Assembly (NCBI RefSeq): GCF_009720485.1
Contig: NZ_CP045245.1
Span: 3,968,001 to 4,032,000 of the forward strand
DNA: 64,000 bases
DNA from: Cellulomonas sp. JZ18
Lineage (GTDB): Bacteria > Actinomycetota > Actinomycetes > Actinomycetales > Cellulomonadaceae
Direction: 5' to 3'
The translations under genes and the position numbers were made by a program. Shown piece by piece: positions 1 through 64,000 of the stretch (positions are counted from its first letter, which is position 1; each line of letters opens with the position of its first letter). Under the pieces are notes generated by a model that searched no databases, was not told the DNA's origin, and saw only the letters and a list, made by a program, of their open reading frames with translations.

Positions 1-197
1 CGGCCGACGTCGAGGACGTGCTCGTCCGACCAGTCCTCCCGCGCGACCCCGGCGACCTGGGCCATCGCCTCGGTGTAGGCGGCCTCGCGCGGGTCGGTGG
101 TCGGGGTGGCCTCGTCGGGCTCGTCCTGGCCGGAGCACCCGGCGAGGAGGCCGGCGAGCGTGCAGGCGGCCACGATCAGCGGTGCGGTGCGTCTCAT
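1..197 (-). CDS. Secreted lipoprotein, C-terminus outside window
   Basis: Reading from 197 down to the window edge gives a typical lipoprotein start: MRRTAPLIVAACTLAGLLAG followed by the lipobox cysteine (LLAGC), then an acidic, Thr/Pro-rich stretch. A GGGGGAG ribosome site lies just upstream of the ATG. Only about 65 residues are present and no folded domain can be recognised. It is probably exported, lipidated on Cys21 and anchored to the outer face of the membrane. Function unknown. Confidence 0.7.
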   Translation of the reverse strand, partial: MRRTAPLIVAACTLAGLLAGCSGQDEPDEATPTTDPREAAYTEAMAQVAGVAREDWSDEHVLDVG

Positions 198-435
198 GCT
201 CCCCCGTTCGGTAAGCGCAGTCCACGCCTTGAGGGGCGGCGGGTCCGGTCCCGCTTCCGTGGTGCCCGGGTCCCTCCGCCGGGCGCAGCCGCGAGCCCGG
301 GGCGCGTGCGGGGGCACGCGTCGGGCCCACGGTAGTCCCGGTGGCCCGCGGCGTGGCGCGGCGTGCCGGCGCAGCCGGGGACGGGCGCAGCCGGGGACGG
401 GCGACGACGTGCGCCGCTCTGCCATGCTCCGGCCC

Positions 436-933
436 ATGGGATGGGGCGCGACGCTGCTGCCGCTGTCGGACTTCGCGCAGGACTGGGAGTGGCTGGCGGG
501 GTGCGCCGTCGACCCGCTGCCGGACGCACCGCCGACGCCCCGGCCGGCCGTCCGCGCCGTGGACGTCCTGCACCTGCTGCGGGCGGCGGGGCTGTCCGGG
601 TGGACCTCACCCCGGATCGACGACGAGCTCGACGTGCTCCTGCGCGACGACGCCGCCACCTCCGCGTACGCCGCCACGACGCTGACCGACGTCCTCCTGC
701 ACCCCCGCTCCGAGCCGGACGCCCCCCTGCCGGAGCGCATCGACCGGGACACGCCCGTGGTCGCCCTCGGCCTCACCCGGCCGCACCCGCACGCGGCGCT
801 GCGGGCGGCGCAGGCCCTCGTCCCGGTGTGGGGCCCGACCGTCGCCATGGAGCACTCGGGGTGCCGGTCGCTCGTGGTCGACGGCGTCGTCGCGGACCTC
901 GACGCCGCCGTCGCCCGCTGGTTCCACCCCTGA
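436..933 (+). CDS. Hypothetical protein, about 165 aa
   Basis: An open frame with strong GC3 codon bias ends in TGA at 931-933. I choose ATG 436 because a CATGCT box (423-428) sits 7 nt upstream, the spacing seen at other [16 protein letters not shown] here; ATG 424 is the alternative. The product is soluble, starts MGWGATLLPLSDFAQDW, and has no signal peptide or membrane segment. It contains short alpha/beta-looking segments but no motif I recognise. It stands alone between a divergent lipoprotein and the xylanase gene. Function unknown. Confidence 0.5.
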   Translation: MGWGATLLPLSDFAQDWEWLAGCAVDPLPDAPPTPRPAVRAVDVLHLLRAAGLSGWTSPRIDDELDVLLRDDAATSAYAATTLTDVLLHPRSEPDAPLPERIDRDTPVVALGLTRPHPHAALRAAQALVPVWGPTVAMEHSGCRSLVVDGVVADLDAAVARWFHP

Positions 934-978
934 CGTCCGCGGGCGCGGCGACCCTTTCGGGGCCGCACCCGAAAGTGA

Positions 979-2496
<1,518 letters not shown>

Positions 2497-2547
2497 CGTG
2501 ACCCTCCGCCGCAGCTGACCGCTCGGCACGACCGGCTCCGGCCCAGG

Positions 2548-2590
2548 ACGACGACGGCGCCCCACACCACCGGTGGGGCGCCGTCGTCGT
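2548..2590. terminator. Bidirectional intrinsic terminator hairpin
   Basis: Two perfect 18-nt arms (2548-2565 and 2573-2590) are separated by a 7-nt loop. They lie between the converging xylanase and Nif3-like genes, 52 nt after the xylanase stop. There is no long U tract, as is usual in actinobacteria. Confidence 0.85.
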
Positions 2591-2638
2591 GCGTGCGCGC
2601 GGTGCCGGGGCGGGCGTGGCGCCGCCGCCGCTGGACGA

Positions 2639-3445
2639 CTACCGCGCGACCACCCGGAACGGATCGGCCGTGGGCACGAGCTCCACGGGCACCTCCGGGA
2701 CCAGGTCGGCCAGCCACCGGGCGGCCTCCGCCATGCCCTCCTGCTCGGACGGCACGTGCCCGACGACGACGAGGCCCGCGCACAGACCCGCGCTCACGGC
2801 GTCCGCCGCGTACTCGCCCGTCTCCCACTCGTGGCCCTCGCCGATGACGAGGACGTCGACGTCGGGCCGCGCGAGGAGGCGCCGGTTCGGCCCGAAGCCG
2901 TGGAACCCCGGCTGCAGGCCGACGGTGCGCACGGGCGCGTCGGGGTCGCCGACGTAGCGCAGCGCCCGGGCGCCCAGGGCCTGCGCGACGTGCGCGGCGA
3001 GGGCGCCGAGCGTCGTGGGCGGCAGGTCGTAGACGCCCTCGACGTCGGGGCGCTCGGCGTCGAGCCAGCCGAGCGCGCGGGCGACGCCGGTGAGCACCCC
3101 GTCCGGCCGGCGGTCGTGCCAGACGTCGTGCAGGTGGAGGACGACGAGCCCGTGCTCGGCGACGAAGGCCGACTTCGCCGCGTACACCGGGTCGGCCTCG
3201 GCGGCGAGCTCCGCGTCGGCCGCCCCGTGGTGGTCGAAGTAGAGCGGCTCGTGCGTGACGACGAGGTCGAGCCCGCGCTCCACGGCGTCCCGCAGGACGT
3301 CGAACGTCGCCATCATCGTGACGGCGACCCCCCGGACCGGGGCGTCCGGGTCGCCGGCGAGGAACTCGTCGACCGTCCTCTCGCGCCACGGCACCCCGAC
3401 GTGCGCACCGATCCGCTCCACCACCTGCCGCGCCGTGACCGTCAC
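2639..3445 (-). CDS. Nif3-like dinuclear metal-centre protein
   Basis: A 268-aa member of the Nif3/YbgI (GTP cyclohydrolase I type 2 homolog) family, which forms toroidal hexamers with a two-metal site; the physiological reaction is not settled. The metal-binding signature VVTHEPLYFDHHG lies near residues 60-73, and a second ligand region GEGHEWET near 200. The start is GTG 3445: a TAGGGT box ends 7 nt upstream, indicating a leaderless transcript. It is divergent from the pseudouridine synthase, with 60 nt between start codons. The frame remains open far upstream but that part is antisense to the neighbour. Confidence 0.85.
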   Translation of the reverse strand: MTVTARQVVERIGAHVGVPWRERTVDEFLAGDPDAPVRGVAVTMMATFDVLRDAVERGLDLVVTHEPLYFDHHGAADAELAAEADPVYAAKSAFVAEHGLVVLHLHDVWHDRRPDGVLTGVARALGWLDAERPDVEGVYDLPPTTLGALAAHVAQALGARALRYVGDPDAPVRTVGLQPGFHGFGPNRRLLARPDVDVLVIGEGHEWETGEYAADAVSAGLCAGLVVVGHVPSEQEGMAEAARWLADLVPEVPVELVPTADPFRVVAR

Positions 3446-3452
3446 GGCCGCC

Positions 3453-3458
3453 ACCCTA
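3453..3458 (-). promoter_or_regulatory. -10 box (TAGGGT) of leaderless Nif3-like gene
   Basis: TAGGGT reads on the minus strand with 7 nt to GTG 3445. This is the TANNNT-to-start spacing of leaderless actinobacterial mRNAs. No ribosome site is visible. Confidence 0.55.
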
Positions 3459-3493
3459 GCGATGTCCCCGCCGCGGGCCGCGGGACCGCCTCG

Positions 3494-3499
3494 TACCCT
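3494..3499 (+). promoter_or_regulatory. -10 box (TACCCT) of leaderless pseudouridine synthase gene
   Basis: TACCCT is followed by 6 nt and then GTG 3506, leaving no room for a 5' leader. It forms a divergent pair with the TAGGGT box of the Nif3-like gene 35 nt away. Confidence 0.55.
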
Positions 3500-3505
3500 C
3501 GACAC

Positions 3506-4465
3506 GTGCCCCGCTCCCCGCTCCCGGCACGCCACGGCCTCGCCGCGGCCCACCTGTGCACCCCGCCCCGCGTCCGCACCGCCGCCGACCCGTGGCCGAC
3601 GATGGGGGCCTGGCTGCGCCACCGGCTGCCCGAGCACGTCGACGTGGCGGCGCTGCTCACGCAGGGTCGGTTCGTCGACGAGGACGGGCGCCCCGTGCGC
3701 GACGACGAGCCGTACGTGCCCGCGCGGCACGTGTGGTTCCACCGGGACCTGCGCGACGAGCCCGCCGTGCCGGGCGCGATCCACGTGGTGCACCGGGACG
3801 AGCGCCTCGTCGTGGTCGACAAGCCACCGTTCCTCTCGACGATCCCGCGCGGCCGGCACGTGCTGCAGAGCGTCGTCGTCCGGCTGCGCGCCGAGCTGGA
3901 CCTGCCGGAGCTCTCGCCGCTGCACCGGCTCGACCGCGTGACGTCCGGGCTGCTGCTGCTCGCGACCGAGCGGCGGTGGCGGGGCGCGTACCAGACGGGC
4001 TTCGAGCGCCGCACGGTCGACAAGACCTACCGCGCGCTCGCCCCGCTCCGGCCGGACCTCACGCTGCCGACGGTCGTGCGCGACCACGTCCGCAAGGACC
4101 GCGGCACGCCCCGCGCCGAGGTCGTGCCCGGCGCCCCCGTCAACGCCGAGACGCACGTCGAGCTCGAGCGCGAGGCCGACGGCCACGGGGTGTACCGGCT
4201 GACGCCGCGCACCGGCCGCACGCACCAGCTCCGGGTGCACCTGGCGCACCTGGGGATCCCGATCGTGGGCGACCCGCTGTACCCGGTCGTGCGCGAGGTC
4301 GCCGTGGACGACTTCCGGGAGCCGCTGCAGCTCCTCGCCGCCGAGGTGGCGTTCACGGACCCGGTCGACGGCCGGCGGCGGGAGTTCCGCAGCGTGCGGA
4401 GCCTGCCGCTGGACGGGGCGGACGGCGCCGTGCAGCGTCCGGACGACGACGCCGACCACGCCTGA
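3506..4465 (+). CDS. RluA-family RNA pseudouridine synthase
   Basis: Isomerises specific uridines in rRNA or tRNA to pseudouridine. The 319-aa product carries the RluA signature HRLDRVTSG (about residues 139-147) with the catalytic Asp. The preceding VVDKPPFLSTIP motif and the later RTGRTHQLRVHLAHLG motif are also typical of the family. An N-terminal segment of about 90 residues precedes the catalytic domain, and no S4 domain is evident. GTG 3506 is chosen from the TACCCT box 6 nt upstream. The exact target uridine cannot be read from sequence. Confidence 0.9.
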   Translation: MPRSPLPARHGLAAAHLCTPPRVRTAADPWPTMGAWLRHRLPEHVDVAALLTQGRFVDEDGRPVRDDEPYVPARHVWFHRDLRDEPAVPGAIHVVHRDERLVVVDKPPFLSTIPRGRHVLQSVVVRLRAELDLPELSPLHRLDRVTSGLLLLATERRWRGAYQTGFERRTVDKTYRALAPLRPDLTLPTVVRDHVRKDRGTPRAEVVPGAPVNAETHVELEREADGHGVYRLTPRTGRTHQLRVHLAHLGIPIVGDPLYPVVREVAVDDFREPLQLLAAEVAFTDPVDGRRREFRSVRSLPLDGADGAVQRPDDDADHA

Positions 4466-4466
4466 G

Positions 4467-4502
4467 GGCGTCCCGGGGCGGCGTGCACCACCCCGGGACG
4501 CC
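4467..4502. terminator. Intrinsic terminator hairpin
   Basis: Perfect 12-nt arms (4467-4478 and 4491-4502) flank a 12-nt loop, directly after the pseudouridine synthase stop. They also follow the 3' end of the converging second xylanase, so the hairpin probably serves both. Confidence 0.75.
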
Positions 4503-4513
4503 TCTCGTCCGGG

Positions 4514-6615
4514 TCACGAGACGACGCAGGCGCTGTCCTCGTCCGGCGGGACCACGACGTCCACGGAGCCGCCCCCCGGCCGGAAGGTGACGCACCGCTC
4601 CTGCTCCACCGTCCCCGCCGAGTCGACGCTGCGGTAGCGCAGCGTCTGCCGGTCGGACCGCTTGAGCCGGAACGGCCCCTCGTAGGTCGTCCACTCCCCC
4701 GCGCCGACGCGGTACTCGGTGCGCGCGAGCGTCGCGGGTGCGGTCGCCCGGCCGTCCAGGGTGACGGTGACCCAGTTGTTCCCGCGGTACGCCAGCGTCG
4801 TCGCCGGCGGCTCCGGCTCCGCGACGCCCTCCGGCCAGCGCACGAGCAGCTCGTCGCCCGTGCCGGTGACCTTCTCGACCGTGATCGTGTTGACGGAGAA
4901 GGCGTTGCCCCCGCCGCCACCGCGGATGCCGATGTTGCCGACGAGCCCGTCGGCCGGCTGCGACCCGTCCATCGTGATCTCGCTGACCAGGTCGTAGCTG
5001 CCCATGTTGACCATGCCGCTGTTGAAGTACGCGGGCAGCTGCGTCGCGACCTGGTCCGCGGCGTACGGGTGGGCGTTGACCAGGGCGCCGTCGGCGTTCG
5101 TGTAGCCGCCGTTGCTGTTGTCCCTGAGCCAGCGGACCCGGATCGAGGTCGTCCCCTTGGCTGTGTAGTTCACGGTGAGGCGGTAGGTCGCACCCGGCTC
5201 GGGCCGGAAGGCGACCTCGCCGTCGTCGGTCGTGGACCACGGCCACGCCGTGGCGTCGTCGCCCAGGACGATGTTGGCCCCGCTCCAGGAGTCGCCGGCC
5301 GAGGTGTCGTAGACGTGGACGCCGGGGACCGGGGGCAGCTCCTCGCCGCCGGAGGTGTCGATCCACTCGTGGGTGGCGAGGAACTCGTCCGGGTACAGGA
5401 TGCCGAGCAGCGCCAGCTTCGCCCGGCCGTCGTAGTCGTACGGCATGGCGAACTCACCGCCCTTCCAGCCGGTGCGGACGTCGCGCACGCCCGCGAGCTT
5501 CACGGCGGTGACGACCTTCGGGTTGCCGGTCGTGTTGGCCGGGCCGGCCGCGTGGTCGCGGTAGACGCGGAACAGCTCGGCGTACTTCACGCCCTGGTTG
5601 TTCTCGTTCTCGGGCGTGAGCTCGCCGGGCGGCAGGGCGATGTCCATCTCCGTGACGTTGACCTCGACGCCGGGGAGGGTCGCGAAGAGCTTGATGTTCT
5701 GCTCGACGGCCTCGACGTCCGTGGCCAGGTTGTAGTGCCCCTGCATGCCGATGACCTCGATGAGCGGCCTGCCGTCCGGGCGGACGCCGGCGTACCGCTC
5801 GTTGATGTCCTCGACCATCGCGTGGACGACGCGCGCCTTCGTCGGGGAGTCCAGGCCGAAGTCGTTGTACGTGAGCTTGACGTCCCACCCGTTCGCGTCG
5901 ACCACCTCGGCCGCCTTGAGGAAGGCGAGCTCGACCCACTCCGCGCCGAGCGCCTGGTACCAGCCCTCGCCCTTCGCCAGGGACGCGCGCCAGTCCGCCG
6001 GGTCGGCGGTGCCGACGGCCTCGTTCACGACGTCGATCGCCACGAGGCGGTCGCCGAAGTGGCCCAGGACGGCCTCGATGTGGGCGTTCAGGTTCTCGAG
6101 CGCGACGGCGCGGTCGAAGGTGCCGGGCTGGCCGAACCGCGCCGGGGGCGCGTCCCACATCCACGTGGGCGTCTGCGAGTGCCACGCGAGGGTGTGGCCG
6201 TAGCGCAGGAGGTCGGGGTTGCGGGCCTCGTACCGCGCGAAGGCCGCCTCGGCCGCGTCGAAGGTGAAGACGCCCTTCTCCCGCTGCGTGCTCTCGGGCT
6301 TCATCTCGTTGCCCGGCGTGTAGGACGCGTAGTTGTACGTCAGGCCCTCGATCTCGCCGGCACCGAAGACGCCGAACGAGAAGTGGTCCGCGTAGACGTC
6401 CTTCATCGGCGGGTAGTGCTCGAAGGTCTGGCCGCTGGGGGGCAGCGCCGGCTCGGCGGCGGCGACCGCCTGCTGGCCGGCACCCACCGCGGCGAGCGCC
6501 GTCATCCCCGCGAGGACGGAGGCGAGCACCGACCGTCGCCGGCGCCCTCCGCTGCGGGGCTGTGCGCGGAGCCGGCCCGTCCCGTGGCTGTGGTCTCTCG
6601 TCGCCGATCCGACAT
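4514..6615 (-). CDS. Secreted multidomain GH10 xylanase (frame break in signal peptide)
   Basis: A large GH10 enzyme, about 700 aa when reconstructed. ATG 6615 has an almost perfect GGAGGTG ribosome site, but the frame is broken at a G4 run (6556-6559). Adding one base joins MSDRRRETTATGRAGSAHSP to the arginine-rich n-region and hydrophobic core. As presented, the body frame is open only from ATG 6691. GH10 spans about residues 60-440 with acid/base Glu199 in DVVNEAV and nucleophile Glu323 in NVTEMDIAL. Behind it lie a beta-sandwich with carbohydrate-binding character (about 465-600), then an Ig/OmpL47-like module and an acidic tail. There is no CBM2. It is divergent from the AA10 gene across a palindrome-rich region, which suggests joint induction. 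Confidence 0.85.
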
Positions 6616-6659
6616 GGCACCTCCGGTGACGTCCCCGGGCACCCTTGCACGGGGAGGGA

Positions 6660-6697
6660 GTGGCAAATTTGCCGTCGTTGCACGGCGGCATTGCCAC
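6660..6697. promoter_or_regulatory. Palindromic operator candidate between xylanase and AA10 genes
   Basis: A perfect 12-bp palindrome GGCAAATTTGCC (6662-6673) is nested in a wider inverted repeat: GTGGCAA at 6660-6666 pairs with TTGCCAC at 6691-6697. It lies 45-82 nt upstream of the xylanase start in the 274-nt divergent promoter region. The AT-rich core stands out from the surrounding GC-rich DNA. It is probably an operator for a carbohydrate-responsive repressor; the protein is unknown. Confidence 0.5.
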
Positions 6698-6889
6698 GAT
6701 CGCGGGGGTCGGGGCGGTGTCAAGCAGCTCCCCGCGGCACCGTCGGTACCGGCGCGGCCACGCAGCCGCGCCGACCGGGGCTCGGCGCGTGTCGACGACC
6801 TCAACCGTTTCGGACCGTTGCCGTCGCCCCGGCGCAGCCGAAGGGTTCTCCCCGTACATCTCCACCGACCAGGTCCCGGAGGGGCACCC

Positions 6890-7963
6890 ATGTCACGGAT
6901 CTCACCACTGCGCCGTCGCCTGACGGCCGCGGCCGGCGCCCTCGCGCTCGGCGGCGCGATGCTCGCGGGCGCCGTCGTCACCGCCGCACCGGCGGCGGCG
7001 CACGGCGCGGTCTCCGACCCGCCCTCGCGCATCTACGGCTGCTACGACCGCTGGAGCGCCGCGTGGACCGACCCGGCCATGCAGACGCAGGACCCGATGT
7101 GCTGGAACGCCTGGCAGAGCAACCCCAACGCCATGTGGAACTGGAACGGCATGTTCCAGGAGAACGTCGGCGGCCGGCACGAGCAGGCGCTCCCGAACGG
7201 CAAGCTCTGTTCCGCGAACAACCCGACCTACGCGGCCGCGGACGTCCCCGGCGCCTGGCGCGCGACCCCCCGGTCGCACAACTTCCGCCTCACCGTGCAC
7301 GACCCGTCGAACCACGGCGCGGACTACCTGCGGATCTACGTCACCAAGCCGGGCTACGACGCCCGCACCAAGGCGCTCGCGTGGTCCGACCTCGAGCTGA
7401 TCAAGACGACGGGCAGCTACCCCACCTCGAGCCCGTACGTCACCGACGTCAGCGTCCCGAGCGACCGCCGCGGGCACCACGTCGTCTTCACCATCTGGCA
7501 GGCCAGCCACCTCGACCAGCCGTACTACCAGTGCAGCGACGTCGACTTCGGCGGTGGCGGCACCCCGTCGCCCAACCCGACGACGCCGGCCCCGAACCCG
7601 ACCACCCCGGCGCCGAACCCCACGACGCCGGCCCCGAACCCGACCACCCCCGCGCCGAACCCGACCACGCCGAACCCGACGACGCCGGCCGGCGCCTGCA
7701 CCGCGACGGTCTCGGTCGCGAGCTCGTGGCAGGGCGGCTACCAGGCGACGGTGACGGTCAGGGCCGGGTCCAGCGCGATCAACGGGTGGAAGGCGACCAT
7801 CAACGGCGCGACGATCACCCAGGCGTGGAACGGCACGGCCTCGGGCAACACCATCAGCTCGTCGTCGTGGAACGGGAAGCTGGCCGCGGGGGCGACGACC
7901 TCCGCCGGCTTCCTCGGCAGCGGCAGCGCGAGCAACCTGAGCGCCACCTGCACGGCGTCCTGA
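6890..7963 (+). CDS. AA10 lytic polysaccharide monooxygenase with C-terminal CBM2
   Basis: A copper-dependent oxidase that cleaves crystalline cellulose or chitin, secreted. The 357-aa product has a signal peptide (about 1-37) ending just before His38 (AAA/HGAV), which becomes the N-terminal histidine of the copper brace. The second brace His lies in RSHNFRLT. The AA10 domain runs to about residue 225 (YYQCSDVDF end motif). A PNPTTPA repeat linker and a CBM2 (about 268-357) with all three expected Trp positions follow. A GGAGGGG ribosome site precedes ATG 6890, and a 17-bp terminator hairpin follows. It is divergent from a GH10 xylanase, fitting joint biomass attack. Substrate choice is not decidable from sequence. 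Confidence 0.95.
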   Translation: MSRISPLRRRLTAAAGALALGGAMLAGAVVTAAPAAAHGAVSDPPSRIYGCYDRWSAAWTDPAMQTQDPMCWNAWQSNPNAMWNWNGMFQENVGGRHEQALPNGKLCSANNPTYAAADVPGAWRATPRSHNFRLTVHDPSNHGADYLRIYVTKPGYDARTKALAWSDLELIKTTGSYPTSSPYVTDVSVPSDRRGHHVVFTIWQASHLDQPYYQCSDVDFGGGGTPSPNPTTPAPNPTTPAPNPTTPAPNPTTPAPNPTTPNPTTPAGACTATVSVASSWQGGYQATVTVRAGSSAINGWKATINGATITQAWNGTASGNTISSSSWNGKLAAGATTSAGFLGSGSASNLSATCTAS

Positions 7964-7978
7964 CCGCCGGCTGACGGC

Positions 7979-8016
7979 ACGAGGGCCGCACGTCCACGAG
8001 GACGTGCGGCCCTCGT
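7979..8016. terminator. Intrinsic terminator hairpin
   Basis: Perfect 17-nt arms (7979-7995 and 8000-8016) flank a tetraloop, 15 nt after the AA10 stop codon. Very stable. Confidence 0.9.
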
Positions 8017-8086
8017 CACGCGCTCAGCGGCCCTGTCCGCGCACGGTCCCGAGGGTGACGTCCTCTGCGCGGCTCCGGCTCGCGCG

Positions 8087-8778
8087 TCACGTCGTCAGGT
8101 CCAGGACCGGGATGCCGGGGAAGGCATCGACGATCGGCTGGATGTCCGCGCGCGCGGCCTCGAGCGTCTCGAACCTGCTCGGCGAGATCCGCCCCGCGTA
8201 CAGCTGCTCGTAGCCGTCCGCGTTGTACACGTGCCAGTTGTACGTGACCGGGAGCCGGCACAGCCGAACCTCTTCGAGGAACGCGGCACGCTGCTCGGGG
8301 GTCTCGTCGACCGCGTGGTAGTCCTCGACGTCGTCGGGCGTGCCCCCGCACGGTCCGACGGCGTTGAGCAGGACGAACGGCAGCTGGGAGCCGAGGAGCT
8401 GGAAGTGCAGCTGCATGCGAGGGTCGGGCTCCGTCGCACTCGTGGGCGCAGGCGGCGCCGCGGGACCGAACAGCGCGCGGATGTCCGCCTCCATGACCGC
8501 CGGGAGTGGCTGGCCGGGGACGCCGACCACCCCGCTGCCGTCGCCGTTGGGTGAGACGTAGACGTGGACGCCACTCGTGCGGGCTGCCGCGACGTCCTCG
8601 GCACGGATCACCGCGTTGACCTCCGTGGCCGGGCCCGTCTGAGCTCCGCCTGCCTGCTCGGTGGTGGCCGCGCCCGGTGCCGCAGACTCCTCGGGACCGA
8701 GATCCGCCGCGGTGGGTGCGCAGCCCACGAGCACGAGAGCGAGGAAGGCGGTGTGGATCAGGGGGAGGGTCGTCTCAC
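8087..8778 (-). CDS. Putative lipoprotein, unknown function (frame break at start)
   Basis: The body frame is open from 8869, but the plausible start is GTG 8778. With one extra G in the G5 run at 8761-8765 this gives MRRPSPLIHTAFLALVLVGC, an ideal lipoprotein signal with its lipobox Cys. The roughly 210-residue exported domain contains the segment GVHVYVSPNGDGSG and a conserved-looking C-terminal half (NWHVYNADGYEQLYAGR). No family recognised. It lies downstream of, and in the same direction as, a second lipoprotein gene. Confidence 0.6.
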
Positions 8779-8930
8779 GAGTCGTCCTATCGGCAACACC
8801 GAGCTCGACCTGACCGGTGGTGTCCCACCGGGGCCGCCGATCGCCCGGTGAGGTCAGGCGTCGGGGCACTCGCAGGCGACGCCGGTGCCCCAGCTTGGCT
8901 CGCCTCCGCCGAGGCGGCCGCCGCGCGCCC

Positions 8931-9902
8931 TCACTCCGGTGTCAGCACCGCCACCGCCCCCGACAGCAGACCGGTGCTCAGGCACTCCCGCACACGCTGC
9001 ATGTCCTGGGAGACGGCGTCCTGCCGCAGCGAGAACGTCAGTCGGGGGAACGGGGCGTCGAGCGCCGACACGGTCGCCGCGTCGACGGCGGCGTCCTGCG
9101 CGCACGCAGCAGCCCGCTCGGCGGGCTGCGCGTGCACCAGGTCGAAGGCGTAGACCGACCCCTCGGTGTAGTGCTCGAGCACGAGCCCGGCATCTCCTCG
9201 CCGGACCGGGCTGAGCCCGCGGGTGTCCCAGTACCTCGTGCTCAGGGCCAGGGTCACGACCTCCGTGGCGCCCGTCGCCTCGACGGCAGCGGCGTCGACG
9301 GCGTCGAGGTCGCCGCTGCTCGAGACGGCGGAGGCGGCGCTCCCGACGAACGGCGGCAACCACGCGTCGTCGAACGGCGTCACCTCCGTGCGCAGCTCCA
9401 CCCCGTCGGCGACCCCGCCGCCGGTCAGGACCCGGAGGTCCCGGAGCTTCGGGTAACCCAGCACGAGGTCGTCCGCGAGCCGGGACGCGTCGTGGACGTC
9501 CATCGCCGCCACGGCGGCGTCGACCGCACCGGCCACCTCGTCCCGGGTCCGCGCGTCCGGGACGACGAACACCACCGTCCACCCCATCGAGCAGTGGTAG
9601 CCCGTCGGGTCGGCGAAGGTGTTCGCGCCGCCGCTGTACGTCCCGCAGCCGTCACCGCGGCCCTGGCCCAGGACGGTGAACCGGTCCGGGAGGACGACCC
9701 GTTCGAGCGCGGCGTCCAGCCGCGTCGTGGCGAGGACGCGCGCCTCCTCGATCTCCGGGTCGTGCGGGTCGTACGACGGACCGGACGAGCAGGCGGAGAG
9801 GAGCGCACCGAGGGCGAGGAGGCTCGCCGGCCGACGACCAGAGGCGTGCCGGGACGTGCGGGAGGTCCGGGCAGGCCGTCGCGACTCGTCCGGATCGTCC
9901 AC
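8931..9902 (-). CDS. Putative lipoprotein, unknown function
   Basis: A 323-aa product starting at GTG 9902, chosen because a TACGGT box lies 6 nt upstream. It has an arginine-rich n-region and a lipobox LLSAC near residue 35. The exported part is alpha/beta with few motifs, and contains several Cys and the stretch GRGDGCGTYSGG. It is adjacent to another lipoprotein on the same strand, so both may belong to one surface function. No family recognised. Confidence 0.7.
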   Translation of the reverse strand: MDDPDESRRPARTSRTSRHASGRRPASLLALGALLSACSSGPSYDPHDPEIEEARVLATTRLDAALERVVLPDRFTVLGQGRGDGCGTYSGGANTFADPTGYHCSMGWTVVFVVPDARTRDEVAGAVDAAVAAMDVHDASRLADDLVLGYPKLRDLRVLTGGGVADGVELRTEVTPFDDAWLPPFVGSAASAVSSSGDLDAVDAAAVEATGATEVVTLALSTRYWDTRGLSPVRRGDAGLVLEHYTEGSVYAFDLVHAQPAERAAACAQDAAVDAATVSALDAPFPRLTFSLRQDAVSQDMQRVRECLSTGLLSGAVAVLTPE

Positions 9903-9908
9903 GGGGAC

Positions 9909-9914
9909 ACCGTA
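9909..9914 (-). promoter_or_regulatory. -10 box (TACGGT) of leaderless lipoprotein gene
   Basis: TACGGT on the minus strand, 6 nt before GTG 9902. Matches the leaderless pattern seen repeatedly in this window. Confidence 0.5.
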
Positions 9915-10156
9915 GGGGCCGCCGCCCGGACGGTGGCCGGGTTCGTCCCGGTGCTGCCGGCCCCGGCGACAGGGGGCGCACGCGCCGGAGCCGGCGGGCA
10001 GGAGGTCGCGCATCCGCCCCGCGAGACCCGCCCCGCGTTCTAGGGTGACGACCGCCCGGCCGACGGCACCTCGCGTCGGCGGCCGGCGCGACCCGCCTCC
10101 TCGTCCGGTCCTGCCCCCGGACGGGAGGTCTCCCACCCACGAGCTGGGGAGCACCG

Positions 10157-10720
10157 ATGACGCCGCGCACGAGCACGACCGGATCCTCCCGACGCGCGGC
10201 TGCCGTCGGGCTGGTCGCGGTGACCCTCACGGTCGGGGCGGCCGGGCTCTCCGACGCGCTCACGACCGACGACCGGCCGAGCGCCGGGGCTGCGGCGGGC
10301 GACGGCGCGGCCGGGACGGACGCCCCGGCGACGGCCGACACCCTCGCCGCCGCGGAGGAGTACACGCAGGAGCGAGCGGACGCGTTCTGGGGTGCGGACT
10401 ACGTCCTGGAGGACGCGTTCGCCCTCGCCGAGCTGTGGGACGTGGACGTCCTCGAGGCGAAGGCGCGGGCGGGGCAGATGCTGCTCGACGGGCAGCCCGT
10501 GCCGATCGCGCCCGGCTCGTCGCTCGACCTGACGGATCCCGAGACGGTCGCGCAGCTGGAGCTGGTGGCGTTCTGGGACGCGGGGTACACGAGCGACGAC
10601 GGCGCGGCACTCGCGGCGCTGTGGGACGTCGACGTCACCGAGGCCAAGGCCACCGCCGGGCGCATGCTCCGCGAGGGGCAGCCGCTCCCGATCGGCCCGA
10701 GCGGCACACCGGTCCCCTGA
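10157..10720 (+). CDS. Secreted protein with two internal repeats
   Basis: A 187-aa product with GGGGAG upstream of ATG 10157 and a signal peptide or N-terminal anchor (residues 10-35). Two repeats of about 45 residues (about 77-122 and 138-183) follow. Each runs from an AFW motif through LWDVDV, then EAKA and AG, and ends GQP-x-PI. The shared alternation of a helix, an LWDVD turn and a second helix suggests a small helical repeat exposed outside the cell. No enzyme motif is visible and the family is not recognised. Confidence 0.7.
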   Translation: MTPRTSTTGSSRRAAAVGLVAVTLTVGAAGLSDALTTDDRPSAGAAAGDGAAGTDAPATADTLAAAEEYTQERADAFWGADYVLEDAFALAELWDVDVLEAKARAGQMLLDGQPVPIAPGSSLDLTDPETVAQLELVAFWDAGYTSDDGAALAALWDVDVTEAKATAGRMLREGQPLPIGPSGTPVP

Positions 10721-10742
10721 CCTCCCGGGCGCACCCGACCGG

Positions 10743-11558
10743 TCAGCGTCCCCGCGGTCTGCCGGCGGCCGCCGTGCTCGCTGCGACCGCGAGCGCGTCG
10801 GTGAGCGGGGTCCCGAGCAGCTCCTGCAGGTCTGTGCCGGTGGCGCCCAGGAGGCCGTGGCGGACGCAGCTCGCGATCGACGTCAGCATCGGCGGCTGGA
10901 AGGGCAGGAGCGTGCTGTCGGCCAGGAGGCGGGCGCGGTACTCGCCCAGACCGATGTCGTGGTGGACGACGCCGAGCCGTGCGGCGACGGCCTCGGCGTC
11001 GACCGGTCGGCCGACCAGCTCGTACGTCTTGCCGGCGTGAGCGGCCGGTGACGCCGCGACGACCGCCACGGCCGCAGCCAGGTCCGCCCGTGCGACCGCG
11101 GCCAGAGCACCGGCACCGAACGCGGACTCGATGCCGTCCGCCGTCCACGTCAGCAGCGAGCCGAACAGCTCCGCGTACAGACCGTTGCGCAGGATGGTCC
11201 ACGGCAGCCCGCTCTCGCGGACGACGCTCTCGGTCACCCGGTGCGCGAGGGCGAACCCGAGGTGGTCACCGGCGCCGGTCAGGCTCGTGTAGACGACGTG
11301 ACGGACGCCGTCGCGGACGGCGGCGTCCACGGCAGCCCGGTGACGGGCGACGACCCGGTCGTCCTCGGCGTAGCCGGCCGAGACGAGGACGAGCGTCGCG
11401 ACGCCCGCGAGGTCCAGGCTGTCCGGGTCGTCGAGGTCGAGATGACGCTGCCCCGCCCCCGGGGTGCGACTGCCCCCCACGGCCGGCGCGCTCTGCGCGG
11501 TCAGCGCCGCGAGGGTCAGCGACGCCAACCGCCCGCTCGCCCCGGTCACCAGGATCAT
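10743..11558 (-). CDS. NmrA/QorB-type NAD(P)-binding oxidoreductase
   Basis: A 271-aa atypical short-chain dehydrogenase. An N-terminal Rossmann fold (MILVTGASGRLAS) carries the dinucleotide-binding glycines, and the HVVYTSLTGAG strand and ILRNGLY motif are typical of NmrA/QorB quinone reductases. It lacks the classical YxxxK catalytic pair, as expected for this family. AAGGGA precedes the ATG. It is divergent from an HxlR regulator, the arrangement of qorB-type genes with their redox or electrophile-sensing repressor. Probably detoxifies quinones; the substrate is inferred. Confidence 0.85.
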   Translation of the reverse strand: MILVTGASGRLASLTLAALTAQSAPAVGGSRTPGAGQRHLDLDDPDSLDLAGVATLVLVSAGYAEDDRVVARHRAAVDAAVRDGVRHVVYTSLTGAGDHLGFALAHRVTESVVRESGLPWTILRNGLYAELFGSLLTWTADGIESAFGAGALAAVARADLAAAVAVVAASPAAHAGKTYELVGRPVDAEAVAARLGVVHHDIGLGEYRARLLADSTLLPFQPPMLTSIASCVRHGLLGATGTDLQELLGTPLTDALAVAASTAAAGRPRGR

Positions 11559-11640
11559 CGGCCGTCCCTTCGTGGTGCTGCTCGGTCACTACGCTGCAGA
11601 TCGTGAACCGGGCCGACCAGGCCGACAAGGAGGCACGTGC

Positions 11641-12063
11641 GTGTCAGTGGGGCACACCGCTGTGACCACCGAGGTGGCGGACCTCGAGCCGTGCGGCCGG
11701 CCGGACCACCCGGACTGCGGCATCCGCGACGTCCTGGACCGGGTCGGGGACAGGTGGACCGTGCTGGTCGTCACGGAGCTGGCGCCGGGCCCGCGTCGCT
11801 TCCGTGAGCTGCAGCGCGCCGTCCACGGCATCTCCCAGCGGATGCTCACCCTGACCCTGCGGCGGCTCGAACGTGACGGCCTCGTGCTCCGCACCGTCCA
11901 CGCGACCGTGCCGGCGCAGGTCGACTACCGGCTCACCGACGACGGTGCCAGCCTCACGCACCTCGTCCGGGCACTGGCGGACTGGTCGCTGACCCACCGG
12001 GACACCATCGCCCGCGCGCGGCACGCCTATGACGCCCTGCACCCCGGCAACGAGCTGCGGTGA
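11641..12063 (+). CDS. HxlR-family winged-helix transcriptional regulator
   Basis: A 140-aa MarR/HxlR-type regulator. The family core is complete: CGIRDVLDRVGDRW near residues 26-39, then FRELQRAVHGISQRMLT (recognition helix) and the RLERDGLV wing. A Cys near the N-terminus of the domain is the residue that senses oxidants or electrophiles in several HxlR proteins. AAGGAGG (11627-11633) sets the start at GTG 11641. It is divergent from the QorB-like gene, with 82 nt between starts, and most likely represses it. Confidence 0.88.
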   Translation: MSVGHTAVTTEVADLEPCGRPDHPDCGIRDVLDRVGDRWTVLVVTELAPGPRRFRELQRAVHGISQRMLTLTLRRLERDGLVLRTVHATVPAQVDYRLTDDGASLTHLVRALADWSLTHRDTIARARHAYDALHPGNELR

Positions 12064-12233
12064 CCGTCCCGACGGGACCGAGGGTCGCCGCCCCGGGCCG
12101 CAGGTGCACCTGAGCGGCCGACGAGGCGGCGCAGCGGTCCGCCGGGCACGCCCGCCCGGCTCGTCCGACCCACGGCCGTCGTGCGCGACACGGCCTCCTC
12201 TCGGGCCGTCGACGACTCCGGCATGCTCGGGCG

Positions 12234-12672
12234 GTGAGCACCCCGCTGAGCGCGTCGTGGAAGCCGCGTTGGTACAACCTGGACCAGTCGTTGGCGGTCG
12301 GCCGCCGTGACGCCTTCGCCCTGTCGCTCCCCGGCCCGGGGACCCAGCAGGAGGTCGTCTTCGCGACCTGGGGAGAGTCGACGTACTGGATGGCGACCGT
12401 CGTGGCGATGACGCACTCACGGTTCGGTCCCGTCGACGAGGTGGACGCCACGTCCTTCGGGAGTACACGTTCCGGTTCGCGGACGGGCGATGGGTCGCCG
12501 TCGAGGCGGAGGAAGGGCCTGGGCGGGTGAACTCGGCGAGCCCGGACTTCCCCGTGAGCGACTGTGACGAGAAGTGGGCGCGCACGGGGGCTGGGACCTG
12601 CACGTCCTGCTCGCGGACGTCGAGGGTCCGGTGCCGGTCGAGGTGGCGAGGACACTGATGCACCGGCGGTGA
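12234..12672 (+). CDS. Hypothetical protein, two frame breaks
   Basis: Coding potential runs from GTG 12234 (CATGCT box 6 nt upstream) to TGA 12672 but changes frame twice. One extra G at 12459-12461 and one at 12586-12590 restore a continuous product of about 146 aa. It begins MSTPLSASWKPRWYNLDQSL and ends VARTLMHRR. It is soluble and Trp-rich, resembling small stand-alone proteins of unknown function. Because both breaks sit in G runs, as elsewhere in this window, they are probably base-calling errors. Function unknown. Confidence 0.5.
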
Positions 12673-12715
12673 CTGCGCCACAGGCCGACGGCGAGCACTG
12701 CGCGGGTGGCGGCGC

Positions 12716-13704
12716 TCAAGGACGCTGCGGTGTAGCCGTGGTGCCGGCGCCGCGCACCGCGCCGGCCCGGAGGCGGTCGGAGAGGGCGAGGACCTCGTCG
12801 CGAAGGGCGTCCGGGGTGATCACCTCGAAGTCCCAGCCGAGCCCGGCCAGCATGCGGGCCATGCCGTCGAGGTGCTCGGCGCGCGTCTCGAGGAGCACAC
12901 CGTCGACGTGCTCGCTCAGCCGCCCCACGCTCCGGGGCAGTCGCTCGCCCGCTTCCGCGAGGGTGGTCCGCAGCACGACGGCGACCTCGTGCGACCACCC
13001 GACCGCGGCGATCCCCGAGACGACCTGCGCCGTCGCGTCGAAGTCGGCGGGCACGACGTAGGAGCCGTCGCCGTGTCGGACCGAGGCGATGCGGTCCAGG
13101 CGGAACGTCCGCACGTCGTCACGGCCGTGGTCGTGGCCGGTGGCGTACCACCGGCCGGAGTGGAAGACCAGACCGTAGACGTCGAGCTCACGCTGCGACT
13201 CCTGCCCGTCCCAGGCGGTGTAGGCGATCACGACGGTGCGCCGCGCACGCGCCGCCCAGGCGAGGTCGAGCAGGGTCTCGGCGCCGGCGGGAGCGCCGGC
13301 GCGCGCGGGGTCGTGAACTGCGCGGTCGACAGCAGGCTGCCGAGCCGCTCGCCCAGGGCCCGCGGCAGCACTCGCGACACCTTGGCCAGTGCGCTCGCCG
13401 TCGCCGCGCGCTCGGTGGTGGCGAGCCCCGCGCGTTCCGCGGCCTGCAGGCCCAGGACGACGGCGACGGCCTCGTCGTCGGTGAGCATCAGCGGCGGCAG
13501 CTTGTAACCCGGTGAGAGCCGGTAGCCGCCGTACCTGCCCCGCTGCGCCTGGACCGGGATCCCGAGGTCGGCAAGGTGCTCGGCGTAGCGCCGGACCGTC
13601 CGCTCGTCGACCCCGAGCCGCGCCGCGAGGTCGCCGACGGTGCGCTGCCCGCCCGCCTGCAGCAGCTCCAGCATCGCGAGCACGCGCGCGGTCGGGCGGG
13701 TCAC
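12716..13704 (-). CDS. WYL-domain transcriptional regulator, DeoR/YafY type (frame break)
   Basis: The N-terminal part (GTG 13704, CGAGGAG ribosome site) encodes a winged HTH: LGVDERTVRRYAEHLADLGI, then GRYGGYRLSPGYKLPPLMLT. The C-terminal part, in another frame, encodes the WYL domain (HSGRWYATGHD, FRLDRIASV) and a WCX extension. Adding one G to the G4 run at 13307-13310 joins them into about 330 aa. WYL regulators bind nucleic acid or nucleotide-like ligands. It is divergent from the alpha/beta hydrolase, with 89 nt between starts, so it probably controls that gene. Confidence 0.8.
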
Positions 13705-13780
13705 GGCGCTCCTCGGGGCTGCACGGGAAGGACGGCGAATGCGTTCGGAATACCGGGCGGTTCCTGTCCGCAAACGACCG

Positions 13781-13786
13781 TAGCGT
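13781..13786 (+). promoter_or_regulatory. -10 box (TAGCGT) of leaderless hydrolase gene
   Basis: TAGCGT, then 7 nt, then ATG 13794. There is no ribosome site, so a leaderless mRNA is likely. Confidence 0.5.
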
Positions 13787-13793
13787 CATCGTC

Positions 13794-14534
13794 ATGACGA
13801 CCACCACCTACGTCCTCGTCCCCGGCTTCTGGCTCGGCGCCTCGGTCTGGCGCGCCGTCGCCGACTCGCTGCGCGACCTCGGCCACGTCGTGCACGCCGT
13901 CGACCTGCCCGGCATGGGCGAGCGCGCGCACCTCGCCTCGCCGGCGACCGACCTGACGACCCACGTCGACGACGTGGTGCACCTGCTCGAGGAGCACGAC
14001 CTGCACGACGTCGTGCTCGTCGGTCACAGCTACGGCGCCCTCGTCACGACCGGTGCGGCCGACCGCGCGCCCGAGCGTGTGGCCCGCCTGGTGTACATCG
14101 ACTCGGGCCCCCTGCCGGACGGCATGGCGCAGGCCGACTTCGAGGGACCCGATGCACGGGCGGCCAACGAGGACCTGGTCATGGCGCAGGGCGACGGCTG
14201 GAAGCTCCCGCCGCCGCCCTGGGCCGTGCTCGCCGCCGAGGTGCCCGAGGTCGACGACGTCGCCGTCGCCGCGCTGGTCGAGGGCTCGCAGCCGCAGCCC
14301 TGGCGCACCGCCACCCAGCCGGTCGCGCTCACCGGCGCCTGGGAGCGCCTGCCACGGACGGGAGTGCTGTGCAGCTTCAGCCTGGAGCAGCTGCGGCAGA
14401 TGGCACCCCACGCGCCGGTGTTCGCGCACATGGTCGAGGGTGACTGGACGTACGTCGAGCTGCCGACGTGGCACTGGCCGATGGTGAGCCGACCGGTGGA
14501 GCTCGCCCAGGTGCTGGACTCGGTCAGCCGCTAG
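13794..14534 (+). CDS. Alpha/beta-fold hydrolase (esterase-like)
   Basis: A 246-aa alpha/beta hydrolase. The oxyanion-hole motif VLVPGFWLGASVW lies near residues 7-19. The nucleophile elbow GHSYGAL (about 81-87) holds the catalytic Ser, and the C-terminal catalytic His is in PTWHWPM. It resembles MhpC/EstC-like esterases. No signal peptide, so cytoplasmic. Controlled, in all likelihood, by the divergent WYL regulator. Substrate unknown. Confidence 0.85.
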   Translation: MTTTTYVLVPGFWLGASVWRAVADSLRDLGHVVHAVDLPGMGERAHLASPATDLTTHVDDVVHLLEEHDLHDVVLVGHSYGALVTTGAADRAPERVARLVYIDSGPLPDGMAQADFEGPDARAANEDLVMAQGDGWKLPPPPWAVLAAEVPEVDDVAVAALVEGSQPQPWRTATQPVALTGAWERLPRTGVLCSFSLEQLRQMAPHAPVFAHMVEGDWTYVELPTWHWPMVSRPVELAQVLDSVSR

Positions 14535-14549
14535 GTGCGTGCTTCTGCG

Positions 14550-15290
14550 GGAGTCCACGACGCCGACCGCGCGCACGCCCCCCGGCTGCGCGGCCATCCC
14601 TCCCGCCTCGCTGAGGGCCTCGCTCCCGCGCCACGAGTTGCCCAGCATGGCCGTCCAGCGTGCGCCGGCCGTCGCCAGCATCAGGTGGTGCGTCACGTAC
14701 GTCGTCCTCAGCGGCAGCAAGCTGCCCAGCAGCTCCGGCAGCTCCGGCAGCGTGCCCTCGACACGCCGCGTCCGCAGGACGCCGCCGGTGAGCTCCGTCG
14801 TGGCACGGCCGCGCCAGGACACGAGCACGTCCGCGCACGTCGCGGCGTCCGCCGCGAGGAACGTGATGCCGTGCGTCACCGGGAACCACGCACCGTCGAG
14901 CAGCTACCGCTCGTCCGTCGTACCGACCATGCCGGATGCTCTCACTCGCACGCGCCGGCGACGAGGACGGGCGCTCCACCACGACGGCCGCCCGCGCTTC
15001 GACAAGCACCGGCTCCCCCAAGGGGATGTCGGGGGCGACCCGGGTCCCGGGCGTCATCTCGCGGAACGCACGGTCCTGAGCGGAGAACGGCTGCCCGTCA
15101 TCGGTGGAGCTGGCCGGGCCGACCATCAGCGAGTTCGCGCGGTGTCGTTGAGGTTCGAGTAGCCCTGAAGCAGCAGCAGCGGATGGGCGCGCGCGCCTCG
15201 TGCTGCCGCCCGTCAGACTTGGGAAACCCTCCTGGACGGAAGCCTCGTTCTGGCAGCGGGGCGTGCGACCCTCGGGGAATCTGGTCACAC
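14550..15290 (-). pseudogene. Decayed coding fragments, minus strand
   Basis: Between the hydrolase and the accessory island the minus strand shows protein-like stretches without an intact gene. One reads LLDGAWFPVTHGITFLAADA and onward (about 14909 to 14555), preceded directly by a stop and lacking its own stop. Further upstream, segments such as LLQGYSNLNDTAR and SSTDDGQPFSAQDR occur in different frames. Together they look like one damaged gene of unknown family. Several breaks are not at G/C runs, so real decay is more likely here than base-calling error. Confidence 0.35.
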
Positions 15291-15303
15291 TGGTTAACTT
15301 CTG

Positions 15304-15501
15304 TCACATGAGTCGCGCGTCACAGGGCCGGAGGGCCTCCGCGTAGGCGAACTCGGTCGTCATCACGGCTACCCGGAGCGCAGAAGCGGTGACATCGGCC
15401 GAAACCTTGATCACTGTCCCGAGCAGGACCGATCCGGCGCCAGGGACGCATCGCGGCCCGGCCTGAGTAGGGCCCACTACCGCAGGCGTGACGACCAGCA
15501 T
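15304..15501 (-). CDS. Possible small protein, 65 aa
   Basis: ATG 15501 opens a 65-codon frame with no clear ribosome site; the C-terminal half (LRVAVMTTEFAYAEALRPCD) looks plausible as protein. The rest of the 15.3-15.7 kb stretch holds nothing recognisable. Low confidence: it may be a fragment or chance. Confidence 0.2.
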   Translation of the reverse strand: MLVVTPAVVGPTQAGPRCVPGAGSVLLGTVIKVSADVTASALRVAVMTTEFAYAEALRPCDARLM

Positions 15502-15722
15502 CCGCTCGCGTGCTGGCGTGAAATCCCCAGTTGCCCGATGCGCCCGGATGTCAGCGAGGGGTGACCACCATGGTCGAAGCTTGACAGCCCCTGTCGCCGG
15601 GCCATACAGACCGGATCGGTGGCGGAGCGGGCGGGCCTTGCGGCGAACGTCTCTGCGACGCCCTGACCCGTCGCTCGGTCGCGTTGCGGCGTCCTTGGCG
15701 GTGCTCGCGGCATCATCAGGTC

Positions 15723-16496
15723 ATGTCGCGCGTGGAGTGGACGCGGCTCGCCGGCGAGGACGTCGAGGCTGTCGTCTCGATGCTGCTGTGTCTGGAGTAC
15801 CCCGATGCCGTCCGGGTGCGCCCTGCACAGGGCGATGGCGGCATCGACGTACTGGTGCCGTTGCCCGACGGCGGATTCGCCGTCTTCCAGGTCAAGCGCC
15901 ACGCCGAGAACCTCGACGCCAGTCAACGGACGAAGCTTGCAGCCTCGCACAAGCGCATGCGAACGTCGGAGTTCGCGCAGCGGTACGACATCCGCCGCTG
16001 GTACCCGACGATGCCGCTCGGTCCCACACCGACGGATCTGATGTGGATGGGCGACGTCGCCGGGGGCCAGCCCTGGGAAGCTCATTGGAAGGGCTTGAGC
16101 TTCATTGAGGCACTCATCTCGAAGTACCCGATGGTCGTGGACTACTACCTGCACGACGGCAAGCAGCGTGCGAACGACGCCATCGCACGGGTCACCGAGT
16201 TGCTCAAGAACCAGTTGGGCGTAGCGGCGGGCAGCCCGCTGAGTCCTCGAGACGCGATCACCACGCTGCACTCCCTGTTCGGTGCGCTGGACGACGCAGA
16301 CCCGTTCAACCTCTATGGCCTGTCTGTTGACCCAACCCGGCCGCAACTGGACCCTGCCGCGTTGCCGGACCGCACGGTCATGGCAGTTCAGTACGAGCTG
16401 CCTGGTGAGTCGTGGGCGACCGTCAAGGTCGTCGCGCGTGCCAACGAGTCGCTCGTCGAGCGCCCGGTCTCTCTGAGGGGTCTGCTGCACGAGTAG
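15723..16496 (+). CDS. Restriction-endonuclease-like protein, 3' end cut by IS
   Basis: A 257-aa soluble product. The segment GDGGIDVLVPLPDGGFAVFQ followed by VK is the D...(Q)xK core of PD-(D/E)xK nucleases of the Mrr/restriction-like type (about residues 38-60). ATG 15723 follows a CATCAT box by 6 nt. The last codons (GLLHE and the stop) lie inside the 26-bp terminal repeat of the IS element, so the native C-terminus is missing and the protein is probably truncated. Likely a DNA-cleaving defence protein at the edge of the island; whether it is still active is unclear. Confidence 0.6.
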   Translation: MSRVEWTRLAGEDVEAVVSMLLCLEYPDAVRVRPAQGDGGIDVLVPLPDGGFAVFQVKRHAENLDASQRTKLAASHKRMRTSEFAQRYDIRRWYPTMPLGPTPTDLMWMGDVAGGQPWEAHWKGLSFIEALISKYPMVVDYYLHDGKQRANDAIARVTELLKNQLGVAAGSPLSPRDAITTLHSLFGALDDADPFNLYGLSVDPTRPQLDPAALPDRTVMAVQYELPGESWATVKVVARANESLVERPVSLRGLLHE

Positions 16497-16502
16497 GTGA
16501 CA
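16477..16502 (+). repeat. IS left terminal inverted repeat
   Basis: 26 bp, an exact inverted match to 17678-17703. It contains the TAG that ends the upstream reading frame. Confidence 0.8.
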
Positions 16503-16509
16503 GCGGGTC

Positions 16510-17356
16510 TCAGGCTGCGAGTGCGACCTGAGTGGTCATGATGGTCTCGAACTCGACCGGCGTCAGGCGACCGAGGCGGGCCTGGCGTCGGCGGCGGTGG
16601 TAGGTCCGTTCGATCCAGATGATGATCGCCAGCCGCAACTCGTCACGGTTGGTCCATCGCCGCCGGTTGAGGACGTTCTTCTGCAGCAGCGCGAAGAACG
16701 ACTCCGTGGCGGCGTTGTCGCCCGCGGAGGCGACCTGGCCCATCGACCCGATCAGGTCGTGGTGGGCGAGCTCGCGCAGGACCTTTCGGCTTTGGAACTG
16801 GCTGCCGCGATCGCGATGGACCACGCACCCCGCCACGTCACCGCGCCGCTGCACCGCACTGGCCAGCGCATTCACGGCGATGCGGCACGTCATTCGGTCG
16901 CTGATCGAGTAGCCGACGATCCGGTTGGAGAACAGTCCTTGATCGCGCACAGGTACAGCCGGCCCTCGGCCGGTTCGGCGCATCGGCCCGGAACTGGCGC
17001 AGGACGAGGTCGTCGTGGGCCGGCGGGCCGGCCTTCTTGCCGTTCCTGCCGCGCTTCTTGCCGAACACCGACCACCAGCCGTGCTCCGACCAGATCCGCG
17101 ACACCGTGCGATCGCAGGCCCGCACACCCGCGCGGGCTACCTCGTCGGCCAGCAGTCGATGCCCGAACTCCGGGTCATCGCGGTGGGCGTCGAACAGCGC
17201 GTTGGCAAGGTGAGCCCGCTGCAGCTCGCGCGCGCCGACGGGCGAGGTGAGCCACCGGTAGTACGGCTGTCGCGCGAGCTTGAGGACCCGGCACGTCACC
17301 GCCACGGGGACCCCGTCGACGGCGAGCTCACTCACGAGCGGGTAGAGCCTTTTCCC
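16510..17356 (-). pseudogene. IS3-family transposase OrfB, degraded
   Basis: The DDE integrase part of the IS3 transposase. The N-terminal half (KRLYPLVSELAVDGVPVAVT, RTVSRIWSEHGWW) is intact. At about 16960-17000 the sequence jumps from RADAPNR to EGRLYLCAIKD, losing the usual WLTDITEH segment that holds the first catalytic Asp. It then shifts frame again to FSNRIVGYSISDRM. The remaining part has HRDRGSQFQS (second Asp) and the distal Glu region (NAATESFFALL). The protein cannot be catalytically complete. Confidence 0.8.
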
Positions 17357-17643
17357 GGCAGCTGCGCCTGAGACAAGTACGCCGCTGCTCGGCGCAGCAC
17401 CTCGTTCTCCTGCTCGAGCAGCCGGATACGCCGGCGCGCCTCGCGCAGCTCGGCCGACTCCGACGCGCTCGTGCCGGGACGGTTGCCGTCCTCGACGTCG
17501 GCGGCACGCAGCCAGTTCCGCAGACACGACTCGGCGATCCCGAAGTCCGCCGCGATCTGCTTGAGCGGAGCCCGCCCGCGGCGAGCGACCGCCACGACGT
17601 CATTCCGGAACTCCTGGGGATAGGGCCTGGGCACGGTGCACAT
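17332..17643 (-). CDS. IS3-family transposase OrfA
   Basis: A 103-aa helix-turn-helix protein (QEFRNDVVAVARRG, FGIAESCLRNWLRAADV) with a C-terminal leucine-zipper-like heptad region (ELREARRRIRLLEQENEVLR), as in IS3/IS911 OrfA. Near its end the run GGGAAAAGG (minus strand, 17356-17348) would allow a -1 shift into the OrfB frame, giving the OrfAB transposase. Confidence 0.88.
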   Translation of the reverse strand: MCTVPRPYPQEFRNDVVAVARRGRAPLKQIAADFGIAESCLRNWLRAADVEDGNRPGTSASESAELREARRRIRLLEQENEVLRRAAAYLSQAQLPGKGSTRS

Positions 17644-17677
17644 CCTTCCAGCGGCGCCCTCAGCGCCACAGGTCAGG

Positions 17678-17703
17678 TGTCACCTACTCGTGCAGCAGAC
17701 CCC
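17678..17703 (-). repeat. IS right terminal inverted repeat
   Basis: 26 bp, an exact inverted match to 16477-16502. It lies 35 nt upstream of the orfA start. Confidence 0.8.
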
Positions 17704-18050
17704 GGACCGTCCGGGTCGATCATGCCGCGGCAGCAGTGGCGGAAGGTCGTTGACGTCGTTCGGGGACCGATAGCCGAGGCCGGAGCGTGGTTCCCCGGCG
17801 TCATCGAGGCGTAGGTGCGCCGCGTGGTTCTCAGGAGCCGGGGTCCCGGAGCGCCTCGAGCATCGGGCTCCCGTTCTCGGCTCGGAGCTGGCATCCCCGC
17901 ATCCACCCGCCGGACCGACGATCGCGCCGCCGCCGAGGACGTCAAGGAATCCACGGGCGCTGTCGGGCACGCCGTTGATGGCGTCGGAACGACGCTCCGA
18001 CCGGGTCTGGGTCGCGACACGCGGGTGCGCGTCTCGAACATCAGCTCGAA
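17704..18050. other. Non-coding stretch with transposase-end remnant
   Basis: About 350 nt between the IS and the methyltransferase gene with no intact gene. The minus strand reads SGLGYRSPNDVND near 17740-17780, which resembles the C-terminal end of IS3-type transposases (LGYRSPxxV), so an older insertion probably lay here. The remainder shows nothing recognisable. Confidence 0.35.
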
Positions 18051-18055
18051 CAAGC

Positions 18056-18061
18056 TAAGCT
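18056..18061 (+). promoter_or_regulatory. -10 box (TAAGCT) of leaderless methyltransferase gene
   Basis: TAAGCT is followed by 6 nt and ATG 18068. No ribosome site. The same arrangement recurs at other island genes. Confidence 0.55.
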
Positions 18062-18067
18062 GGCCCC

Positions 18068-19515
18068 ATGCATGCCAGTGACCCCGTCGCTGACGGTCGT
18101 CCGGACCAGGCGGCCTTCGACTTCGTCGACCTCTTCGCCGGCGTCGGCGGGTTCCACGCAGCACTGAAGAGCTACGGCGGCGAGTGCGTCTACGCGGTGG
18201 AGATCGACAAGGCGGCAGCCGCCGTCTACCGGCACAACTGGGGACACGATCCCCTCGGCGACATCACTAAGGACGCGACCGACGGCGTCATGAACGTCGG
18301 CCCCCACGATGTCCTCACAGCCGGCTTCCCATGCCAGCCCTTCTCCAAGTCCGGCGCCCAGCGGGGCATGGAGGAGACCCGCGGGACGCTCTACTGGAAC
18401 ATCCTCCAGATCATCCACTCGCGTAAGCCCACAGTGGTGCTCCTCGAGAACGTTCGGAACCTCGCTGGCCCTCGCCACTTCCACGAGTGGGAAGTGATCA
18501 TCAGCACCCTCCGCGAGGCTGGCTACTGGGTCAGTGACGAGCCGGCCATCTTCTCGCCGCACCTCCTCCCCCGGAGCGCGGCGGCCGTCCGCAAGTACGC
18601 GAGCGCGTCTTCATCACAGCCACTCGCATCCCCGATGACGCGTGGGGGCGCCCTGAGCTGGACGTGGCTCCTGAGCCCGTTGCCTCTCTTCGAGAGCCGA
18701 TCGACGGATGGAAGCCGAAGGCGCAGTGGCACCTGGAGGACATCCTCGACGACTCGCACAACGTGCCAGGCTGTGACCTCTCCGAGCCTGAGCGGCTGTG
18801 GATCAACGCGTGGAACGACTTCGTCGAGCTGATGTACGAGGCGCGCGAAGGGCGCCAGCTCCCTGGGTTCCCACTCTGGGCGGACTCGTGGCGAGACGTC
18901 CAAGACGCATGGCTACCCGACCCCGCTGACGTGCCGGACGCACTCGAAGCACCCGAGATCGACCCGACGTTGCCGGACTGGAAGCGGAGCCACCTCCGCA
19001 ACAACTACCGGTTCTTCATCGAGCATCACCGCGCGATCCGGGCCTGGGCTGAGCGGTGGGGTGTCTTCACGCCTGCGTTCCCGCCCTCCCGGCGGAAGCT
19101 CGAGTGGCAGGCGCAGAAGACGCCACGGCTGTGGGACACCGTCATGCACCTGCGTCCTTCGGGTATCCGCGCGAAGGCTGCCACGTATGTGCCTGCCCTG
19201 GTTGCCATCACTCAGACCAGCATCGTTGGCCCACGGGAGCGCAGACTCTCGCCTCGTGAGACCGCGCGCCTCCAGGGCTTGCCCGACAGCTTCGACTTTG
19301 GAAGCCAGCCAGCGGCTGTCTCCTACCGTCAGATGGGGAACGGCGTGAACGTCGGAGTCGTCTGGCACATCCTTCGGGAGCACGTACGGCGCGACGAGTG
19401 GCTGCTGAAGATGACGCCAGCTGGCGCCCGGATCCGCGACGCCGTGCTGAGCGCACCCCTCAGCCCCGACGGGATTCTCGCCAGCCACGCTCCCTCTGGT
19501 TCGGCCCCTGCCTAG
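18068..19515 (+). CDS. DNA (cytosine-5) methyltransferase (frame break)
   Basis: Methylates cytosine C5 in DNA using S-adenosylmethionine. Visible motifs are motif I DLFAGVGGFH (about 21-30), motif IV GFPCQPFS with catalytic Cys89, motif VI ENVRNL, and near the end RLQGLPDSF and motif X QMGNGVNV. A long target-recognition region lies between. One extra C in the C5 run at 18568-18572 is needed to join the two halves into about 480 aa. It heads a cluster with HNH, Vsr, a 1026-aa protein and a DUF1998 helicase, so it probably marks self DNA for that defence system, with Vsr repairing the resulting T:G mismatches. Confidence 0.88.
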
Positions 19516-19549
19516 ACCCGGCCGGCGCCAAGCCGAAGCACTGCACGAC

Positions 19550-20328
19550 CTAGAGGCCGCACCATTCTCGGTGGGCTCGCAGTGCCTGCGTGCTAGGACG
19601 CTCGTTGACGGCGCGCGGCAGCTTGGCCCGCTGCCCGTCCAGATCCCCGTACGTTGAGTTTCGCAGCGCAGAGCCCATGACGACCGTCTGGGTGCGCTCG
19701 TCGATTGCGATCTGTCCGCCATCCCACAAGCGGTGGATGTCGGCACGAAGGCAGATGCCATTGACGATCACGTTCGTTGCCGGGCCCTTGAACGGAGTGA
19801 TGTGGGCTGCTTCCAGGCCGGTGACCGCATCGCTACCGGTGATCGCGCAGACCTGGCCGTATGCGGCGAGCACGGCAAGACGGAACCGGTCCTGGCCCTC
19901 CCGCACGGCGCGCTCCGCGAGCTGGCGATTGCGCTCGTCGGCGACGTCGGCGGGGTCGAAGAGCGGAGCCGCCATCTCCGGCACCGGCTCGTTGGCTGGG
20001 ACCGGCGCACTGGGAGCGAGGCGCCCTTCGACGCCGTGCTCGGTCACGCCGTCGATCATCACCCGAAGCGCCTCGTTCTTGACCGTTCCACCCGGGCTCC
20101 AGAGGCGCGCATCGAATGGCCGCCGCGTAGCGGCCTCGACGCAGGCCGCGATCAGACCATCCTTGTCCTTGCCTTCGGGCTCTCCCCTAGCGCGACGAGC
20201 ACGGCCTTGAGGAAGTCGGAGCGAACCGTTGAGCCCCGACTCGTGGTGAAATGAGGGATTCCCAACAAGTCCGACAGAACCGCCATCAGCGCGCGTTCCG
20301 GATATTCGACGCCGTATTCTTTTGCCAT
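19550..20328 (-). CDS. HNH endonuclease (frame break)
   Basis: ATG 20328 follows a TACGCT box by 6 nt. The first frame reads MAKEYGVEYPERALMAVLSD; the second carries the nuclease. One extra base in the G3 run at 20177-20179 joins them into about 259 aa. The HNH core is CAITGSDAVTGLEAAHI followed by NGICLRADIHRLWDGGQIAI, with the paired histidines and Asn of the beta-beta-alpha-metal fold. It lies opposite to its neighbours, between the methyltransferase and vsr. It may be the restriction partner of the methyltransferase, cutting DNA that lacks C5 methylation. Confidence 0.78.
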
Positions 20329-20334
20329 GCTAGG

Positions 20335-20340
20335 AGCGTA
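20335..20340 (-). promoter_or_regulatory. -10 box (TACGCT) of leaderless HNH gene
   Basis: TACGCT on the minus strand, 6 nt before ATG 20328. Confidence 0.5.
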
Positions 20341-20455
20341 GGGCACGGCGATCGGCGACAAGGGGACCGATCCGCGTGCTGATGGGTTAAAGCCATCTCG
20401 CACCGGTGCCCACGCCGACTCGTAGCGCGAGCCGCCTCGCAGAGCGATCCTTGAG

Positions 20456-20956
20456 TTGAGTCGGTCGGGTAGGCCATCCCACGCGCTCCCGATCCCGGGC
20501 CCCAAGCGACTGGAGGGCGTCATCGCCAAGAACTATGAGTCGTGGGCGTCGTCCCCGGAGGCGCGCGCCGTCATGCGGGCAAACCGGCGGAGGGACACCG
20601 CACCAGAGGTGGCCGTCCGCAAGGCCGTCCACGCCGCCGGTCTCCGCTTCAGGGTCGACGCGCGGCCGCTGCCGGACGTCAACCGGCGGGCGGACATGGT
20701 CTTCCGGCCGGCCAAGGTCGCCGTCTTCGTCGACGGCTGCTTCTGGCACGGCTGCGTGCTGCACGGCACCGCGCCCCGCACGAACGCTCCCTACTGGTCG
20801 AGCAAGATCACGCGCAATAAGGAGCGCGACGCCGACACGGACCGACGCCTGGCCGAACGCGGATGGGTGTCCCTCAGGTTCTGGGAGCACGAGGACCCGA
20901 TCGCGGCAGCTCGTGCAGTCGTCCTGCTCGTGTCCGAAAGACGTCGATCCGCCTAG
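20456..20956 (+). CDS. vsr: Very short patch repair (Vsr) endonuclease
   Basis: Nicks DNA 5' of the T in T:G mismatches formed when 5-methylcytosine deaminates. Family motifs are present: RRRDTAPEVAVRKAVHAAGLR, RRADMVFRPAKVAVFVDGCF with catalytic Asp, WHGC, and NAPYWSSKITRNKERD. The start is uncertain. TTG 20456 is in frame, but GGAGGG is placed 4 nt before an ATC codon at 20522, where the family normally begins (MAKNYESW-like). Pairing with the nearby methyltransferase is typical. Very likely functional if initiation works. Confidence 0.88.
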   Translation: MSRSGRPSHALPIPGPKRLEGVIAKNYESWASSPEARAVMRANRRRDTAPEVAVRKAVHAAGLRFRVDARPLPDVNRRADMVFRPAKVAVFVDGCFWHGCVLHGTAPRTNAPYWSSKITRNKERDADTDRRLAERGWVSLRFWEHEDPIAAARAVVLLVSERRRSA

Positions 20957-21074
20957 CGCGTCAGCGGCCCTCGCCCGTCGCCCACTCCGCGACTCAGCCG
21001 AGCATGTCGACTTGGCGACGCGCTCAAGTCGCGCACATGTGCTGCCGATCACGTAGCGGGGTGATCTAGTCCGG

Positions 21075-24000
21075 ATGATGCTCTCCGATTGGAACGCGGC
21101 GCTGCATGACGACGTGCGCGCGAAGGGTCGTCGCGATCGGCGGCTGTACCTCTTCGTCGACCGCGAGCACCTCGCGAACGTGTCCGGCCTCGACGAGTCC
21201 GAGGCACTGGATGACTTCATCTCCGCATTCCGCGCCGAGGGAGCGGGACGCCCCTTCGGCCGCGGCGCCCGGGCCGCACTCGAGTGGCGACGCAGCGGGT
21301 ACCTCGGTGACCCCCCGTTCGTGGCCCACCTCGCGATGACTGTTCTTGCCGTGACGGAGGAGTCGCTCGGCAGCTCCCACGGCGTCTACAGGCGACAGAA
21401 CCAGCTGCTCGGCCTGCCGGAGCTGCCCGCACCACCGAATGGGTACGGCGATGACGTCCCTCTGATGTGGGGCGTCTGGAACCACTGGCTTGAAGGCCCT
21501 GGCGCCGCCTTCGGCCGGCCTAGCGCCAAGACCCACCCGCACTGGACCCTGCAAGGGTGGGCACGAAGCCAGGGCCTCATCCGCCATCCGGATCGGCTGC
21601 GAATCGAGCAGTTCTTCGAGGACGGTGGTTGCCCGCGCGTGGGGTCACCGAAGGTTGCAGACCTCATTGCTTGGCTCACGTACCGCGGGGCCTGGGCGCA
21701 GGACTTGCTGAAGCGTGTCGATGACGACGCGGCGCGCGAGGTGTTGCGGGACGTCCTCGAGGACGAGGCTGACCGCTGGCGCAAAGAAGGAACGCGGCCG
21801 CGGAGCGCCGGGGCCGTGCGGGGACTGCTCCTCTATGACGACTGGACGGACACGCTCAGCGGTGCAGTCCTGGCTGAGCCCGCGTGGATCGGGTCCTCCG
21901 TCAACATCGGCAGCGGCGGCACGGTGACTGTCGACGCGCTCACGCAGTACGTCGAGGTTGACCTGGGTGATGGTGTGCTGACGCGGCTGCGCGATGGTCT
22001 CCGCCACCAGCTGACTCCGACGGTGTCCGTCGACTTCGGCGGCGGCGGAGCGTTCGTGTTCCGAGACGAGCCGGCGCTAGAGGGAAGGCTCCAGGCACGC
22101 GTCATCGACCGCGCTGCCGTTCATCATGCGCTCGCACACCGCGACCGACTGTCTGAGGTCCAGGCCGCCCTCCGTGCTGCAGGTATCCCTCCACCCAGGA
22201 CCAAGCCCGTAGCGGACTCGGCATGGCACTGGCTCGAGGACATCTGGCTGGACCGGGAGGTTCCCGCCCTTCGCGCGCTCGGCCTCGGCGCCGCGCTGCC
22301 GACCTCCTCGGCAGGGCTCAGCCTCATTGGCGGGCTACGCGTCGGTGCACCGGCCACCTTCCTCGCGGGTGGTGAGCCCGATGTGATGCCACACGGCACG
22401 GATGAGCCCGTCCTCGTTCGAGTGGACCGCGCGGCCGTCAAGCTGGGGGCCGATGGCCTGATCGCGTTGGCCGAGCTCGCGCTCGACCCCGGGAGCCACG
22501 AGGTCTCCGACGGCTCGTCGGGTGTGAAGTTCCGGACCGTGTCGCACATGCGGGAGGTCGCAGCCGCATCAGCAGCCGGCCGGCCGTTGCGGCGCGCACC
22601 GTCGGGGCGGCTGCTGATGGGCGAGACGGAGAAGAGCCCCGCGCCGCCCTCACTTTCCGGTGCCCAGGTGACTGGGCTGGACATCCGAGCAGCACACGTG
22701 ATCCACAACCCCGGAGCCGAGTGCCTCGTTCTCACGCGCGATGGGGGCGTCTTCCAGGTCAGTCCGCTCGCCCCTCGCTGGCTCGACCGGGCGGCCCTCA
22801 CGGTCGACGCGATCGACGTCGACGCCGTCGCTTCACGGGTTCCCGACGCGGCGTACGTCATCGCCCGGCACCCCAAGACTCGCGGCAAGGTCGCCGCCGC
22901 CTACTCCCCGAGCACGCCCTCGACCCCTTATCCGCTCCTGCCTCGCCCCGACCTCATCCACGAGTTGGTGACCGACAACTGGCGCTGGGTGGGAACGCCG
23001 GACGACGTGGGAGCACGGCGTTGCCTTTCGCGCGCCCTCAACGGGCGGCAACGCGGCGAGGCGCCTCGAGCCTCACGCCCCGCGGCCACGCGAAGGGAGC
23101 AAGCTGTCCGGCCGGATCTCCGTCACGAACGGGTCGTCCCGAATCCGTATGACGACGTCCTGACCTGGCTGTCGGAACGAGAGCATGCGGGGGCCGACCG
23201 CCCCGACGTCGCCGCGACCTGGGCATGGGTGTGCCGACGTATGGGGCTCGAGGACCAGGTCGGCGACTGGCGGCTCGCGCTCAAGTTGCTGACCGACATG
23301 GGACACATCGAGCAGAACTTCCAGACCGGGAGGGTCTCTCCTGCTCCGGCCACGGCCGTGGCGCTGCCGAACGCTAGGGGCCTCTTCCTGCTGACGGGCG
23401 CCCGGCCACTGCGGCTGTTGGAGCGTCTGGACGACCCGGACGACGGCGACCCGATCGTCTCCGAGGCCGTGTGCTCGCTGACCGTCCACTACAGGACGCC
23501 GATGCGCCGCGCCGGTCGACCGGCTGGGCCCTCGACGGTCTACCTCGAGATCGACCTCGCCCGGGTTGACGCGGTCCGGGCCGGCCTGGAGCGGCTGGGT
23601 GTCCTTCTCCACGGGGGCACCGCCGACTTCCTTCTTGCCTCCACCCCGAGCCTGCGGGAGGCGGCCTCCGCCGGCCAGACCTTCACCCACGCTCCCGGCC
23701 GCGAACCCGTGGTCTACCGCTGCGTCAACGGAGAGTGGCGTTGGCTCCGCGCGGCTGATGACCGCTTGCCGGGCCTCTATCGATACAAGCAGGGTCACCG
23801 ACGAGTCTTCGTCTGGCGCGACGCGTTCGAAGGCACCATGTCAGAGGTGGAACCCGCCGTCGGACAGCTGCTCGCCCGCGCAGAGGAGAAGCTCCCGAAG
23901 ATGTGGCACGAGCACTTCACTGACCGCCTCTTCGTTCCGCGCGCGATGGCGCTGCCTTCGATGGTTGAGCGGGCGCTGATCCTGAGGACAGGGCTACCCC

Positions 24001-24155
24001 CCTACCTCTTCCGAGGGCTTCCCCCGCGCGGCGGCGCCGAGTTCCGTGCGCGCGTGTTCGAGAACGTCGATGACGGCGCGGCTGAGCTGGTCGCCCGAGC
24101 GCTGCAGATTCCGGTCGTCCCGGAGTACGAAGAGATGAGGAGCCTCGATGAGTGA
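21075..24155 (+). CDS. Large Druantia-associated protein (DruH/DruG-like), 1026 aa
   Basis: A 1026-residue protein without signal peptide or membrane segments and without any enzyme motif I can name. It overlaps the helicase start by 8 nt, so the two are translationally coupled and probably act as one complex. Druantia defence loci encode a ~1000-aa partner immediately upstream of the ~1800-aa DUF1998 helicase, and position, size and overlap fit that. The sequence shows an N-terminal segment with RLYLFVDREHLANV, a mid region rich in beta strands, and a C-terminal part with WHEHFTDRLFVPRAMALP. Frame intact; codon use is more relaxed than in the chromosomal backbone. Confidence 0.6.
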   Translation: MMLSDWNAALHDDVRAKGRRDRRLYLFVDREHLANVSGLDESEALDDFISAFRAEGAGRPFGRGARAALEWRRSGYLGDPPFVAHLAMTVLAVTEESLGSSHGVYRRQNQLLGLPELPAPPNGYGDDVPLMWGVWNHWLEGPGAAFGRPSAKTHPHWTLQGWARSQGLIRHPDRLRIEQFFEDGGCPRVGSPKVADLIAWLTYRGAWAQDLLKRVDDDAAREVLRDVLEDEADRWRKEGTRPRSAGAVRGLLLYDDWTDTLSGAVLAEPAWIGSSVNIGSGGTVTVDALTQYVEVDLGDGVLTRLRDGLRHQLTPTVSVDFGGGGAFVFRDEPALEGRLQARVIDRAAVHHALAHRDRLSEVQAALRAAGIPPPRTKPVADSAWHWLEDIWLDREVPALRALGLGAALPTSSAGLSLIGGLRVGAPATFLAGGEPDVMPHGTDEPVLVRVDRAAVKLGADGLIALAELALDPGSHEVSDGSSGVKFRTVSHMREVAAASAAGRPLRRAPSGRLLMGETEKSPAPPSLSGAQVTGLDIRAAHVIHNPGAECLVLTRDGGVFQVSPLAPRWLDRAALTVDAIDVDAVASRVPDAAYVIARHPKTRGKVAAAYSPSTPSTPYPLLPRPDLIHELVTDNWRWVGTPDDVGARRCLSRALNGRQRGEAPRASRPAATRREQAVRPDLRHERVVPNPYDDVLTWLSEREHAGADRPDVAATWAWVCRRMGLEDQVGDWRLALKLLTDMGHIEQNFQTGRVSPAPATAVALPNARGLFLLTGARPLRLLERLDDPDDGDPIVSEAVCSLTVHYRTPMRRAGRPAGPSTVYLEIDLARVDAVRAGLERLGVLLHGGTADFLLASTPSLREAASAGQTFTHAPGREPVVYRCVNGEWRWLRAADDRLPGLYRYKQGHRRVFVWRDAFEGTMSEVEPAVGQLLARAEEKLPKMWHEHFTDRLFVPRAMALPSMVERALILRTGLPPYLFRGLPPRGGAEFRARVFENVDDGAAELVARALQIPVVPEYEEMRSLDE

Positions 24156-27100
24156 CGAGCGACCCACGGCGCCGCAGACCATCGATGGCCTCCTGGGCTA
24201 CCTCCAGAGTGCTTTCCTCCGGTACTACGAGACGGCCTACGAGCTGCGGGACGAAGGCATCCGGGGCGAACGTCACCGTCTCCTCAGTGGGCGAGGCGCG
24301 GTGTTCAGCGAGCCGATCGTCGAGTTGATGCCCACCTACCGCCCATCCGACTCGACGCTGACCTCGATCTTCGAGGACCTCGCGCTGCCCGAAGCGGCAG
24401 AGCTGATCTCTGGCGGACTGCTGCCCTACGACAAGCCGTTCAGGCACCAAGAGGCCGCGCTTCGCGAGTCCGATGCAGGCTCGGACGTGATCGTGGGCAC
24501 CGGGACGGGCTCTGGTAAGACAGAGGCGTTCCTGCTGCCGGTGATCGCGGACCTGGTTCGCGAGTCGAGGTCATGGGCGCCCTCGAACAACACGACATCG
24601 AACCGCTGGTGGAAGGGATCGAACCCGTACCTCCCGCAGCGGGACGGGGAGACGGGCCGCGCACCGGGTATCCGGGCGCTCCTGCTCTACCCCATGAACG
24701 CACTGGTCGAGGACCAGCTCGTCCGGCTCCGAGAAGCCCTGGACTCGCCCGCCGCTAGGACATGGCTTGCGGCGAACCGCCAGGGGCACCGCTTCTACTT
24801 CGGGCGCTACACCGGGCGGACGCCACTCCCCGGAACTCGCGAGTCCGCGACACCGCAGCGCGTCGACCGACTGAGGGAGCTGATGCGAAGCGCCGACCGG
24901 CGGCACGACGCTCTGCTCGGCCGCATTAGAGACGGGCGACTGGAGGGGACTCAAGGTACTTCCTGCCCGCCCTTGACGGCGCAGAGATGAGGTCCCGGTG
25001 GGACATGCAGCACCGAGCGCCCGACATCTTGATCACGAACTACAGCATGTTGTCGATCGCGCTCTCCCGCTCCGACGAGCAGAACATGATCGCGCAGACG
25101 CGCGAGTGGCTGAAGGCTGACGGCGCCCGATTCACACTCGTGGTCGACGAGCTCCACATGTATCGGGGCACGGCAGGCACGGAGGTGGCCCTGCTCCTGC
25201 GACGGCTCTTCGCAGCACTCGGACTGGACGAACACCCGGAGAAGCTTCGCATCATCGGGACGTCGGCGAGCATCCAAGACGACGCCGAGGGCCGCCAGTT
25301 CCTCAGCGAGTTCTTCGGTCGCGAGGATGCGACCAGGTTCCAGTTCGTCCGGAGCGAGCCCGAGGACGCCCAGCCCGCAGGCGATCTCGCACCTTGGGCC
25401 GACGGCTTCCTGACTGGCGGGGCTGGGCCGAGTGATCTTCCCGATACGGCGACGCTGCGAGGATCCTTCGCCGCAGCGATGGCTTCAGAGGGGGAGATGC
25501 GCCCACGGCGCGCTTCGCACCTTGCGAGGGCGTTGTTCCCAAGCCTCGATCCTGGCGACGCCGAGACGGCGCTGAACAACCTGGTCGCTGTGCTGGGCAG
25601 CCACGACGAGCCGCCCGTCCGACTCCGCTCCCACATGTTCTTCAGGACGCTCCAGGGTCTCTGGGCTTGCTCTTCGCCGACCTGCACCGCCGTCGAGGCG
25701 CCTGACCGCACCGAGGGACGTCGAATCGGCAAGATCTACTCCTCGGCGCGCCTCACGTGCGAGTGCGGCTCGCGCGTTCTCGAGCTGCTGTACTGCCAGT
25801 CGTGTGGCGAGAGCATGCTCGGCGGTTACGTAGCGGCTGCGGGCAGCCGCCAGTTCCTGCTGCCCACCATGACGTCGCTCGACGACCTCCCGGACCGCGC
25901 GGAGCACGGTCGGGACGCAGCGGGCTACCGCGTCTACTGGCCTACTGAGCGGACACCGGTTGTCACTGCGACGTGGAACCGCACCGGCACCAAGCTGGCC
26001 ACAGACTCGGAAGCGCCGAAGTACGCCATGTCCTTCGTCAAGGCATCCCTGCTGCCGGGAACCGGGCAACTGAGCGCCAAGCCTGGACGAGTCGCTACCG
26101 GGTACGTGTACCGACTCGAGGCAGGCGGCGCCGAGTCCCGCATGCCGGCGTTCCCGACAAAGTGCCCCTCGTGCGGTGACGACTGGGAGTACCGGCAGAA
26201 CGGCGTGGTGGAAGACCGGCGCCGTTCTCGCTCTCCGATCCGCACCCAGGGCGTCGGCTTCGACCGAGCGAACCAGGTTCTCACGGGCGCTCTCAAGAGA
26301 CGGCTTGATTCGAGTCTGGTCGTCTTCTCCGACAGCCGGCAGGGGGCGGCGCGTGTAGCGGCCAATCTGGAGCTAGCTCACTACCTAGACCTCGTGCGAG
26401 CACTCGCTCTTGAAGCCCTGACCGAGGGTTCCCGCACGCTTGAGCTGGCTGAGGCGTACGTCAGCAAGACGAACCACGGAGCCGAGGCGAAGGCTGCCTT
26501 CAAGGCGGTCCAGAACCTCTCCTCCACGGCGGCCATGGCGCTCATGACGCAGGCGAACGGCATGGACCTGGACGCGAGCGAGGTCGCGGCCCTCTCTCAT
26601 CTCGCCGAGGCGATGAACGGACGTCCGACGCTCGTTGACTTGCAGCGCGCCGTCCTGCCCAAGCTCCTGGCGCTGGGTGTGAATCCCGCCGGGCCAGCCG
26701 CGAGCCTCCAGCACACGCGAACCGGGCGATCGTGGACACGGCTGTTCGACTGGTCGGCAGAGCCGATCACCGCCAGGGAGTCTCAACTGGACTCCGATGA
26801 GCGCAACCTCCTGCGCGACCTCGAGGCGACACTCGGCGAGCAGATCGTTCGCACCGTCTTCGCGGGAGGCGACCGCGACGTCGAGTCGATCGGACTCGCT
26901 CGCGCCATACCCAGCACGCCTTTCATGGTGGCGGGGTTGTCCGACAGCGCGGCGGGCGAGTTCGCCGGCTCCGTGATCCGCCTTCTCGGCCGTCGCCGGC
27001 GCACGACGTGGACGAGCGACGGCGCCCAAGGCTGGCCCACACCCGTCAAGAACTACGCCAACGCGGTCGCCGCGCTGCAGAAGACCGCGCTCGATGGTGA

Positions 27101-29488
27101 TGGCCTTCTGGAAGCGCTGGGCGCGCACCTGAAGGCTGGGAGTCAGACGAGTTTCCGGCTGGACCCCGGAACGGTCCGACTCGCCACGGCAGACGCGCCG
27201 GTCTGGCGGTGCACCACGTGTCGCACGCGCCACCTGCACCCCAGCGCGGGAGTGTGCGTGAGCTGCCTCCGTGAGCTCCCTCCAACCCCTGAGCAGCAAG
27301 CCGCACACGAGGCCGACTACTACGCCTGGCTCGCCTCCGAGGACGGAGGCGCCTACCGGCTCCACTGCGAGGAGCTCACAGGGCAGACCGATCCCCTGGA
27401 GTCACAGGCTCGCCAGGCTCGATTCCAAGGTGTCTTGCTCGATGACGAGGAAGTGCCGCGAGTCGACACGATCGACGTCCTGTCGGTGACCACGACCATG
27501 GAAGCCGGCGTCGACATCGGCGCACTCAAGGGCGTCGTCATGGCGAACATGCCACCTCAGAGGTTCAACTACCAGCAGCGAGTCGGGCGCGCGGGGCGTC
27601 GGTCAGAGCACCTCGCCGTGGCGCTGACGGTCTGCCGCGGCGCACGCAGCCACGACGAGCACTACTTCTCCAACCCGGAGGCCATCACCGGCGATGCCCC
27701 ACCTCAGCCGTTCCTTGACACCGCCGCGGTCCCCATCATCAGGCGGGCGCTAGCCAAGGAAGCACTGGTTCGGGTCTTCGCTGCTGCTCAGGCGTCCGTT
27801 GCCGGCTTCGAGGCGGGACGAAACGTCCACGGACAGTTCGGGTCAGTCGACTTCTGGACGTCGTCCCCAGAGCTTCGCCGCTTCGTCAAGTCGCACCTCT
27901 CGAGCGTCGGACCAGAAGCGACAGCTGCCGCGGCCAACCTCCTGCGCGCAACACGGGTAACCGACGCGACACCCGTGGACTTGGCGGGCTGGATAACAGA
28001 CGAGCTCTTCGAGCTCATGCAGCTCGCGGCAGACCAGGCAAGGGCGTCGGATCTCTCCGAGGCGCTGGCCCAGGCGGGGATCCTGCCCATGTTCGGCTTC
28101 CCGACCCAGGTGCGGTTGCTTTACACGCGAGCGCCATCGGCGGCAAGGGAACCCGACACGCTGGACCGCGATGCCCCGATCGCGGTCTCTGAGTTCGCTC
28201 CCGGATCGGAGATCGTCAAGGACAAGCAGATCCACACGGCGGTAGGAGTCGTCGACTTCTACCAGCGCGCCAATGGCACGTGGACAGAGGGGGACGACCC
28301 ACTCGGGCCCCGAACGTCCGCAGGCGTTTGCCGCGCATGCTTGGCGATCACCTACAGCAGCGCCGACCTCTGCCCCACGTGTGGAGCCAGCGCTCCGGAC
28401 TACGCGGTCGTGGATCTCGTCGAACCGACCGGCTACCGCACCTCGTTCTCCCCGCGTGACTACGAGCAGCTGGGCGACCCTGTTGCCCGAGCTGCGCAGC
28501 CCCGTCTGGCGCTGCCGGCGGCCGGCGGCGAAGGGCGGGGTGAGAACGCATGGGTCCTCGCGGCCAACGCTGAGGTCGTCTCCGTCAACGACAACAACGG
28601 CTCGCTGTACGCCATGACGCCGACCACCCGGGACTACAAGGGCAAAGGCTCACCGGGACATGGACTGGTGGAGCGGTCGCTGCTCGTGGACAAGGACCGC
28701 AAGGAACGAGCCGGCCTCAGCTTCGTCTCGCCGGCAGGCAGCCCGCTACCTCCGATCGCCCTATCAGCCCGTCGACGCACCGATGTGCTCACCGTCGCGC
28801 TTCACACGACACCGACCGGTCTCGCCATTGATCCCCGGATCCCGGCGGGCCGGGGGCTTGGGCGTCACTTGGCTTCCTCTTCCGCGACGCGGCCGCGAAG
28901 TGGCTCGACATCGGTCCCGACGAGATCGAGGTCGGCGTCCACCCGCGACCTGTTAACGGCTCGGTACGAGGTCAGATGTTCATCGCCGACACCCTCGAGA
29001 ACGGCGCGGGCTACGCCAAGAGGATGGAGGGGAGGTTCGAGGAACTGCTCGACGTCGCGGACGCGTATGCCCAAGGACTCGCGACCCACGGCGACGACGG
29101 TCCGTGTGACTCGAGTTGCTACCGCTGCCTTCGTGACTACGGGAACCGGTCATGGCACCCGCTCCTGGACTGGCGCCTCGCGGTCGACGTTCTCGACCTG
29201 CTCCGCGGGCGAGGCATCGACTTCGACCGGGACGCACAACGCGATGCTCGGGCGGCCAGTGCGCTGGCGACCGACTTCAACTTCACGGTCGAGGAGGGTC
29301 CTGTTCCTGCGATCACCGGCCGGAGCGGCCAGATCCTCGCGGTCCTCCATCCGTTCGAGAACCCGAACGCCGACGTGCCCAGCGAGCGCGTCGCCAGCGT
29401 CAAGGACCAGTGGCCGGGAGCAGACTTCTGCTCGTCCTTCGAGTTGCTCAGGCGCCCCGGGTCCCTCGTCGGACGTCTCATGGCCTGA
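24148..29488 (+). CDS. Large DEAD/DEAH helicase with DUF1998 domain (DruE-like, two frame breaks)
   Basis: About 1780 aa after adding one G at 24945-24948 and one at 28852-28856. Walker A is VGTGTGSGKTEAF (about 115-127). LYPMNALVEDQL is motif Ia, VVDELHMYRGTAGTEVA is the DExH box, and GTSASI is motif III. VVFSDSRQGAARVA and TTTMEAGVDIGALKG are in the second RecA lobe, with QQRVGRAGR as motif VI. Several Cys pairs (CECGSR, CQSCGE, CPSCGDD, CTTCRTRH, CPTCGAS) suggest zinc ribbons. The C-terminus has DUF1998 features (ADTLENGAGYAKRM, CDSSCYRCLRDYGN). It translocates on DNA and is the effector-type subunit of Druantia-like systems. DISARM DrmA/B and MrfA are related but smaller. Confidence 0.75.
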
Positions 29489-29628
29489 CCGACAAGGCCC
29501 CGTGGGAACACTGGGCTCACCGGGCTCTCGGGTTCGGCCAGTCGCGTGATCAGGACGCACGATCTCGGGGGAGCCCCTCGCACTCCCCTATGGTCCGAAT
29601 GGTCCTGTCCTCGGATCACCCGCCGCGC

Positions 29629-29634
29629 TACGTT
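29629..29634 (+). promoter_or_regulatory. -10 box (TACGTT) of leaderless small gene
   Basis: TACGTT, then 6 nt, then ATG 29641. It gives the 99-aa gene its own promoter behind the helicase. Confidence 0.5.
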
Positions 29635-29640
29635 CCGAAC

Positions 29641-29940
29641 ATGTCAAAGGAAGACGAGCTCGCCGCCCTCGCACGTCTCGTGGGTGCCACCAACGTCCGC
29701 CTCGGTGTCGGGTCGTCCGTGCCGAAGGCCCTCTTCGATGCGATCTGCAGCCGCTTCGGTCTCGATGCGAGCGGAGCGATGCCGGCACAAGCGGAGCGAA
29801 TCGTGCGGGCTGCGGGCATGCCGTACGTCAGGGCTGCTTTCGACAGCCGTAACTCCGTCTCGGGCGGGGGGTCGACGGTCACGCTCGAGGGACTGCAGCA
29901 GCTCCGTACCGCTGTGCAGAAGCTGATCGCGCGCGAGTAG
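29641..29940 (+). CDS. Small protein, 99 aa, in defence cluster
   Basis: Starts at ATG 29641, directly after a leaderless-type -10 box. The product begins MSKEDELAALARLVGATNVR and continues with a helix-rich core (PKALFDAICSRFGLD, AQAERIVRAAGMPY) and a C-terminal segment GGGSTVTLEGLQQL. The pattern recalls N-terminal or accessory modules linked to restriction enzymes, but no catalytic residues are evident. It lies 150 nt behind the DUF1998 helicase on the same strand and could be a regulator or accessory subunit of that system. Function unknown. Confidence 0.65.
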   Translation: MSKEDELAALARLVGATNVRLGVGSSVPKALFDAICSRFGLDASGAMPAQAERIVRAAGMPYVRAAFDSRNSVSGGGSTVTLEGLQQLRTAVQKLIARE

Positions 29941-30138
29941 GAGGCCGAGCCGCTGGGCGTGGTGTCGGTGCTCGACGTGCGCCTCGTGCCGGTCAGGCTG
30001 TGAGGCCAAGGACCTGCTGCACGGACCGGTGGCAACTTTGCCCGCCGACCTGGCCCGGTCGGTCGAGTCGAGTGGTGGACCTCAGCCCGGGCGCACAGCA
30101 CCATGCCGGACGGTCGACATGGACGAGGCATTCTGACC

Positions 30139-30739
30139 TCACCCCTCCTCGCCGACCAGAACCCATGCGTTCGGGGCCCGCAGCGCCGCCGCTGCAGCCT
30201 CACCGTCCGCTTCGTCGAAGATCAGGGTGCGGTCACCTTGGGTTTCGGCGACGGTGTCCTCTGATCCGCCTTTGGCGATCTCATCGACGGACGTGTTGCG
30301 AACGTCAAGCCCTCGTCCTCGACGCTGCATCGGCCGTTGCCACGTCGTACGACGGCCAGTCGAACAGGTCGCGTTCGCCATCGCACGCGATGGAGCCGGC
30401 GTCCCAGACGGGTCGGATGGTCCCGGCGCTCGTGGGGAACGGGGCGACCCGATCGGGCGTGGTGTTGAAGACCTCGGCGCGGACCTGATAGTCGTAGGTG
30501 ACCTCGGCGGTACCGGGTGCTGATCGCTCGGTATCGACGTCGACATCCAGGTCGAACGAGGTGACCTGGAGCCGGTACGTGAACCCGTTGCGATCTGTCC
30601 AGGTAGTGCTCAGTTCAGGGTCGATCGTCGGCTCGGTCTCCCTCGGCGTGTCTGGGCCGCCGGCAGGACGCGAGCATGCGGCGAACAGGCCGAGCGTGAC
30701 GCCAGTGGTGAGCGTCGCGGCGAAGGTGTTGGTGGGCAC
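30139..30739 (-). pseudogene. Lipoprotein remnant
   Basis: From GTG 30739 the frame gives a weak signal (TTGVTLGLFAACSRP, lipobox Cys) lacking positive charges, then an exported domain (FTYRLQVTSFDLDVDVDTER, VTYDYQVRAEVFNTTPDRV). It shifts frame near 30310 to NTSVDEIAKGGSEDTV and ends at 30139 with WVLVGEEG. The break is repaired by removing, not adding, one base, unlike most other breaks here. The odd N-terminus abuts transposase-like sequence, so the gene was probably rearranged. Confidence 0.45.
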
Positions 30740-30759
30740 CCCGACGACTCTCCCACCGA

Positions 30760-31072
30760 GCGTCGGTCCGCCCACCGAGATCCATCCGGAAACCGGGGAC
30801 CATGCCTTGACATCAAGCGATTGGGCGTCGATCTGAAGCATCTCCCCGGGACGCGTGACGACGTAACGGCCCTGAAGGTCGCCGGGTCTGCTCGCCTGCG
30901 AGAGCCGCACAGACGCGGGCTTGTCGATCCCGGCGTTCGCGCTCGCAATGTCCAAGACCTTGCTGAGAGCAGACTTCGAGACCGTGGTGTAGTCAACTCC
31001 GCGGGCCAGAAGGCGCTGCCTGAACATCGCCACTCGGTTCTTCTTTGACACGGACGAGCGCGACCGCCGCGA
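30760..31072 (-). pseudogene. Mu/TnsB-type transposase fragment
   Basis: The minus strand reads SKKNRVAMFRQRLLARGVDYT then RPGEMLQIDAQSLDVKAW. The second motif matches the start of the catalytic core of Mu/Tn7 TnsB-like transposases and integrases (PGE-x-x-QID-x-x-x-LDV, first DDE Asp). Only about 105 residues remain and they run without a stop into the lipoprotein remnant. Evidence of past transposition inside the island. Confidence 0.5.
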
Positions 31073-31089
31073 GAGTTCCGTCGCGCCAG

Positions 31090-31409
31090 GGGCCACACGA
31101 GAGCGACCGCCTCGTCGAGGAACGCGGGATGTCGCGCGCTGACGCCGTCGCCGAGGCGCGACGGCAGCTTCAGGGACAGCACCCTCTGCATGGGCCCGAC
31201 CAGCGAGCCGGTGGTAACCCCGAGCAGATCACCGGCATGGGCGACGGCGGCGTCAACTCGTCGATCGGCTCCCAATGGCGCAACAACGCTGACGACCTCC
31301 AGGCAGCCATGGACGACGCTCTGGTCGACGCCGACATCGACCCGGCCGTGTGGGGCGACATCCGCATGAACGTGCGCTCCGCCTGGTCAACGCGGTGCCG
31401 GTACCGTGA
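31090..31409 (+). pseudogene. Polymorphic toxin C-terminal fragment (Ntox15-like)
   Basis: The plus-strand frame reads MSRADAVAEARRQLQGQHPL, then HGPDQRAGGNPEQITGMGD and VNSSIGSQWRN. The HxxD and following AGG and NSSIGSQW signatures match the Ntox15 nuclease toxin domain of type VI/VII polymorphic toxins. There is no N-terminal delivery part: the sequence starts at a rearrangement junction near 31080. A one-base break near 31370 leads to LRLVNAVPVP and TGA 31407-31409, which overlaps the GTG of the next gene. Probably a displaced toxin tip or orphan module. Confidence 0.55.
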
Positions 31410-31834
31410 CGGACGTGAGCACCGCGAGCGAGGCAGCGAACGCCAAGTACGGCCCCAACGGCGACCTCGTCTCCGCCTTCATCAACGCGCTGACGGCGGG
31501 CGGCCTCGACTGGCAGCAGGTGGTTGCCGATTCGAGGACGCCCGAGCGCCGCTCGGCCATCCAGGCAGTCGGAGATGTCCCGTGGCCGGCCCCCCGACTC
31601 GCTGCTGTGGACAAGGCGGGCCTCGACGCGTTCGCCGCGCTCGGGCTGTCGCGCTCCGACTTCTCCCACCCGCTGGACCTCGGCGCGCTCAAGGTCGCCA
31701 TCTCGGCGGCGTCGAAGGCGGTCGCTCTCTGCGACCGAGTCGGTGCTGACGTCGTGCGGACGCTGCTGCAGCCTTTCGCGAACCAGGGGGTCGCGGTGGC
31801 GCACGAGGCGATCGCGCGGGCGTCGCAGGGCTGA
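31406..31834 (+). CDS. Putative immunity protein for the adjacent Ntox15-like toxin
   Basis: A 142-aa soluble, helical protein starting VTDVSTASEAANAKYGPNGD. Its GTG overlaps the toxin-frame stop by 4 nt (GTGA), the usual toxin-immunity coupling. No known immunity family is recognised. It contains helices such as GLDWQQVVADSRTPERRSAI and a C-terminal helical part VVRTLLQPFANQG. Immunity function is inferred from position only. An orphan immunity gene can persist to protect against related toxins. Confidence 0.6.
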   Translation: MTDVSTASEAANAKYGPNGDLVSAFINALTAGGLDWQQVVADSRTPERRSAIQAVGDVPWPAPRLAAVDKAGLDAFAALGLSRSDFSHPLDLGALKVAISAASKAVALCDRVGADVVRTLLQPFANQGVAVAHEAIARASQG

Positions 31835-31895
31835 CCCTCCGGCAAGGCCCACCGCATCGGGCGGAGTTGTGCCGGACCTGGCGCGTGACTGGTTC

Positions 31896-31901
31896 TACGC
31901 T
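31896..31901 (+). promoter_or_regulatory. -10 box (TACGCT) of leaderless Abi_C gene
   Basis: TACGCT, then 7 nt, then GTG 31909. Confidence 0.5.
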
Positions 31902-31908
31902 GCCCGGT

Positions 31909-32793
31909 GTGACGATCAGGACCCCGCAGCGGCGAGAACTCGTGAGCGAGCGCGCCCGCACGGCGGTTCGAGACCTCATGAGCGGCACGACGCTGCGTGA
32001 GATCGATGAGCTGTGGCAGGACGAGTTGTTCGCGCCCGTGTTCGACGACCCGGAGCCGGTCGGCGGACAGCGTGTCACGCACTTCCAGGGGTACATGGAC
32101 CAGGTGGACTGGACCGACCCCATCCAGGTATCTCGGGCGCTGCGCGTCTTCGAGGCAGCACTCGCGTTCGCTTTCGTGCCGGGCGCCGAGTACCCGAACG
32201 CGGCGACCATGGCCCGGCTGCGACGCCTGTGGGAGCGGGACGGCTACGAGTGGACCGACGAAGGAAAGATCGTCGGCGGTCCGACGACGACCGTGGTCGC
32301 GACGGAGTTGCTGGACAACCTCTCGGACCCACGTGTCATCCGCGACCACCTGGACCGCATCGAGCGCGCAGTTGCTCAGGCGGACCCTTCCCTGGCGATC
32401 GGCTCTGCCAAGGAACTCATCGAGAGCACCGCCAAGCTCGCCCTTGGGGAGTTGGGCGAGGAGGTTCCCTCGGGAGCCGAGGTTTCGGACCTGGTGCGCC
32501 GGGTGCAGGAGGCGCTGGCGATCCACCCCAGCAAGGCGGCGCCCGGCCCGGATGGCTCGGACGGTGTTAAGAAGATCCTCGGTGCCAGCGTCACGATCGC
32601 GAACAGCGTCGCGGAGCTTCGCAACTCGTACGGCACCGGCCACGGCAAGGACGTCACCCACACCGGCTTGGGCGCCAGGCACGCTCGGCTTGTGGTGAAC
32701 GCGGCACGAATGTGGGTCGAGTTCGTCCTCGACACCCTCTCGGACGAGAAGGCTCCGTGGAGGAAGGCGTCTGCCGGGACCAAAGCGCACTGA
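31909..32793 (+). CDS. Abortive-infection C-terminal (Abi_C) domain protein
   Basis: A 294-aa protein. The C-terminal third carries the Abi_C-like pattern AIGSAKELIESTAKLALGEL, then KKILGASVTIANSVAELRNS and YGTGHGKD, with an RN-x-x-x-x-x-GHG nuclease-like motif of HEPN type. The N-terminal part (residues 1-150) is unassigned. A TACGCT box 7 nt before GTG 31909 sets the start. Probably a phage-triggered RNase of the abortive-infection type. It is stand-alone in the island, with no evident partner antitoxin. Confidence 0.72.
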   Translation: MTIRTPQRRELVSERARTAVRDLMSGTTLREIDELWQDELFAPVFDDPEPVGGQRVTHFQGYMDQVDWTDPIQVSRALRVFEAALAFAFVPGAEYPNAATMARLRRLWERDGYEWTDEGKIVGGPTTTVVATELLDNLSDPRVIRDHLDRIERAVAQADPSLAIGSAKELIESTAKLALGELGEEVPSGAEVSDLVRRVQEALAIHPSKAAPGPDGSDGVKKILGASVTIANSVAELRNSYGTGHGKDVTHTGLGARHARLVVNAARMWVEFVLDTLSDEKAPWRKASAGTKAH

Positions 32794-32806
32794 CCCGTCG
32801 TAGAGG

Positions 32807-33347
32807 TCAGGCCGCGTGACGCCGGTGAATCTCCAACCGCTGCGCGTTCGGACCGAATGACTCGACCACGACCTTGTACGCGGTGTCCGCGTCGCGCGGC
32901 TCGCGGAACTCGAACTCGTACTCGGCTTCCCGCTCGACCGAGGTGACGAGTTCCAGCGCCTGTCCGTCAGTGTCGAAACGCAGGGCGACTCGCTGGCGCG
33001 CCCGAAACTGTGCGTCCTCGAAGGAGATCGGGGTCTGGTCCCCGCCGAGCCGATCCCGGATCTTGATTCCGAGCGCGGAGATCCCCTTGGCCGCCGCGTA
33101 CTCGAATGCCGCCTGGCCAACCAACATGAGGATCTGGAGATTCGCCGCGTCGGCGCCCCAGACGAAGTCGGTCTTGTTGCGCCGCCTGATGAACGTCGGC
33201 TCGTCGATACCGGGCCGGCGACGTCCCGGCGAGCGCGCGGAATCGCGCGAGGGCGAGCAGGCTTCCCACATCGACGGTGAGATCGCCGGTCCTTCTCACC
33301 GTTTCCCACAACGACAGCCGATTCGCAGACTCGGCGAACCGCGGCAC
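32807..33347 (-). CDS. Unknown protein directly behind dnaB (frame break)
   Basis: GTG 33347 lies 5 nt after the dnaB stop, so it may be co-transcribed with dnaB. The first frame (FAESANRLSLWETVRRTGDL) passes near 33205 into a second frame (RRPGIDEPTFIRRRNKTDFV, FVWGADAANLQILMLVGQAA) that ends at 32807. Removing one base joins them. The product would be about 180 aa with one moderately hydrophobic helix. The C-terminal half looks like a small beta domain. Not recognised. Its position marks the island boundary. Confidence 0.45.
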
Positions 33348-33352
33348 TCGCG

Positions 33353-34735
33353 CTACATCTGCATGTCGACGAAGCGCGAGTAGTGCCCTTGGAACGCGAC
33401 GGTGATCGTGTCCGTCGGGCCGTTACGGTGCTTCGCGACGATCAGGTCGGCCTCACCCGCGCGCGGTGATTCCTTCTCATATGCGTCTTCACGATGCAGA
33501 AGAATTACCATGTCCGCATCCTGTTCAATAGAACCACTTTCGCGCAGGTCGCTCATCGCCGGCCGCTTGTCGGTGCGCTGCTCGGGACCACGGTTCAGCT
33601 GCGAGATCGCGATCACGGGGACCTCGAGCTCCTTGGCGAGGAGCTTGAGCGCGCGCGAGAACTCGGAGACCTCCTGCTGGCGGGACTCGACGCGCTTGCC
33701 GGACGTCATCAGCTGGAGGTAGTCGATGACGACGAGCTTGAGGTCGTGCCGCTGCTTCAGGCGCCGGCACTTGGCCCGGATCTCCATCAGCGACATGTTC
33801 GGCGAGTCGTCGATGAACAGCGGCGCCTCGGAGATGCGGCCCATCGTCGCCGCGATCTTCGCCCAGTCCTCCTCGCCCATCGCACCCGTGCGCAGCTTCT
33901 GCAGGTGCACGCGCGCCTCGGCGGACAGCAGACGCATCGTGATCTCGTTGCGGCTCATCTCGAGCGAGAACACGACGGACGCCATGTTGTGCTTGATGGC
34001 CGCGGACCGGACGATGTCGATGCCGACCGTCGACTTGCCGATGGCGGGTCGGGCGGCGATGACGATCATCTGCCCGGGGTGCAGGCCGTTCGTCAGCCGG
34101 TCCAGGTCGGCGAACCCGGTCGGCACGCCGATCATGCCCTCGCCGCGGTGGCCCGCCGCCTCGATCTCGTCGACGGTGCCGCCGATGATCTCGGACAGCG
34201 GCAGGTAGTCCTCCGACGCGCGCCGCTCGGTGACGGCGTAGACCTCCGCCTGGGCGTTGTTGACGAGCTCGTCGACGTCGCCGCCGTCGGTCGCGTAGCC
34301 GAGCTGGACGATGCGGGTGCCGGCCTCGACGAGCTTGCGGAGGATGGAGCGCTCGCGCACGATCCGCGCGTAGAAGCCGGCGTTCGCGGCGGTCGGCACG
34401 GACGCGATGAGGGTGTGCAGGTAGGCGGCGCCGCCGATGCGGCCGATCTCGCCGCGCTTGGTCAGCTCGTCGGAGACCGTGATCGCGTCGGCCGGCTCGC
34501 CGCGGCCGTACAGGTCGATGATCGCGTCGTAGATCGCCTCGTGCGCCGGCCGGTAGAAGTCGGTCCCCCGCACCTGCTCGATGACGTCGGCGATGGCGTC
34601 CTTGCTGATCATCATGCCGCCGAGCACCGAGCGCTCGGCCTCGAGGTCCTGCGGCGGCGTCCGGTCGAACCCGCCGCCCCCGCCGCGGTTGCCCGTGTCC
34701 GGCGGTGCGCCGTACTCGAGGTCCTCGATGGTCAC
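33353..34735 (-). CDS. dnaB: Replicative DNA helicase DnaB
   Basis: The hexameric 5'-3' fork helicase, loaded at oriC and driving the replisome. The 460-aa product has an N-terminal domain (about 30-130) and a RecA-type ATPase with P-loop ARPAIGKS (218-225). It also has VVFSLEMS, LVVIDYLQLM and the RESGSIEQDADM region (398-409). The frame is intact. Codons from E399 to about S423 (33541-33467) are AT-rich (AGT GGT TCT ATT GAA and so on), unlike the rest of the gene. This is exactly around the ESG/SIE site where DnaB inteins insert. No intein is present now. Confidence 0.95.
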   Translation of the reverse strand: MTIEDLEYGAPPDTGNRGGGGGFDRTPPQDLEAERSVLGGMMISKDAIADVIEQVRGTDFYRPAHEAIYDAIIDLYGRGEPADAITVSDELTKRGEIGRIGGAAYLHTLIASVPTAANAGFYARIVRERSILRKLVEAGTRIVQLGYATDGGDVDELVNNAQAEVYAVTERRASEDYLPLSEIIGGTVDEIEAAGHRGEGMIGVPTGFADLDRLTNGLHPGQMIVIAARPAIGKSTVGIDIVRSAAIKHNMASVVFSLEMSRNEITMRLLSAEARVHLQKLRTGAMGEEDWAKIAATMGRISEAPLFIDDSPNMSLMEIRAKCRRLKQRHDLKLVVIDYLQLMTSGKRVESRQQEVSEFSRALKLLAKELEVPVIAISQLNRGPEQRTDKRPAMSDLRESGSIEQDADMVILLHREDAYEKESPRAGEADLIVAKHRNGPTDTITVAFQGHYSRFVDMQM

Positions 34736-34890
34736 CCGTCACCCACTCCTCGCTCGTCCCACCCGGTCGAACGGACGTTCTACACGGAGCTGCCGACAGT
34801 TCCCCGGTTCCCGTGCGGCGACGCCGCGTGGGCGCACCGGTGCCACCTGTCCTCGCGAGGGTAGGTGCCCACGACCCGACCCCCAAACGG

Positions 34891-35058
34891 CGCTGTGCAC
34901 AGAGCGGTGGACAGCCTGTGGACGCACGCCCGGACCCTGTGTGCACAGGATGGGGACAGTGCTGTGGACAACGTGGAGGAGGAGTCCGGACACCGCCTTC
35001 CACCGGCGCATACGCTGTGCACGTGCTGTGGATCGACATCCGTTCGCCCCGTATCCAC
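34891..35058. promoter_or_regulatory. Cluster of DnaA-box-like sites between dnaB and MATE gene
   Basis: The 334-nt gap contains TGTGGACAA at 34963-34971, a perfect inverse of the actinobacterial DnaA box TTGTCCACA. Near matches are TGTGGACGC (34917-34925), TGTGGATCG (35027-35035) and TATCCAC (35052-35058). CTGTGCAC-type palindromes lie at about 34892, 34938 and 35014. It also holds the divergent dnaB and MATE promoters. DnaA binding could regulate dnaB or titrate DnaA. It lacks the AT-rich unwinding region of an origin. Confidence 0.45.
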
Positions 35059-35069
35059 CTGGCGGACGA

Positions 35070-36440
35070 GTGAACCGGCACGCGGACGGCGCGTCGCCCC
35101 CGGGCGCGTCGCCCGACGCCCGTCCGCCGGGCGTCGACCGGCAGATCGTCGCCCTCGCCGTGCCCGCCCTGGGCGCGCTCGTCGCGGAGCCGCTGTTCGT
35201 CCTCGTCGACTCCGCGATCGTCGGTCACCTCGGCACCGACGCCCTCGCCGGTCTCGCGATCGCCTCCACGGTGCTGGTCACGCTCGTCGGCCTGTGCGTG
35301 TTCCTCGCGTACGCGACGACGGCCGCGGTCGCCCGCCGCCTCGGTGCCGGCGACACCCGGGGCGCCCTGCAGACCGGGGTGGACGGGATCTGGCTGGGGC
35401 TCGGCCTGGGCGTGGTCCTCGCCGTCGCCGCGTGGCTCTCGGCGCCGTGGCTGCTGGCGGCGCTGGGCGCGGACGGCGCCGTCCTCGAGCAGGGCGTGTC
35501 GTACCTGCGCTGGTCGACCCCGGGCCTGCCCGGCATGCTCCTCGTCCTCGCGGCGACCGGCGCCCTGCGCGGCCTGCAGGACACCCGGACCCCGCTCGTC
35601 GTCGCAGCGTCCGGCGCCGTCGCCAACGCCGCCCTCAACGCCGTCCTCGTGTACGGCGCCGGCATGGGGATCGCCGGCTCGGGCCTGGGCACCGCCGTCG
35701 CACAGCTCGGCATGGCCGTCGCCCTCGTCGTGGTCGTCGTCCGCGGTGCCCGGGCCGCCGGCGCCGACCTGCGCCCGGCCGCCGGCGGCATCCTCGCGAA
35801 CGCGCGCGCCGGCGTCCCGCTGCTCGTGCGCACCGCCACGCTGCGTCTCGCCATCCTGCTCACGGTGTGGGTCGCGACCGGGCTGGGCGCCGCCGCGCTG
35901 GCGGGTCACCAGGTCGTCAACGCGGTCTGGGGACTGACGGCCTTCGCCCTCGACGCCCTCGCGATCGCCGCTCAGGCGCTGGTCGGGCACGCCCTCGGTG
36001 GCGCCGACGTCGCGCGCACGCGCGCCCTGCTGCGCAGGACGCTGCAGTGGGGCGTCGCCGCCGGTGCCGTCATGGGTGTGCTCGTCGGGGGCCTCGCGCC
36101 GCTGTACGTCCCGCTCTTCACGTCCGACCCCGAGGTGCGCAGGGCGGCGGTCGTCGGCCTCGTCGTGGCCGCGCTCGCGTTGCCGATGGCCGGCTGGGTG
36201 TTCGTCCTCGACGGCGTGCTCATCGGCGCCGGTGACGGGCCGTTCCTCGCGTGGGCGGGCGTCGCCACGCTCGTCGTCTACACGCCCGCGGCCCTCGCCG
36301 TGCACGCGTGGGCGCCGCCCGGCCCCGCCGGTCTCGCCTGGCTCTGGGCGGCGTTCGCGGTCCTGTTCATGGCCGCGCGCGCGGTGACGACGGGCCTGCG
36401 CGCACGTGGGACCGCCTGGATGGTGACCGGCGCGCGCTGA
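35070..36440 (+). CDS. MATE-family multidrug/metabolite exporter
   Basis: A 456-aa integral membrane protein with 12 hydrophobic helices in two homologous halves, typical of MATE (DinF-type) Na+/H+-drug antiporters. Visible hallmarks are PALGALVAEPLFVLVDSAIV in helix 1, VGHLGTDALAG, and the second-half repeat GHQVVNAVW. The GTG start at 35070 has only a weak GGCGGA site upstream. It is divergent from dnaB. Exports cationic compounds; substrate unknown. Confidence 0.9.
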   Translation: MNRHADGASPPGASPDARPPGVDRQIVALAVPALGALVAEPLFVLVDSAIVGHLGTDALAGLAIASTVLVTLVGLCVFLAYATTAAVARRLGAGDTRGALQTGVDGIWLGLGLGVVLAVAAWLSAPWLLAALGADGAVLEQGVSYLRWSTPGLPGMLLVLAATGALRGLQDTRTPLVVAASGAVANAALNAVLVYGAGMGIAGSGLGTAVAQLGMAVALVVVVVRGARAAGADLRPAAGGILANARAGVPLLVRTATLRLAILLTVWVATGLGAAALAGHQVVNAVWGLTAFALDALAIAAQALVGHALGGADVARTRALLRRTLQWGVAAGAVMGVLVGGLAPLYVPLFTSDPEVRRAAVVGLVVAALALPMAGWVFVLDGVLIGAGDGPFLAWAGVATLVVYTPAALAVHAWAPPGPAGLAWLWAAFAVLFMAARAVTTGLRARGTAWMVTGAR

Positions 36441-36605
36441 CCGCACGGCGCTCGAGGTGCTCCCGCGGCGCCCGCGACGACCCGCTCGCCCGTCAGTCCA
36501 CGTGCGGGACCGTCGGCGTCGCGGCCCCGTCGCCGCAGGTGCGCCCGCTCACGAGCATGACCCGGGCCAGCGCGACGCCGTGGGCCACCGGACGGCGAGC
36601 CGGCG

Positions 36606-37022
36606 TCAGTCGCCGCCTCCACCCCCGCCGCCGTCCCCGCCGTCGCCACCCCATCCGCCCCAGCCGCCGCCGTGCGACCCGCCGTCCTGCGATGCGCCGT
36701 CGTGGCCGTGACGTCCGCCGGAGTCCCCCGACGAGGACCCGCCCGCGCCGCCGTCCGACGGCCTCGCGCGAGCGCCGGGTCGAGGAGCCGCGGGACGCGA
36801 CACGCTCCGCCCGGTCCACCACGCGCCCGCCGAGGCGGCGCTCAGTGCGAGGAAGACGATCCCGACGGCCATGAACGCCGACGAGTCACGTTGGCCCATG
36901 CCCAGCACCAGGAACACGATCCCGATGGGGAGGAAGGCCGCGCCCGCCCCCGCTGCGGCCCCTGCGGGCCGCTCCTCACGGGCACCCGTGCCGCTCCCCT
37001 GCTCGCCGGCGTCGTCGGTCAC
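36606..37022 (-). CDS. Small membrane protein with glycine-rich tail
   Basis: A 138-aa product from GTG 37022 with a GAGGAGG site 6 nt upstream. Two transmembrane helices (AAFLPIGIVFLVLGM and FMAVGIVFLALSAASAG) are followed by a basic segment and an extreme Gly/Asp/His-rich tail (GGWGGWGGDGGDGG type). No family name. A low-complexity tail of this type is probably disordered and could bind metal or other proteins. Confidence 0.65.
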   Translation of the reverse strand: MTDDAGEQGSGTGAREERPAGAAAGAGAAFLPIGIVFLVLGMGQRDSSAFMAVGIVFLALSAASAGAWWTGRSVSRPAAPRPGARARPSDGGAGGSSSGDSGGRHGHDGASQDGGSHGGGWGGWGGDGGDGGGGGGGD

Positions 37023-37103
37023 GTCGGGCCTCCTCAGCTCCTCGTCGGTCCTCGTCGCGAGGCTACTGACCGGCGCGCCCGGCGCGGGAGCCGACCGCGA
37101 CGG

Positions 37104-37676
37104 TCAGCGCGGCACGCTCTCGGTGGGGCGGGACACGTCGACCTGGTCGAGGGGTACCTCCTCCGTGGGGCGGGCACGTTCCAGCAGCGCGTCGCCGCAC
37201 GGCACGCCCGAGGGCTGGCCGAGCTCGCCCGTCCCGTCGATCGTCACCTGCCAGCACGTCGCCAGCGTGACGCGGCCGGTCGTGACACCGGACTGCACCA
37301 CCGAGGACTCCTGGGTATACATGCGCAGGTGCAGGTCACCGTCGACCACCTCCCCGGAGAGAGCGACGCTCCCGAGGATGATCGAGAGGAAGTCGACGGT
37401 GCGCACGGCCTCGTCGTCCGCGTTCAGCACGGTGGTGCCCGCGCAGTCCGCCAGCTCCTGCGCCAGCGCCGTCGTGTCCGCGCCCGCTGCCGGGAGCCGA
37501 CCGCCCTTGTTCCCCAGGCACTCGAGCGTCCGCGCGAGCTGGCTCCCCAGCCCGGCCTCGGCGCCCTCGCGGGCGCGCGTCAGGACGGTGTCGTCGGCGT
37601 TGCAGCCCGCGAGCGCCGGGACGAGGGCCACGACGAGCGCGAGGCCCCAGCGGCGGGCGTCACGGGCGGCCGGCAA
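37104..37676 (-). CDS. Putative lipoprotein
   Basis: A 190-aa product from TTG 37676 (GAGGA just upstream) with signal RRWGLALVVALVPALAGC and lipobox LAGC. The exported domain has four further Cys and ends VDVSRPTESVPR. No known family. A short frame ending GLDARALEDALAGRP stops at 37660, just inside this gene, and may belong to another small upstream gene. Function unknown. Confidence 0.65.
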   Translation of the reverse strand: MPAARDARRWGLALVVALVPALAGCNADDTVLTRAREGAEAGLGSQLARTLECLGNKGGRLPAAGADTTALAQELADCAGTTVLNADDEAVRTVDFLSIILGSVALSGEVVDGDLHLRMYTQESSVVQSGVTTGRVTLATCWQVTIDGTGELGQPSGVPCGDALLERARPTEEVPLDQVDVSRPTESVPR

Positions 37677-37679
37677 GAG

Positions 37680-38079
37680 CGTCCTCCAGCGCCCGGGCGT
37701 CGAGCCCCGCCGATCCCGAGCACGTCGAGCTCGTCGCTGCGTCGGGGGTGGCGGTGTGCGCAGGCCCGACGGCGGGCACGCGCGACGCGGCGGCCGACGA
37801 CGGCGCCGGCTGAGTCAGGACCGGTGCGGCAGCGACGTGCCCTCGTGACCGACGCACCAGCCCTCCTCGGCTCGGTCGTCGGCCGCTCCGACGTGCGTCA
37901 CAACCTTCCTGACGCGTCGTCCGCCGCGCAGGCCGTCGACATGTGATCTCGCCCACATCGCCGCGCTCGGGCGGGTGCGGAGCGCCGGGCACGCCACAGC
38001 TGCCTGCAGACCTCTGCCTCCCGCGTCCACCCGTCCGGATCCCCGCCGACGCGCACGGGCGGCGGGTCCCCGGACGCGA
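37680..38079. other. Intergenic stretch, no clear gene
   Basis: 400 nt between the lipoprotein and the ribosomal operon terminator. A Pro/Ala/Thr-rich minus-strand frame (about 37860-37660) could be the end of a small gene, but no start or motif supports it. Nothing else recognised. Confidence 0.3.
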
Positions 38080-38116
38080 CGAGGCCCCGCCCCGGACGGA
38101 CCGGGACGGGGCCTCG
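38080..38116 (-). terminator. Terminator of rpsF-ssb-rpsR-rplI operon
   Basis: 16-nt arms (38080-38095 and 38101-38116) pair with a single mismatch around a 5-nt loop, 20 nt beyond the rplI stop. Confidence 0.85.
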
Positions 38117-38135
38117 TACGACCTCGAGGGAGGTG

Positions 38136-38585
38136 TCAGGCGGCGACGACCTTGACGGTCACCGTGGCCGAGACCTCGGGGTGCAGGCGGACCTGCACCT
38201 TGTACTCGCCGAGCGACTTGATCGCCTGCGAGACCTCGATCTTGCGCTTGTCGACGGCCGGGGCACCGGCGGCCTTGATCGCGTCGGCGATCTCGGCCGT
38301 GGTGACGGCGCCGAAGAGGCGGCCGGACTCGCCGGACTTCGCCGTCACCGTGACCGCGTTCGCCTGGAGCGAGTCGCGGACGGCACGGGCGTCGTCGAGC
38401 GACGCGATCTCACGGGCCTTGCGGGCCTTGCGGATCGCGGTGACGTCCTTCTCGGCACCCTTGGTCCACGGCGTGGCCAGGTTGCGCGGGACGAGGTAGT
38501 TGCGGGCGTACCCGTCCTTCACCTCGACGACGTCGCCAGGGGCACCGAGACCGGTGACCTCGTGGGTCAGGATGATCTTCGCCAT
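38136..38585 (-). CDS. rplI: Large-subunit ribosomal protein bL9
   Basis: 149 aa, the usual length. The N-terminal RNA-binding domain [20 protein letters not shown] with [13 protein letters not shown] is diagnostic; a long connecting helix and the C-terminal domain ([17 protein letters not shown]) follow. Last gene of the operon, 14 nt after rpsR and before a terminator. Confidence 0.97.
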
Positions 38586-38599
38586 GAGTCTCCCCTTCC

Positions 38600-38835
38600 T
38601 CAGCGCGCCGACGACGAGTACGGCAGCAGGGCCATCTCGCGGGCGTTCTTGACGGCACGGGCGATCGCGCGCTGCTCCTGCACGGACACGCCGGTCACGC
38701 GACGGGCGCGGATCTTGCCGCGGTCGGAGATGAACTTGCGCAGCAGAGCCGTGTCCTTGTAGTCGACCGTCTCGATCTTGGCGGCCTTGAGGGGTTCTGC
38801 TTCTTCTTGGGCTTGCGGACGACGGGCTTGGCCAT
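38600..38835 (-). CDS. rpsR: Small-subunit ribosomal protein bS18 (frame break)
   Basis: ATG 38835 gives [15 protein letters not shown]. The frame then breaks at the G4 run 38791-38794 and resumes as [20 protein letters not shown] to stop 38600. One extra base gives 78 aa, the normal bS18 length. Since bS18 is essential and single-copy in such genomes, the break is almost certainly a base-calling undercount. Contains the family motif [20 protein letters not shown]. The actinobacterial rpsF-ssb-rpsR-rplI order is conserved. Confidence 0.93.
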
Positions 38836-38912
38836 CGTGGTGCTCCTTGTCTGTGGAGCCCCGAGCGTTGCCGTGCTCGGGGATGTGAGTCTTCAGGTGG
38901 TGCGAGCGCCGA

Positions 38913-39446
38913 TCAGAACGGGGGCTCGTCGGAGTAGCCGCCGCCGGACGACCCGCCCGCGGGCGTGGCCCACGGGTCGTCGACCTGGCCGGCGGAGGAC
39001 GACTGGCCGCCCCCGTAGCCGCCGCCACCGCCGCCGAAGCCGCCACCGCCGCCACCGCCGAAGCCGCCGCCACCACCGGACCGCTGGGTCCGGGTGACCT
39101 TGGCCGTGGCGTAGCGCAGCGACGGGCCGACCTCGTCGACCTGCAGCTCGTACACGGTGCGCTTCTCGCCCTCGCGGGTCTCGTAGGAGCGCTGCACGAG
39201 CCGACCGGTCACGATGACGCGGGTGCCCTTGGTGAGGGACTCGGCGACGGACTCGGCCGCCTCCCGCCAGATCGAGCAGCGGAGGAACAGCGTCTCGCCG
39301 TCCTTCCACTCGTTGCTCTGGCGGTCGAACGTGCGCGGGGTGGACGCGACGGTGAAGTTCGCGACCGCGGCCCCGGACGGGGTGAAGCGCAGCTCCGGGT
39401 CCCCGGTCAGGTTCCCGATCACCGTGATGGTGGTCTCACCGGCCAT
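38913..39446 (-). CDS. ssb: Single-stranded DNA-binding protein
   Basis: 177 aa. The OB-fold (1-115) has [20 protein letters not shown] and [17 protein letters not shown] Gly-rich, probably disordered linker (about 120-160) follows, then the acidic tip SDEPPF that binds replisome and repair partners. ATG 39446 has a GAGGAGG site. Second gene of the ribosomal operon. Confidence 0.96.
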
Positions 39447-39541
39447 GGCGGCCTCCTCGCTCGTTCCGACGGATCGACTGCGGCTGTGCCGCACGGGTGG
39501 GGTGCTGCCCGGACGCTAGGCCCGGGCACCCACACGCGGGC

Positions 39542-39835
39542 TCAGGCCTCGCGGCGCAGGACCTTCGTGCGCAGGACGACCTCGTTGAGGCCGAGCTGGC
39601 GGTCGAGCTCCTTGGCGGTCGCCGGCGACGCGGTGAAGTCGACGACGGCGTAGATGCCCTCGGACTTCTTCTTGATGTCGTACGCGAGGCGACGACGGCC
39701 CCACACGTCCACCTTGTCGACCGTGCCACCCTCGGTCTTGACGACCGTCAGGTACTTGTCGAGCGACGGGGCGACGGTGCGCTCCTCGATCTCGGGGTCG
39801 AGGATGATCATGATCTCGTACTGACGCAGGCTCAT
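39542..39835 (-). CDS. rpsF: Small-subunit ribosomal protein bS6
   Basis: 97 aa, normal length. Begins [20 protein letters not shown], with the [20 protein letters not shown] motif. I place the start at ATG 39835 because GAGGAGG ends 5 nt before it; an in-frame GTG 6 nt upstream overlaps the ribosome site. First gene of the operon. Confidence 0.96.
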
Positions 39836-39932
39836 ACCCACCTCCTCTGGTCTTCGCGGTCACGGTCGGTCCGTGACAGGAGGGTCTCGTGCGTCGTGGC
39901 GCGCTCCCGCCCCGAGGTCGGGGAGAGGGCAC

Positions 39933-39963
39933 GCCGCTGCCGTCCGTGACGGACGGCAGCGGC
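39933..39963 (-). terminator. Terminator behind PBP gene
   Basis: Perfect 13-nt arms (39933-39945 and 39951-39963) with a 5-nt loop, 65 nt past the PBP stop and upstream of the rpsF promoter. Confidence 0.8.
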
Positions 39964-40027
39964 CCAGACTACCGGTCCGGGGCGCCGCACCGAAATCGCG
40001 CGCCGCCCCGGCCCGGCTCTCGCCCGG

Positions 40028-42466
40028 CTACCCGTTGCCCGGCGCGGGCGGCTGCTGGCCGTTCCCCGGCGGCTGCTGACCGTTCGCGGGCGGCTGCTGG
40101 CCGCCGTTGCCGGGCGGCGGCGACTGGGTCGGCTGCGGCTGCTGGGGCGACTGCGTCGGCTGCGGCGCCGGGCCGTTCGACACGACGAGGGTCACGGCCG
40201 ACCCCACGGGCACCGTGCTGCCCTCACCGGGGTCGACGCGGATGACCCGTCCCTTGGCGACGCCGCTCGTCGAGTACTCGTAGGTGACGTTGACGACCAG
40301 GTTCGCCGCCTGCAGCGCGCCCGCGGCGTCGGCCTCGGTGCGGCCGGCCAGCCCGCCGGGGACCTGCACCTCGGTCGGCGCCTCCTGCGTCGGCTCGGGC
40401 GCGACGGTCTCGGTCGGCGTCGGGGTCGCGGTCGCGGTCGGCTTGCCGCCGACGTTCGCGCGCGGCGGGAAGTCCATCTCCTCGGCGTACTCCGGCTGCG
40501 CGAACACGCGCTCCATGTACGTGGCCCAGAGCGCGGACGGGTAGGACCCGCCGGTGACCTCCCGGACCCCGCCCCACGGCGTGATGGTGACCGGTGTCTT
40601 GTCGTCCTCGCCCAGCTGCGACAGCGCCACCGCGGTGGCGAGCTGCGGGACGTAGCCGACGAACCACGCGGACTTGTTCTCGTTCGACGTGCCCGTCTTG
40701 CCGGCGATCGGACGACCGAGCGGCTTGACGTTGCGCTCGGCGGACCCGCGCTCGACGACCTGCGTCATGGCGTACGTCGCGTCGGCCATGACGTCCGGCG
40801 CGAAGGCCTGGTTCCCGGCGGTGTCCGGCGTCCACGCGACCGAGCCGTCGGTGTTGTGCACCGTCTGGACGATGTGCGGCGTGCGCTGCACGCCCTGCGC
40901 GGCGAACGTCGCGTACGCGCCGGCCATGTCGAGGGGGTGCACGGAGTCCGTGCCCAGCACGTTCGCGACCTCGATCCTCGGCTCGGTCGTCACCCCGGCC
41001 TTCTTGGCGACGTCGACCGTCGCCTGCGGGCCGACCTCGATGTTGAGCTGCGCGTACACCGTGTTCACGGAGTCCGCGGTCGCCTCCGCCAGGTCGATGT
41101 TGCCGAAGTCCTGGTTGCCGAAGTTGCGGACGTCCTTGGTCCCGTTCTCCCACTCGGGGAAGCGCTGCGGGGACCGGCCGTCGTAGCGGGTCGACAGGCT
41201 GATGCCCTTCTCCAGCGCCGCGACCAGCGTGAACGGCTTGAACGTCGACCCCGCCTGGATGATGTCGTAGCTGGCGGTGTTCCGGGCGTCGGCGAGGTAG
41301 TCCGGCCCGCCGTACAGGGCGACGATGCCGCCCGTCGCCGGGTCCACGGACACGACCGACACCCGCAGGCGCGGGTCGGGCGTGCTGCCGTCGGAGAGCG
41401 CACCGGCGCGCAGCTCCTCGGCCGAGACCCTCGCGGCCTCCTGCACCTCGGGGTCGATCGTCGTGATGATGTCGAGCCCGCGCGTGCGCAGCTCGTCCTC
41501 GCGCCACAGCTTCGTCGCGAGCAGCTCGTCCTCGACCATCTTGAGCAGGTGGCCGTTGGGGCCGCGGTACGTCTCGCTGCGCGCGTACGGCTTCCACTCG
41601 GGGAACGTCTGCGCGGCGCGGTCGGCGGCGCTGAGCCAGCCCGAGTCCACCATGGAGTCGAGCACGATGCCCCAGCGCTGCTGCGCCTTCTCCGGGCTGT
41701 TCGCCGGGTCCCAGTTGTTCGGCGACGGGATGACCGCCGCCAGGAGGGCCGCCTCCGAGACGCTCAGGTCGACGGCGTTCTTGTGGAAGTACGCCTGCGC
41801 GGCCGCCTGGATGCCGTACGCGTCACGACCGAAGTAGATCGTGTTCAGGTAGCGGCCCATGATCTTCTCCTTGGACTCGCTCTGGGTGATCTTGACGGCG
41901 AGGATCGCCTCCTTCGCCTTCCCCAGGTAGTCCTTGGTGGTGTTCTGGTAGTACCGCTCCACGTACTGCTGGGTCAGCGTCGACCCGCCCTGCGTCGGCT
42001 TGCCCTGCACGTTGTTGATGAAGGCGCGCGCCATGCCGGTGATCGAGATGCCGCGGTTGGAGAAGAACGTCTTGTCCTCACCGGCGGCGACGGCCTTGCC
42101 GATGTGGTCCGGCAGCGTCTCGTAGTCGACGATCTCGCGCTTCTGCTCGGCGAACTGGCCCATCACCGGGCCCGGCTGGCCCGGCGCCGCGCCGGCGAAG
42201 TACACGGTCGTCGTCTCGAACTCGACCTCCGCCAGCGCGTCCGGCGGCTGCACGAGCGCGAAGGCGGCGACCCCCGCGCCGAGGACGAGGAAGACGCCGC
42301 CGATGAACGTGCCGAGCACCACGCGCCACGAGGGCAGCCAGCGGTGCAGGCCGGTGTACCCCGAGCGGGGGTAGTCCCAGAAGCGTCGCTTCCCGGCCTC
42401 CCCGGTCGGGCGACGCGTCGCGCGCCGGGCGCGCGGCGGCGCCGTACGGCGGTTCGAGGCTGCCAA
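40028..42466 (-). CDS. Bifunctional class A penicillin-binding protein with PASTA domain
   Basis: Polymerises and cross-links peptidoglycan at the membrane. 812 aa: a basic cytoplasmic tail, one TM helix (about 49-72), a GT51 glycosyltransferase (catalytic Glu130 in AGEDKTFF) and a transpeptidase with S407TFK, S466VN and K590TG motifs. One PASTA domain (about 700-765) and a Pro/Gln/Gly-rich tail follow. The TTG start at 42466 has an AAGG/GGAG-type site; a basic N-terminal stretch supports it. PonA/MrcB-like; the PASTA domain suggests muropeptide or lipid II sensing. Confidence 0.93.
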   Translation of the reverse strand: MAASNRRTAPPRARRATRRPTGEAGKRRFWDYPRSGYTGLHRWLPSWRVVLGTFIGGVFLVLGAGVAAFALVQPPDALAEVEFETTTVYFAGAAPGQPGPVMGQFAEQKREIVDYETLPDHIGKAVAAGEDKTFFSNRGISITGMARAFINNVQGKPTQGGSTLTQQYVERYYQNTTKDYLGKAKEAILAVKITQSESKEKIMGRYLNTIYFGRDAYGIQAAAQAYFHKNAVDLSVSEAALLAAVIPSPNNWDPANSPEKAQQRWGIVLDSMVDSGWLSAADRAAQTFPEWKPYARSETYRGPNGHLLKMVEDELLATKLWREDELRTRGLDIITTIDPEVQEAARVSAEELRAGALSDGSTPDPRLRVSVVSVDPATGGIVALYGGPDYLADARNTASYDIIQAGSTFKPFTLVAALEKGISLSTRYDGRSPQRFPEWENGTKDVRNFGNQDFGNIDLAEATADSVNTVYAQLNIEVGPQATVDVAKKAGVTTEPRIEVANVLGTDSVHPLDMAGAYATFAAQGVQRTPHIVQTVHNTDGSVAWTPDTAGNQAFAPDVMADATYAMTQVVERGSAERNVKPLGRPIAGKTGTSNENKSAWFVGYVPQLATAVALSQLGEDDKTPVTITPWGGVREVTGGSYPSALWATYMERVFAQPEYAEEMDFPPRANVGGKPTATATPTPTETVAPEPTQEAPTEVQVPGGLAGRTEADAAGALQAANLVVNVTYEYSTSGVAKGRVIRVDPGEGSTVPVGSAVTLVVSNGPAPQPTQSPQQPQPTQSPPPGNGGQQPPANGQQPPGNGQQPPAPGNG

Positions 42467-42709
42467 CTCCAGGCCTTCCGTCCGACGACTGGTCCGGCAC
42501 GTCGCCCCGTCCGGTGGGTCGGGGCCGGCGCGCCGCGCTCAGTATGGAGGAACGACCTGCGCTGTTCGCCCGTGGGCGCCCGGGATGTTCCGGTTCTGCG
42601 CGCGCCTTCACATGATCGCCACCCGACAACGACGGTCCCCGCCCCGGACGGGCGACCCCGGGCAGGCCGTCCGGGTTGTCGCGTCCGCTCGTGCCGACCT
42701 ATTCTCCGG

Positions 42710-42728
42710 ATGTATCGCGGTGATACAT
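42710..42728. promoter_or_regulatory. PadR operator candidate and padR-ino1 promoter
   Basis: ATGTATC (42710-42716) and GATACAT (42722-42728) form a perfect inverted repeat with a 5-nt spacer. It has the ATGT/ACAT half-sites typical of PadR proteins. It lies just after a TATTCT -10 box (42700-42705) and 41 nt before padR, so PadR binding would block its own operon. Confidence 0.65.
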
Positions 42729-42768
42729 CGAGACCGGGCGACCGTCCGGCGCGGGGAGAGGAGGCCAG

Positions 42769-43407
42769 GTGCGCGGACGTTCCGACGTGCTGGAGCCGGC
42801 CATCCTCGGCCTGCTCGCCGAGTCGCCGATGCACGGGTACGAGCTGCGCAAGCGGCTCAACCTGGTGCTCGGGTCCTTCCGGGCCCTCTCGTACGGCTCC
42901 CTGTACCCCGCGCTCAAGTCGCTCGCCGCGCGGGGCTGGATCGTCGGCACCGAGGCGCCGGCGGAGCGGGCCGTCGCGACCAAGCGCGCGCGCATCGTCT
43001 ACCAGCTCACGGGCGAGGGCAAGGAGCACCTCCAGGAGGTCCTGCGCTCCGCCGGTCCGTCGGCGTGGGAGGACGAGAACTTCGACGTGCGGTTCGCGTT
43101 CTTCGGCCAGACCGACGCCGAGACGCGCCTGCGCATCCTCGAGGGCCGCCGCACGCGGCTGACCGAGCGGCTCGAGACGATCCGCCAGTCGTTCAACCGC
43201 ACCCGCGAGCGCATGGACGAGTACACCCTCGAGCTGCAGCGCCACGGCCTCGAGCAGGTCGAGCGCGAGGTCCGCTGGCTCGACGGGCTCATCGACAACG
43301 AGCGCGGCGTCCGCCGCGCCCGCACCGAGAGCGAGGGCCGGCCGGCCCTCGCCACTGACGACGCCGAGGGATCCACCGAGGCGCACACCGAGAAGGAGCG
43401 AGGATGA
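42769..43407 (+). CDS. PadR-family transcriptional regulator
   Basis: 212 aa. The N-terminal winged helix [20 protein letters not shown] with [17 protein letters not shown] is the PadR signature; a long coiled-coil C-terminus (about 110-190) serves dimerisation. The GTG start has AGGAGG upstream. The stop overlaps the ino1 ATG by 4 nt, so regulator and inositol phosphate synthase are co-translated. Autoregulation is likely through the palindrome at 42710-42728. Confidence 0.93.
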
Positions 43408-44498
43408 CCTCCATCCGCGTCGCCATCGTCGGCGTCGGCAACTGCGCCGCATCGCTGGTCCAGGGCGTGCACTACTACCGCGACGCCGACCCGCAGGCGA
43501 AGGTCCCGGGCCTCATGCACGTGCAGTTCGGCGACTACCACGTGCGCGACATCGAGTTCGTCGCCGCGTTCGACGTCGACGCGAAGAAGGTCGGCTTCGA
43601 CCTCTCCGAGGCGATCTTCAACTCGGAGAACAACACCATCAAGATCTCCGACGTCCCGCCGCTGGACGTGCCGGTGCAGCGCGGTCACACGCTCGACGGC
43701 ATCGGCAAGTACTACGCGCAGACGATCGAGGAGTCGGACGCGGAGCCGGTCGACGTCGTGCAGGTGCTGCGCGACACGCAGGCCGACGTCCTCGTCTGCT
43801 ACCTGCCCGTCGGCTCCGAGGACGCGGCGAAGTTCTACGCCCAGGCCGCCATCGACGCGGGCGTCGCGTTCGTCAACGCGCTGCCGGTGTTCATCGCGTC
43901 CGACCCGGAGTGGGCCGCGAAGTTCGAGGCCGCCGGTGTGCCGATCGTCGGCGACGACATCAAGTCGCAGGTCGGCGCGACCATCACGCACCGCGTGCTC
44001 GCCCGCCTCTTCGAGGACCGCGGCGTCATCCTCGACCGCACGTACCAGCTGAACGTCGGCGGCAACATGGACTTCAAGAACATGCTCGAGCGCGAGCGCC
44101 TGGAGTCCAAGAAGGTGTCGAAGACGCAGGCCGTCACGTCGAACCTCGACGACGGCCCGCTGGCCGGCAAGAAGGACGACCGCAACGTCCACATCGGCCC
44201 GTCGGACTACGTCGCGTGGCTCGACGACCGCAAGTGGGCGTACGTGCGCCTCGAGGGCCGCGCGTTCGGCGACGTCCCGCTGAACCTCGAGTACAAGCTC
44301 GAGGTCTGGGACTCCCCGAACTCGGCGGGCGTCATCATCGACGCGCTCCGCGCGGCGAAGATCGCGAAGGACCGCGGCATCGGCGGCCCGATCCTGTCGG
44401 CGTCGACGTACTTCATGAAGTCCCCGCCGGTGCAGATGGAGGACCAGAAGGGCCGCGCCCAGCTGGAGGCCTTCATCCGCGGTGAGGTGGAGCGCTGA
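43404..44498 (+). CDS. ino1: Inositol-3-phosphate synthase
   Basis: Converts glucose 6-phosphate to 1D-myo-inositol 3-phosphate (NAD+ dependent), the first step to phosphatidylinositol and mycothiol in actinobacteria. 364 aa with the Rossmann motif [16 protein letters not shown], the core [15 protein letters not shown] and [14 protein letters not shown], and a complete C-terminus. The ATG overlaps the padR stop. The last codons are part of a 31-bp direct repeat. Confidence 0.96.
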
Positions 44499-44565
44499 CC
44501 CGGAGCGCAGCGGAGGGACAGCGCGACCACGGGCGTGGAGCGCTGACCCGGAGCGCAGCGGAGGG
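44487..44565 (+). repeat. 31-bp direct repeat spanning the ino1 stop
   Basis: Perfect copies at 44487-44517 (containing the ino1 stop) and 44535-44565. Related shorter motifs (GAGCGCAGCG) follow to about 44610. It may be a dispersed extragenic element or a local duplication. Confidence 0.7.
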
Positions 44566-44619
44566 TGGGGGCCGAGCGCAGCGAGGCACCCGCCCGTAGC
44601 GGAGCGCAGGACCACGCCA

Positions 44620-44654
44620 CGAGGGCCCGACGAGCACGTCTCGTCGGGCCCTCG
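44620..44654 (+). terminator. Terminator of padR-ino1 operon
   Basis: Perfect 15-nt arms (44620-44634 and 44640-44654) with a 5-nt loop. Confidence 0.88.
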
Positions 44655-44808
44655 GCCGTCGGGGCGCCGGTCGCGGTGCGGGTCGTGCAGCGTTGCGGAC
44701 ACGGAGTGACCAGAACGCTTCACGCCCCGGTGGCGCGGCCGGCCCCGCCGGCCCCCCGTCCACAGGGCCTGGTCCTCGCCCCCCAGGGGACGGCGCCGTT
44801 CGCGCACC

Positions 44809-45812
44809 ATGACGGGCATGACCGGCGAGGCGGTGCTGCGGACGGACGTCAGGACGTGGCCGGACGTGCAGGCCCTCCCCGAGCCCGTGCGCTCGCTCGT
44901 GGTCCAGCAGGAGGGGACGGCCACGACGGCGCAGCTCGTCGCCGGCGGCGTCCCGGCACGCACGGTGGCGCGCCGGGTGCGGTGCGGGCGGTGGCAGCGC
45001 CTGCACCGCGGGGTCGTCGTGCTGCAGTCGGGACCGGTGCGCTGGCGCCAGCGGGCGCACGGCGCGCTGCTGGCGGCCGGGCCCGGGTCGGCGCTGTCGC
45101 ACGCGTCGGCCGCGTACCTGCACGGGTTCCGGGCGACGCCGGGCCGCTCGGTGGTCGTGAGCGTGCCGGCGGAGCGGGTGGTGCGGCCCCACGCCGGGCT
45201 CGTCGTCCGACGCCGCAGGCGGGTGCCGCCCGCGTGGGGCGGTTGCGGTCCGTGGGCCCCGAGGACACGGTGCTCGACCTCGTGCACGAGGCCGCCGACG
45301 AGGACGCGGCGGTGGCCGTGACGTGCGAGGCGGTGCGGGCGGGGGTCCGGCCGGCGGTGGTCCTGGCCGCGGCCGCCGAGCGCGCGGTCCTCCGGCACCG
45401 CGCGCTGGTGCGCGCGCTGCTCGGCGACCCGACGCTCGGGGTCGAGTCGCCCCTCGAGCACCGGTACGTGCGTGACGTCGAGCGCCGGCACGGGCTGCCC
45501 CGGTCCGCCGGCCAGGTCCGCACGCGCGTCGAGGACCGGTGGATCCGGTCCGACCGGGTGTACCCCGGCGTCCGCGTCGAGCTCGACGGCGCGCTCGCGC
45601 ACCCGTTCGCGGCGACGGACTCCGACGTGTGGCGCGACAACGCCGTGCGCGTGCAGGAGGGCGACGTGACGCTGCGCTACCGCTGGCACCACGTGGTGAC
45701 GACGCCGTGCGCGGTGGCGCGGCAGGTGGCGTCCGCCCTGGCGGTGCGCGGGACCGCGGTGGACCTGCGCGCCTGCCCACGCTGCCGGGACGACGCCCGT
45801 CCGCCCTCGTGA
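44809..45812 (+). CDS. AbiEi-antitoxin-like / DUF559-type nuclease-fold protein (frame break)
   Basis: The N-terminal half has the winged-helix-like region seen in AbiEi antitoxins (VVQQEGTATTAQLVAGGVPA, ARRVRCGRWQRLHRGVVVL). The C-terminal half, in another frame, has a Vsr/DUF559-type PD-(D/E)xK core (VYPGVRVELDGALAH, RDNAVRVQEGDVTLRYRWH). One extra C in the C3 run at 45229-45231 joins them into about 334 aa. Such genes are abundant and solitary in actinobacteria. No AbiEii toxin gene is adjacent, so a toxin-antitoxin role is doubtful. Confidence 0.75.
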
Positions 45813-45882
45813 AGCCTTCCGGACGCCTGGTGTCCGCAACGCTTCACGAGAGCTCCCCGGTGGTCCGGGGCCCGCGCCGGGC

Positions 45883-47325
45883 TCAGCCGTCGGTGCGGGG
45901 TGCGAGCCAGCTCGCGACGCCGAGCGCTCCCGCCTCCTGCACGGTCGTGCCGACGCCGCGGACGGAACCGGTCGCGAGGTCGACGGTCCACAGCTGGCGG
46001 CTGGCACCGGGCTCCTCGTAGCAGTGCAGGTGACCGGTCCACACCAGGGCACCCGCGCCACCCGGCTCCACGCCGCACACGTCGTCCGGCAGCCCCGCGA
46101 CGCCCGGCAGCTCCGTGGGTCGGCCGTCCTCCCACAGGTACGCCCCGCCCCAGCAGACGTCGAAGCAGTCCGCGAACGCGCGGGTCAGCGGCAGGTGCGT
46201 CACGAGCGCGACCCCGTCGCGCAGCCAGCTGCCGGGGCCGGGGGCGACGTCGCCGCCACGCAGCGCGTGCAGGACCTCGGGCGTGCCGCCGCCGGCGTCG
46301 AGGCGGACGACCTGCCCGCCGTGCTCCTCGAGGTACTCGTTCTGCGGGACGTAGGGGGTGTCGTCGCGGCAGGTCGCCAGCAGGGTGCCGGCGTCGAGCC
46401 AGGTCGCCACAAAGCAGGTCTGCCCCGCCGGCACGCTGAGCGTCGTCGTCGTCCCGGTCGCCAGGTCCACCACGACGGGCGTCGGGCTGAAGCCGCCGGC
46501 GGAGGCGATGCGGCGTCCGTCCGGGGCCGGCGTGACCTCGGTGAGGTCCGCGGCACCGGCGAGCTCGCGCGGCGGACCGTCCACCGGGACGACCCGGAGC
46601 CGGAGGGCGCCCTCGGCGGAGCCGGACCACAGCTCCTCGCCCGTCGGCAGGACCGAGACGAGGTCGTCCGTGCCGCGCACCCGCTCGTCCACGACGAGGT
46701 CCCCCGTACGCAGGTCGTACTCCCCGACGACGGGCGGTGCGTCGGCACCCACCCCCTCGGGCCAGGTCCGTACCCGGGCGGTCGGACCACCCGACCAGGA
46801 CAGCAGCTCCACGGCCCGCTCGCTCTCGCGCACGAGGTAGAGCTCCCCGGTGGGCGCGGACAGCGCGAGCACGTGCCGCTCGACCTCCGGCTCGTACACC
46901 AGCGGCGCGTACGACAGGAGGAACCAGCCCGGGCCGGCCGCGTCCAGGGCGCCGTCAGGCAGGGACAGCATCGGGGGCATGCCCGCCACCGCGACGGGCG
47001 TGCTCGTCGGCGTCGGGGTGGCGGTGGGCGTCGGGGTCGGGGTCGGGGTGGGGGTGGGTGACGGCGTCCCCGTCCCGGTCGTCGTCGGGCTCGGGGTCAC
47101 GGCGGGCTCGGCCGGGGGGCGGTGCAGACCCAGCCAGCCGGCCACCGCGACGGCGACGACGGCGACCGCGGCGACGGACGCGTACCGCGTCTCGTGCAGG
47201 GCACGACGCCGGCGCACGTCGCGGTGGAGCGCCGCGAGCTCGTCGGCGTCGAGGCGCAGGCCGGCCTCACGCGCCTCCAGGTCCCGCAGCGCGCCCGTGA
47301 GGCGGGCGGTCAGGTCATCGGTCAC
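45883..47325 (-). CDS. Membrane-anchored beta-propeller protein, sigma-factor partner
   Basis: 480 aa from GTG 47325. A cytoplasmic N-terminus of about 48 residues is followed by one TM helix (ASVAAVAVVAVAVAGWLGL), a Pro/Thr repeat linker and an exported region with repeated blade-like strands (WD40/TolB-like, with WLDAGTLLATCRDD). It overlaps the sigma-factor gene end by 11 nt. The layout - short cytoplasmic part, one TM, outer sensor - suggests an anti-sigma factor. No zinc-binding ZAS motif is seen. Role inferred. Confidence 0.65.
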   Translation of the reverse strand: MTDDLTARLTGALRDLEAREAGLRLDADELAALHRDVRRRRALHETRYASVAAVAVVAVAVAGWLGLHRPPAEPAVTPSPTTTGTGTPSPTPTPTPTPTPTATPTPTSTPVAVAGMPPMLSLPDGALDAAGPGWFLLSYAPLVYEPEVERHVLALSAPTGELYLVRESERAVELLSWSGGPTARVRTWPEGVGADAPPVVGEYDLRTGDLVVDERVRGTDDLVSVLPTGEELWSGSAEGALRLRVVPVDGPPRELAGAADLTEVTPAPDGRRIASAGGFSPTPVVVDLATGTTTTLSVPAGQTCFVATWLDAGTLLATCRDDTPYVPQNEYLEEHGGQVVRLDAGGGTPEVLHALRGGDVAPGPGSWLRDGVALVTHLPLTRAFADCFDVCWGGAYLWEDGRPTELPGVAGLPDDVCGVEPGGAGALVWTGHLHCYEEPGASRQLWTVDLATGSVRGVGTTVQEAGALGVASWLAPRTDG

Positions 47326-47887
47326 GGCGGGGCTCCTCCCGGCTCACGAGGTGCACGGGTGCGACGTCGGTGGACGGGACGGCGGTGGTGCCGAGGCGGG
47401 CGTTGAGCGTGGCGATGCCGTCCGCGACGTACCGCTTGACGGCGCCCTCGCTGAGGCCCAGCAGCTGTGCGGTCTCGCGCACGGACAGGTCGTCGAGGTG
47501 ACGCAGCAGGACGCAGGCGCGCTCACGCGGGCTCAGCTCCGCGAGCGCGGCGACGACGTCGGCGCCCAGGACGTCCGGGTCGGGGTCGACGACGGCCTGC
47601 TGCGTCATGGTCGCGAGCCGTGCGACGACGTGCTGCTCGCGGCCCCGTCGGCGCGCGCCGTCGACGAACCGCGACACGATCGCGCGGCACACGTACTGCT
47701 CGGCCTGCTGCACCGAGGCGAACGCGGCCCGCGCCGAGAACGTCGCCACCAGCGCGTCGTGCACCAGGTCGAGCGCCTCCGCGCGCGACCCGGACACGAG
47801 CGTCGCCCGCGCCACCAGCGCGCCGTACCGCTCCTGCACCAACGCGTCGAGCGCCGGTTGCCACCGTCCGCTCACGTCGTCCACCAC
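47315..47887 (-). CDS. ECF-type RNA polymerase sigma factor
   Basis: 190 aa. The region 2 helices (LVHDALVATFSARAAFAS) and region 4 (LAELSPRERACVLLRHLDDL then SVRETAQLLGLSEGAVKRYV) are clear. It directs RNA polymerase to stress-type promoters. The start is ambiguous: GTG 47887 or the next codon, with GGAGGA about 15 nt upstream; a longer TTG start at 47926 is possible. It is coupled to the membrane propeller gene, its probable anti-sigma. Confidence 0.88.
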   Translation of the reverse strand: MVDDVSGRWQPALDALVQERYGALVARATLVSGSRAEALDLVHDALVATFSARAAFASVQQAEQYVCRAIVSRFVDGARRRGREQHVVARLATMTQQAVVDPDPDVLGADVVAALAELSPRERACVLLRHLDDLSVRETAQLLGLSEGAVKRYVADGIATLNARLGTTAVPSTDVAPVHLVSREEPRRDR

Positions 47888-48045
47888 CCCGGCACCGGTC
47901 CTCCTCCGTCGCGCTCGGGAGTACAACGCGTGCGCGCCCGCGGCGGTTGGGGGCGGTGCCCGTACGGCGGTCGGCGCTGCTCCGGTCGGGTGTCACCCGC
48001 GTGCCCGCCGGGCAGGACGCGCCGGCCCCGTGGCAGCATGCCCGG

Positions 48046-48378
48046 GTGCGTCTCCTTCGTCCCGTCCTCGCCGGCGTCCTCGTCCTCCCCGCCCTCGCGG
48101 CCTGCACGTTCTCCGCGGACGTCGACCTCGGGCCCGGCGTCGAGCCGGAGAAGCTCGCGACGCAGGTGAGCGCCGCCCTCGAGGAGTCCGTCGGCGTCGC
48201 CCCCGACGACGTGGAGTGCGACGACCAGCTGGACGCCCGGGTGGACGCCACGACGCGCTGCGTCCTGACCGCCGGTGAGGAGCGGTACGGGCTCACCGTC
48301 ACCGCGACCTCGGTCGAGGGCGACACCGTCGACTTCGACGTCCAGGTCGACGAGGAGCCGATGGCGGACGGGTCCTGA
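48046..48378 (+). CDS. DUF4333-type lipoprotein
   Basis: 110 aa. GTG 48046 lies 6 nt after a CAGCAT box. Signal RLLRPVLAGVLVLPALAAC carries the lipobox. The mature part has the DUF4333 pattern: two Cys (ECDDQL and RCVLTAGEERYGLTVTA) that probably form a disulfide. Typical small actinobacterial surface lipoprotein of unknown role. It precedes a T7SS-type cluster. Confidence 0.78.
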   Translation: MRLLRPVLAGVLVLPALAACTFSADVDLGPGVEPEKLATQVSAALEESVGVAPDDVECDDQLDARVDATTRCVLTAGEERYGLTVTATSVEGDTVDFDVQVDEEPMADGS

Positions 48379-48406
48379 CGGACCGGGTCGCCGCGGGAGG
48401 GGTGGG

Positions 48407-48736
48407 ATGAACGTCTCGATCTCGGTCAGCGCGCAGGAGGTCACGGGCCTCGCGGACGCGCTGGACGGCGTGGGGGCCGAGTACGGCTGCCCGGCGCTCC
48501 CCACCACCGGTACCGGTGCCGAGTCCACCGGGCACGTCGAGCTCGCGCAGGCGCTGCCCCAGTTCTGCCAGTTCACGTCCGAGGTGCTGAACGCCCTGGT
48601 GGCGAACCTGATGCAGCACGCGGAGCAGCTGCGCGAGGCGTCGCGGCTGTACTGCTCGGCCGACGACGGCGCGTCCTCGGCCGTCGACGCGCTGCGGCTG
48701 CCCGCGTTCGACGCGCACCTGGACCAGGCGCGGTGA
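48407..48736 (+). CDS. ESX/T7SS-associated small protein
   Basis: 109 aa starting MNVSISVSAQEVTGLADALD, with GGAGGGG upstream. Helical, with features of ESX-1 EspC-like or DUF-type T7SS partner proteins (LAQALPQFCQFTSEVLNALV). Its stop overlaps the GTG of the WXG-domain protein by 4 nt, so both are made together and may dimerise for secretion. No T7SS core (EccC) gene is in the window. Confidence 0.65.
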   Translation: MNVSISVSAQEVTGLADALDGVGAEYGCPALPTTGTGAESTGHVELAQALPQFCQFTSEVLNALVANLMQHAEQLREASRLYCSADDGASSAVDALRLPAFDAHLDQAR

Positions 48737-49997
48737 CGGCGCCCGCGAGCGCCGAGCTCGGCGAGTCCGACGACCCTGTCGCCCTCGTCCCCGGCCAGGC
48801 GGGCGACGTGCGCGAGGTCGCGGCCACCCTGCGCTCCTGGTCGACGCGGCTGTCCGACACGGGCGACCACCTGAGGACGCTGCGGGCGCCGTCGTGGACG
48901 GGCGAGGGCGCGGACGCGTTCTGGGCGTCGTTCGGGCCCGTACCGGCGGTCTGGTTCACCGCGTCAGACCTGCTCGCGGACGCGGCCACAGCCCTCGAGG
49001 CGCACGCCGACGCGATCACGCGGGCGCAGGACAAGGCGCAGGACGCGATCGACCGGTGGAACCGCGGCGAGGAGCGCAGCGCCGCCGCCCGCGCGGCGTA
49101 CCAGCAGGCGGCGCAGCGGTTCGCGCAGCAGGGCGGGGTGCACCCGGTGTTCGTCGACACGGGCGAGGCCGACCGCCGTGAGGCGCGCGAGATCCTCGAG
49201 GACGCGCGCAGCGCGCTCGACGAGTCCGGGCACACCGCGATCATGGCCCTCGTCGAGGTGGGTGGCGGCACGCTCACGCAGGGCGGCTCGCAGGGCCCGG
49301 GGGCCGAGGGCAGCTGGTCGTGGGGGTCGGCGAAGAGCGACCAGTGGAAGCAGCAGTGGGGCGGCTCGTGGGCGGGCGACCCCGGCGGCCCCGCGGAGCT
49401 CGGCCTGTCGGCGGTGCTCGCGTCGGTGCACGGCGCCGCGTGGGTGTGGCGGACGCAGGGCAGCTTCACCAGACCCCTCGGCGGGGGCGCGCAGGTGTAC
49501 GGCAACGGCAGCGTGTCGGTGCTGTCCGCCGAGGCCACCGGGTCCGCGTCGTGGTCGAACGGCAAGGGCTTCCACGCGCAGGCGAACGCCGAGGCGAACC
49601 TCGCGAAGGCGGAGGGCCAGGTCGGCTACCGCAACGACTGGGCCGACGCGCACGTGAGCGGGACGGCGCAGGCGGGTGCGTACGCGAAGGGCGAGGCGCA
49701 GTTCACGACCGACGGCGTCGAGCTGAGCGGTGAGGCGCTGGCCGGGGCCAAGGTGGCGGTCGAGGGCGAGGCCAGCCTCGGCGGCATCGGCATCACCGCG
49801 GGCGCCGAGGGCTGGGCCGGCGCCGGCGCCGGCGGCTCCGTGCAGTTCGGCATGGAGGACGGCAAGTGGCGCATGGGCGTCAGCGGCGGCGTCGCGTGGG
49901 GCTCGGCGGTGAGCTGTCGGTCGGGATCGTGATCGACCCCGCCGAGGTCGTCGAGACGGGGCAGAAGATGGCCGACGAGATCGCGAGCTGGTGGTGA
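48733..49997 (+). CDS. WXG-domain T7SS-secreted-type protein (frame break near end)
   Basis: Residues 20-130 form a WXG100-like helical hairpin (LRAPSWTGEGADAFWASF, motif W-T-G). A repetitive Ala/Gly-rich beta region (about 260-395: AEATGSASWSNGKGFHAQAN and similar) follows. As written the frame ends at 49932. One extra G in the G4 run 49898-49901 extends it through ELSVGIVIDPAEVVETGQKM to TGA 49997, whose GTGA overlaps the next gene. That coupling supports the longer form, about 421 aa. Resembles polymorphic-toxin carriers but shows no toxin domain. Confidence 0.75.
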
Positions 49998-50464
49998 CGG
50001 CGATGGTGACGCTGCGGTGGCCGAACGACCTGTGGCGGCCCCTGGACCCCGGCGCGGTCGGCGTGGAGGGGGTCGAGCTGCTGGTCGGGCGCGCGGGCCT
50101 GGGCGGCGGGTACACGCCGCTGATGAGCGTGCGCCGCACGCTGCTGCCCGCGGGCGCGCCGCTCGGGCGGGTGGCCGACGAGGCCGCGCTGCGGCTCGCG
50201 CGGCAGACGGGGACCGCCGAGCGCCTGCGCCTGACGACCACGGGCACGGACGGGCCGGCGCCGGGGCTCACGCAGCTGCTGGCCGGGCAGGCGGAGGTCG
50301 ACGGCGTGCGGTACGACCTGCGTCAGCTCGACGGGCTGCTCGGGGCCGTCCAGGACGACGGGACGACCGCGGTCGTGGTCCTGACGGCGACGTGCACGGC
50401 CGACCAGCTGCCGGTCGTGGGCGAGGAGTTCCGCGCCGTGCTGAGCGGCATGTCGACGGACTGA
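49994..50464 (+). CDS. Unknown protein coupled to the WXG-domain gene
   Basis: 156 aa from GTG 49994, overlapping the (reconstructed) stop of the preceding gene by 4 nt. Cytosolic, alpha/beta, starting VTAMVTLRWPNDLWRPLDPG. The overall pattern recalls DUF1795/LpqN-like folds that accompany T7SS substrates as chaperones or immunity proteins. That is inferred from position and general form only. Confidence 0.6.
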   Translation: MTAMVTLRWPNDLWRPLDPGAVGVEGVELLVGRAGLGGGYTPLMSVRRTLLPAGAPLGRVADEAALRLARQTGTAERLRLTTTGTDGPAPGLTQLLAGQAEVDGVRYDLRQLDGLLGAVQDDGTTAVVVLTATCTADQLPVVGEEFRAVLSGMSTD

Positions 50465-50502
50465 GCGGGCGCTGCGGCGGCGGGCGGCGGCGACGCCCGG
50501 GG

Positions 50503-51042
50503 TCAGCCGATCCGGCCCGTCAGCGCCATCACGGCGACGAACACGCCGCCGATCACGAGCCCGCCGCCCGCCACCGCGGCGGCGACCAGGCCGGCGATCG
50601 CGGACGCCGGCTGCTTCTCCTGCCACCCCAGCTCGCGCGCGGGCCCCCTGATGGCGTCGTGCAGGGTGGAGCTGCGCTGCTCCTCGCGGCCGACCAGCAC
50701 CATCCTGCCGTCGGGTCCCCGTTCGTAGACCTCGACCCAGCGTCGGTACTTCTCCCGCCCGGTCCTCCCGCTCGCGCTGACGGACCCGGTGAAGCGGTTC
50801 ACCTCCGCACTGAGGCTCATGTCCACGATGCGCAGGGTCATCGTGGTGGGGTCGCACCGGACCATGGACCAGCTGCGCACCCAGCCCCGCGTGCTCCCGA
50901 TGCCGTCCTCGAACGGGTGGCGGAACCCGACGGCGAACCCGTCGTCGGTCTCCTCGACCATGACGTCGTCCGGCACTCGCCGCTCGACGGCCTCGCGCAG
51001 CTCGGCGACGAGGTCGACCTCGTCCCGCTCGTCCCTGTCCAC
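50503..51042 (-). CDS. Tail-anchored membrane protein, unknown
   Basis: 179 aa from GTG 51042 (GAGGGGAC site). A soluble domain of about 140 residues with PFEDGIGSTRGWVRSWSMVR and YERGPDGRMVLVGREEQRS is followed by one C-terminal TM helix (LVAAAVAGGGLVIGGVFVAV). It converges on the T7SS cluster. No family recognised. Confidence 0.6.
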   Translation of the reverse strand: MDRDERDEVDLVAELREAVERRVPDDVMVEETDDGFAVGFRHPFEDGIGSTRGWVRSWSMVRCDPTTMTLRIVDMSLSAEVNRFTGSVSASGRTGREKYRRWVEVYERGPDGRMVLVGREEQRSSTLHDAIRGPARELGWQEKQPASAIAGLVAAAVAGGGLVIGGVFVAVMALTGRIG

Positions 51043-51130
51043 GTCGTCCCCTCGTCCACGGCTGCCGGGCAGCGTAACCGGTGGGCCGGGGTCAGGTGCC
51101 GGGGTCCGTCGCCGCGTCGGCGCCGGGGCA

Positions 51131-51136
51131 TAGCCT
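51131..51136 (+). promoter_or_regulatory. -10 box (TAGCCT) of leaderless MFS-LOV operon
   Basis: TAGCCT, then 7 nt, then GTG 51144; no ribosome site. It drives the MFS exporter and, by overlap, the LOV phosphatase. Confidence 0.5.
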
Positions 51137-51143
51137 GTCCCGC

Positions 51144-52457
51144 GTGCAGGTGATCTCCGACCTCCGGGCGCTCTGGCCGCTGCGCGGCTTCCGGCGCCTG
51201 TTCGCCGTCCGTCTGGTGAGCCAGACGTCCGACGGCATGTTCCAGGTCGGGCTCGCGACGCTGTTCTTCTTCTCCCCCGAGAACGCGAGCACCGCCACGG
51301 GCGTCGCCGCGGCGTTCGCGGTGCTGCTGCTGCCGTTCACGATCGTCGGCCCCTGGGCGGGCGTGCTGCTGGACCGGTGGCGGCGGCGTCAGGTGCTGCT
51401 GTGGGGCAACCTCGTGCGGGTCGCGCTGACGCTGACGATCGCCGTGGTGATGCTCACCAGCGGGGTGACGCCGGCGGTGTACGTGCTGGCGCTCGTCACG
51501 CTGTCGGTCAACCGGTTCCTGCTCGCCGCGCTGTCGGCGTCGCTGCCGAAGGTCGTCGACGGGCCCCTGCTGCTCACGGCCAACTCCCTGACCCCGACGC
51601 TCGGCGCCGCGGCCGCCGGTGCCGGCGGCGCCCTCGGGTTCGTCCTCGGGTTCGTCCTGCCGGCGGGGCGGCTGCGCGACGCGATCTCGCTGCTCGTGGC
51701 CGCCGCGGTCATGGCGGTCGCGTCGGGGCTCGCGACGCGCCTGCGACCCGACGAGCTCGGCCCGGACCAGCGCGCCGACCGCTCGGACGTCCGGGCGGCC
51801 CTCGTGGAGCTCGCGCGCGGGCTCGTCGCCGGCGCGCGCTGGCTCGTGGCCCGCCGCACGCCCGCGCAGGCCCTCGGCATCATGGCGCTGCACCGGTTCT
51901 GCTACGGCGCGGTGTTCATCGCCAGCATCCTCATCTCGCGCAACCTGCTGTCCGACCCGGCCGACGTCGACGCGGGCCTGCGCACGTTCGGCACCGTGCT
52001 CGCCGTCAGCGGCGTGGGCTTCGCCCTCGCGGTCGTGCTGACCCCCGTGCTCAGCCCCCGCACGGGGCCGCACCGCTGGATCGTGCTGTGCCTGGGGCTC
52101 GCGGTGGTCACCCAGCTGCTGCTGGCCGTGACCGTCGCGCGGTGGGCCGTGCTCGCCGGGGCGCTCGCGCTGGGCCTCGCGGCGCAGGGCGCCAAGATCG
52201 CCGTCGACACGATCGTCCAGCGCGACACCGTCGACGCGTACCGCGGGCGGGCCTTCTCGCTGTACGACGTCCTCTACAACGCGGCGTTCGTCGGGGCGGC
52301 CGCACTGGCCGCCGTCACGCTGCCCGACAGCGGCTGGTCGCGGCCGGTGTTCGTCGCGCTGGCCGCGGTGTACGCGGCGGGTGCGGTCCTCTACGCCGTG
52401 GCGCCGCACGTGCCCGAGGAGGTCGACGCCCCCGCGGCACGGGCGGCACGGGCGTGA
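51144..52457 (+). CDS. MFS transporter
   Basis: 437 aa with about 12 TM helices. The motif GPWAGVLLDRWRRRQVLL between helices 2 and 3 is the MFS motif A (G-x-L-x-D-R-x-x-R-R). Most like drug or macrolide-type exporters. The stop overlaps the GTG of the LOV phosphatase by 4 nt, so transporter and photosensor are translated together. Substrate unknown. Confidence 0.87.
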   Translation: MQVISDLRALWPLRGFRRLFAVRLVSQTSDGMFQVGLATLFFFSPENASTATGVAAAFAVLLLPFTIVGPWAGVLLDRWRRRQVLLWGNLVRVALTLTIAVVMLTSGVTPAVYVLALVTLSVNRFLLAALSASLPKVVDGPLLLTANSLTPTLGAAAAGAGGALGFVLGFVLPAGRLRDAISLLVAAAVMAVASGLATRLRPDELGPDQRADRSDVRAALVELARGLVAGARWLVARRTPAQALGIMALHRFCYGAVFIASILISRNLLSDPADVDAGLRTFGTVLAVSGVGFALAVVLTPVLSPRTGPHRWIVLCLGLAVVTQLLLAVTVARWAVLAGALALGLAAQGAKIAVDTIVQRDTVDAYRGRAFSLYDVLYNAAFVGAAALAAVTLPDSGWSRPVFVALAAVYAAGAVLYAVAPHVPEEVDAPAARAARA

Positions 52458-54160
52458 GCGGGGGCGACGGGCAGCCGCTGCCGCACGTCCTCGACGACGT
52501 GCTCACGGGCGACCTGGCGCGTCGCGTGCTCGAGGACGAGACCCTCGCGATCGTGCTGACCGACCCGTCGCTGCCCGACGAGCCGGTGGTGTGGACCAAC
52601 GAGGCGTTCACGCGGCTCACGGGCTGGGCGCCGCACGAGGCGCGCGGGCGCAACTGCCGCTTCCTGCAGACGCCGCGCACCGACCCCGCGGCCGTCGCCC
52701 GCCTGCGGGCCGCGCTCGCCGCCGGCCAGGACCACGTGGAGCTGCTGCTCAACGCGCGCAAGGACGGCTCGGAGTTCTGGAACCAGCTCGTCGTCACGCA
52801 CCTGCGCGACGCCGAGGGGCGCGTCACGCACCGGGTCGGCGTGCAGGTCGACGTCACGGCGCGCGCGGTCGGCGACGCCGCGCGGGACACCGAGCTGGTC
52901 CGGGCCCGGCAGACCGGTGAGCGGCTGGCGCTGCTCGCGGCCGTGACGGACGAGCTCACGCGGCACCTGGAGTACGGGCACGCGGTCGACGCCCTCGCCG
53001 AGGTCGTGGTCCCGCGGATGGCGACCTGGGGCTTCGTCGCGGTGACGAACGAGCGCGGCCGGTTCGAGCGCGTGCACGTCGTCACGACGGACCCGGCGCG
53101 CGCACGGGAGGCGGCGGAGCTCGCGCACGAGGGGCCCGAGTGGCTGGTGCAGTCGTCGCGCGTGCAGCAGGCGCTCACGTCCGCCCCGGACCACGTCGCC
53201 GACGCGTTCCCCGTGGACGTCGACTCCCTCCCGGGGCGCACGACGCCCCGCCAGCTCGCGCTGCTGAGCGCCCTGGGGCTCGGTTCCGCGCTCGTGGTGC
53301 CGCTGCGCGCCCGGTCGCGCGTGATCGGGGTGCTGTGCCTGGTGCACGAGCGTCCGGACGGCTTCGACCAGGACGCCGTCGTCACGGCGGCGCACCTCAG
53401 CAGCCGCGCCGGGATCGTGCTGGAGAACGTGCGCCTCTACCTGGCCGAGCGCGACGCCGCGCTGACCCTGCAGCACAGCCTCCTGCCGGTGCTCGGCGAC
53501 GTGGCGGGGCTCGACGTCGCGGCGTCGTACCTGCCGTCGGGGCGACGGGCCGAGGTCGGCGGGGACTGGTTCGAGGCGTTCGCCCTGCCCGACGGCGCCG
53601 TCGGCCTGGCGGTCGGCGACGTGGTGGGGCACGACCTGCGGGCGGCGGCGTCCATGGGTCAGCTGCGCTCGCTCCTGCGCGCCGCCGTGTGGAGCGGCGA
53701 CGAGCCGGGGCCCGCGCTCGCGCGCCTCGACGACCTCGTGCGCGGCCTCGAGCTCGCCGACCTCGCGACGTGCGTCCAGGTGCGCTGGGAGCGCACGGAC
53801 GCCGGTGCGCACCTCACCTGGGCCAGCGCGGGGCACCCGCCGGCGGTGCTGCGGCTGCCGGACGGCGAGGTCGTCGAGCTCACCGGCGGCAGCACCACCC
53901 CCGTCGGGCTGGCGGGGCCCGGCCGCGGCACGCAGGCCTCGGCGACGTTCCCGCCGGGGTCGACGCTCGTGCTCTACAGCGACGGCCTCGTCGAGCGGCG
54001 CGACCGCACGCTGCGGGAGGGCGTCGCCGCCCTGCGGGACGCGCTCGCCGCGACCCCCTCGGGGGCGAGCGCGGAGCAGGTGCGCGACGCCCTCGTGGGC
54101 GCGCTCGTCGGCCGCCACCAGGAGGACGACGTGTGCCTGCTCGTCGTCCGCGACGGCTGA
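52454..54160 (+). CDS. LOV blue-light sensor / GAF / SpoIIE-type PP2C phosphatase
   Basis: 568 aa. The N-terminal PAS-LOV domain (about 20-140) contains the canonical flavin motif GRNCRFLQ with adduct-forming Cys68 and RKDGSEFWNQL. A GAF domain (about 160-330) follows. A SpoIIE/RsbU-type serine phosphatase (about 345-568) has EVGGDWFEAF, VGDVVGHDL, TWASAGHPPA and YSDGLVERRD. Blue light probably alters phosphatase activity on an anti-anti-sigma factor. It overlaps the MFS gene by 4 nt. No RsbV/RsbW partners are adjacent. Confidence 0.92.
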   Translation: MSGGDGQPLPHVLDDVLTGDLARRVLEDETLAIVLTDPSLPDEPVVWTNEAFTRLTGWAPHEARGRNCRFLQTPRTDPAAVARLRAALAAGQDHVELLLNARKDGSEFWNQLVVTHLRDAEGRVTHRVGVQVDVTARAVGDAARDTELVRARQTGERLALLAAVTDELTRHLEYGHAVDALAEVVVPRMATWGFVAVTNERGRFERVHVVTTDPARAREAAELAHEGPEWLVQSSRVQQALTSAPDHVADAFPVDVDSLPGRTTPRQLALLSALGLGSALVVPLRARSRVIGVLCLVHERPDGFDQDAVVTAAHLSSRAGIVLENVRLYLAERDAALTLQHSLLPVLGDVAGLDVAASYLPSGRRAEVGGDWFEAFALPDGAVGLAVGDVVGHDLRAAASMGQLRSLLRAAVWSGDEPGPALARLDDLVRGLELADLATCVQVRWERTDAGAHLTWASAGHPPAVLRLPDGEVVELTGGSTTPVGLAGPGRGTQASATFPPGSTLVLYSDGLVERRDRTLREGVAALRDALAATPSGASAEQVRDALVGALVGRHQEDDVCLLVVRDG

Positions 54161-54191
54161 CGCCGGCACCGGCCGCCGTCGACCCCGGCCG

Positions 54192-55700
54192 TCAGGCCCC
54201 GCGGGACGCCCACCAGCGCAGCAGCTCCTCGCGCGCCGCGTCCTCACCGAGGGGGCCCCGCTCCATGCGCAGCTCCAGCAGGTAGCGGTACGCCTCCCCC
54301 ACCTCGCGGCCGGGTGCGATGCCGAGCGCGGCCATGATCTGCGTCCCGTCGAGGTCGGGCCGGATGGCCGCGATCTCCTCCTGCTCGCGCAGGCGCGCGA
54401 TCCGCGTCTCCAGGTCGTCGTACGCCGCGGACAGGCGGGCGGCCTTGCGCTGGTTGCGCGTCGTGGAGTCGGAGCGGGTGAGCCGGTGCAGCCGCTCGAG
54501 CAGCGGACCCGCGTCCGTCACGTAGCGGCGCACCGCGGAGTCCGTCCACTCCCCGTCGCCGTACCCGTGGAAGCGCAGGTGCAGCTCGGTGAGCCGCGCG
54601 ACGTCCTGCACCGTCTGCTTGTCGAACCGCAGCGCCTTGAGCCGCTTGGCGACCATCTTCGCGCCGACGACCTCGTGGTGGTGGAAGCTCACGCCGCCAC
54701 CGGGCTCGAACCGGCGCGTGCGCGGCTTGCCGATGTCGTGCAGCAGCGCCGCGAGGCGCAGCACGAGGTCCGGGCCGGGGACGGCGCCGTCGGGACCGGT
54801 CTCCAGCGCGATCGCCTTCTCCAGGACCATGAGCGAGTGCTCGTACACGTCCTTGTGGCGGTGGTGCTCGTCGATCTCCAGGCGCAGGGCGGGCAGCTCG
54901 GGCAGCACGTGGTCGGCGAGGCCGGTGTCGACGAGGACCTCGAGCCCGGCGCGCGCGTGCGGTGCCAGCAGCAGCTTCACGAGCTCGTCGCGCACGCGCT
55001 CGGCGGAGACGATCGCGATGCGGTCCGCCATCTCGACGATCGCGGTGCGCGCCTCGTCGTCGAGCCGGAAGCCGAGCTGCGCGACGAAGCGCGCGCCGCG
55101 CATCATCCGCAGCGGGTCGTCGTCGAAGGACTGCCGCGGGTCCACGGGCGTGCGCAGCACCTTCCGGGCCAGGTCCCCCAGGCCGCCGAAGGGGTCGACG
55201 AACGCGAGGTCCGGCACGCGCACCGCCATCGCGTTGACCGTGAAGTCGCGGCGCGAGAGGTCGCCCTCGAGCGTGTCGCCGAACGCCACCACCGGCTTGC
55301 GCGACGACGCCTCGTACTCGTCGGTCCGGTAGGTCGTCACCTCGACGACGACGTCCTGCGAGCCCCGGCCGCGCCGCCCGGCGAACCGGCGCGCGCCGAC
55401 CGTGCCGAACGCGCGGCCGACGTCCCAGTGCGCGTCCCCCCACGCGGCGAGCAGGGGCTCGGCGTCGTCGGGCGTCGCCGAGGTCGCGAAGTCGAGGTCG
55501 TTGCTCACCCGCCCCAGGAAGGCGTCGCGGACGGGACCGCCGACCAGCGCGAGCTCGTGCCCGGCGGCGCGGAACGCCTCGCCCAGCGGCACGGCGTCCG
55601 GCGCCATCCGCGTGAGCACCTCGATCGCGCGGCGCTGGAGCTGCGGCAGGGACGGCGGCTGCGGGGAGGAGGGCGGTCGGTCGTCGGTCTCGCGCGGCAC
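54192..55700 (-). CDS. pcnA: CCA tRNA nucleotidyltransferase
   Basis: Adds or repairs the 3' CCA end of tRNAs using CTP and ATP. The head domain has GGPVRDAFLGRVSNDLDFAT (catalytic carboxylates D-x-D), RRDFTVNAMA and DDPLRMMRGARF. A C-terminal HD domain (LLHDIGKPRTRRF, H...HD) is typical of this actinobacterial form. About 502 aa from GTG 55700, with a CAGGCT box 6 nt upstream; GTG 55730 is an alternative. It is divergent from nudix, the same order as Rv3907c-Rv3908 in mycobacteria. Confidence 0.92.
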   Translation of the reverse strand: MPRETDDRPPSSPQPPSLPQLQRRAIEVLTRMAPDAVPLGEAFRAAGHELALVGGPVRDAFLGRVSNDLDFATSATPDDAEPLLAAWGDAHWDVGRAFGTVGARRFAGRRGRGSQDVVVEVTTYRTDEYEASSRKPVVAFGDTLEGDLSRRDFTVNAMAVRVPDLAFVDPFGGLGDLARKVLRTPVDPRQSFDDDPLRMMRGARFVAQLGFRLDDEARTAIVEMADRIAIVSAERVRDELVKLLLAPHARAGLEVLVDTGLADHVLPELPALRLEIDEHHRHKDVYEHSLMVLEKAIALETGPDGAVPGPDLVLRLAALLHDIGKPRTRRFEPGGGVSFHHHEVVGAKMVAKRLKALRFDKQTVQDVARLTELHLRFHGYGDGEWTDSAVRRYVTDAGPLLERLHRLTRSDSTTRNQRKAARLSAAYDDLETRIARLREQEEIAAIRPDLDGTQIMAALGIAPGREVGEAYRYLLELRMERGPLGEDAAREELLRWWASRGA

Positions 55701-55875
55701 CGGACAAGCCTGCCAGAGGTCGGCGCGCACCCCGGCGACGCGCGTGGGGCACCGCCCGCGCCCCCGGCGACGCGCTGACCCCGGCGTGGCGCCCGGTCGA
55801 CCTCGTCGTGACCGGGCGATGACGCGGACATGACGTCCGTCCCCGGACGAGGGGGGACAGCGGGGGATGACTCGT

Positions 55876-55881
55876 TACAGT
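55876..55881 (+). promoter_or_regulatory. -10 box (TACAGT) of leaderless nudix-murJ operon
   Basis: TACAGT, then 6 nt, then ATG 55888. Confidence 0.55.
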
Positions 55882-55887
55882 GTCGGC

Positions 55888-56442
55888 ATGTCCGCCGCCG
55901 CCCACCCGCCCGTCCCCGGGCGTGTGCCGGCGCCGCCCGGCGGCCACCGGCTGCGGATCGACCCGGCCCGGCTGGCGCCGCGGCCGCACGCCGTGCCCGT
56001 CCCCGTGGTCGACGAGACGTCCGCGGGCGGGCTGGTCGTCATCCGGCGGCACGGCGAGTACGAGGCCGCGGTGATCGCGCGCCGCAACCGCGCCGGACGC
56101 CTCGAGTGGTGCCTGCCCAAGGGCCACCTCGAGGGTGACGAGACGCCCGAGCAGGCCGCCGTCCGGGAGATCGCCGAGGAGACCGGCATCACCGGCCGGG
56201 TCCTGCGCCGCCTCGGCGTCATCGACTACTGGTTCTCCGGCGACGACCGCCGGGTGCACAAGGTCGTGCACCACTTCCTGCTCGGTGCCGTGCACGGGGA
56301 CCTCACGGTCGAGAACGACCCCGACGGCGAGGCCGAGCAGGTCGAGTGGGTGCGGGTCGTCGACCTCTCCGCGCGCCTCGCGTACCCGAACGAGCGCCGC
56401 CTCGCCGGCACCGCGCTCGTGGTCCTCTCCGCGGACGCATGA
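55888..56442 (+). CDS. NUDIX hydrolase
   Basis: 184 aa with a complete Nudix box: GHLEGDETPEQAAVREIAEE then TGI. MutT4-like by position: in mycobacteria the same gene precedes DUF6049 and murJ. Hydrolyses a nucleoside diphosphate-linked substrate, perhaps oxidised nucleotides. The stop overlaps the next ATG by 4 nt. Confidence 0.9.
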   Translation: MSAAAHPPVPGRVPAPPGGHRLRIDPARLAPRPHAVPVPVVDETSAGGLVVIRRHGEYEAAVIARRNRAGRLEWCLPKGHLEGDETPEQAAVREIAEETGITGRVLRRLGVIDYWFSGDDRRVHKVVHHFLLGAVHGDLTVENDPDGEAEQVEWVRVVDLSARLAYPNERRLAGTALVVLSADA

Positions 56443-58628
56443 GCGCATCCCGTCCCGGTCGGAGCGCGGCGCTGGCGGCGCTGCTGGTCGGGCTCCTCGC
56501 CCTCCTGCTCGCCGCCCCCGGCGCGCACGCCGCGACCGGCTCCCCCTCGTCCCGTCCCACCGCGTCGGACGGGTCGGGTGCTGCGGGCACGCCGTCGCGC
56601 ACCCCGGCGGACGACGAGGAGGAGGAGGACGAGGACGCGCTCCCCGTGCGCGTGCAGGTGCTCGAGGTGGCGCCGGCCGTCCTCGCCCCGGGCCAGGACC
56701 TGACCGTCCGGGCCCGGCTGACCAACGACGGGAGCGACGAGGTCGAGGCGCCGCGCGCGTACCTGCGCATCGAGCGGATCCGCCCCGGCACGCGCGCGGA
56801 CCTGGCCGCGTGGCTCGACGAGCCCGTGGCCCCCGGTACGGGCGGCCGGGTCGGCAGCCGCGTCGCCGTGGCCGCCGCGCCGGGGCCGCTCGCGCCCGGC
56901 GCCTCGGTCGAGGTCACGCTCACCGTCGCCGCCGGCGACGTGGGCCTGCTCGACCGCCCCGACGTCTGGGGGCCGCGCGGGCTCGCCGTCGAGGCCGTCG
57001 ACGGCTCCCGGCGCGCGGGGCTGCAGCGCACGTTCCTGCTCTGGGCGACCGAGGGGCCATCCCGCAGGCCCGGGTGTCCGTGCTGGCCCCGTGGTCGGTC
57101 CGCCGACGGTGCCCACGGACCTGGCGGACGACGTCGCCGGCCCCGCACCCGACCTCGCGTCCCTCGTCGCCGGCGGGCGCCTCGCCGACGTCCTGGAGGT
57201 CGTGCGCGCCCACCCCGACGTGTCGCTGGCGGTCGACCCCGCGCTCGTCGCGACGGCCCTGTCCGCCGACGACACGACGGCCGGCTGGGCGCAGGACCTG
57301 CTGGCCGCGGCGACCGGGCGCGACGTCCTCGCCCTGCCCTGGGGCGACCCGGACCTCACCGCCCTCGCCCACGCCGGCACACCCGACCTGCTCGCCGCGG
57401 CCACCGAGCGCTCGCGCGCGGCCCTCGCCGGAGGCGCGCTGCAGGACGCCCCCTTCGCGGGCCGCACCGACGTCCTGTGGGCACCGGGTCCGGCGACGGA
57501 CCAGGCGACCGCCGACCTCGCCGCGGCGACGGGTGCGCAGACCCTCGTGCTGCGGCCGGGCGACGTGCCGACGCCGGACGGCGAGCCGGCCGGTGCGCGG
57601 ACGCAGCTCGCGTCCGGCCTCGTCGGGCTGGTGCCGGACGCGGTGCTCACGCAGCTGCTCGTCGACCCCACCGAGCTCGACCCGGACGCGACGTCCGCGA
57701 CCACGGTGCAGCGCGCCCTCGCGGAGCTGTCCGTCGTCGCGCGCGACACCACCGGCGGGCCCCGTCACCTGCTCGTCGCCCCGCCGCGCGGCTGGACGCC
57801 GGACGCCGCGGTGGTCGACGCCGTGCTGGCGGCGGTCCAGCAGGCCCCGTGGGCGCGGACGGCGTCGCTGTCCTCGCTCCTGGGGGCCGCCACGGGCACC
57901 GCCGAGCGCGAGCCGCTCCCCGCGCTGGTGCCCGTCGAGGCCGCGCTGGGCGCCGAGGACGTGCGGCGGCTCGACGCGTCCCGCACCGCGACGCACGCGT
58001 TCGCGTCGGTGACCGAGGAGCCGGCCGCGATCGTGGAGGGCCTCGACGAGGCCGTCCTGGCCCCCTGTCCACGGCGTGGCGCGCCGAGCCCGACGCCCGC
58101 ACCACCCTCGTCGACGCGGTGGTCGCGGCCGCGGACGCCCGGCGCGCGGGTCTCGAGCTCGCACCGACCAGCACGCAGAACATCATCAGCGCACGCGGCG
58201 AGGTGCGGTTCTCGGTGCGGAACGCGCTGCCGGCGGACGCGTCCGTGCGGGTGCTGACCACGCCGCGCAAGGCGTGCCTGCGCGCCGAGCCGAGCGCGAC
58301 CGTCGTCGTGCCGGCCGGCGGCGAGGCCACCGTGCCCGTGGCCGTGCACGCGACCGCCAACTGCGAGGTGCAGGTCGAGGCCGTGCTGACCAGCGCCGAC
58401 GGCACCGCCCTGTCCGCGCCGGTCACCTTCCTGGCCCGCGCGACGCCGACCATCGAGTCGGTCGGCACGGCGGTCGTCGGCGTGCTGCTGGCGATCGGCC
58501 TCGTGCTCGGCATCGTGCGGACCGTGCGACGCGGGCAGAGCGCGCGGCGCGGGGCGCGGCGCGTGCGCGAGGAGGAGGGCACCCGGCCGCTGCCGGTGCT
58601 CGGCGGCACGCCGGAGGGAGACAGGTGA
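56439..58628 (+). CDS. DUF6049-family secreted membrane protein (three frame breaks)
   Basis: Starts [20 protein letters not shown] (signal peptide). It has a Ser/Thr/Asp-rich linker, two large exported parts and a C-terminal TM helix ([20 protein letters not shown]) with a basic cytoplasmic tail. The frame breaks at 57053-57056, 57087-57090 and 58061-58065. In each case one added G or C restores it, giving about 730 aa. It corresponds to the Rv3909 position between nudix and murJ, and is probably part of the cell-wall assembly machinery at the membrane. GTGA overlap with murJ. Confidence 0.82.
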
Positions 58629-60297
58629 GCGACGCGGGGTCGGGCGACAGGTCGGCGGGCGCGTCGCGCAGCGCCGTGCGCCGCGGAGCGGCCCTCATGG
58701 CGTCGGGCACGGCCGTGTCGCGGGCGCTGGGGCTGCTGCGGGCGATGGTGCTGGCCGCGGCCATCGGCGTCACCGGCCAGGCGGCCGACGCCTTCGCGAT
58801 CGGCAACACGCTGCCCAACGTGCTGTTCATGCTGCTCGCGGGCGGCGTGCTCAACGCGATCCTCGTGCCGCAGGTCGTCCGGGCGTACAAGCGGGACGCC
58901 GGTCAGGAGTACGTCGACCGCCTCCTGTCGTTCGGGTTCGCGCTGCTCGCCGCGCTCACGGTCGTCCTCACGCTGGCCGCGCCCCTGCTCGTGGGCCTGT
59001 ACACGCAGGGCGGGGACGAGACGCAGATCGCCCTGGCGACGACGTTCGCGTGGTGGTGCATCCCGCAGCTGTTCTTCTACGGCGCGTACGCGCTGCTCGG
59101 CCAGGTGCTGAACGCGCGCGGGTCGTTCGGGCCCTACATGTGGGCGCCCGTCGTCAACAACGTCGTGTCCATCGCCGGGTTCGGCGTGTTCATCGCCGTC
59201 TTCGGGGGTGACGTCTCCGACGCGTCGGCGTGGGACGGCGGGCGGGTCGCCCTGCTCGCCGGGACCGCCACCGCGGGGGTCGTCGCGCAGGCGCTCGTGC
59301 TCGTCCCGTCCCTGCGCCGGGCCGGTGTGTCGTACCGGTGGCGCTGGGGTCTGCGCGGCTCCGGCCTCGGTCGCGCGGGGACCGTCGCGACGTGGACGTT
59401 CGTCGGGCTCGCGATCGGGCAGGTCGGCTACCTCGTCGTCCAACGGGTCGCGTGGTCGGCGCCGGGTGCGGCGGCCGAGGCCGCGCACGTCGCGGGCAAC
59501 GCCGCGTACCAGTACGCGTTCACCATCTTCATGCTCCCCCACTCCCTCGTCACCGTGTCGCTGGCGACCGCGCTGTTCACGCGGCTGTCCGCGCAGGCGC
59601 ACGACGAGGACGCCGGGAGCGTGCGCTCGACCCTGTCGGTCGGTCTGCGCGTCGTCGGGCTCTTCACGGTGCTGGCGGCCGTCGCGCTCGTCGTCCTCGC
59701 CGAGCCCGTCGCCCGCATCGTCCTGCCCGCCGAGCCGCGCGGTGCCGTCGTCGCCGTCGCGGACGTCGTGATCGCGATGGCCGTGGGCCTCCCGGCGTTC
59801 GGTGCCTGGTCCATGTGCCAGCGCGTCTACTACGCGTACGAGGACGCGCGCGGGATGGTGCCGGTCCAGGTGGCGATGGCGGCGGTGGTGGTCGGCGGCA
59901 CGCTCCTCGGCACCGTGCTGCTGCCCGGCACGGCCTGGGTGGCCGCGGCCGGCCTGTCGATGAGCGTGTCGTACCTGCTCGGCGCCCTGCTCGCGCTCAC
60001 CGCGCTGCGGCGGCGCCTGCACGGCGTCGACGCGGGGCGGTGCTGCGCACGCACGTCCGCGCGGTGCTCGGCGCACTGGTCGCGGCGGCGGTCGCCCTGG
60101 GCGTGCTCGTGCTGCTGCGGCGGGCGGGCGTCGAGGGCGTGCCCGGGGCGCTGCTGGAGTGCGTCGTCGGCGGCGGCGTCATGGGTCTGGCGTACCTCGG
60201 CGCGCTGCGTCTGCTGCGGGTCCGCGAGCTGGACCTGCTGCTCGGACCGGTGCTGCGGCGGCTGCGCGGGCGGCGGGGGCAGGACCGACCCGTCTAG
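58625..60297 (+). CDS. murJ: MurJ-type lipid II flippase (frame break)
   Basis: Flips lipid II across the membrane. About 557 aa with 14 predicted TM helices in the MOP-superfamily fold: [16 protein letters not shown], then [20 protein letters not shown], and [18 protein letters not shown]. The frame breaks at the G4 run 60034-60037; one extra G joins the end ([20 protein letters not shown]) to stop 60297. MurJ is essential, so the break is most likely a base-calling error. In mycobacteria a pseudokinase is fused to MurJ; here it is a separate downstream gene. Confidence 0.93.
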
Positions 60298-60434
60298 CAT
60301 GGCTCCCGGGGTGCGGGACCGGCGGCGCGCGACGCGGCGCAGGGACGTACCGGGCGGGGTGCACGACGGCGGCGGCTCGCGCGGACGGGTCGACGGCGGT
60401 GACGACGGCAGGTCGGACGGGCGGAGGTGCGGAC

Positions 60435-62267
60435 GTGGCGGAGGTCGGCCGGGGGACGGTGCTGGCGGGGCGCTACCGCGTCCTCGAACCCCTCCCGTCG
60501 GACCTCGACGGCGTGTCCGTCTGGCGCGCCGTCGACCAGATCCTCGACCGACCCGTGCGCGTGCGCGTCCTGCAGTCCGGGGACGTCGCGCCCGCGCTCG
60601 ACGCCGCCCGGCGTGCCGCGCTCGTCACGGACGCGCGCCTCGTGCGCGTGCTCGACGTCGGCATGCACGAGGGCGTCGGCTACGTCGTCACCGAGCAGAT
60701 CGTCGGCGCGTCCCTCGGGCAGCTCGTCGAGCAGGGTCCCCTGACTGCCGACCAGGCGCGAGCCGTCGTCGGCGAGGCGGCCGCCGCGCTCGAGGTGGCG
60801 CGGCGGCGGGGCGTGCACCACCTCGCGCTGCGGCCCTCGGTCGTGCACGTGTCCGCCGACGGGCGGGTGCTGCTCTCCGGCCTCGCGATCGACGCGGCGC
60901 TCGCCGGTCGCGCCCACGGCGACGCGGTCGCCACCAGCCGCACCGACGCCGTCGACCTCGTGCGCCTGCTGTACACGGGCCTCACCGGGCGCTGGCCGCT
61001 CGACCCGGAGAGCGCCGCGGGCGCGGCCCCCGGTCTGCCGGCCGCACCCGTCCTCGACGGCGTCCCCGTCGCACCGGCCGAGCTCGCGCCCGGCGTCCCG
61101 AACGACCTCGACACCCTCTGCGCGGTCACCCTCGGCACGTACGGCGACGGGCCGCACACCCCCGGGGAGCTCGTGCACGAGCTCGAGCCGTGGGGCGAGA
61201 TCCGCGTCGGCCGCGCCGCCGACGCGACGCCGGCCGCACCGGGCGTGGTCGCTGCCCCGGCGGGCGCGACGTCCGACGTCGAGGCCGAGACGGCACCGGT
61301 GCGCGTCCCCCGGCAGTCGGTCCGCACGGTCTTCGACGAGGCGCCGCCGGGGGTCGTCCGCCCCGGTACCCCGCCCCCGGCCGCTCCGGCACGCATGAGC
61401 GGGCTGCCGGGCGCCCGCGTCGAGCGCACGAGCGCGCTGCCCGCCGCGGGCGTCGGCGCCGCTGCCGCCACCTCGCCACCGACGCTGCCCGCCGCCCTGC
61501 CCCCGGTGGGTGGCGGTGCCACGCCGCCGCCGGTGCCGCCGCCGGGACGGCAGGACGACGACGCGTGGGACGGTGCCTGGGACGGCGGCGACGACGACCC
61601 GTTCCCCTTCGAGCAGGACGAGCCCCAGGAGCGCCGTCGCGTCGGTGCCGCCGGTGTCGTCCTCGTGCTCGTCGGTGTCGCCGTGCTGGTCGGCCTCGTC
61701 CTCGCGGCGCGTGCCCTGTTCACCCTGCCGGACACCTCCGGCGGCGGGACACCCGCGGCGGAGCAGTCCGCCACGCCGACACCGGCGGACACCGCCGGCG
61801 GCGAGACCGCGGCGCCCCCCGCGCAGCCTCCCGCCGCGGGTCCGCCCGTGGTGATCGGCATCCGGTCGCTCGACGCCTCCGACGCCGACGGCGAGCACGA
61901 GGAGGCGGTCAGTCGCGCGATCGACGGCGACCCGGCGACGTTCTGGTTCTCCCAGACGTACAACCGTCCCGACTTCGCGGGCCTGAAGGAGGGCGTGGGC
62001 CTCGAGCTGCGCCTCGCGGCGCCCGCGAGCGTGAGCGGGGTGACGCTGCTGGTCAACGGCACGGGAGGCAACGTCGAGGTCCGTGCGACCAGCGGCGACG
62101 CCCCGACGCAGGGCGAGGTGCTGGCCGCCGCACCGATGGGGCCGCAGACGGCGCTCACCTTCGCGGCGCCCGTCGAGACGGACGTCCTGACCGTGTGGTT
62201 CACCGAGCTGCCGACGATGCCCGACGGCCGCTTCCGGATCGAGCTGACGGAGCTCACCGTCCAGTGA
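60435..62267 (+). CDS. MurJ-associated pseudokinase with outer discoidin-like domain
   Basis: 610 aa from GTG 60435 (GGAGGTG site). A kinase-like domain (about 5-260) lacks the catalytic loop HRD (reads HHLALRPS) and the DFG motif (reads LSGLAIDAA), so it cannot phosphorylate. It is followed by a Pro/Ala linker, a TM helix ([20 protein letters not shown]) and an exported F5/8 type C-like domain ([14 protein letters not shown]). It equals the C-terminal region of mycobacterial MviN/Rv3910, which binds FhaA and tunes lipid II flipping. Here encoded separately, directly after murJ. Confidence 0.82.
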
Positions 62268-62297
62268 CCGCGCGTCCCCGCGGACCGTCGGGCACGC

Positions 62298-62324
62298 GGG
62301 AACAGAACCGCCCTACGATCGGTT
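62298..62324 (+). promoter_or_regulatory. SigmaR/SigH-type promoter of trxBA
   Basis: GGGAAC (62298-62303), 18 nt, GTT (62322-62324): the thiol-stress sigma factor consensus GGGAAT-N18-GTT with one change. It lies 78 nt before trxB. trxBA is a classical SigmaR target in Streptomyces. Confidence 0.7.
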
Positions 62325-62401
62325 CGGACGGGCAGACCAGGGCCGCCACCGGCGGCCCCGTCGCCCGTGCGACGCAGCCGATCCGACCCAGTGAGGCACC
62401 T

Positions 62402-63442
62402 GTGACCGTTCAGAACCCCGCCGCGCAGCCCGGCACCCCGGCCGACGACGTCCGCGACGTCGTCATCGTCGGCTCCGGACCCGCGGGGTACACCGCCGCC
62501 GTCTACGCCGCGCGCGCCGGGCTCGCGCCCGTCGTCGTCGCCGGCTCCGTCACCGCGGGCGGCGCGCTCATGAACACCACCGAGGTCGAGAACTTCCCCG
62601 GTTTCCCCGACGGCGTCCAGGGCCCCGAGCTGATGGACGACATGCGCAAGCAGGCGGAGAAGTTCGGTGCCACGGTCCTGTGGGACGACGCGACCGAGCT
62701 CGAGCTGACCGGCGACGTCAAGGTCGTCACCACCGGCAGCGGTGACGTCTTCCGCGCGCGCACGGTCATCCTCGCCACCGGTTCCGCGTACCGCGAGCTC
62801 GGGCTCGAGGACGAGAAGCGCCTGTCCGGCCGCGGCGTGTCCTGGTGCGCCACCTGCGACGGCTTCTTCTTCCGCGACCAGCCGATCGTCGTCGTCGGCG
62901 GCGGCGACTCCGCCGTCGAGGAGGCCACGTTCCTCACGCGCTTCGGGTCGAAGGTCACGATGGTGCACCGCCGCGACCAGCTGCGGGCGTCGAAGATCAT
63001 GGCCCAGCGTGCGTTCGACAACCCGAAGATCGAGTTCGAGTGGAACGCCGAGGTCGTCGCGATCCACGGCGAGCAGAAGGTCACCGGCGTGACCCTGCGC
63101 GACACCCGCACCGGCGAGACCCGCGAGCTCGAGGCGGGCGGCCTGTTCGTCGCCATCGGCCACGTGCCGCGCTCCGACCTGCTCGTCGGGCAGGTCGACC
63201 TGGACGAGAACGGCTACGTCCAGGTGGCCGGACGGACCACGGCGACGAACCTGCCCGGCGTCTTCGCGTGCGGCGACCTCGTCGACCACACGTACCGTCA
63301 GGCGATCACGGCCGCAGGCTCCGGCTGCTCGGCGGCCCTCGACGCCCAGCACTACCTCGCCGGCCTCGCCTACACGTCCGACGTGGAGAACCCCGTGGTC
63401 CCGGCCGAGGCGTCCGCTCCCGTCCCGGAGGTGCAGGCATGA
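62402..63442 (+). CDS. trxB: Thioredoxin-disulfide reductase
   Basis: 346 aa; reduces thioredoxin with NADPH via FAD. FAD motif [20 protein letters not shown] near residues 22-40, redox centre WCATCDG (Cys149, Cys152), NADPH motif [13 protein letters not shown], and the second FAD motif [10 protein letters not shown]. The GTG start follows GAGG. Overlaps trxA by 4 nt. An N-terminal extension of about 18 residues precedes the fold. Confidence 0.96.
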
Positions 63443-63771
63443 GCACGATCGACGTCACCGACGACACCTTCGAGGCGGAGGTCCTGCGCAGCGACGTCCC
63501 GGTCGTCGTCGACTTCTGGGCGCCGTGGTGCGGCCCGTGCCGCATGGTGTCGCCGGTGCTCGAGGAGCTGTCGGAGGACTACGCGGGCCGGGTGCGCGTG
63601 GTGAAGGTGAACGCCGACGAGAACCCGCGCCTGAGCCAGGACTACCAGGTGCAGTCGATCCCGCTGATCGCGTTCTTCGCCGGCGGGGAGCTCGAGAAGA
63701 CGGTCGTCGGCGCCCGCCCCAAGGCGGTCCTCAAGGAGGCGGTCGAGGAGCTGCTCGCCCAGCAGTCCTGA
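63439..63771 (+). CDS. trxA: Thioredoxin
   Basis: 110 aa. [10 protein letters not shown] redox site with Cys31 and Cys34, and the cis-Pro region [10 protein letters not shown]. Reduced by the adjacent TrxB. Its ATG overlaps the trxB stop, and the stop begins a tandem 13-mer repeat. Confidence 0.97.
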
Positions 63772-63806
63772 CCTGGCCCCCTGACCTGGCCCCCTGACCT
63801 GGCCCC
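63768..63806 (+). repeat. Three tandem 13-bp repeats behind trxA
   Basis: CTGACCTGGCCCC three times without change; the first copy contains the trxA stop codon. Confidence 0.85.
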
Positions 63807-63829
63807 TGGTCCGGCCGGGCGCGACATCG

Positions 63830-63871
63830 ACGCCCGGACTCGACAGCCACCGTGCTGACGAGTCCGGGCGT
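63830..63871. terminator. Terminator of trxBA
   Basis: Perfect 13-nt arms (63830-63842 and 63859-63871) around a 16-nt loop. Confidence 0.75.
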
Positions 63872-63920
63872 CCGTGCGTCCGGGCTACGGCACTGGGTGG
63901 TGGGGCCGGGCGACCGTCCG

Positions 63921-63969
63921 GGTGGTAGCGCGGGTGCGTGCGTCCGGTGGTAGCGCGGGTGCGTGCGTC
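63921..63969 (+). repeat. 24-bp direct repeat, two copies
   Basis: Exact copies at 63921-63944 and 63946-63969, one base apart, in the gap behind trxA. The array may continue past the window edge. Confidence 0.8.
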
Positions 63970-64000
63970 ACGGGTGGGTCAGGTGATGCGGGCGCGCGGG

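Follow-up and report, generated by a model that had tools for sequence, protein, structure and literature searches.

Genomic context of the locus

Whether adjoining genes for a cytosine methyltransferase, two endonucleases and a large helicase form one antiphage system, and which one, is the question raised by a gene cluster of Cellulomonas sp. JZ18. The cluster lies in the stretch of 64,000 nucleotides analyzed here, referred to as the window, within a region of lower GC content at approximately 15.0 to 33.3 kb (GC of about 0.65 to 0.71, compared with about 0.70 to 0.80 over most of the flanks). This island is bounded by an insertion sequence of the IS3 family (16477..17703, minus strand) and by dnaB (33356-34738, minus strand). 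The insertion sequence, which is not part of the defense system, encodes rve and HTH_Tnp_1 domains and carries terminal inverted repeats of 49 nt that are 80% complementary. In a relative (G003) whose DnaB is 95% identical to that of the window, the matches to both flanks are only about 3.5 kb apart, compared with about 18.4 kb in the window, so the island is absent from that genome.

The core genes are arranged in the order DruM (+), HNH (-), Vsr (+), a 1,026-amino-acid DruF-DruL protein (+), DruE (+), and a 99-amino-acid protein (+). A first-pass annotation had named these six genes as a Druantia-like cluster, and all of them were found in place, but the helicase is split over three frames. 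Near dnaB, within 31024-32793, the island also holds a defense-like ORF with an Ntox15 domain (1e-10) and a protein matching Abi_C (9.7e-24) and, in PADLOC, AbiJ (1.3e-8). At its left end, the ORF at 15585-16496 gave a subthreshold match to the restriction endonuclease domain Mrr_cat (0.037).

The helicase and its fused partner

The helicase gene (24148..29488, plus strand, three frames) encodes DruE, a member of the YprA family with a C-terminal MZB/DUF1998 zinc domain. Its three pieces matched the PADLOC profile DruE4 with 300.5, 1249.7, and 160.4 bits, covering profile positions 12-251, 274-1577, and 1594-1822 of 1829, respectively; for the main piece, the DruE2 profile yielded 1111.4 bits. 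The motifs DELH, GTSAS, and QRVGRAGR are present. Scores above 1,000 bits for both DruE4 and DruE2 bear out the earlier assignment to Druantia, and a Pfam match to MZB at the C terminus (2.3e-8) confirms the DUF1998 domain. A best match to DISARM, set beforehand as the outcome that would speak against Druantia, did not occur: at no more than 28 bits for PADLOC DrmA compared with 1,250 bits for DruE4, the possibility that this helicase is the DrmA of DISARM was ruled out.

As predicted, a 1,026-amino-acid ORF (21075..24155, plus strand) precedes the helicase and overlaps it by 8 bases. The proposal that this pair represents DruH/DruG and DruE had to be abandoned. The protein matched 11 PADLOC families, and all of them are DruF or DruL, which rules out a type III locus with a DruH partner. 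DruF4 was matched by residues 4-240 (1.5e-29) and DruL4 by the C terminus (4.6e-30). Profile alignment with hhalign gave probabilities of 99.9 to DruF for residues 10-579 and of 99.7 to DruL from about residue 700 to the end. The protein thus comprises DruF (about 10-579) and DruL (about 700-1026) in one chain, and its DruL part opens with a winged-helix-like domain. Among the best 7,994 candidates scored, the fused-chain family, a diverged one, comprised 51 protein clusters, that of the window included, from organisms such as Cellulomonas, Micromonospora, Actinoplanes, and Dactylosporangium; the organism names shown for it are, as far as we can judge, all actinobacterial. In Micromonospora sp. 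ATA32 (L055:498-3688), the chain is read in two frames, with the junction at about residue 660, close to where DruF gives way to DruL; a natural split and a frameshift are both possible there.

The fused arrangement also bears on the origin of DruL. The long DruF2 proteins (1,004 to 1,155 amino acids) of five further loci (L022-L026) align with the fused chain over their whole length, and in all three that were tested, the C terminus matched DruL (L022, 1e-7; L025, 3.5e-11; L026, 2.5e-13). These matches suggest that DruL is part of long DruF and became a separate gene in type IV.

Relationship to described systems

Judged by its profile matches, the locus is a Druantia of the type II/IV lineage, and neither type III nor DISARM. 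With type IV it shares DruE4 as the best helicase profile and homologs of both DruF and DruL. It differs from that type in three respects: DruF and DruL form one chain, which reaches only about 100 bits on the PADLOC models, whereas they are separate in the split form (L021, L059, L065); no DruK-like gene is found at the locus; and DruM is present, whereas PADLOC defines type IV as DruE, DruF, and DruL, without DruM and DruG (PMC8565338). A C5-methyltransferase also lies by L021, whose DruF, DruL, and DruK are typical. With type II (DruM, DruF, DruG, and DruE), described as type IV CoCoNuT in PMC12458937, the locus has in common a DruM2 match, a DruE2 score above 1,000 bits, and the end-to-end alignment with long DruF2; here, Vsr and the 99-amino-acid protein are extra. 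The DruG profile (PDLC00024) gave matches in 0 of 10 genomes but equally in 0 of 14 controls, so that it matched nothing anywhere. DISARM (DrmA, DrmMII) likewise pairs a YprA-family helicase with a C5-methyltransferase but is set apart by the helicase scores given above.

The kind of system is therefore already known as Druantia, and what appears to be new is a separate branch of DruE and its fused partner with a methyltransferase and Vsr beside it. The titles and abstract openings listed by the literature searches name neither a separate Vsr gene nor a DruF-DruL fusion as a part of Druantia; subscription papers may mention one. In the sources at hand, Vsr is discussed as a domain found within helicases or effectors (PMC12458937, PMC11090510) and tabled under restriction-modification (PMC7251935).

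A distinct clade of DruE loci

A scan of genome contigs yielded five named loci with the fused chain in addition to the window (L051-L055), one of which (L051) is from Actinotalea ferrariae. In a tree of 20 DruE proteins, these six formed a single clade with a support of 100/100, apart from split-type IV (L021, L059, L065), the loci with long DruF (L022-L026), and other DruE. Neighboring genes of the 6 fused-chain loci were compared with those of the 14 further DruE loci by using HMMs built in this study; the stretch around L021 was extended.

The window DruM, a C5-cytosine methyltransferase of the DruM class, is encoded in two frames (18068..19515, plus strand; change at about 18562-18571). 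Its two ORFs matched Pfam DNA_methylase (1.6e-49 and 1.2e-13) and PADLOC DruM2 (PDLC00034; 282.9 bits at positions 5-171 and 340.5 bits at positions 205-454 of 457), and the protein contains the PCQ and ENV motifs of C5-methyltransferases. The Vsr-type endonuclease ORF (20426..20956, plus strand; Pfam Vsr, 4.6e-18) probably contains the true start inside it. In an alignment with the E. coli enzyme (1cw0; 8.2e-14), the protein keeps E, D, and H where these residues are conserved, at the catalytic positions.

A C5-methyltransferase lies near DruE in all six fused-chain loci and in 7 of the 14 others (13/20); Vsr does so in five of the six and in 6 of the 14 (11/20). The one fused-chain locus without Vsr, L055, has a contig end just upstream. 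Vsr was encountered only together with a methyltransferase, in 11 of the 13 loci with one compared with 0 of the 7 without (Fisher P = 4.6e-4, a value that is indicative since the 20 loci are related and their flanks unequal). The association of methyltransferase and Vsr with Druantia, already noticed in the first-pass annotation, is thus not one of chance neighbors. Within the clade, DruF-DruL and DruE stay constant while the methyltransferases belong to unlike classes (25 to 29% identity between classes), as would be expected of exchangeable self-marks. The pair resembles the Vsr/Dcm pair of E. coli in that Vsr belongs to the same family, keeps its catalytic positions, and occurs only near a C5-methyltransferase in the 20 loci, but the neighbor here is a DruM-class methyltransferase among Druantia genes.

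DruE was also found in 18 plasmid records. In eight that were inspected, a methyltransferase was present in four and Vsr in one. The order on Agrobacterium pusense pR76 is a cytosine methyltransferase, two large proteins, DruE, and, directly after it, a gene annotated as "very short patch repair endonuclease," with an annotated HNH gene 2 kb farther on. On an Alisedimentitalea plasmid (L099, 17499-20113), genes for a cytosine methyltransferase and for a restriction enzyme annotated as MvaI/BcnI family come after a DruE operon. The exact set of six genes was found nowhere else among the 20 DruE loci and the 8 plasmid loci. What stands of the undescribed variant proposed earlier is the distinct DruE clade.

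Proposed working of the locus

We lean toward reading the locus as an antiphage system of the Druantia type II/IV lineage, from an actinobacterial fused-chain clade, in which DruM would provide the self-mark, Vsr its upkeep, and DruF-DruL with DruE the attack, with all parts intact in the cell. DruM would methylate cytosine at C5 within a motif of the host genome, which we infer to mark the DNA as self. By nicking T:G mismatches that arise from deaminated methylated cytosines, Vsr would keep the mark without mutation load. DruF-DruL may sense incoming DNA or the state of infection and bring in DruE, which would track along and unwind the invading DNA so that replication is blocked.

Cutting would fall to a further partner, neither DruF-DruL nor DruE, because no nuclease signature was found in DruF-DruL or in the C terminus of DruE; in an alignment inspected by eye, this C terminus displayed no obvious catalytic D/E-x-K pattern. 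A Vsr-like domain at the DruE C terminus of types I and II has been described as inactivated (PMC12458937). For type III, DruE is described as a helicase-nuclease effector acting on replication intermediates that contain single-stranded DNA, with DruH as the likely sensor (PMC13192584), and DruH-DruE are reported to prevent circularization and replication of phage DNA in Mycobacterium smegmatis (PMC13316683).

A possible restriction-modification set beside Druantia

The main rival reading, which we consider less probable though worth weighing, holds that two systems adjoin: DruM, Vsr, the 99-amino-acid protein, and HNH would be a type II restriction-modification set, and DruF-DruL with DruE an independent Druantia that works without methylation. 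The definition of PADLOC type IV (PMC8565338), which lacks DruM, agrees with it.

The small protein (p99; 29641..29940, plus strand) provides part of the case. It is assigned by family matches and neighborhood to a family linked to methyltransferase and Vsr, with 71 protein matches, its own included. In the host's family, it was found in 4 of 220 genomes, that of the window among them. In the other three it adjoins a C5-methyltransferase and Vsr every time, with no DruE within 17.5 kb. L083 and L084 carry the methyltransferase/Vsr/p99 set but no DruE, and a like set stands beside a DISARM DrmA (748 bits) in L082. Because p99 adjoins the other two genes also where Druantia is missing, these three genes (p99, Vsr, and the methyltransferase of the DruM class) seem to form a single cassette. 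Among the DruE loci, p99 is present in two of the six with the fused chain, compared with none of the other 14; in L054 it lies near the methyltransferase and Vsr. A protein of about 330 to 339 amino acids is located near the methyltransferase/Vsr/p99 genes in both L083 (11490-12509) and L054 (18951-19943). The two copies are 60% identical and had no match in the profile libraries tried; the protein is a possible, so far unrecognized, partner of the cassette.

Nuclease-like genes next to the methyltransferase provide the other part. The HNH_2 endonuclease of the window (19553..20328, minus strand, two frames, start ATG at 20328; Pfam HNH_2, 5.1e-14; delimited by tblastn with the L022 HNH) matched the PADLOC profile for type II restriction HNH enzymes at 3.9e-7. 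The HNH_2 protein of L052 (Pfam, 6.6e-7), which adjoins Vsr and the methyltransferase, matched the same profile at 2.8e-15 and PADLOC HNH at 2.6e-23; it is 29% identical to the L022 HNH over 153 residues. In L053 (2602-3867), a 421-amino-acid protein with the methylase-associated domain MTaX1 (1.7e-17) and a below-cutoff match to PDDEXK_5 (0.0039) sits between the methyltransferase and DruF-DruL. The annotated MvaI/BcnI enzyme of L099 fits the same picture.

Against two separate systems stands the presence of a C5-methyltransferase in every locus of the clade, compared with half of the others. Furthermore, the nuclease-like neighbors, seen in three of the six clade loci, are of unlike families and none is common to all members; no such neighbor of the methyltransferase was recognized in L051, L054, and L055. 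The HNH profile built here matched 4 of 20 loci, two of the six in the clade and 2 of the 14 others; the matches were strong for the window and L022 but weak for L052 and L065. The HNH gene is not a constant part of the variant. Members of its family are frequent elsewhere, too (390 matches), and the earlier idea of HNH as the cutter has weak support at best.

A more speculative view is one that we hold with little confidence: methyltransferase, Vsr, and p99 might be a portable self-marking cassette that serves unlike systems with YprA helicases (this Druantia clade and DISARM), attack and marking modules evolving and being swapped separately, and Vsr perhaps also being recruited as a cutter in the clade without DruK.

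Interrupted reading frames

Three core genes are interrupted: DruM and HNH each occupy two frames, and DruE occupies three (24148-24990, 24987-~28856, and 28838-29488). The predicted helicase of about 1,780 amino acids is therefore right in length across frames, matching the 1,781 amino acids of DruE in L051, but it is not a single ORF. According to tblastn with intact relatives, which are single ORFs (L051 DruE; L051 DruM, 486 amino acids; L022 HNH, 272 amino acids), the frame changes fall at about 18562-18571 in DruM, 20164-20224 in HNH, and 24939-24951 and 28838-28856 in DruE.

These four changes, which on impression rather than as a measured rate are denser per length in the island than in the flanks, could mean that the locus is a decaying relic inactivated by frameshifts. 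We regard this as improbable. Every piece stays open and keeps 44 to 74% identity to the intact relatives compared. G/C runs of 4 to 5 lie inside the narrow DruM zone and both DruE zones, compared with a chance expectation of about 9 to 14% of such zones; the HNH zone is so wide that a run is expected by chance in 36% and hence is uninformative. Two genes outside the island are similarly broken: a WYL-type regulator (12719-13807), whose HTH half and WYL half are in separate frames, and a gene at 56466-58622, the G003 counterpart of which is one ORF. The assembly, a single contig, is 96.66% complete, compared with 99 to 100% for most genomes of the genus. Because of the breaks outside the island, the G/C runs, and the lower completeness, assembly error appears likelier than decay, and we infer an intact system in the cell.

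Search for the cutting enzyme

A DruK-like nuclease directly follows DruE in 12 of the 14 other loci, and PADLOC confirmed DruK in all four tested (L021, L024, L025, L027). None was found in the six clade loci, also by a relaxed search. That Vsr replaces DruK as the cutter of this variant is very unlikely: it is present in five of these six DruK-less loci and keeps its catalytic positions in the window, but it also stands beside DruK in L021 (extended), L024, L025, L060, and L062, occurs among the 20 loci only alongside a methyltransferase, and accompanies methyltransferases where DruE is absent.

Read as a single system of attack and marking, the locus would give Druantia of types II and IV a testable rule for telling self from nonself, namely, 5mC marking with built-in mismatch repair. 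The comparison also suggests that DruL is the detached C terminus of long DruF. Finally, it defines a clade that is poorly scored by current DruF and DruL profiles and has no adjoining DruK-like gene, in which the nuclease may be sought genetically.
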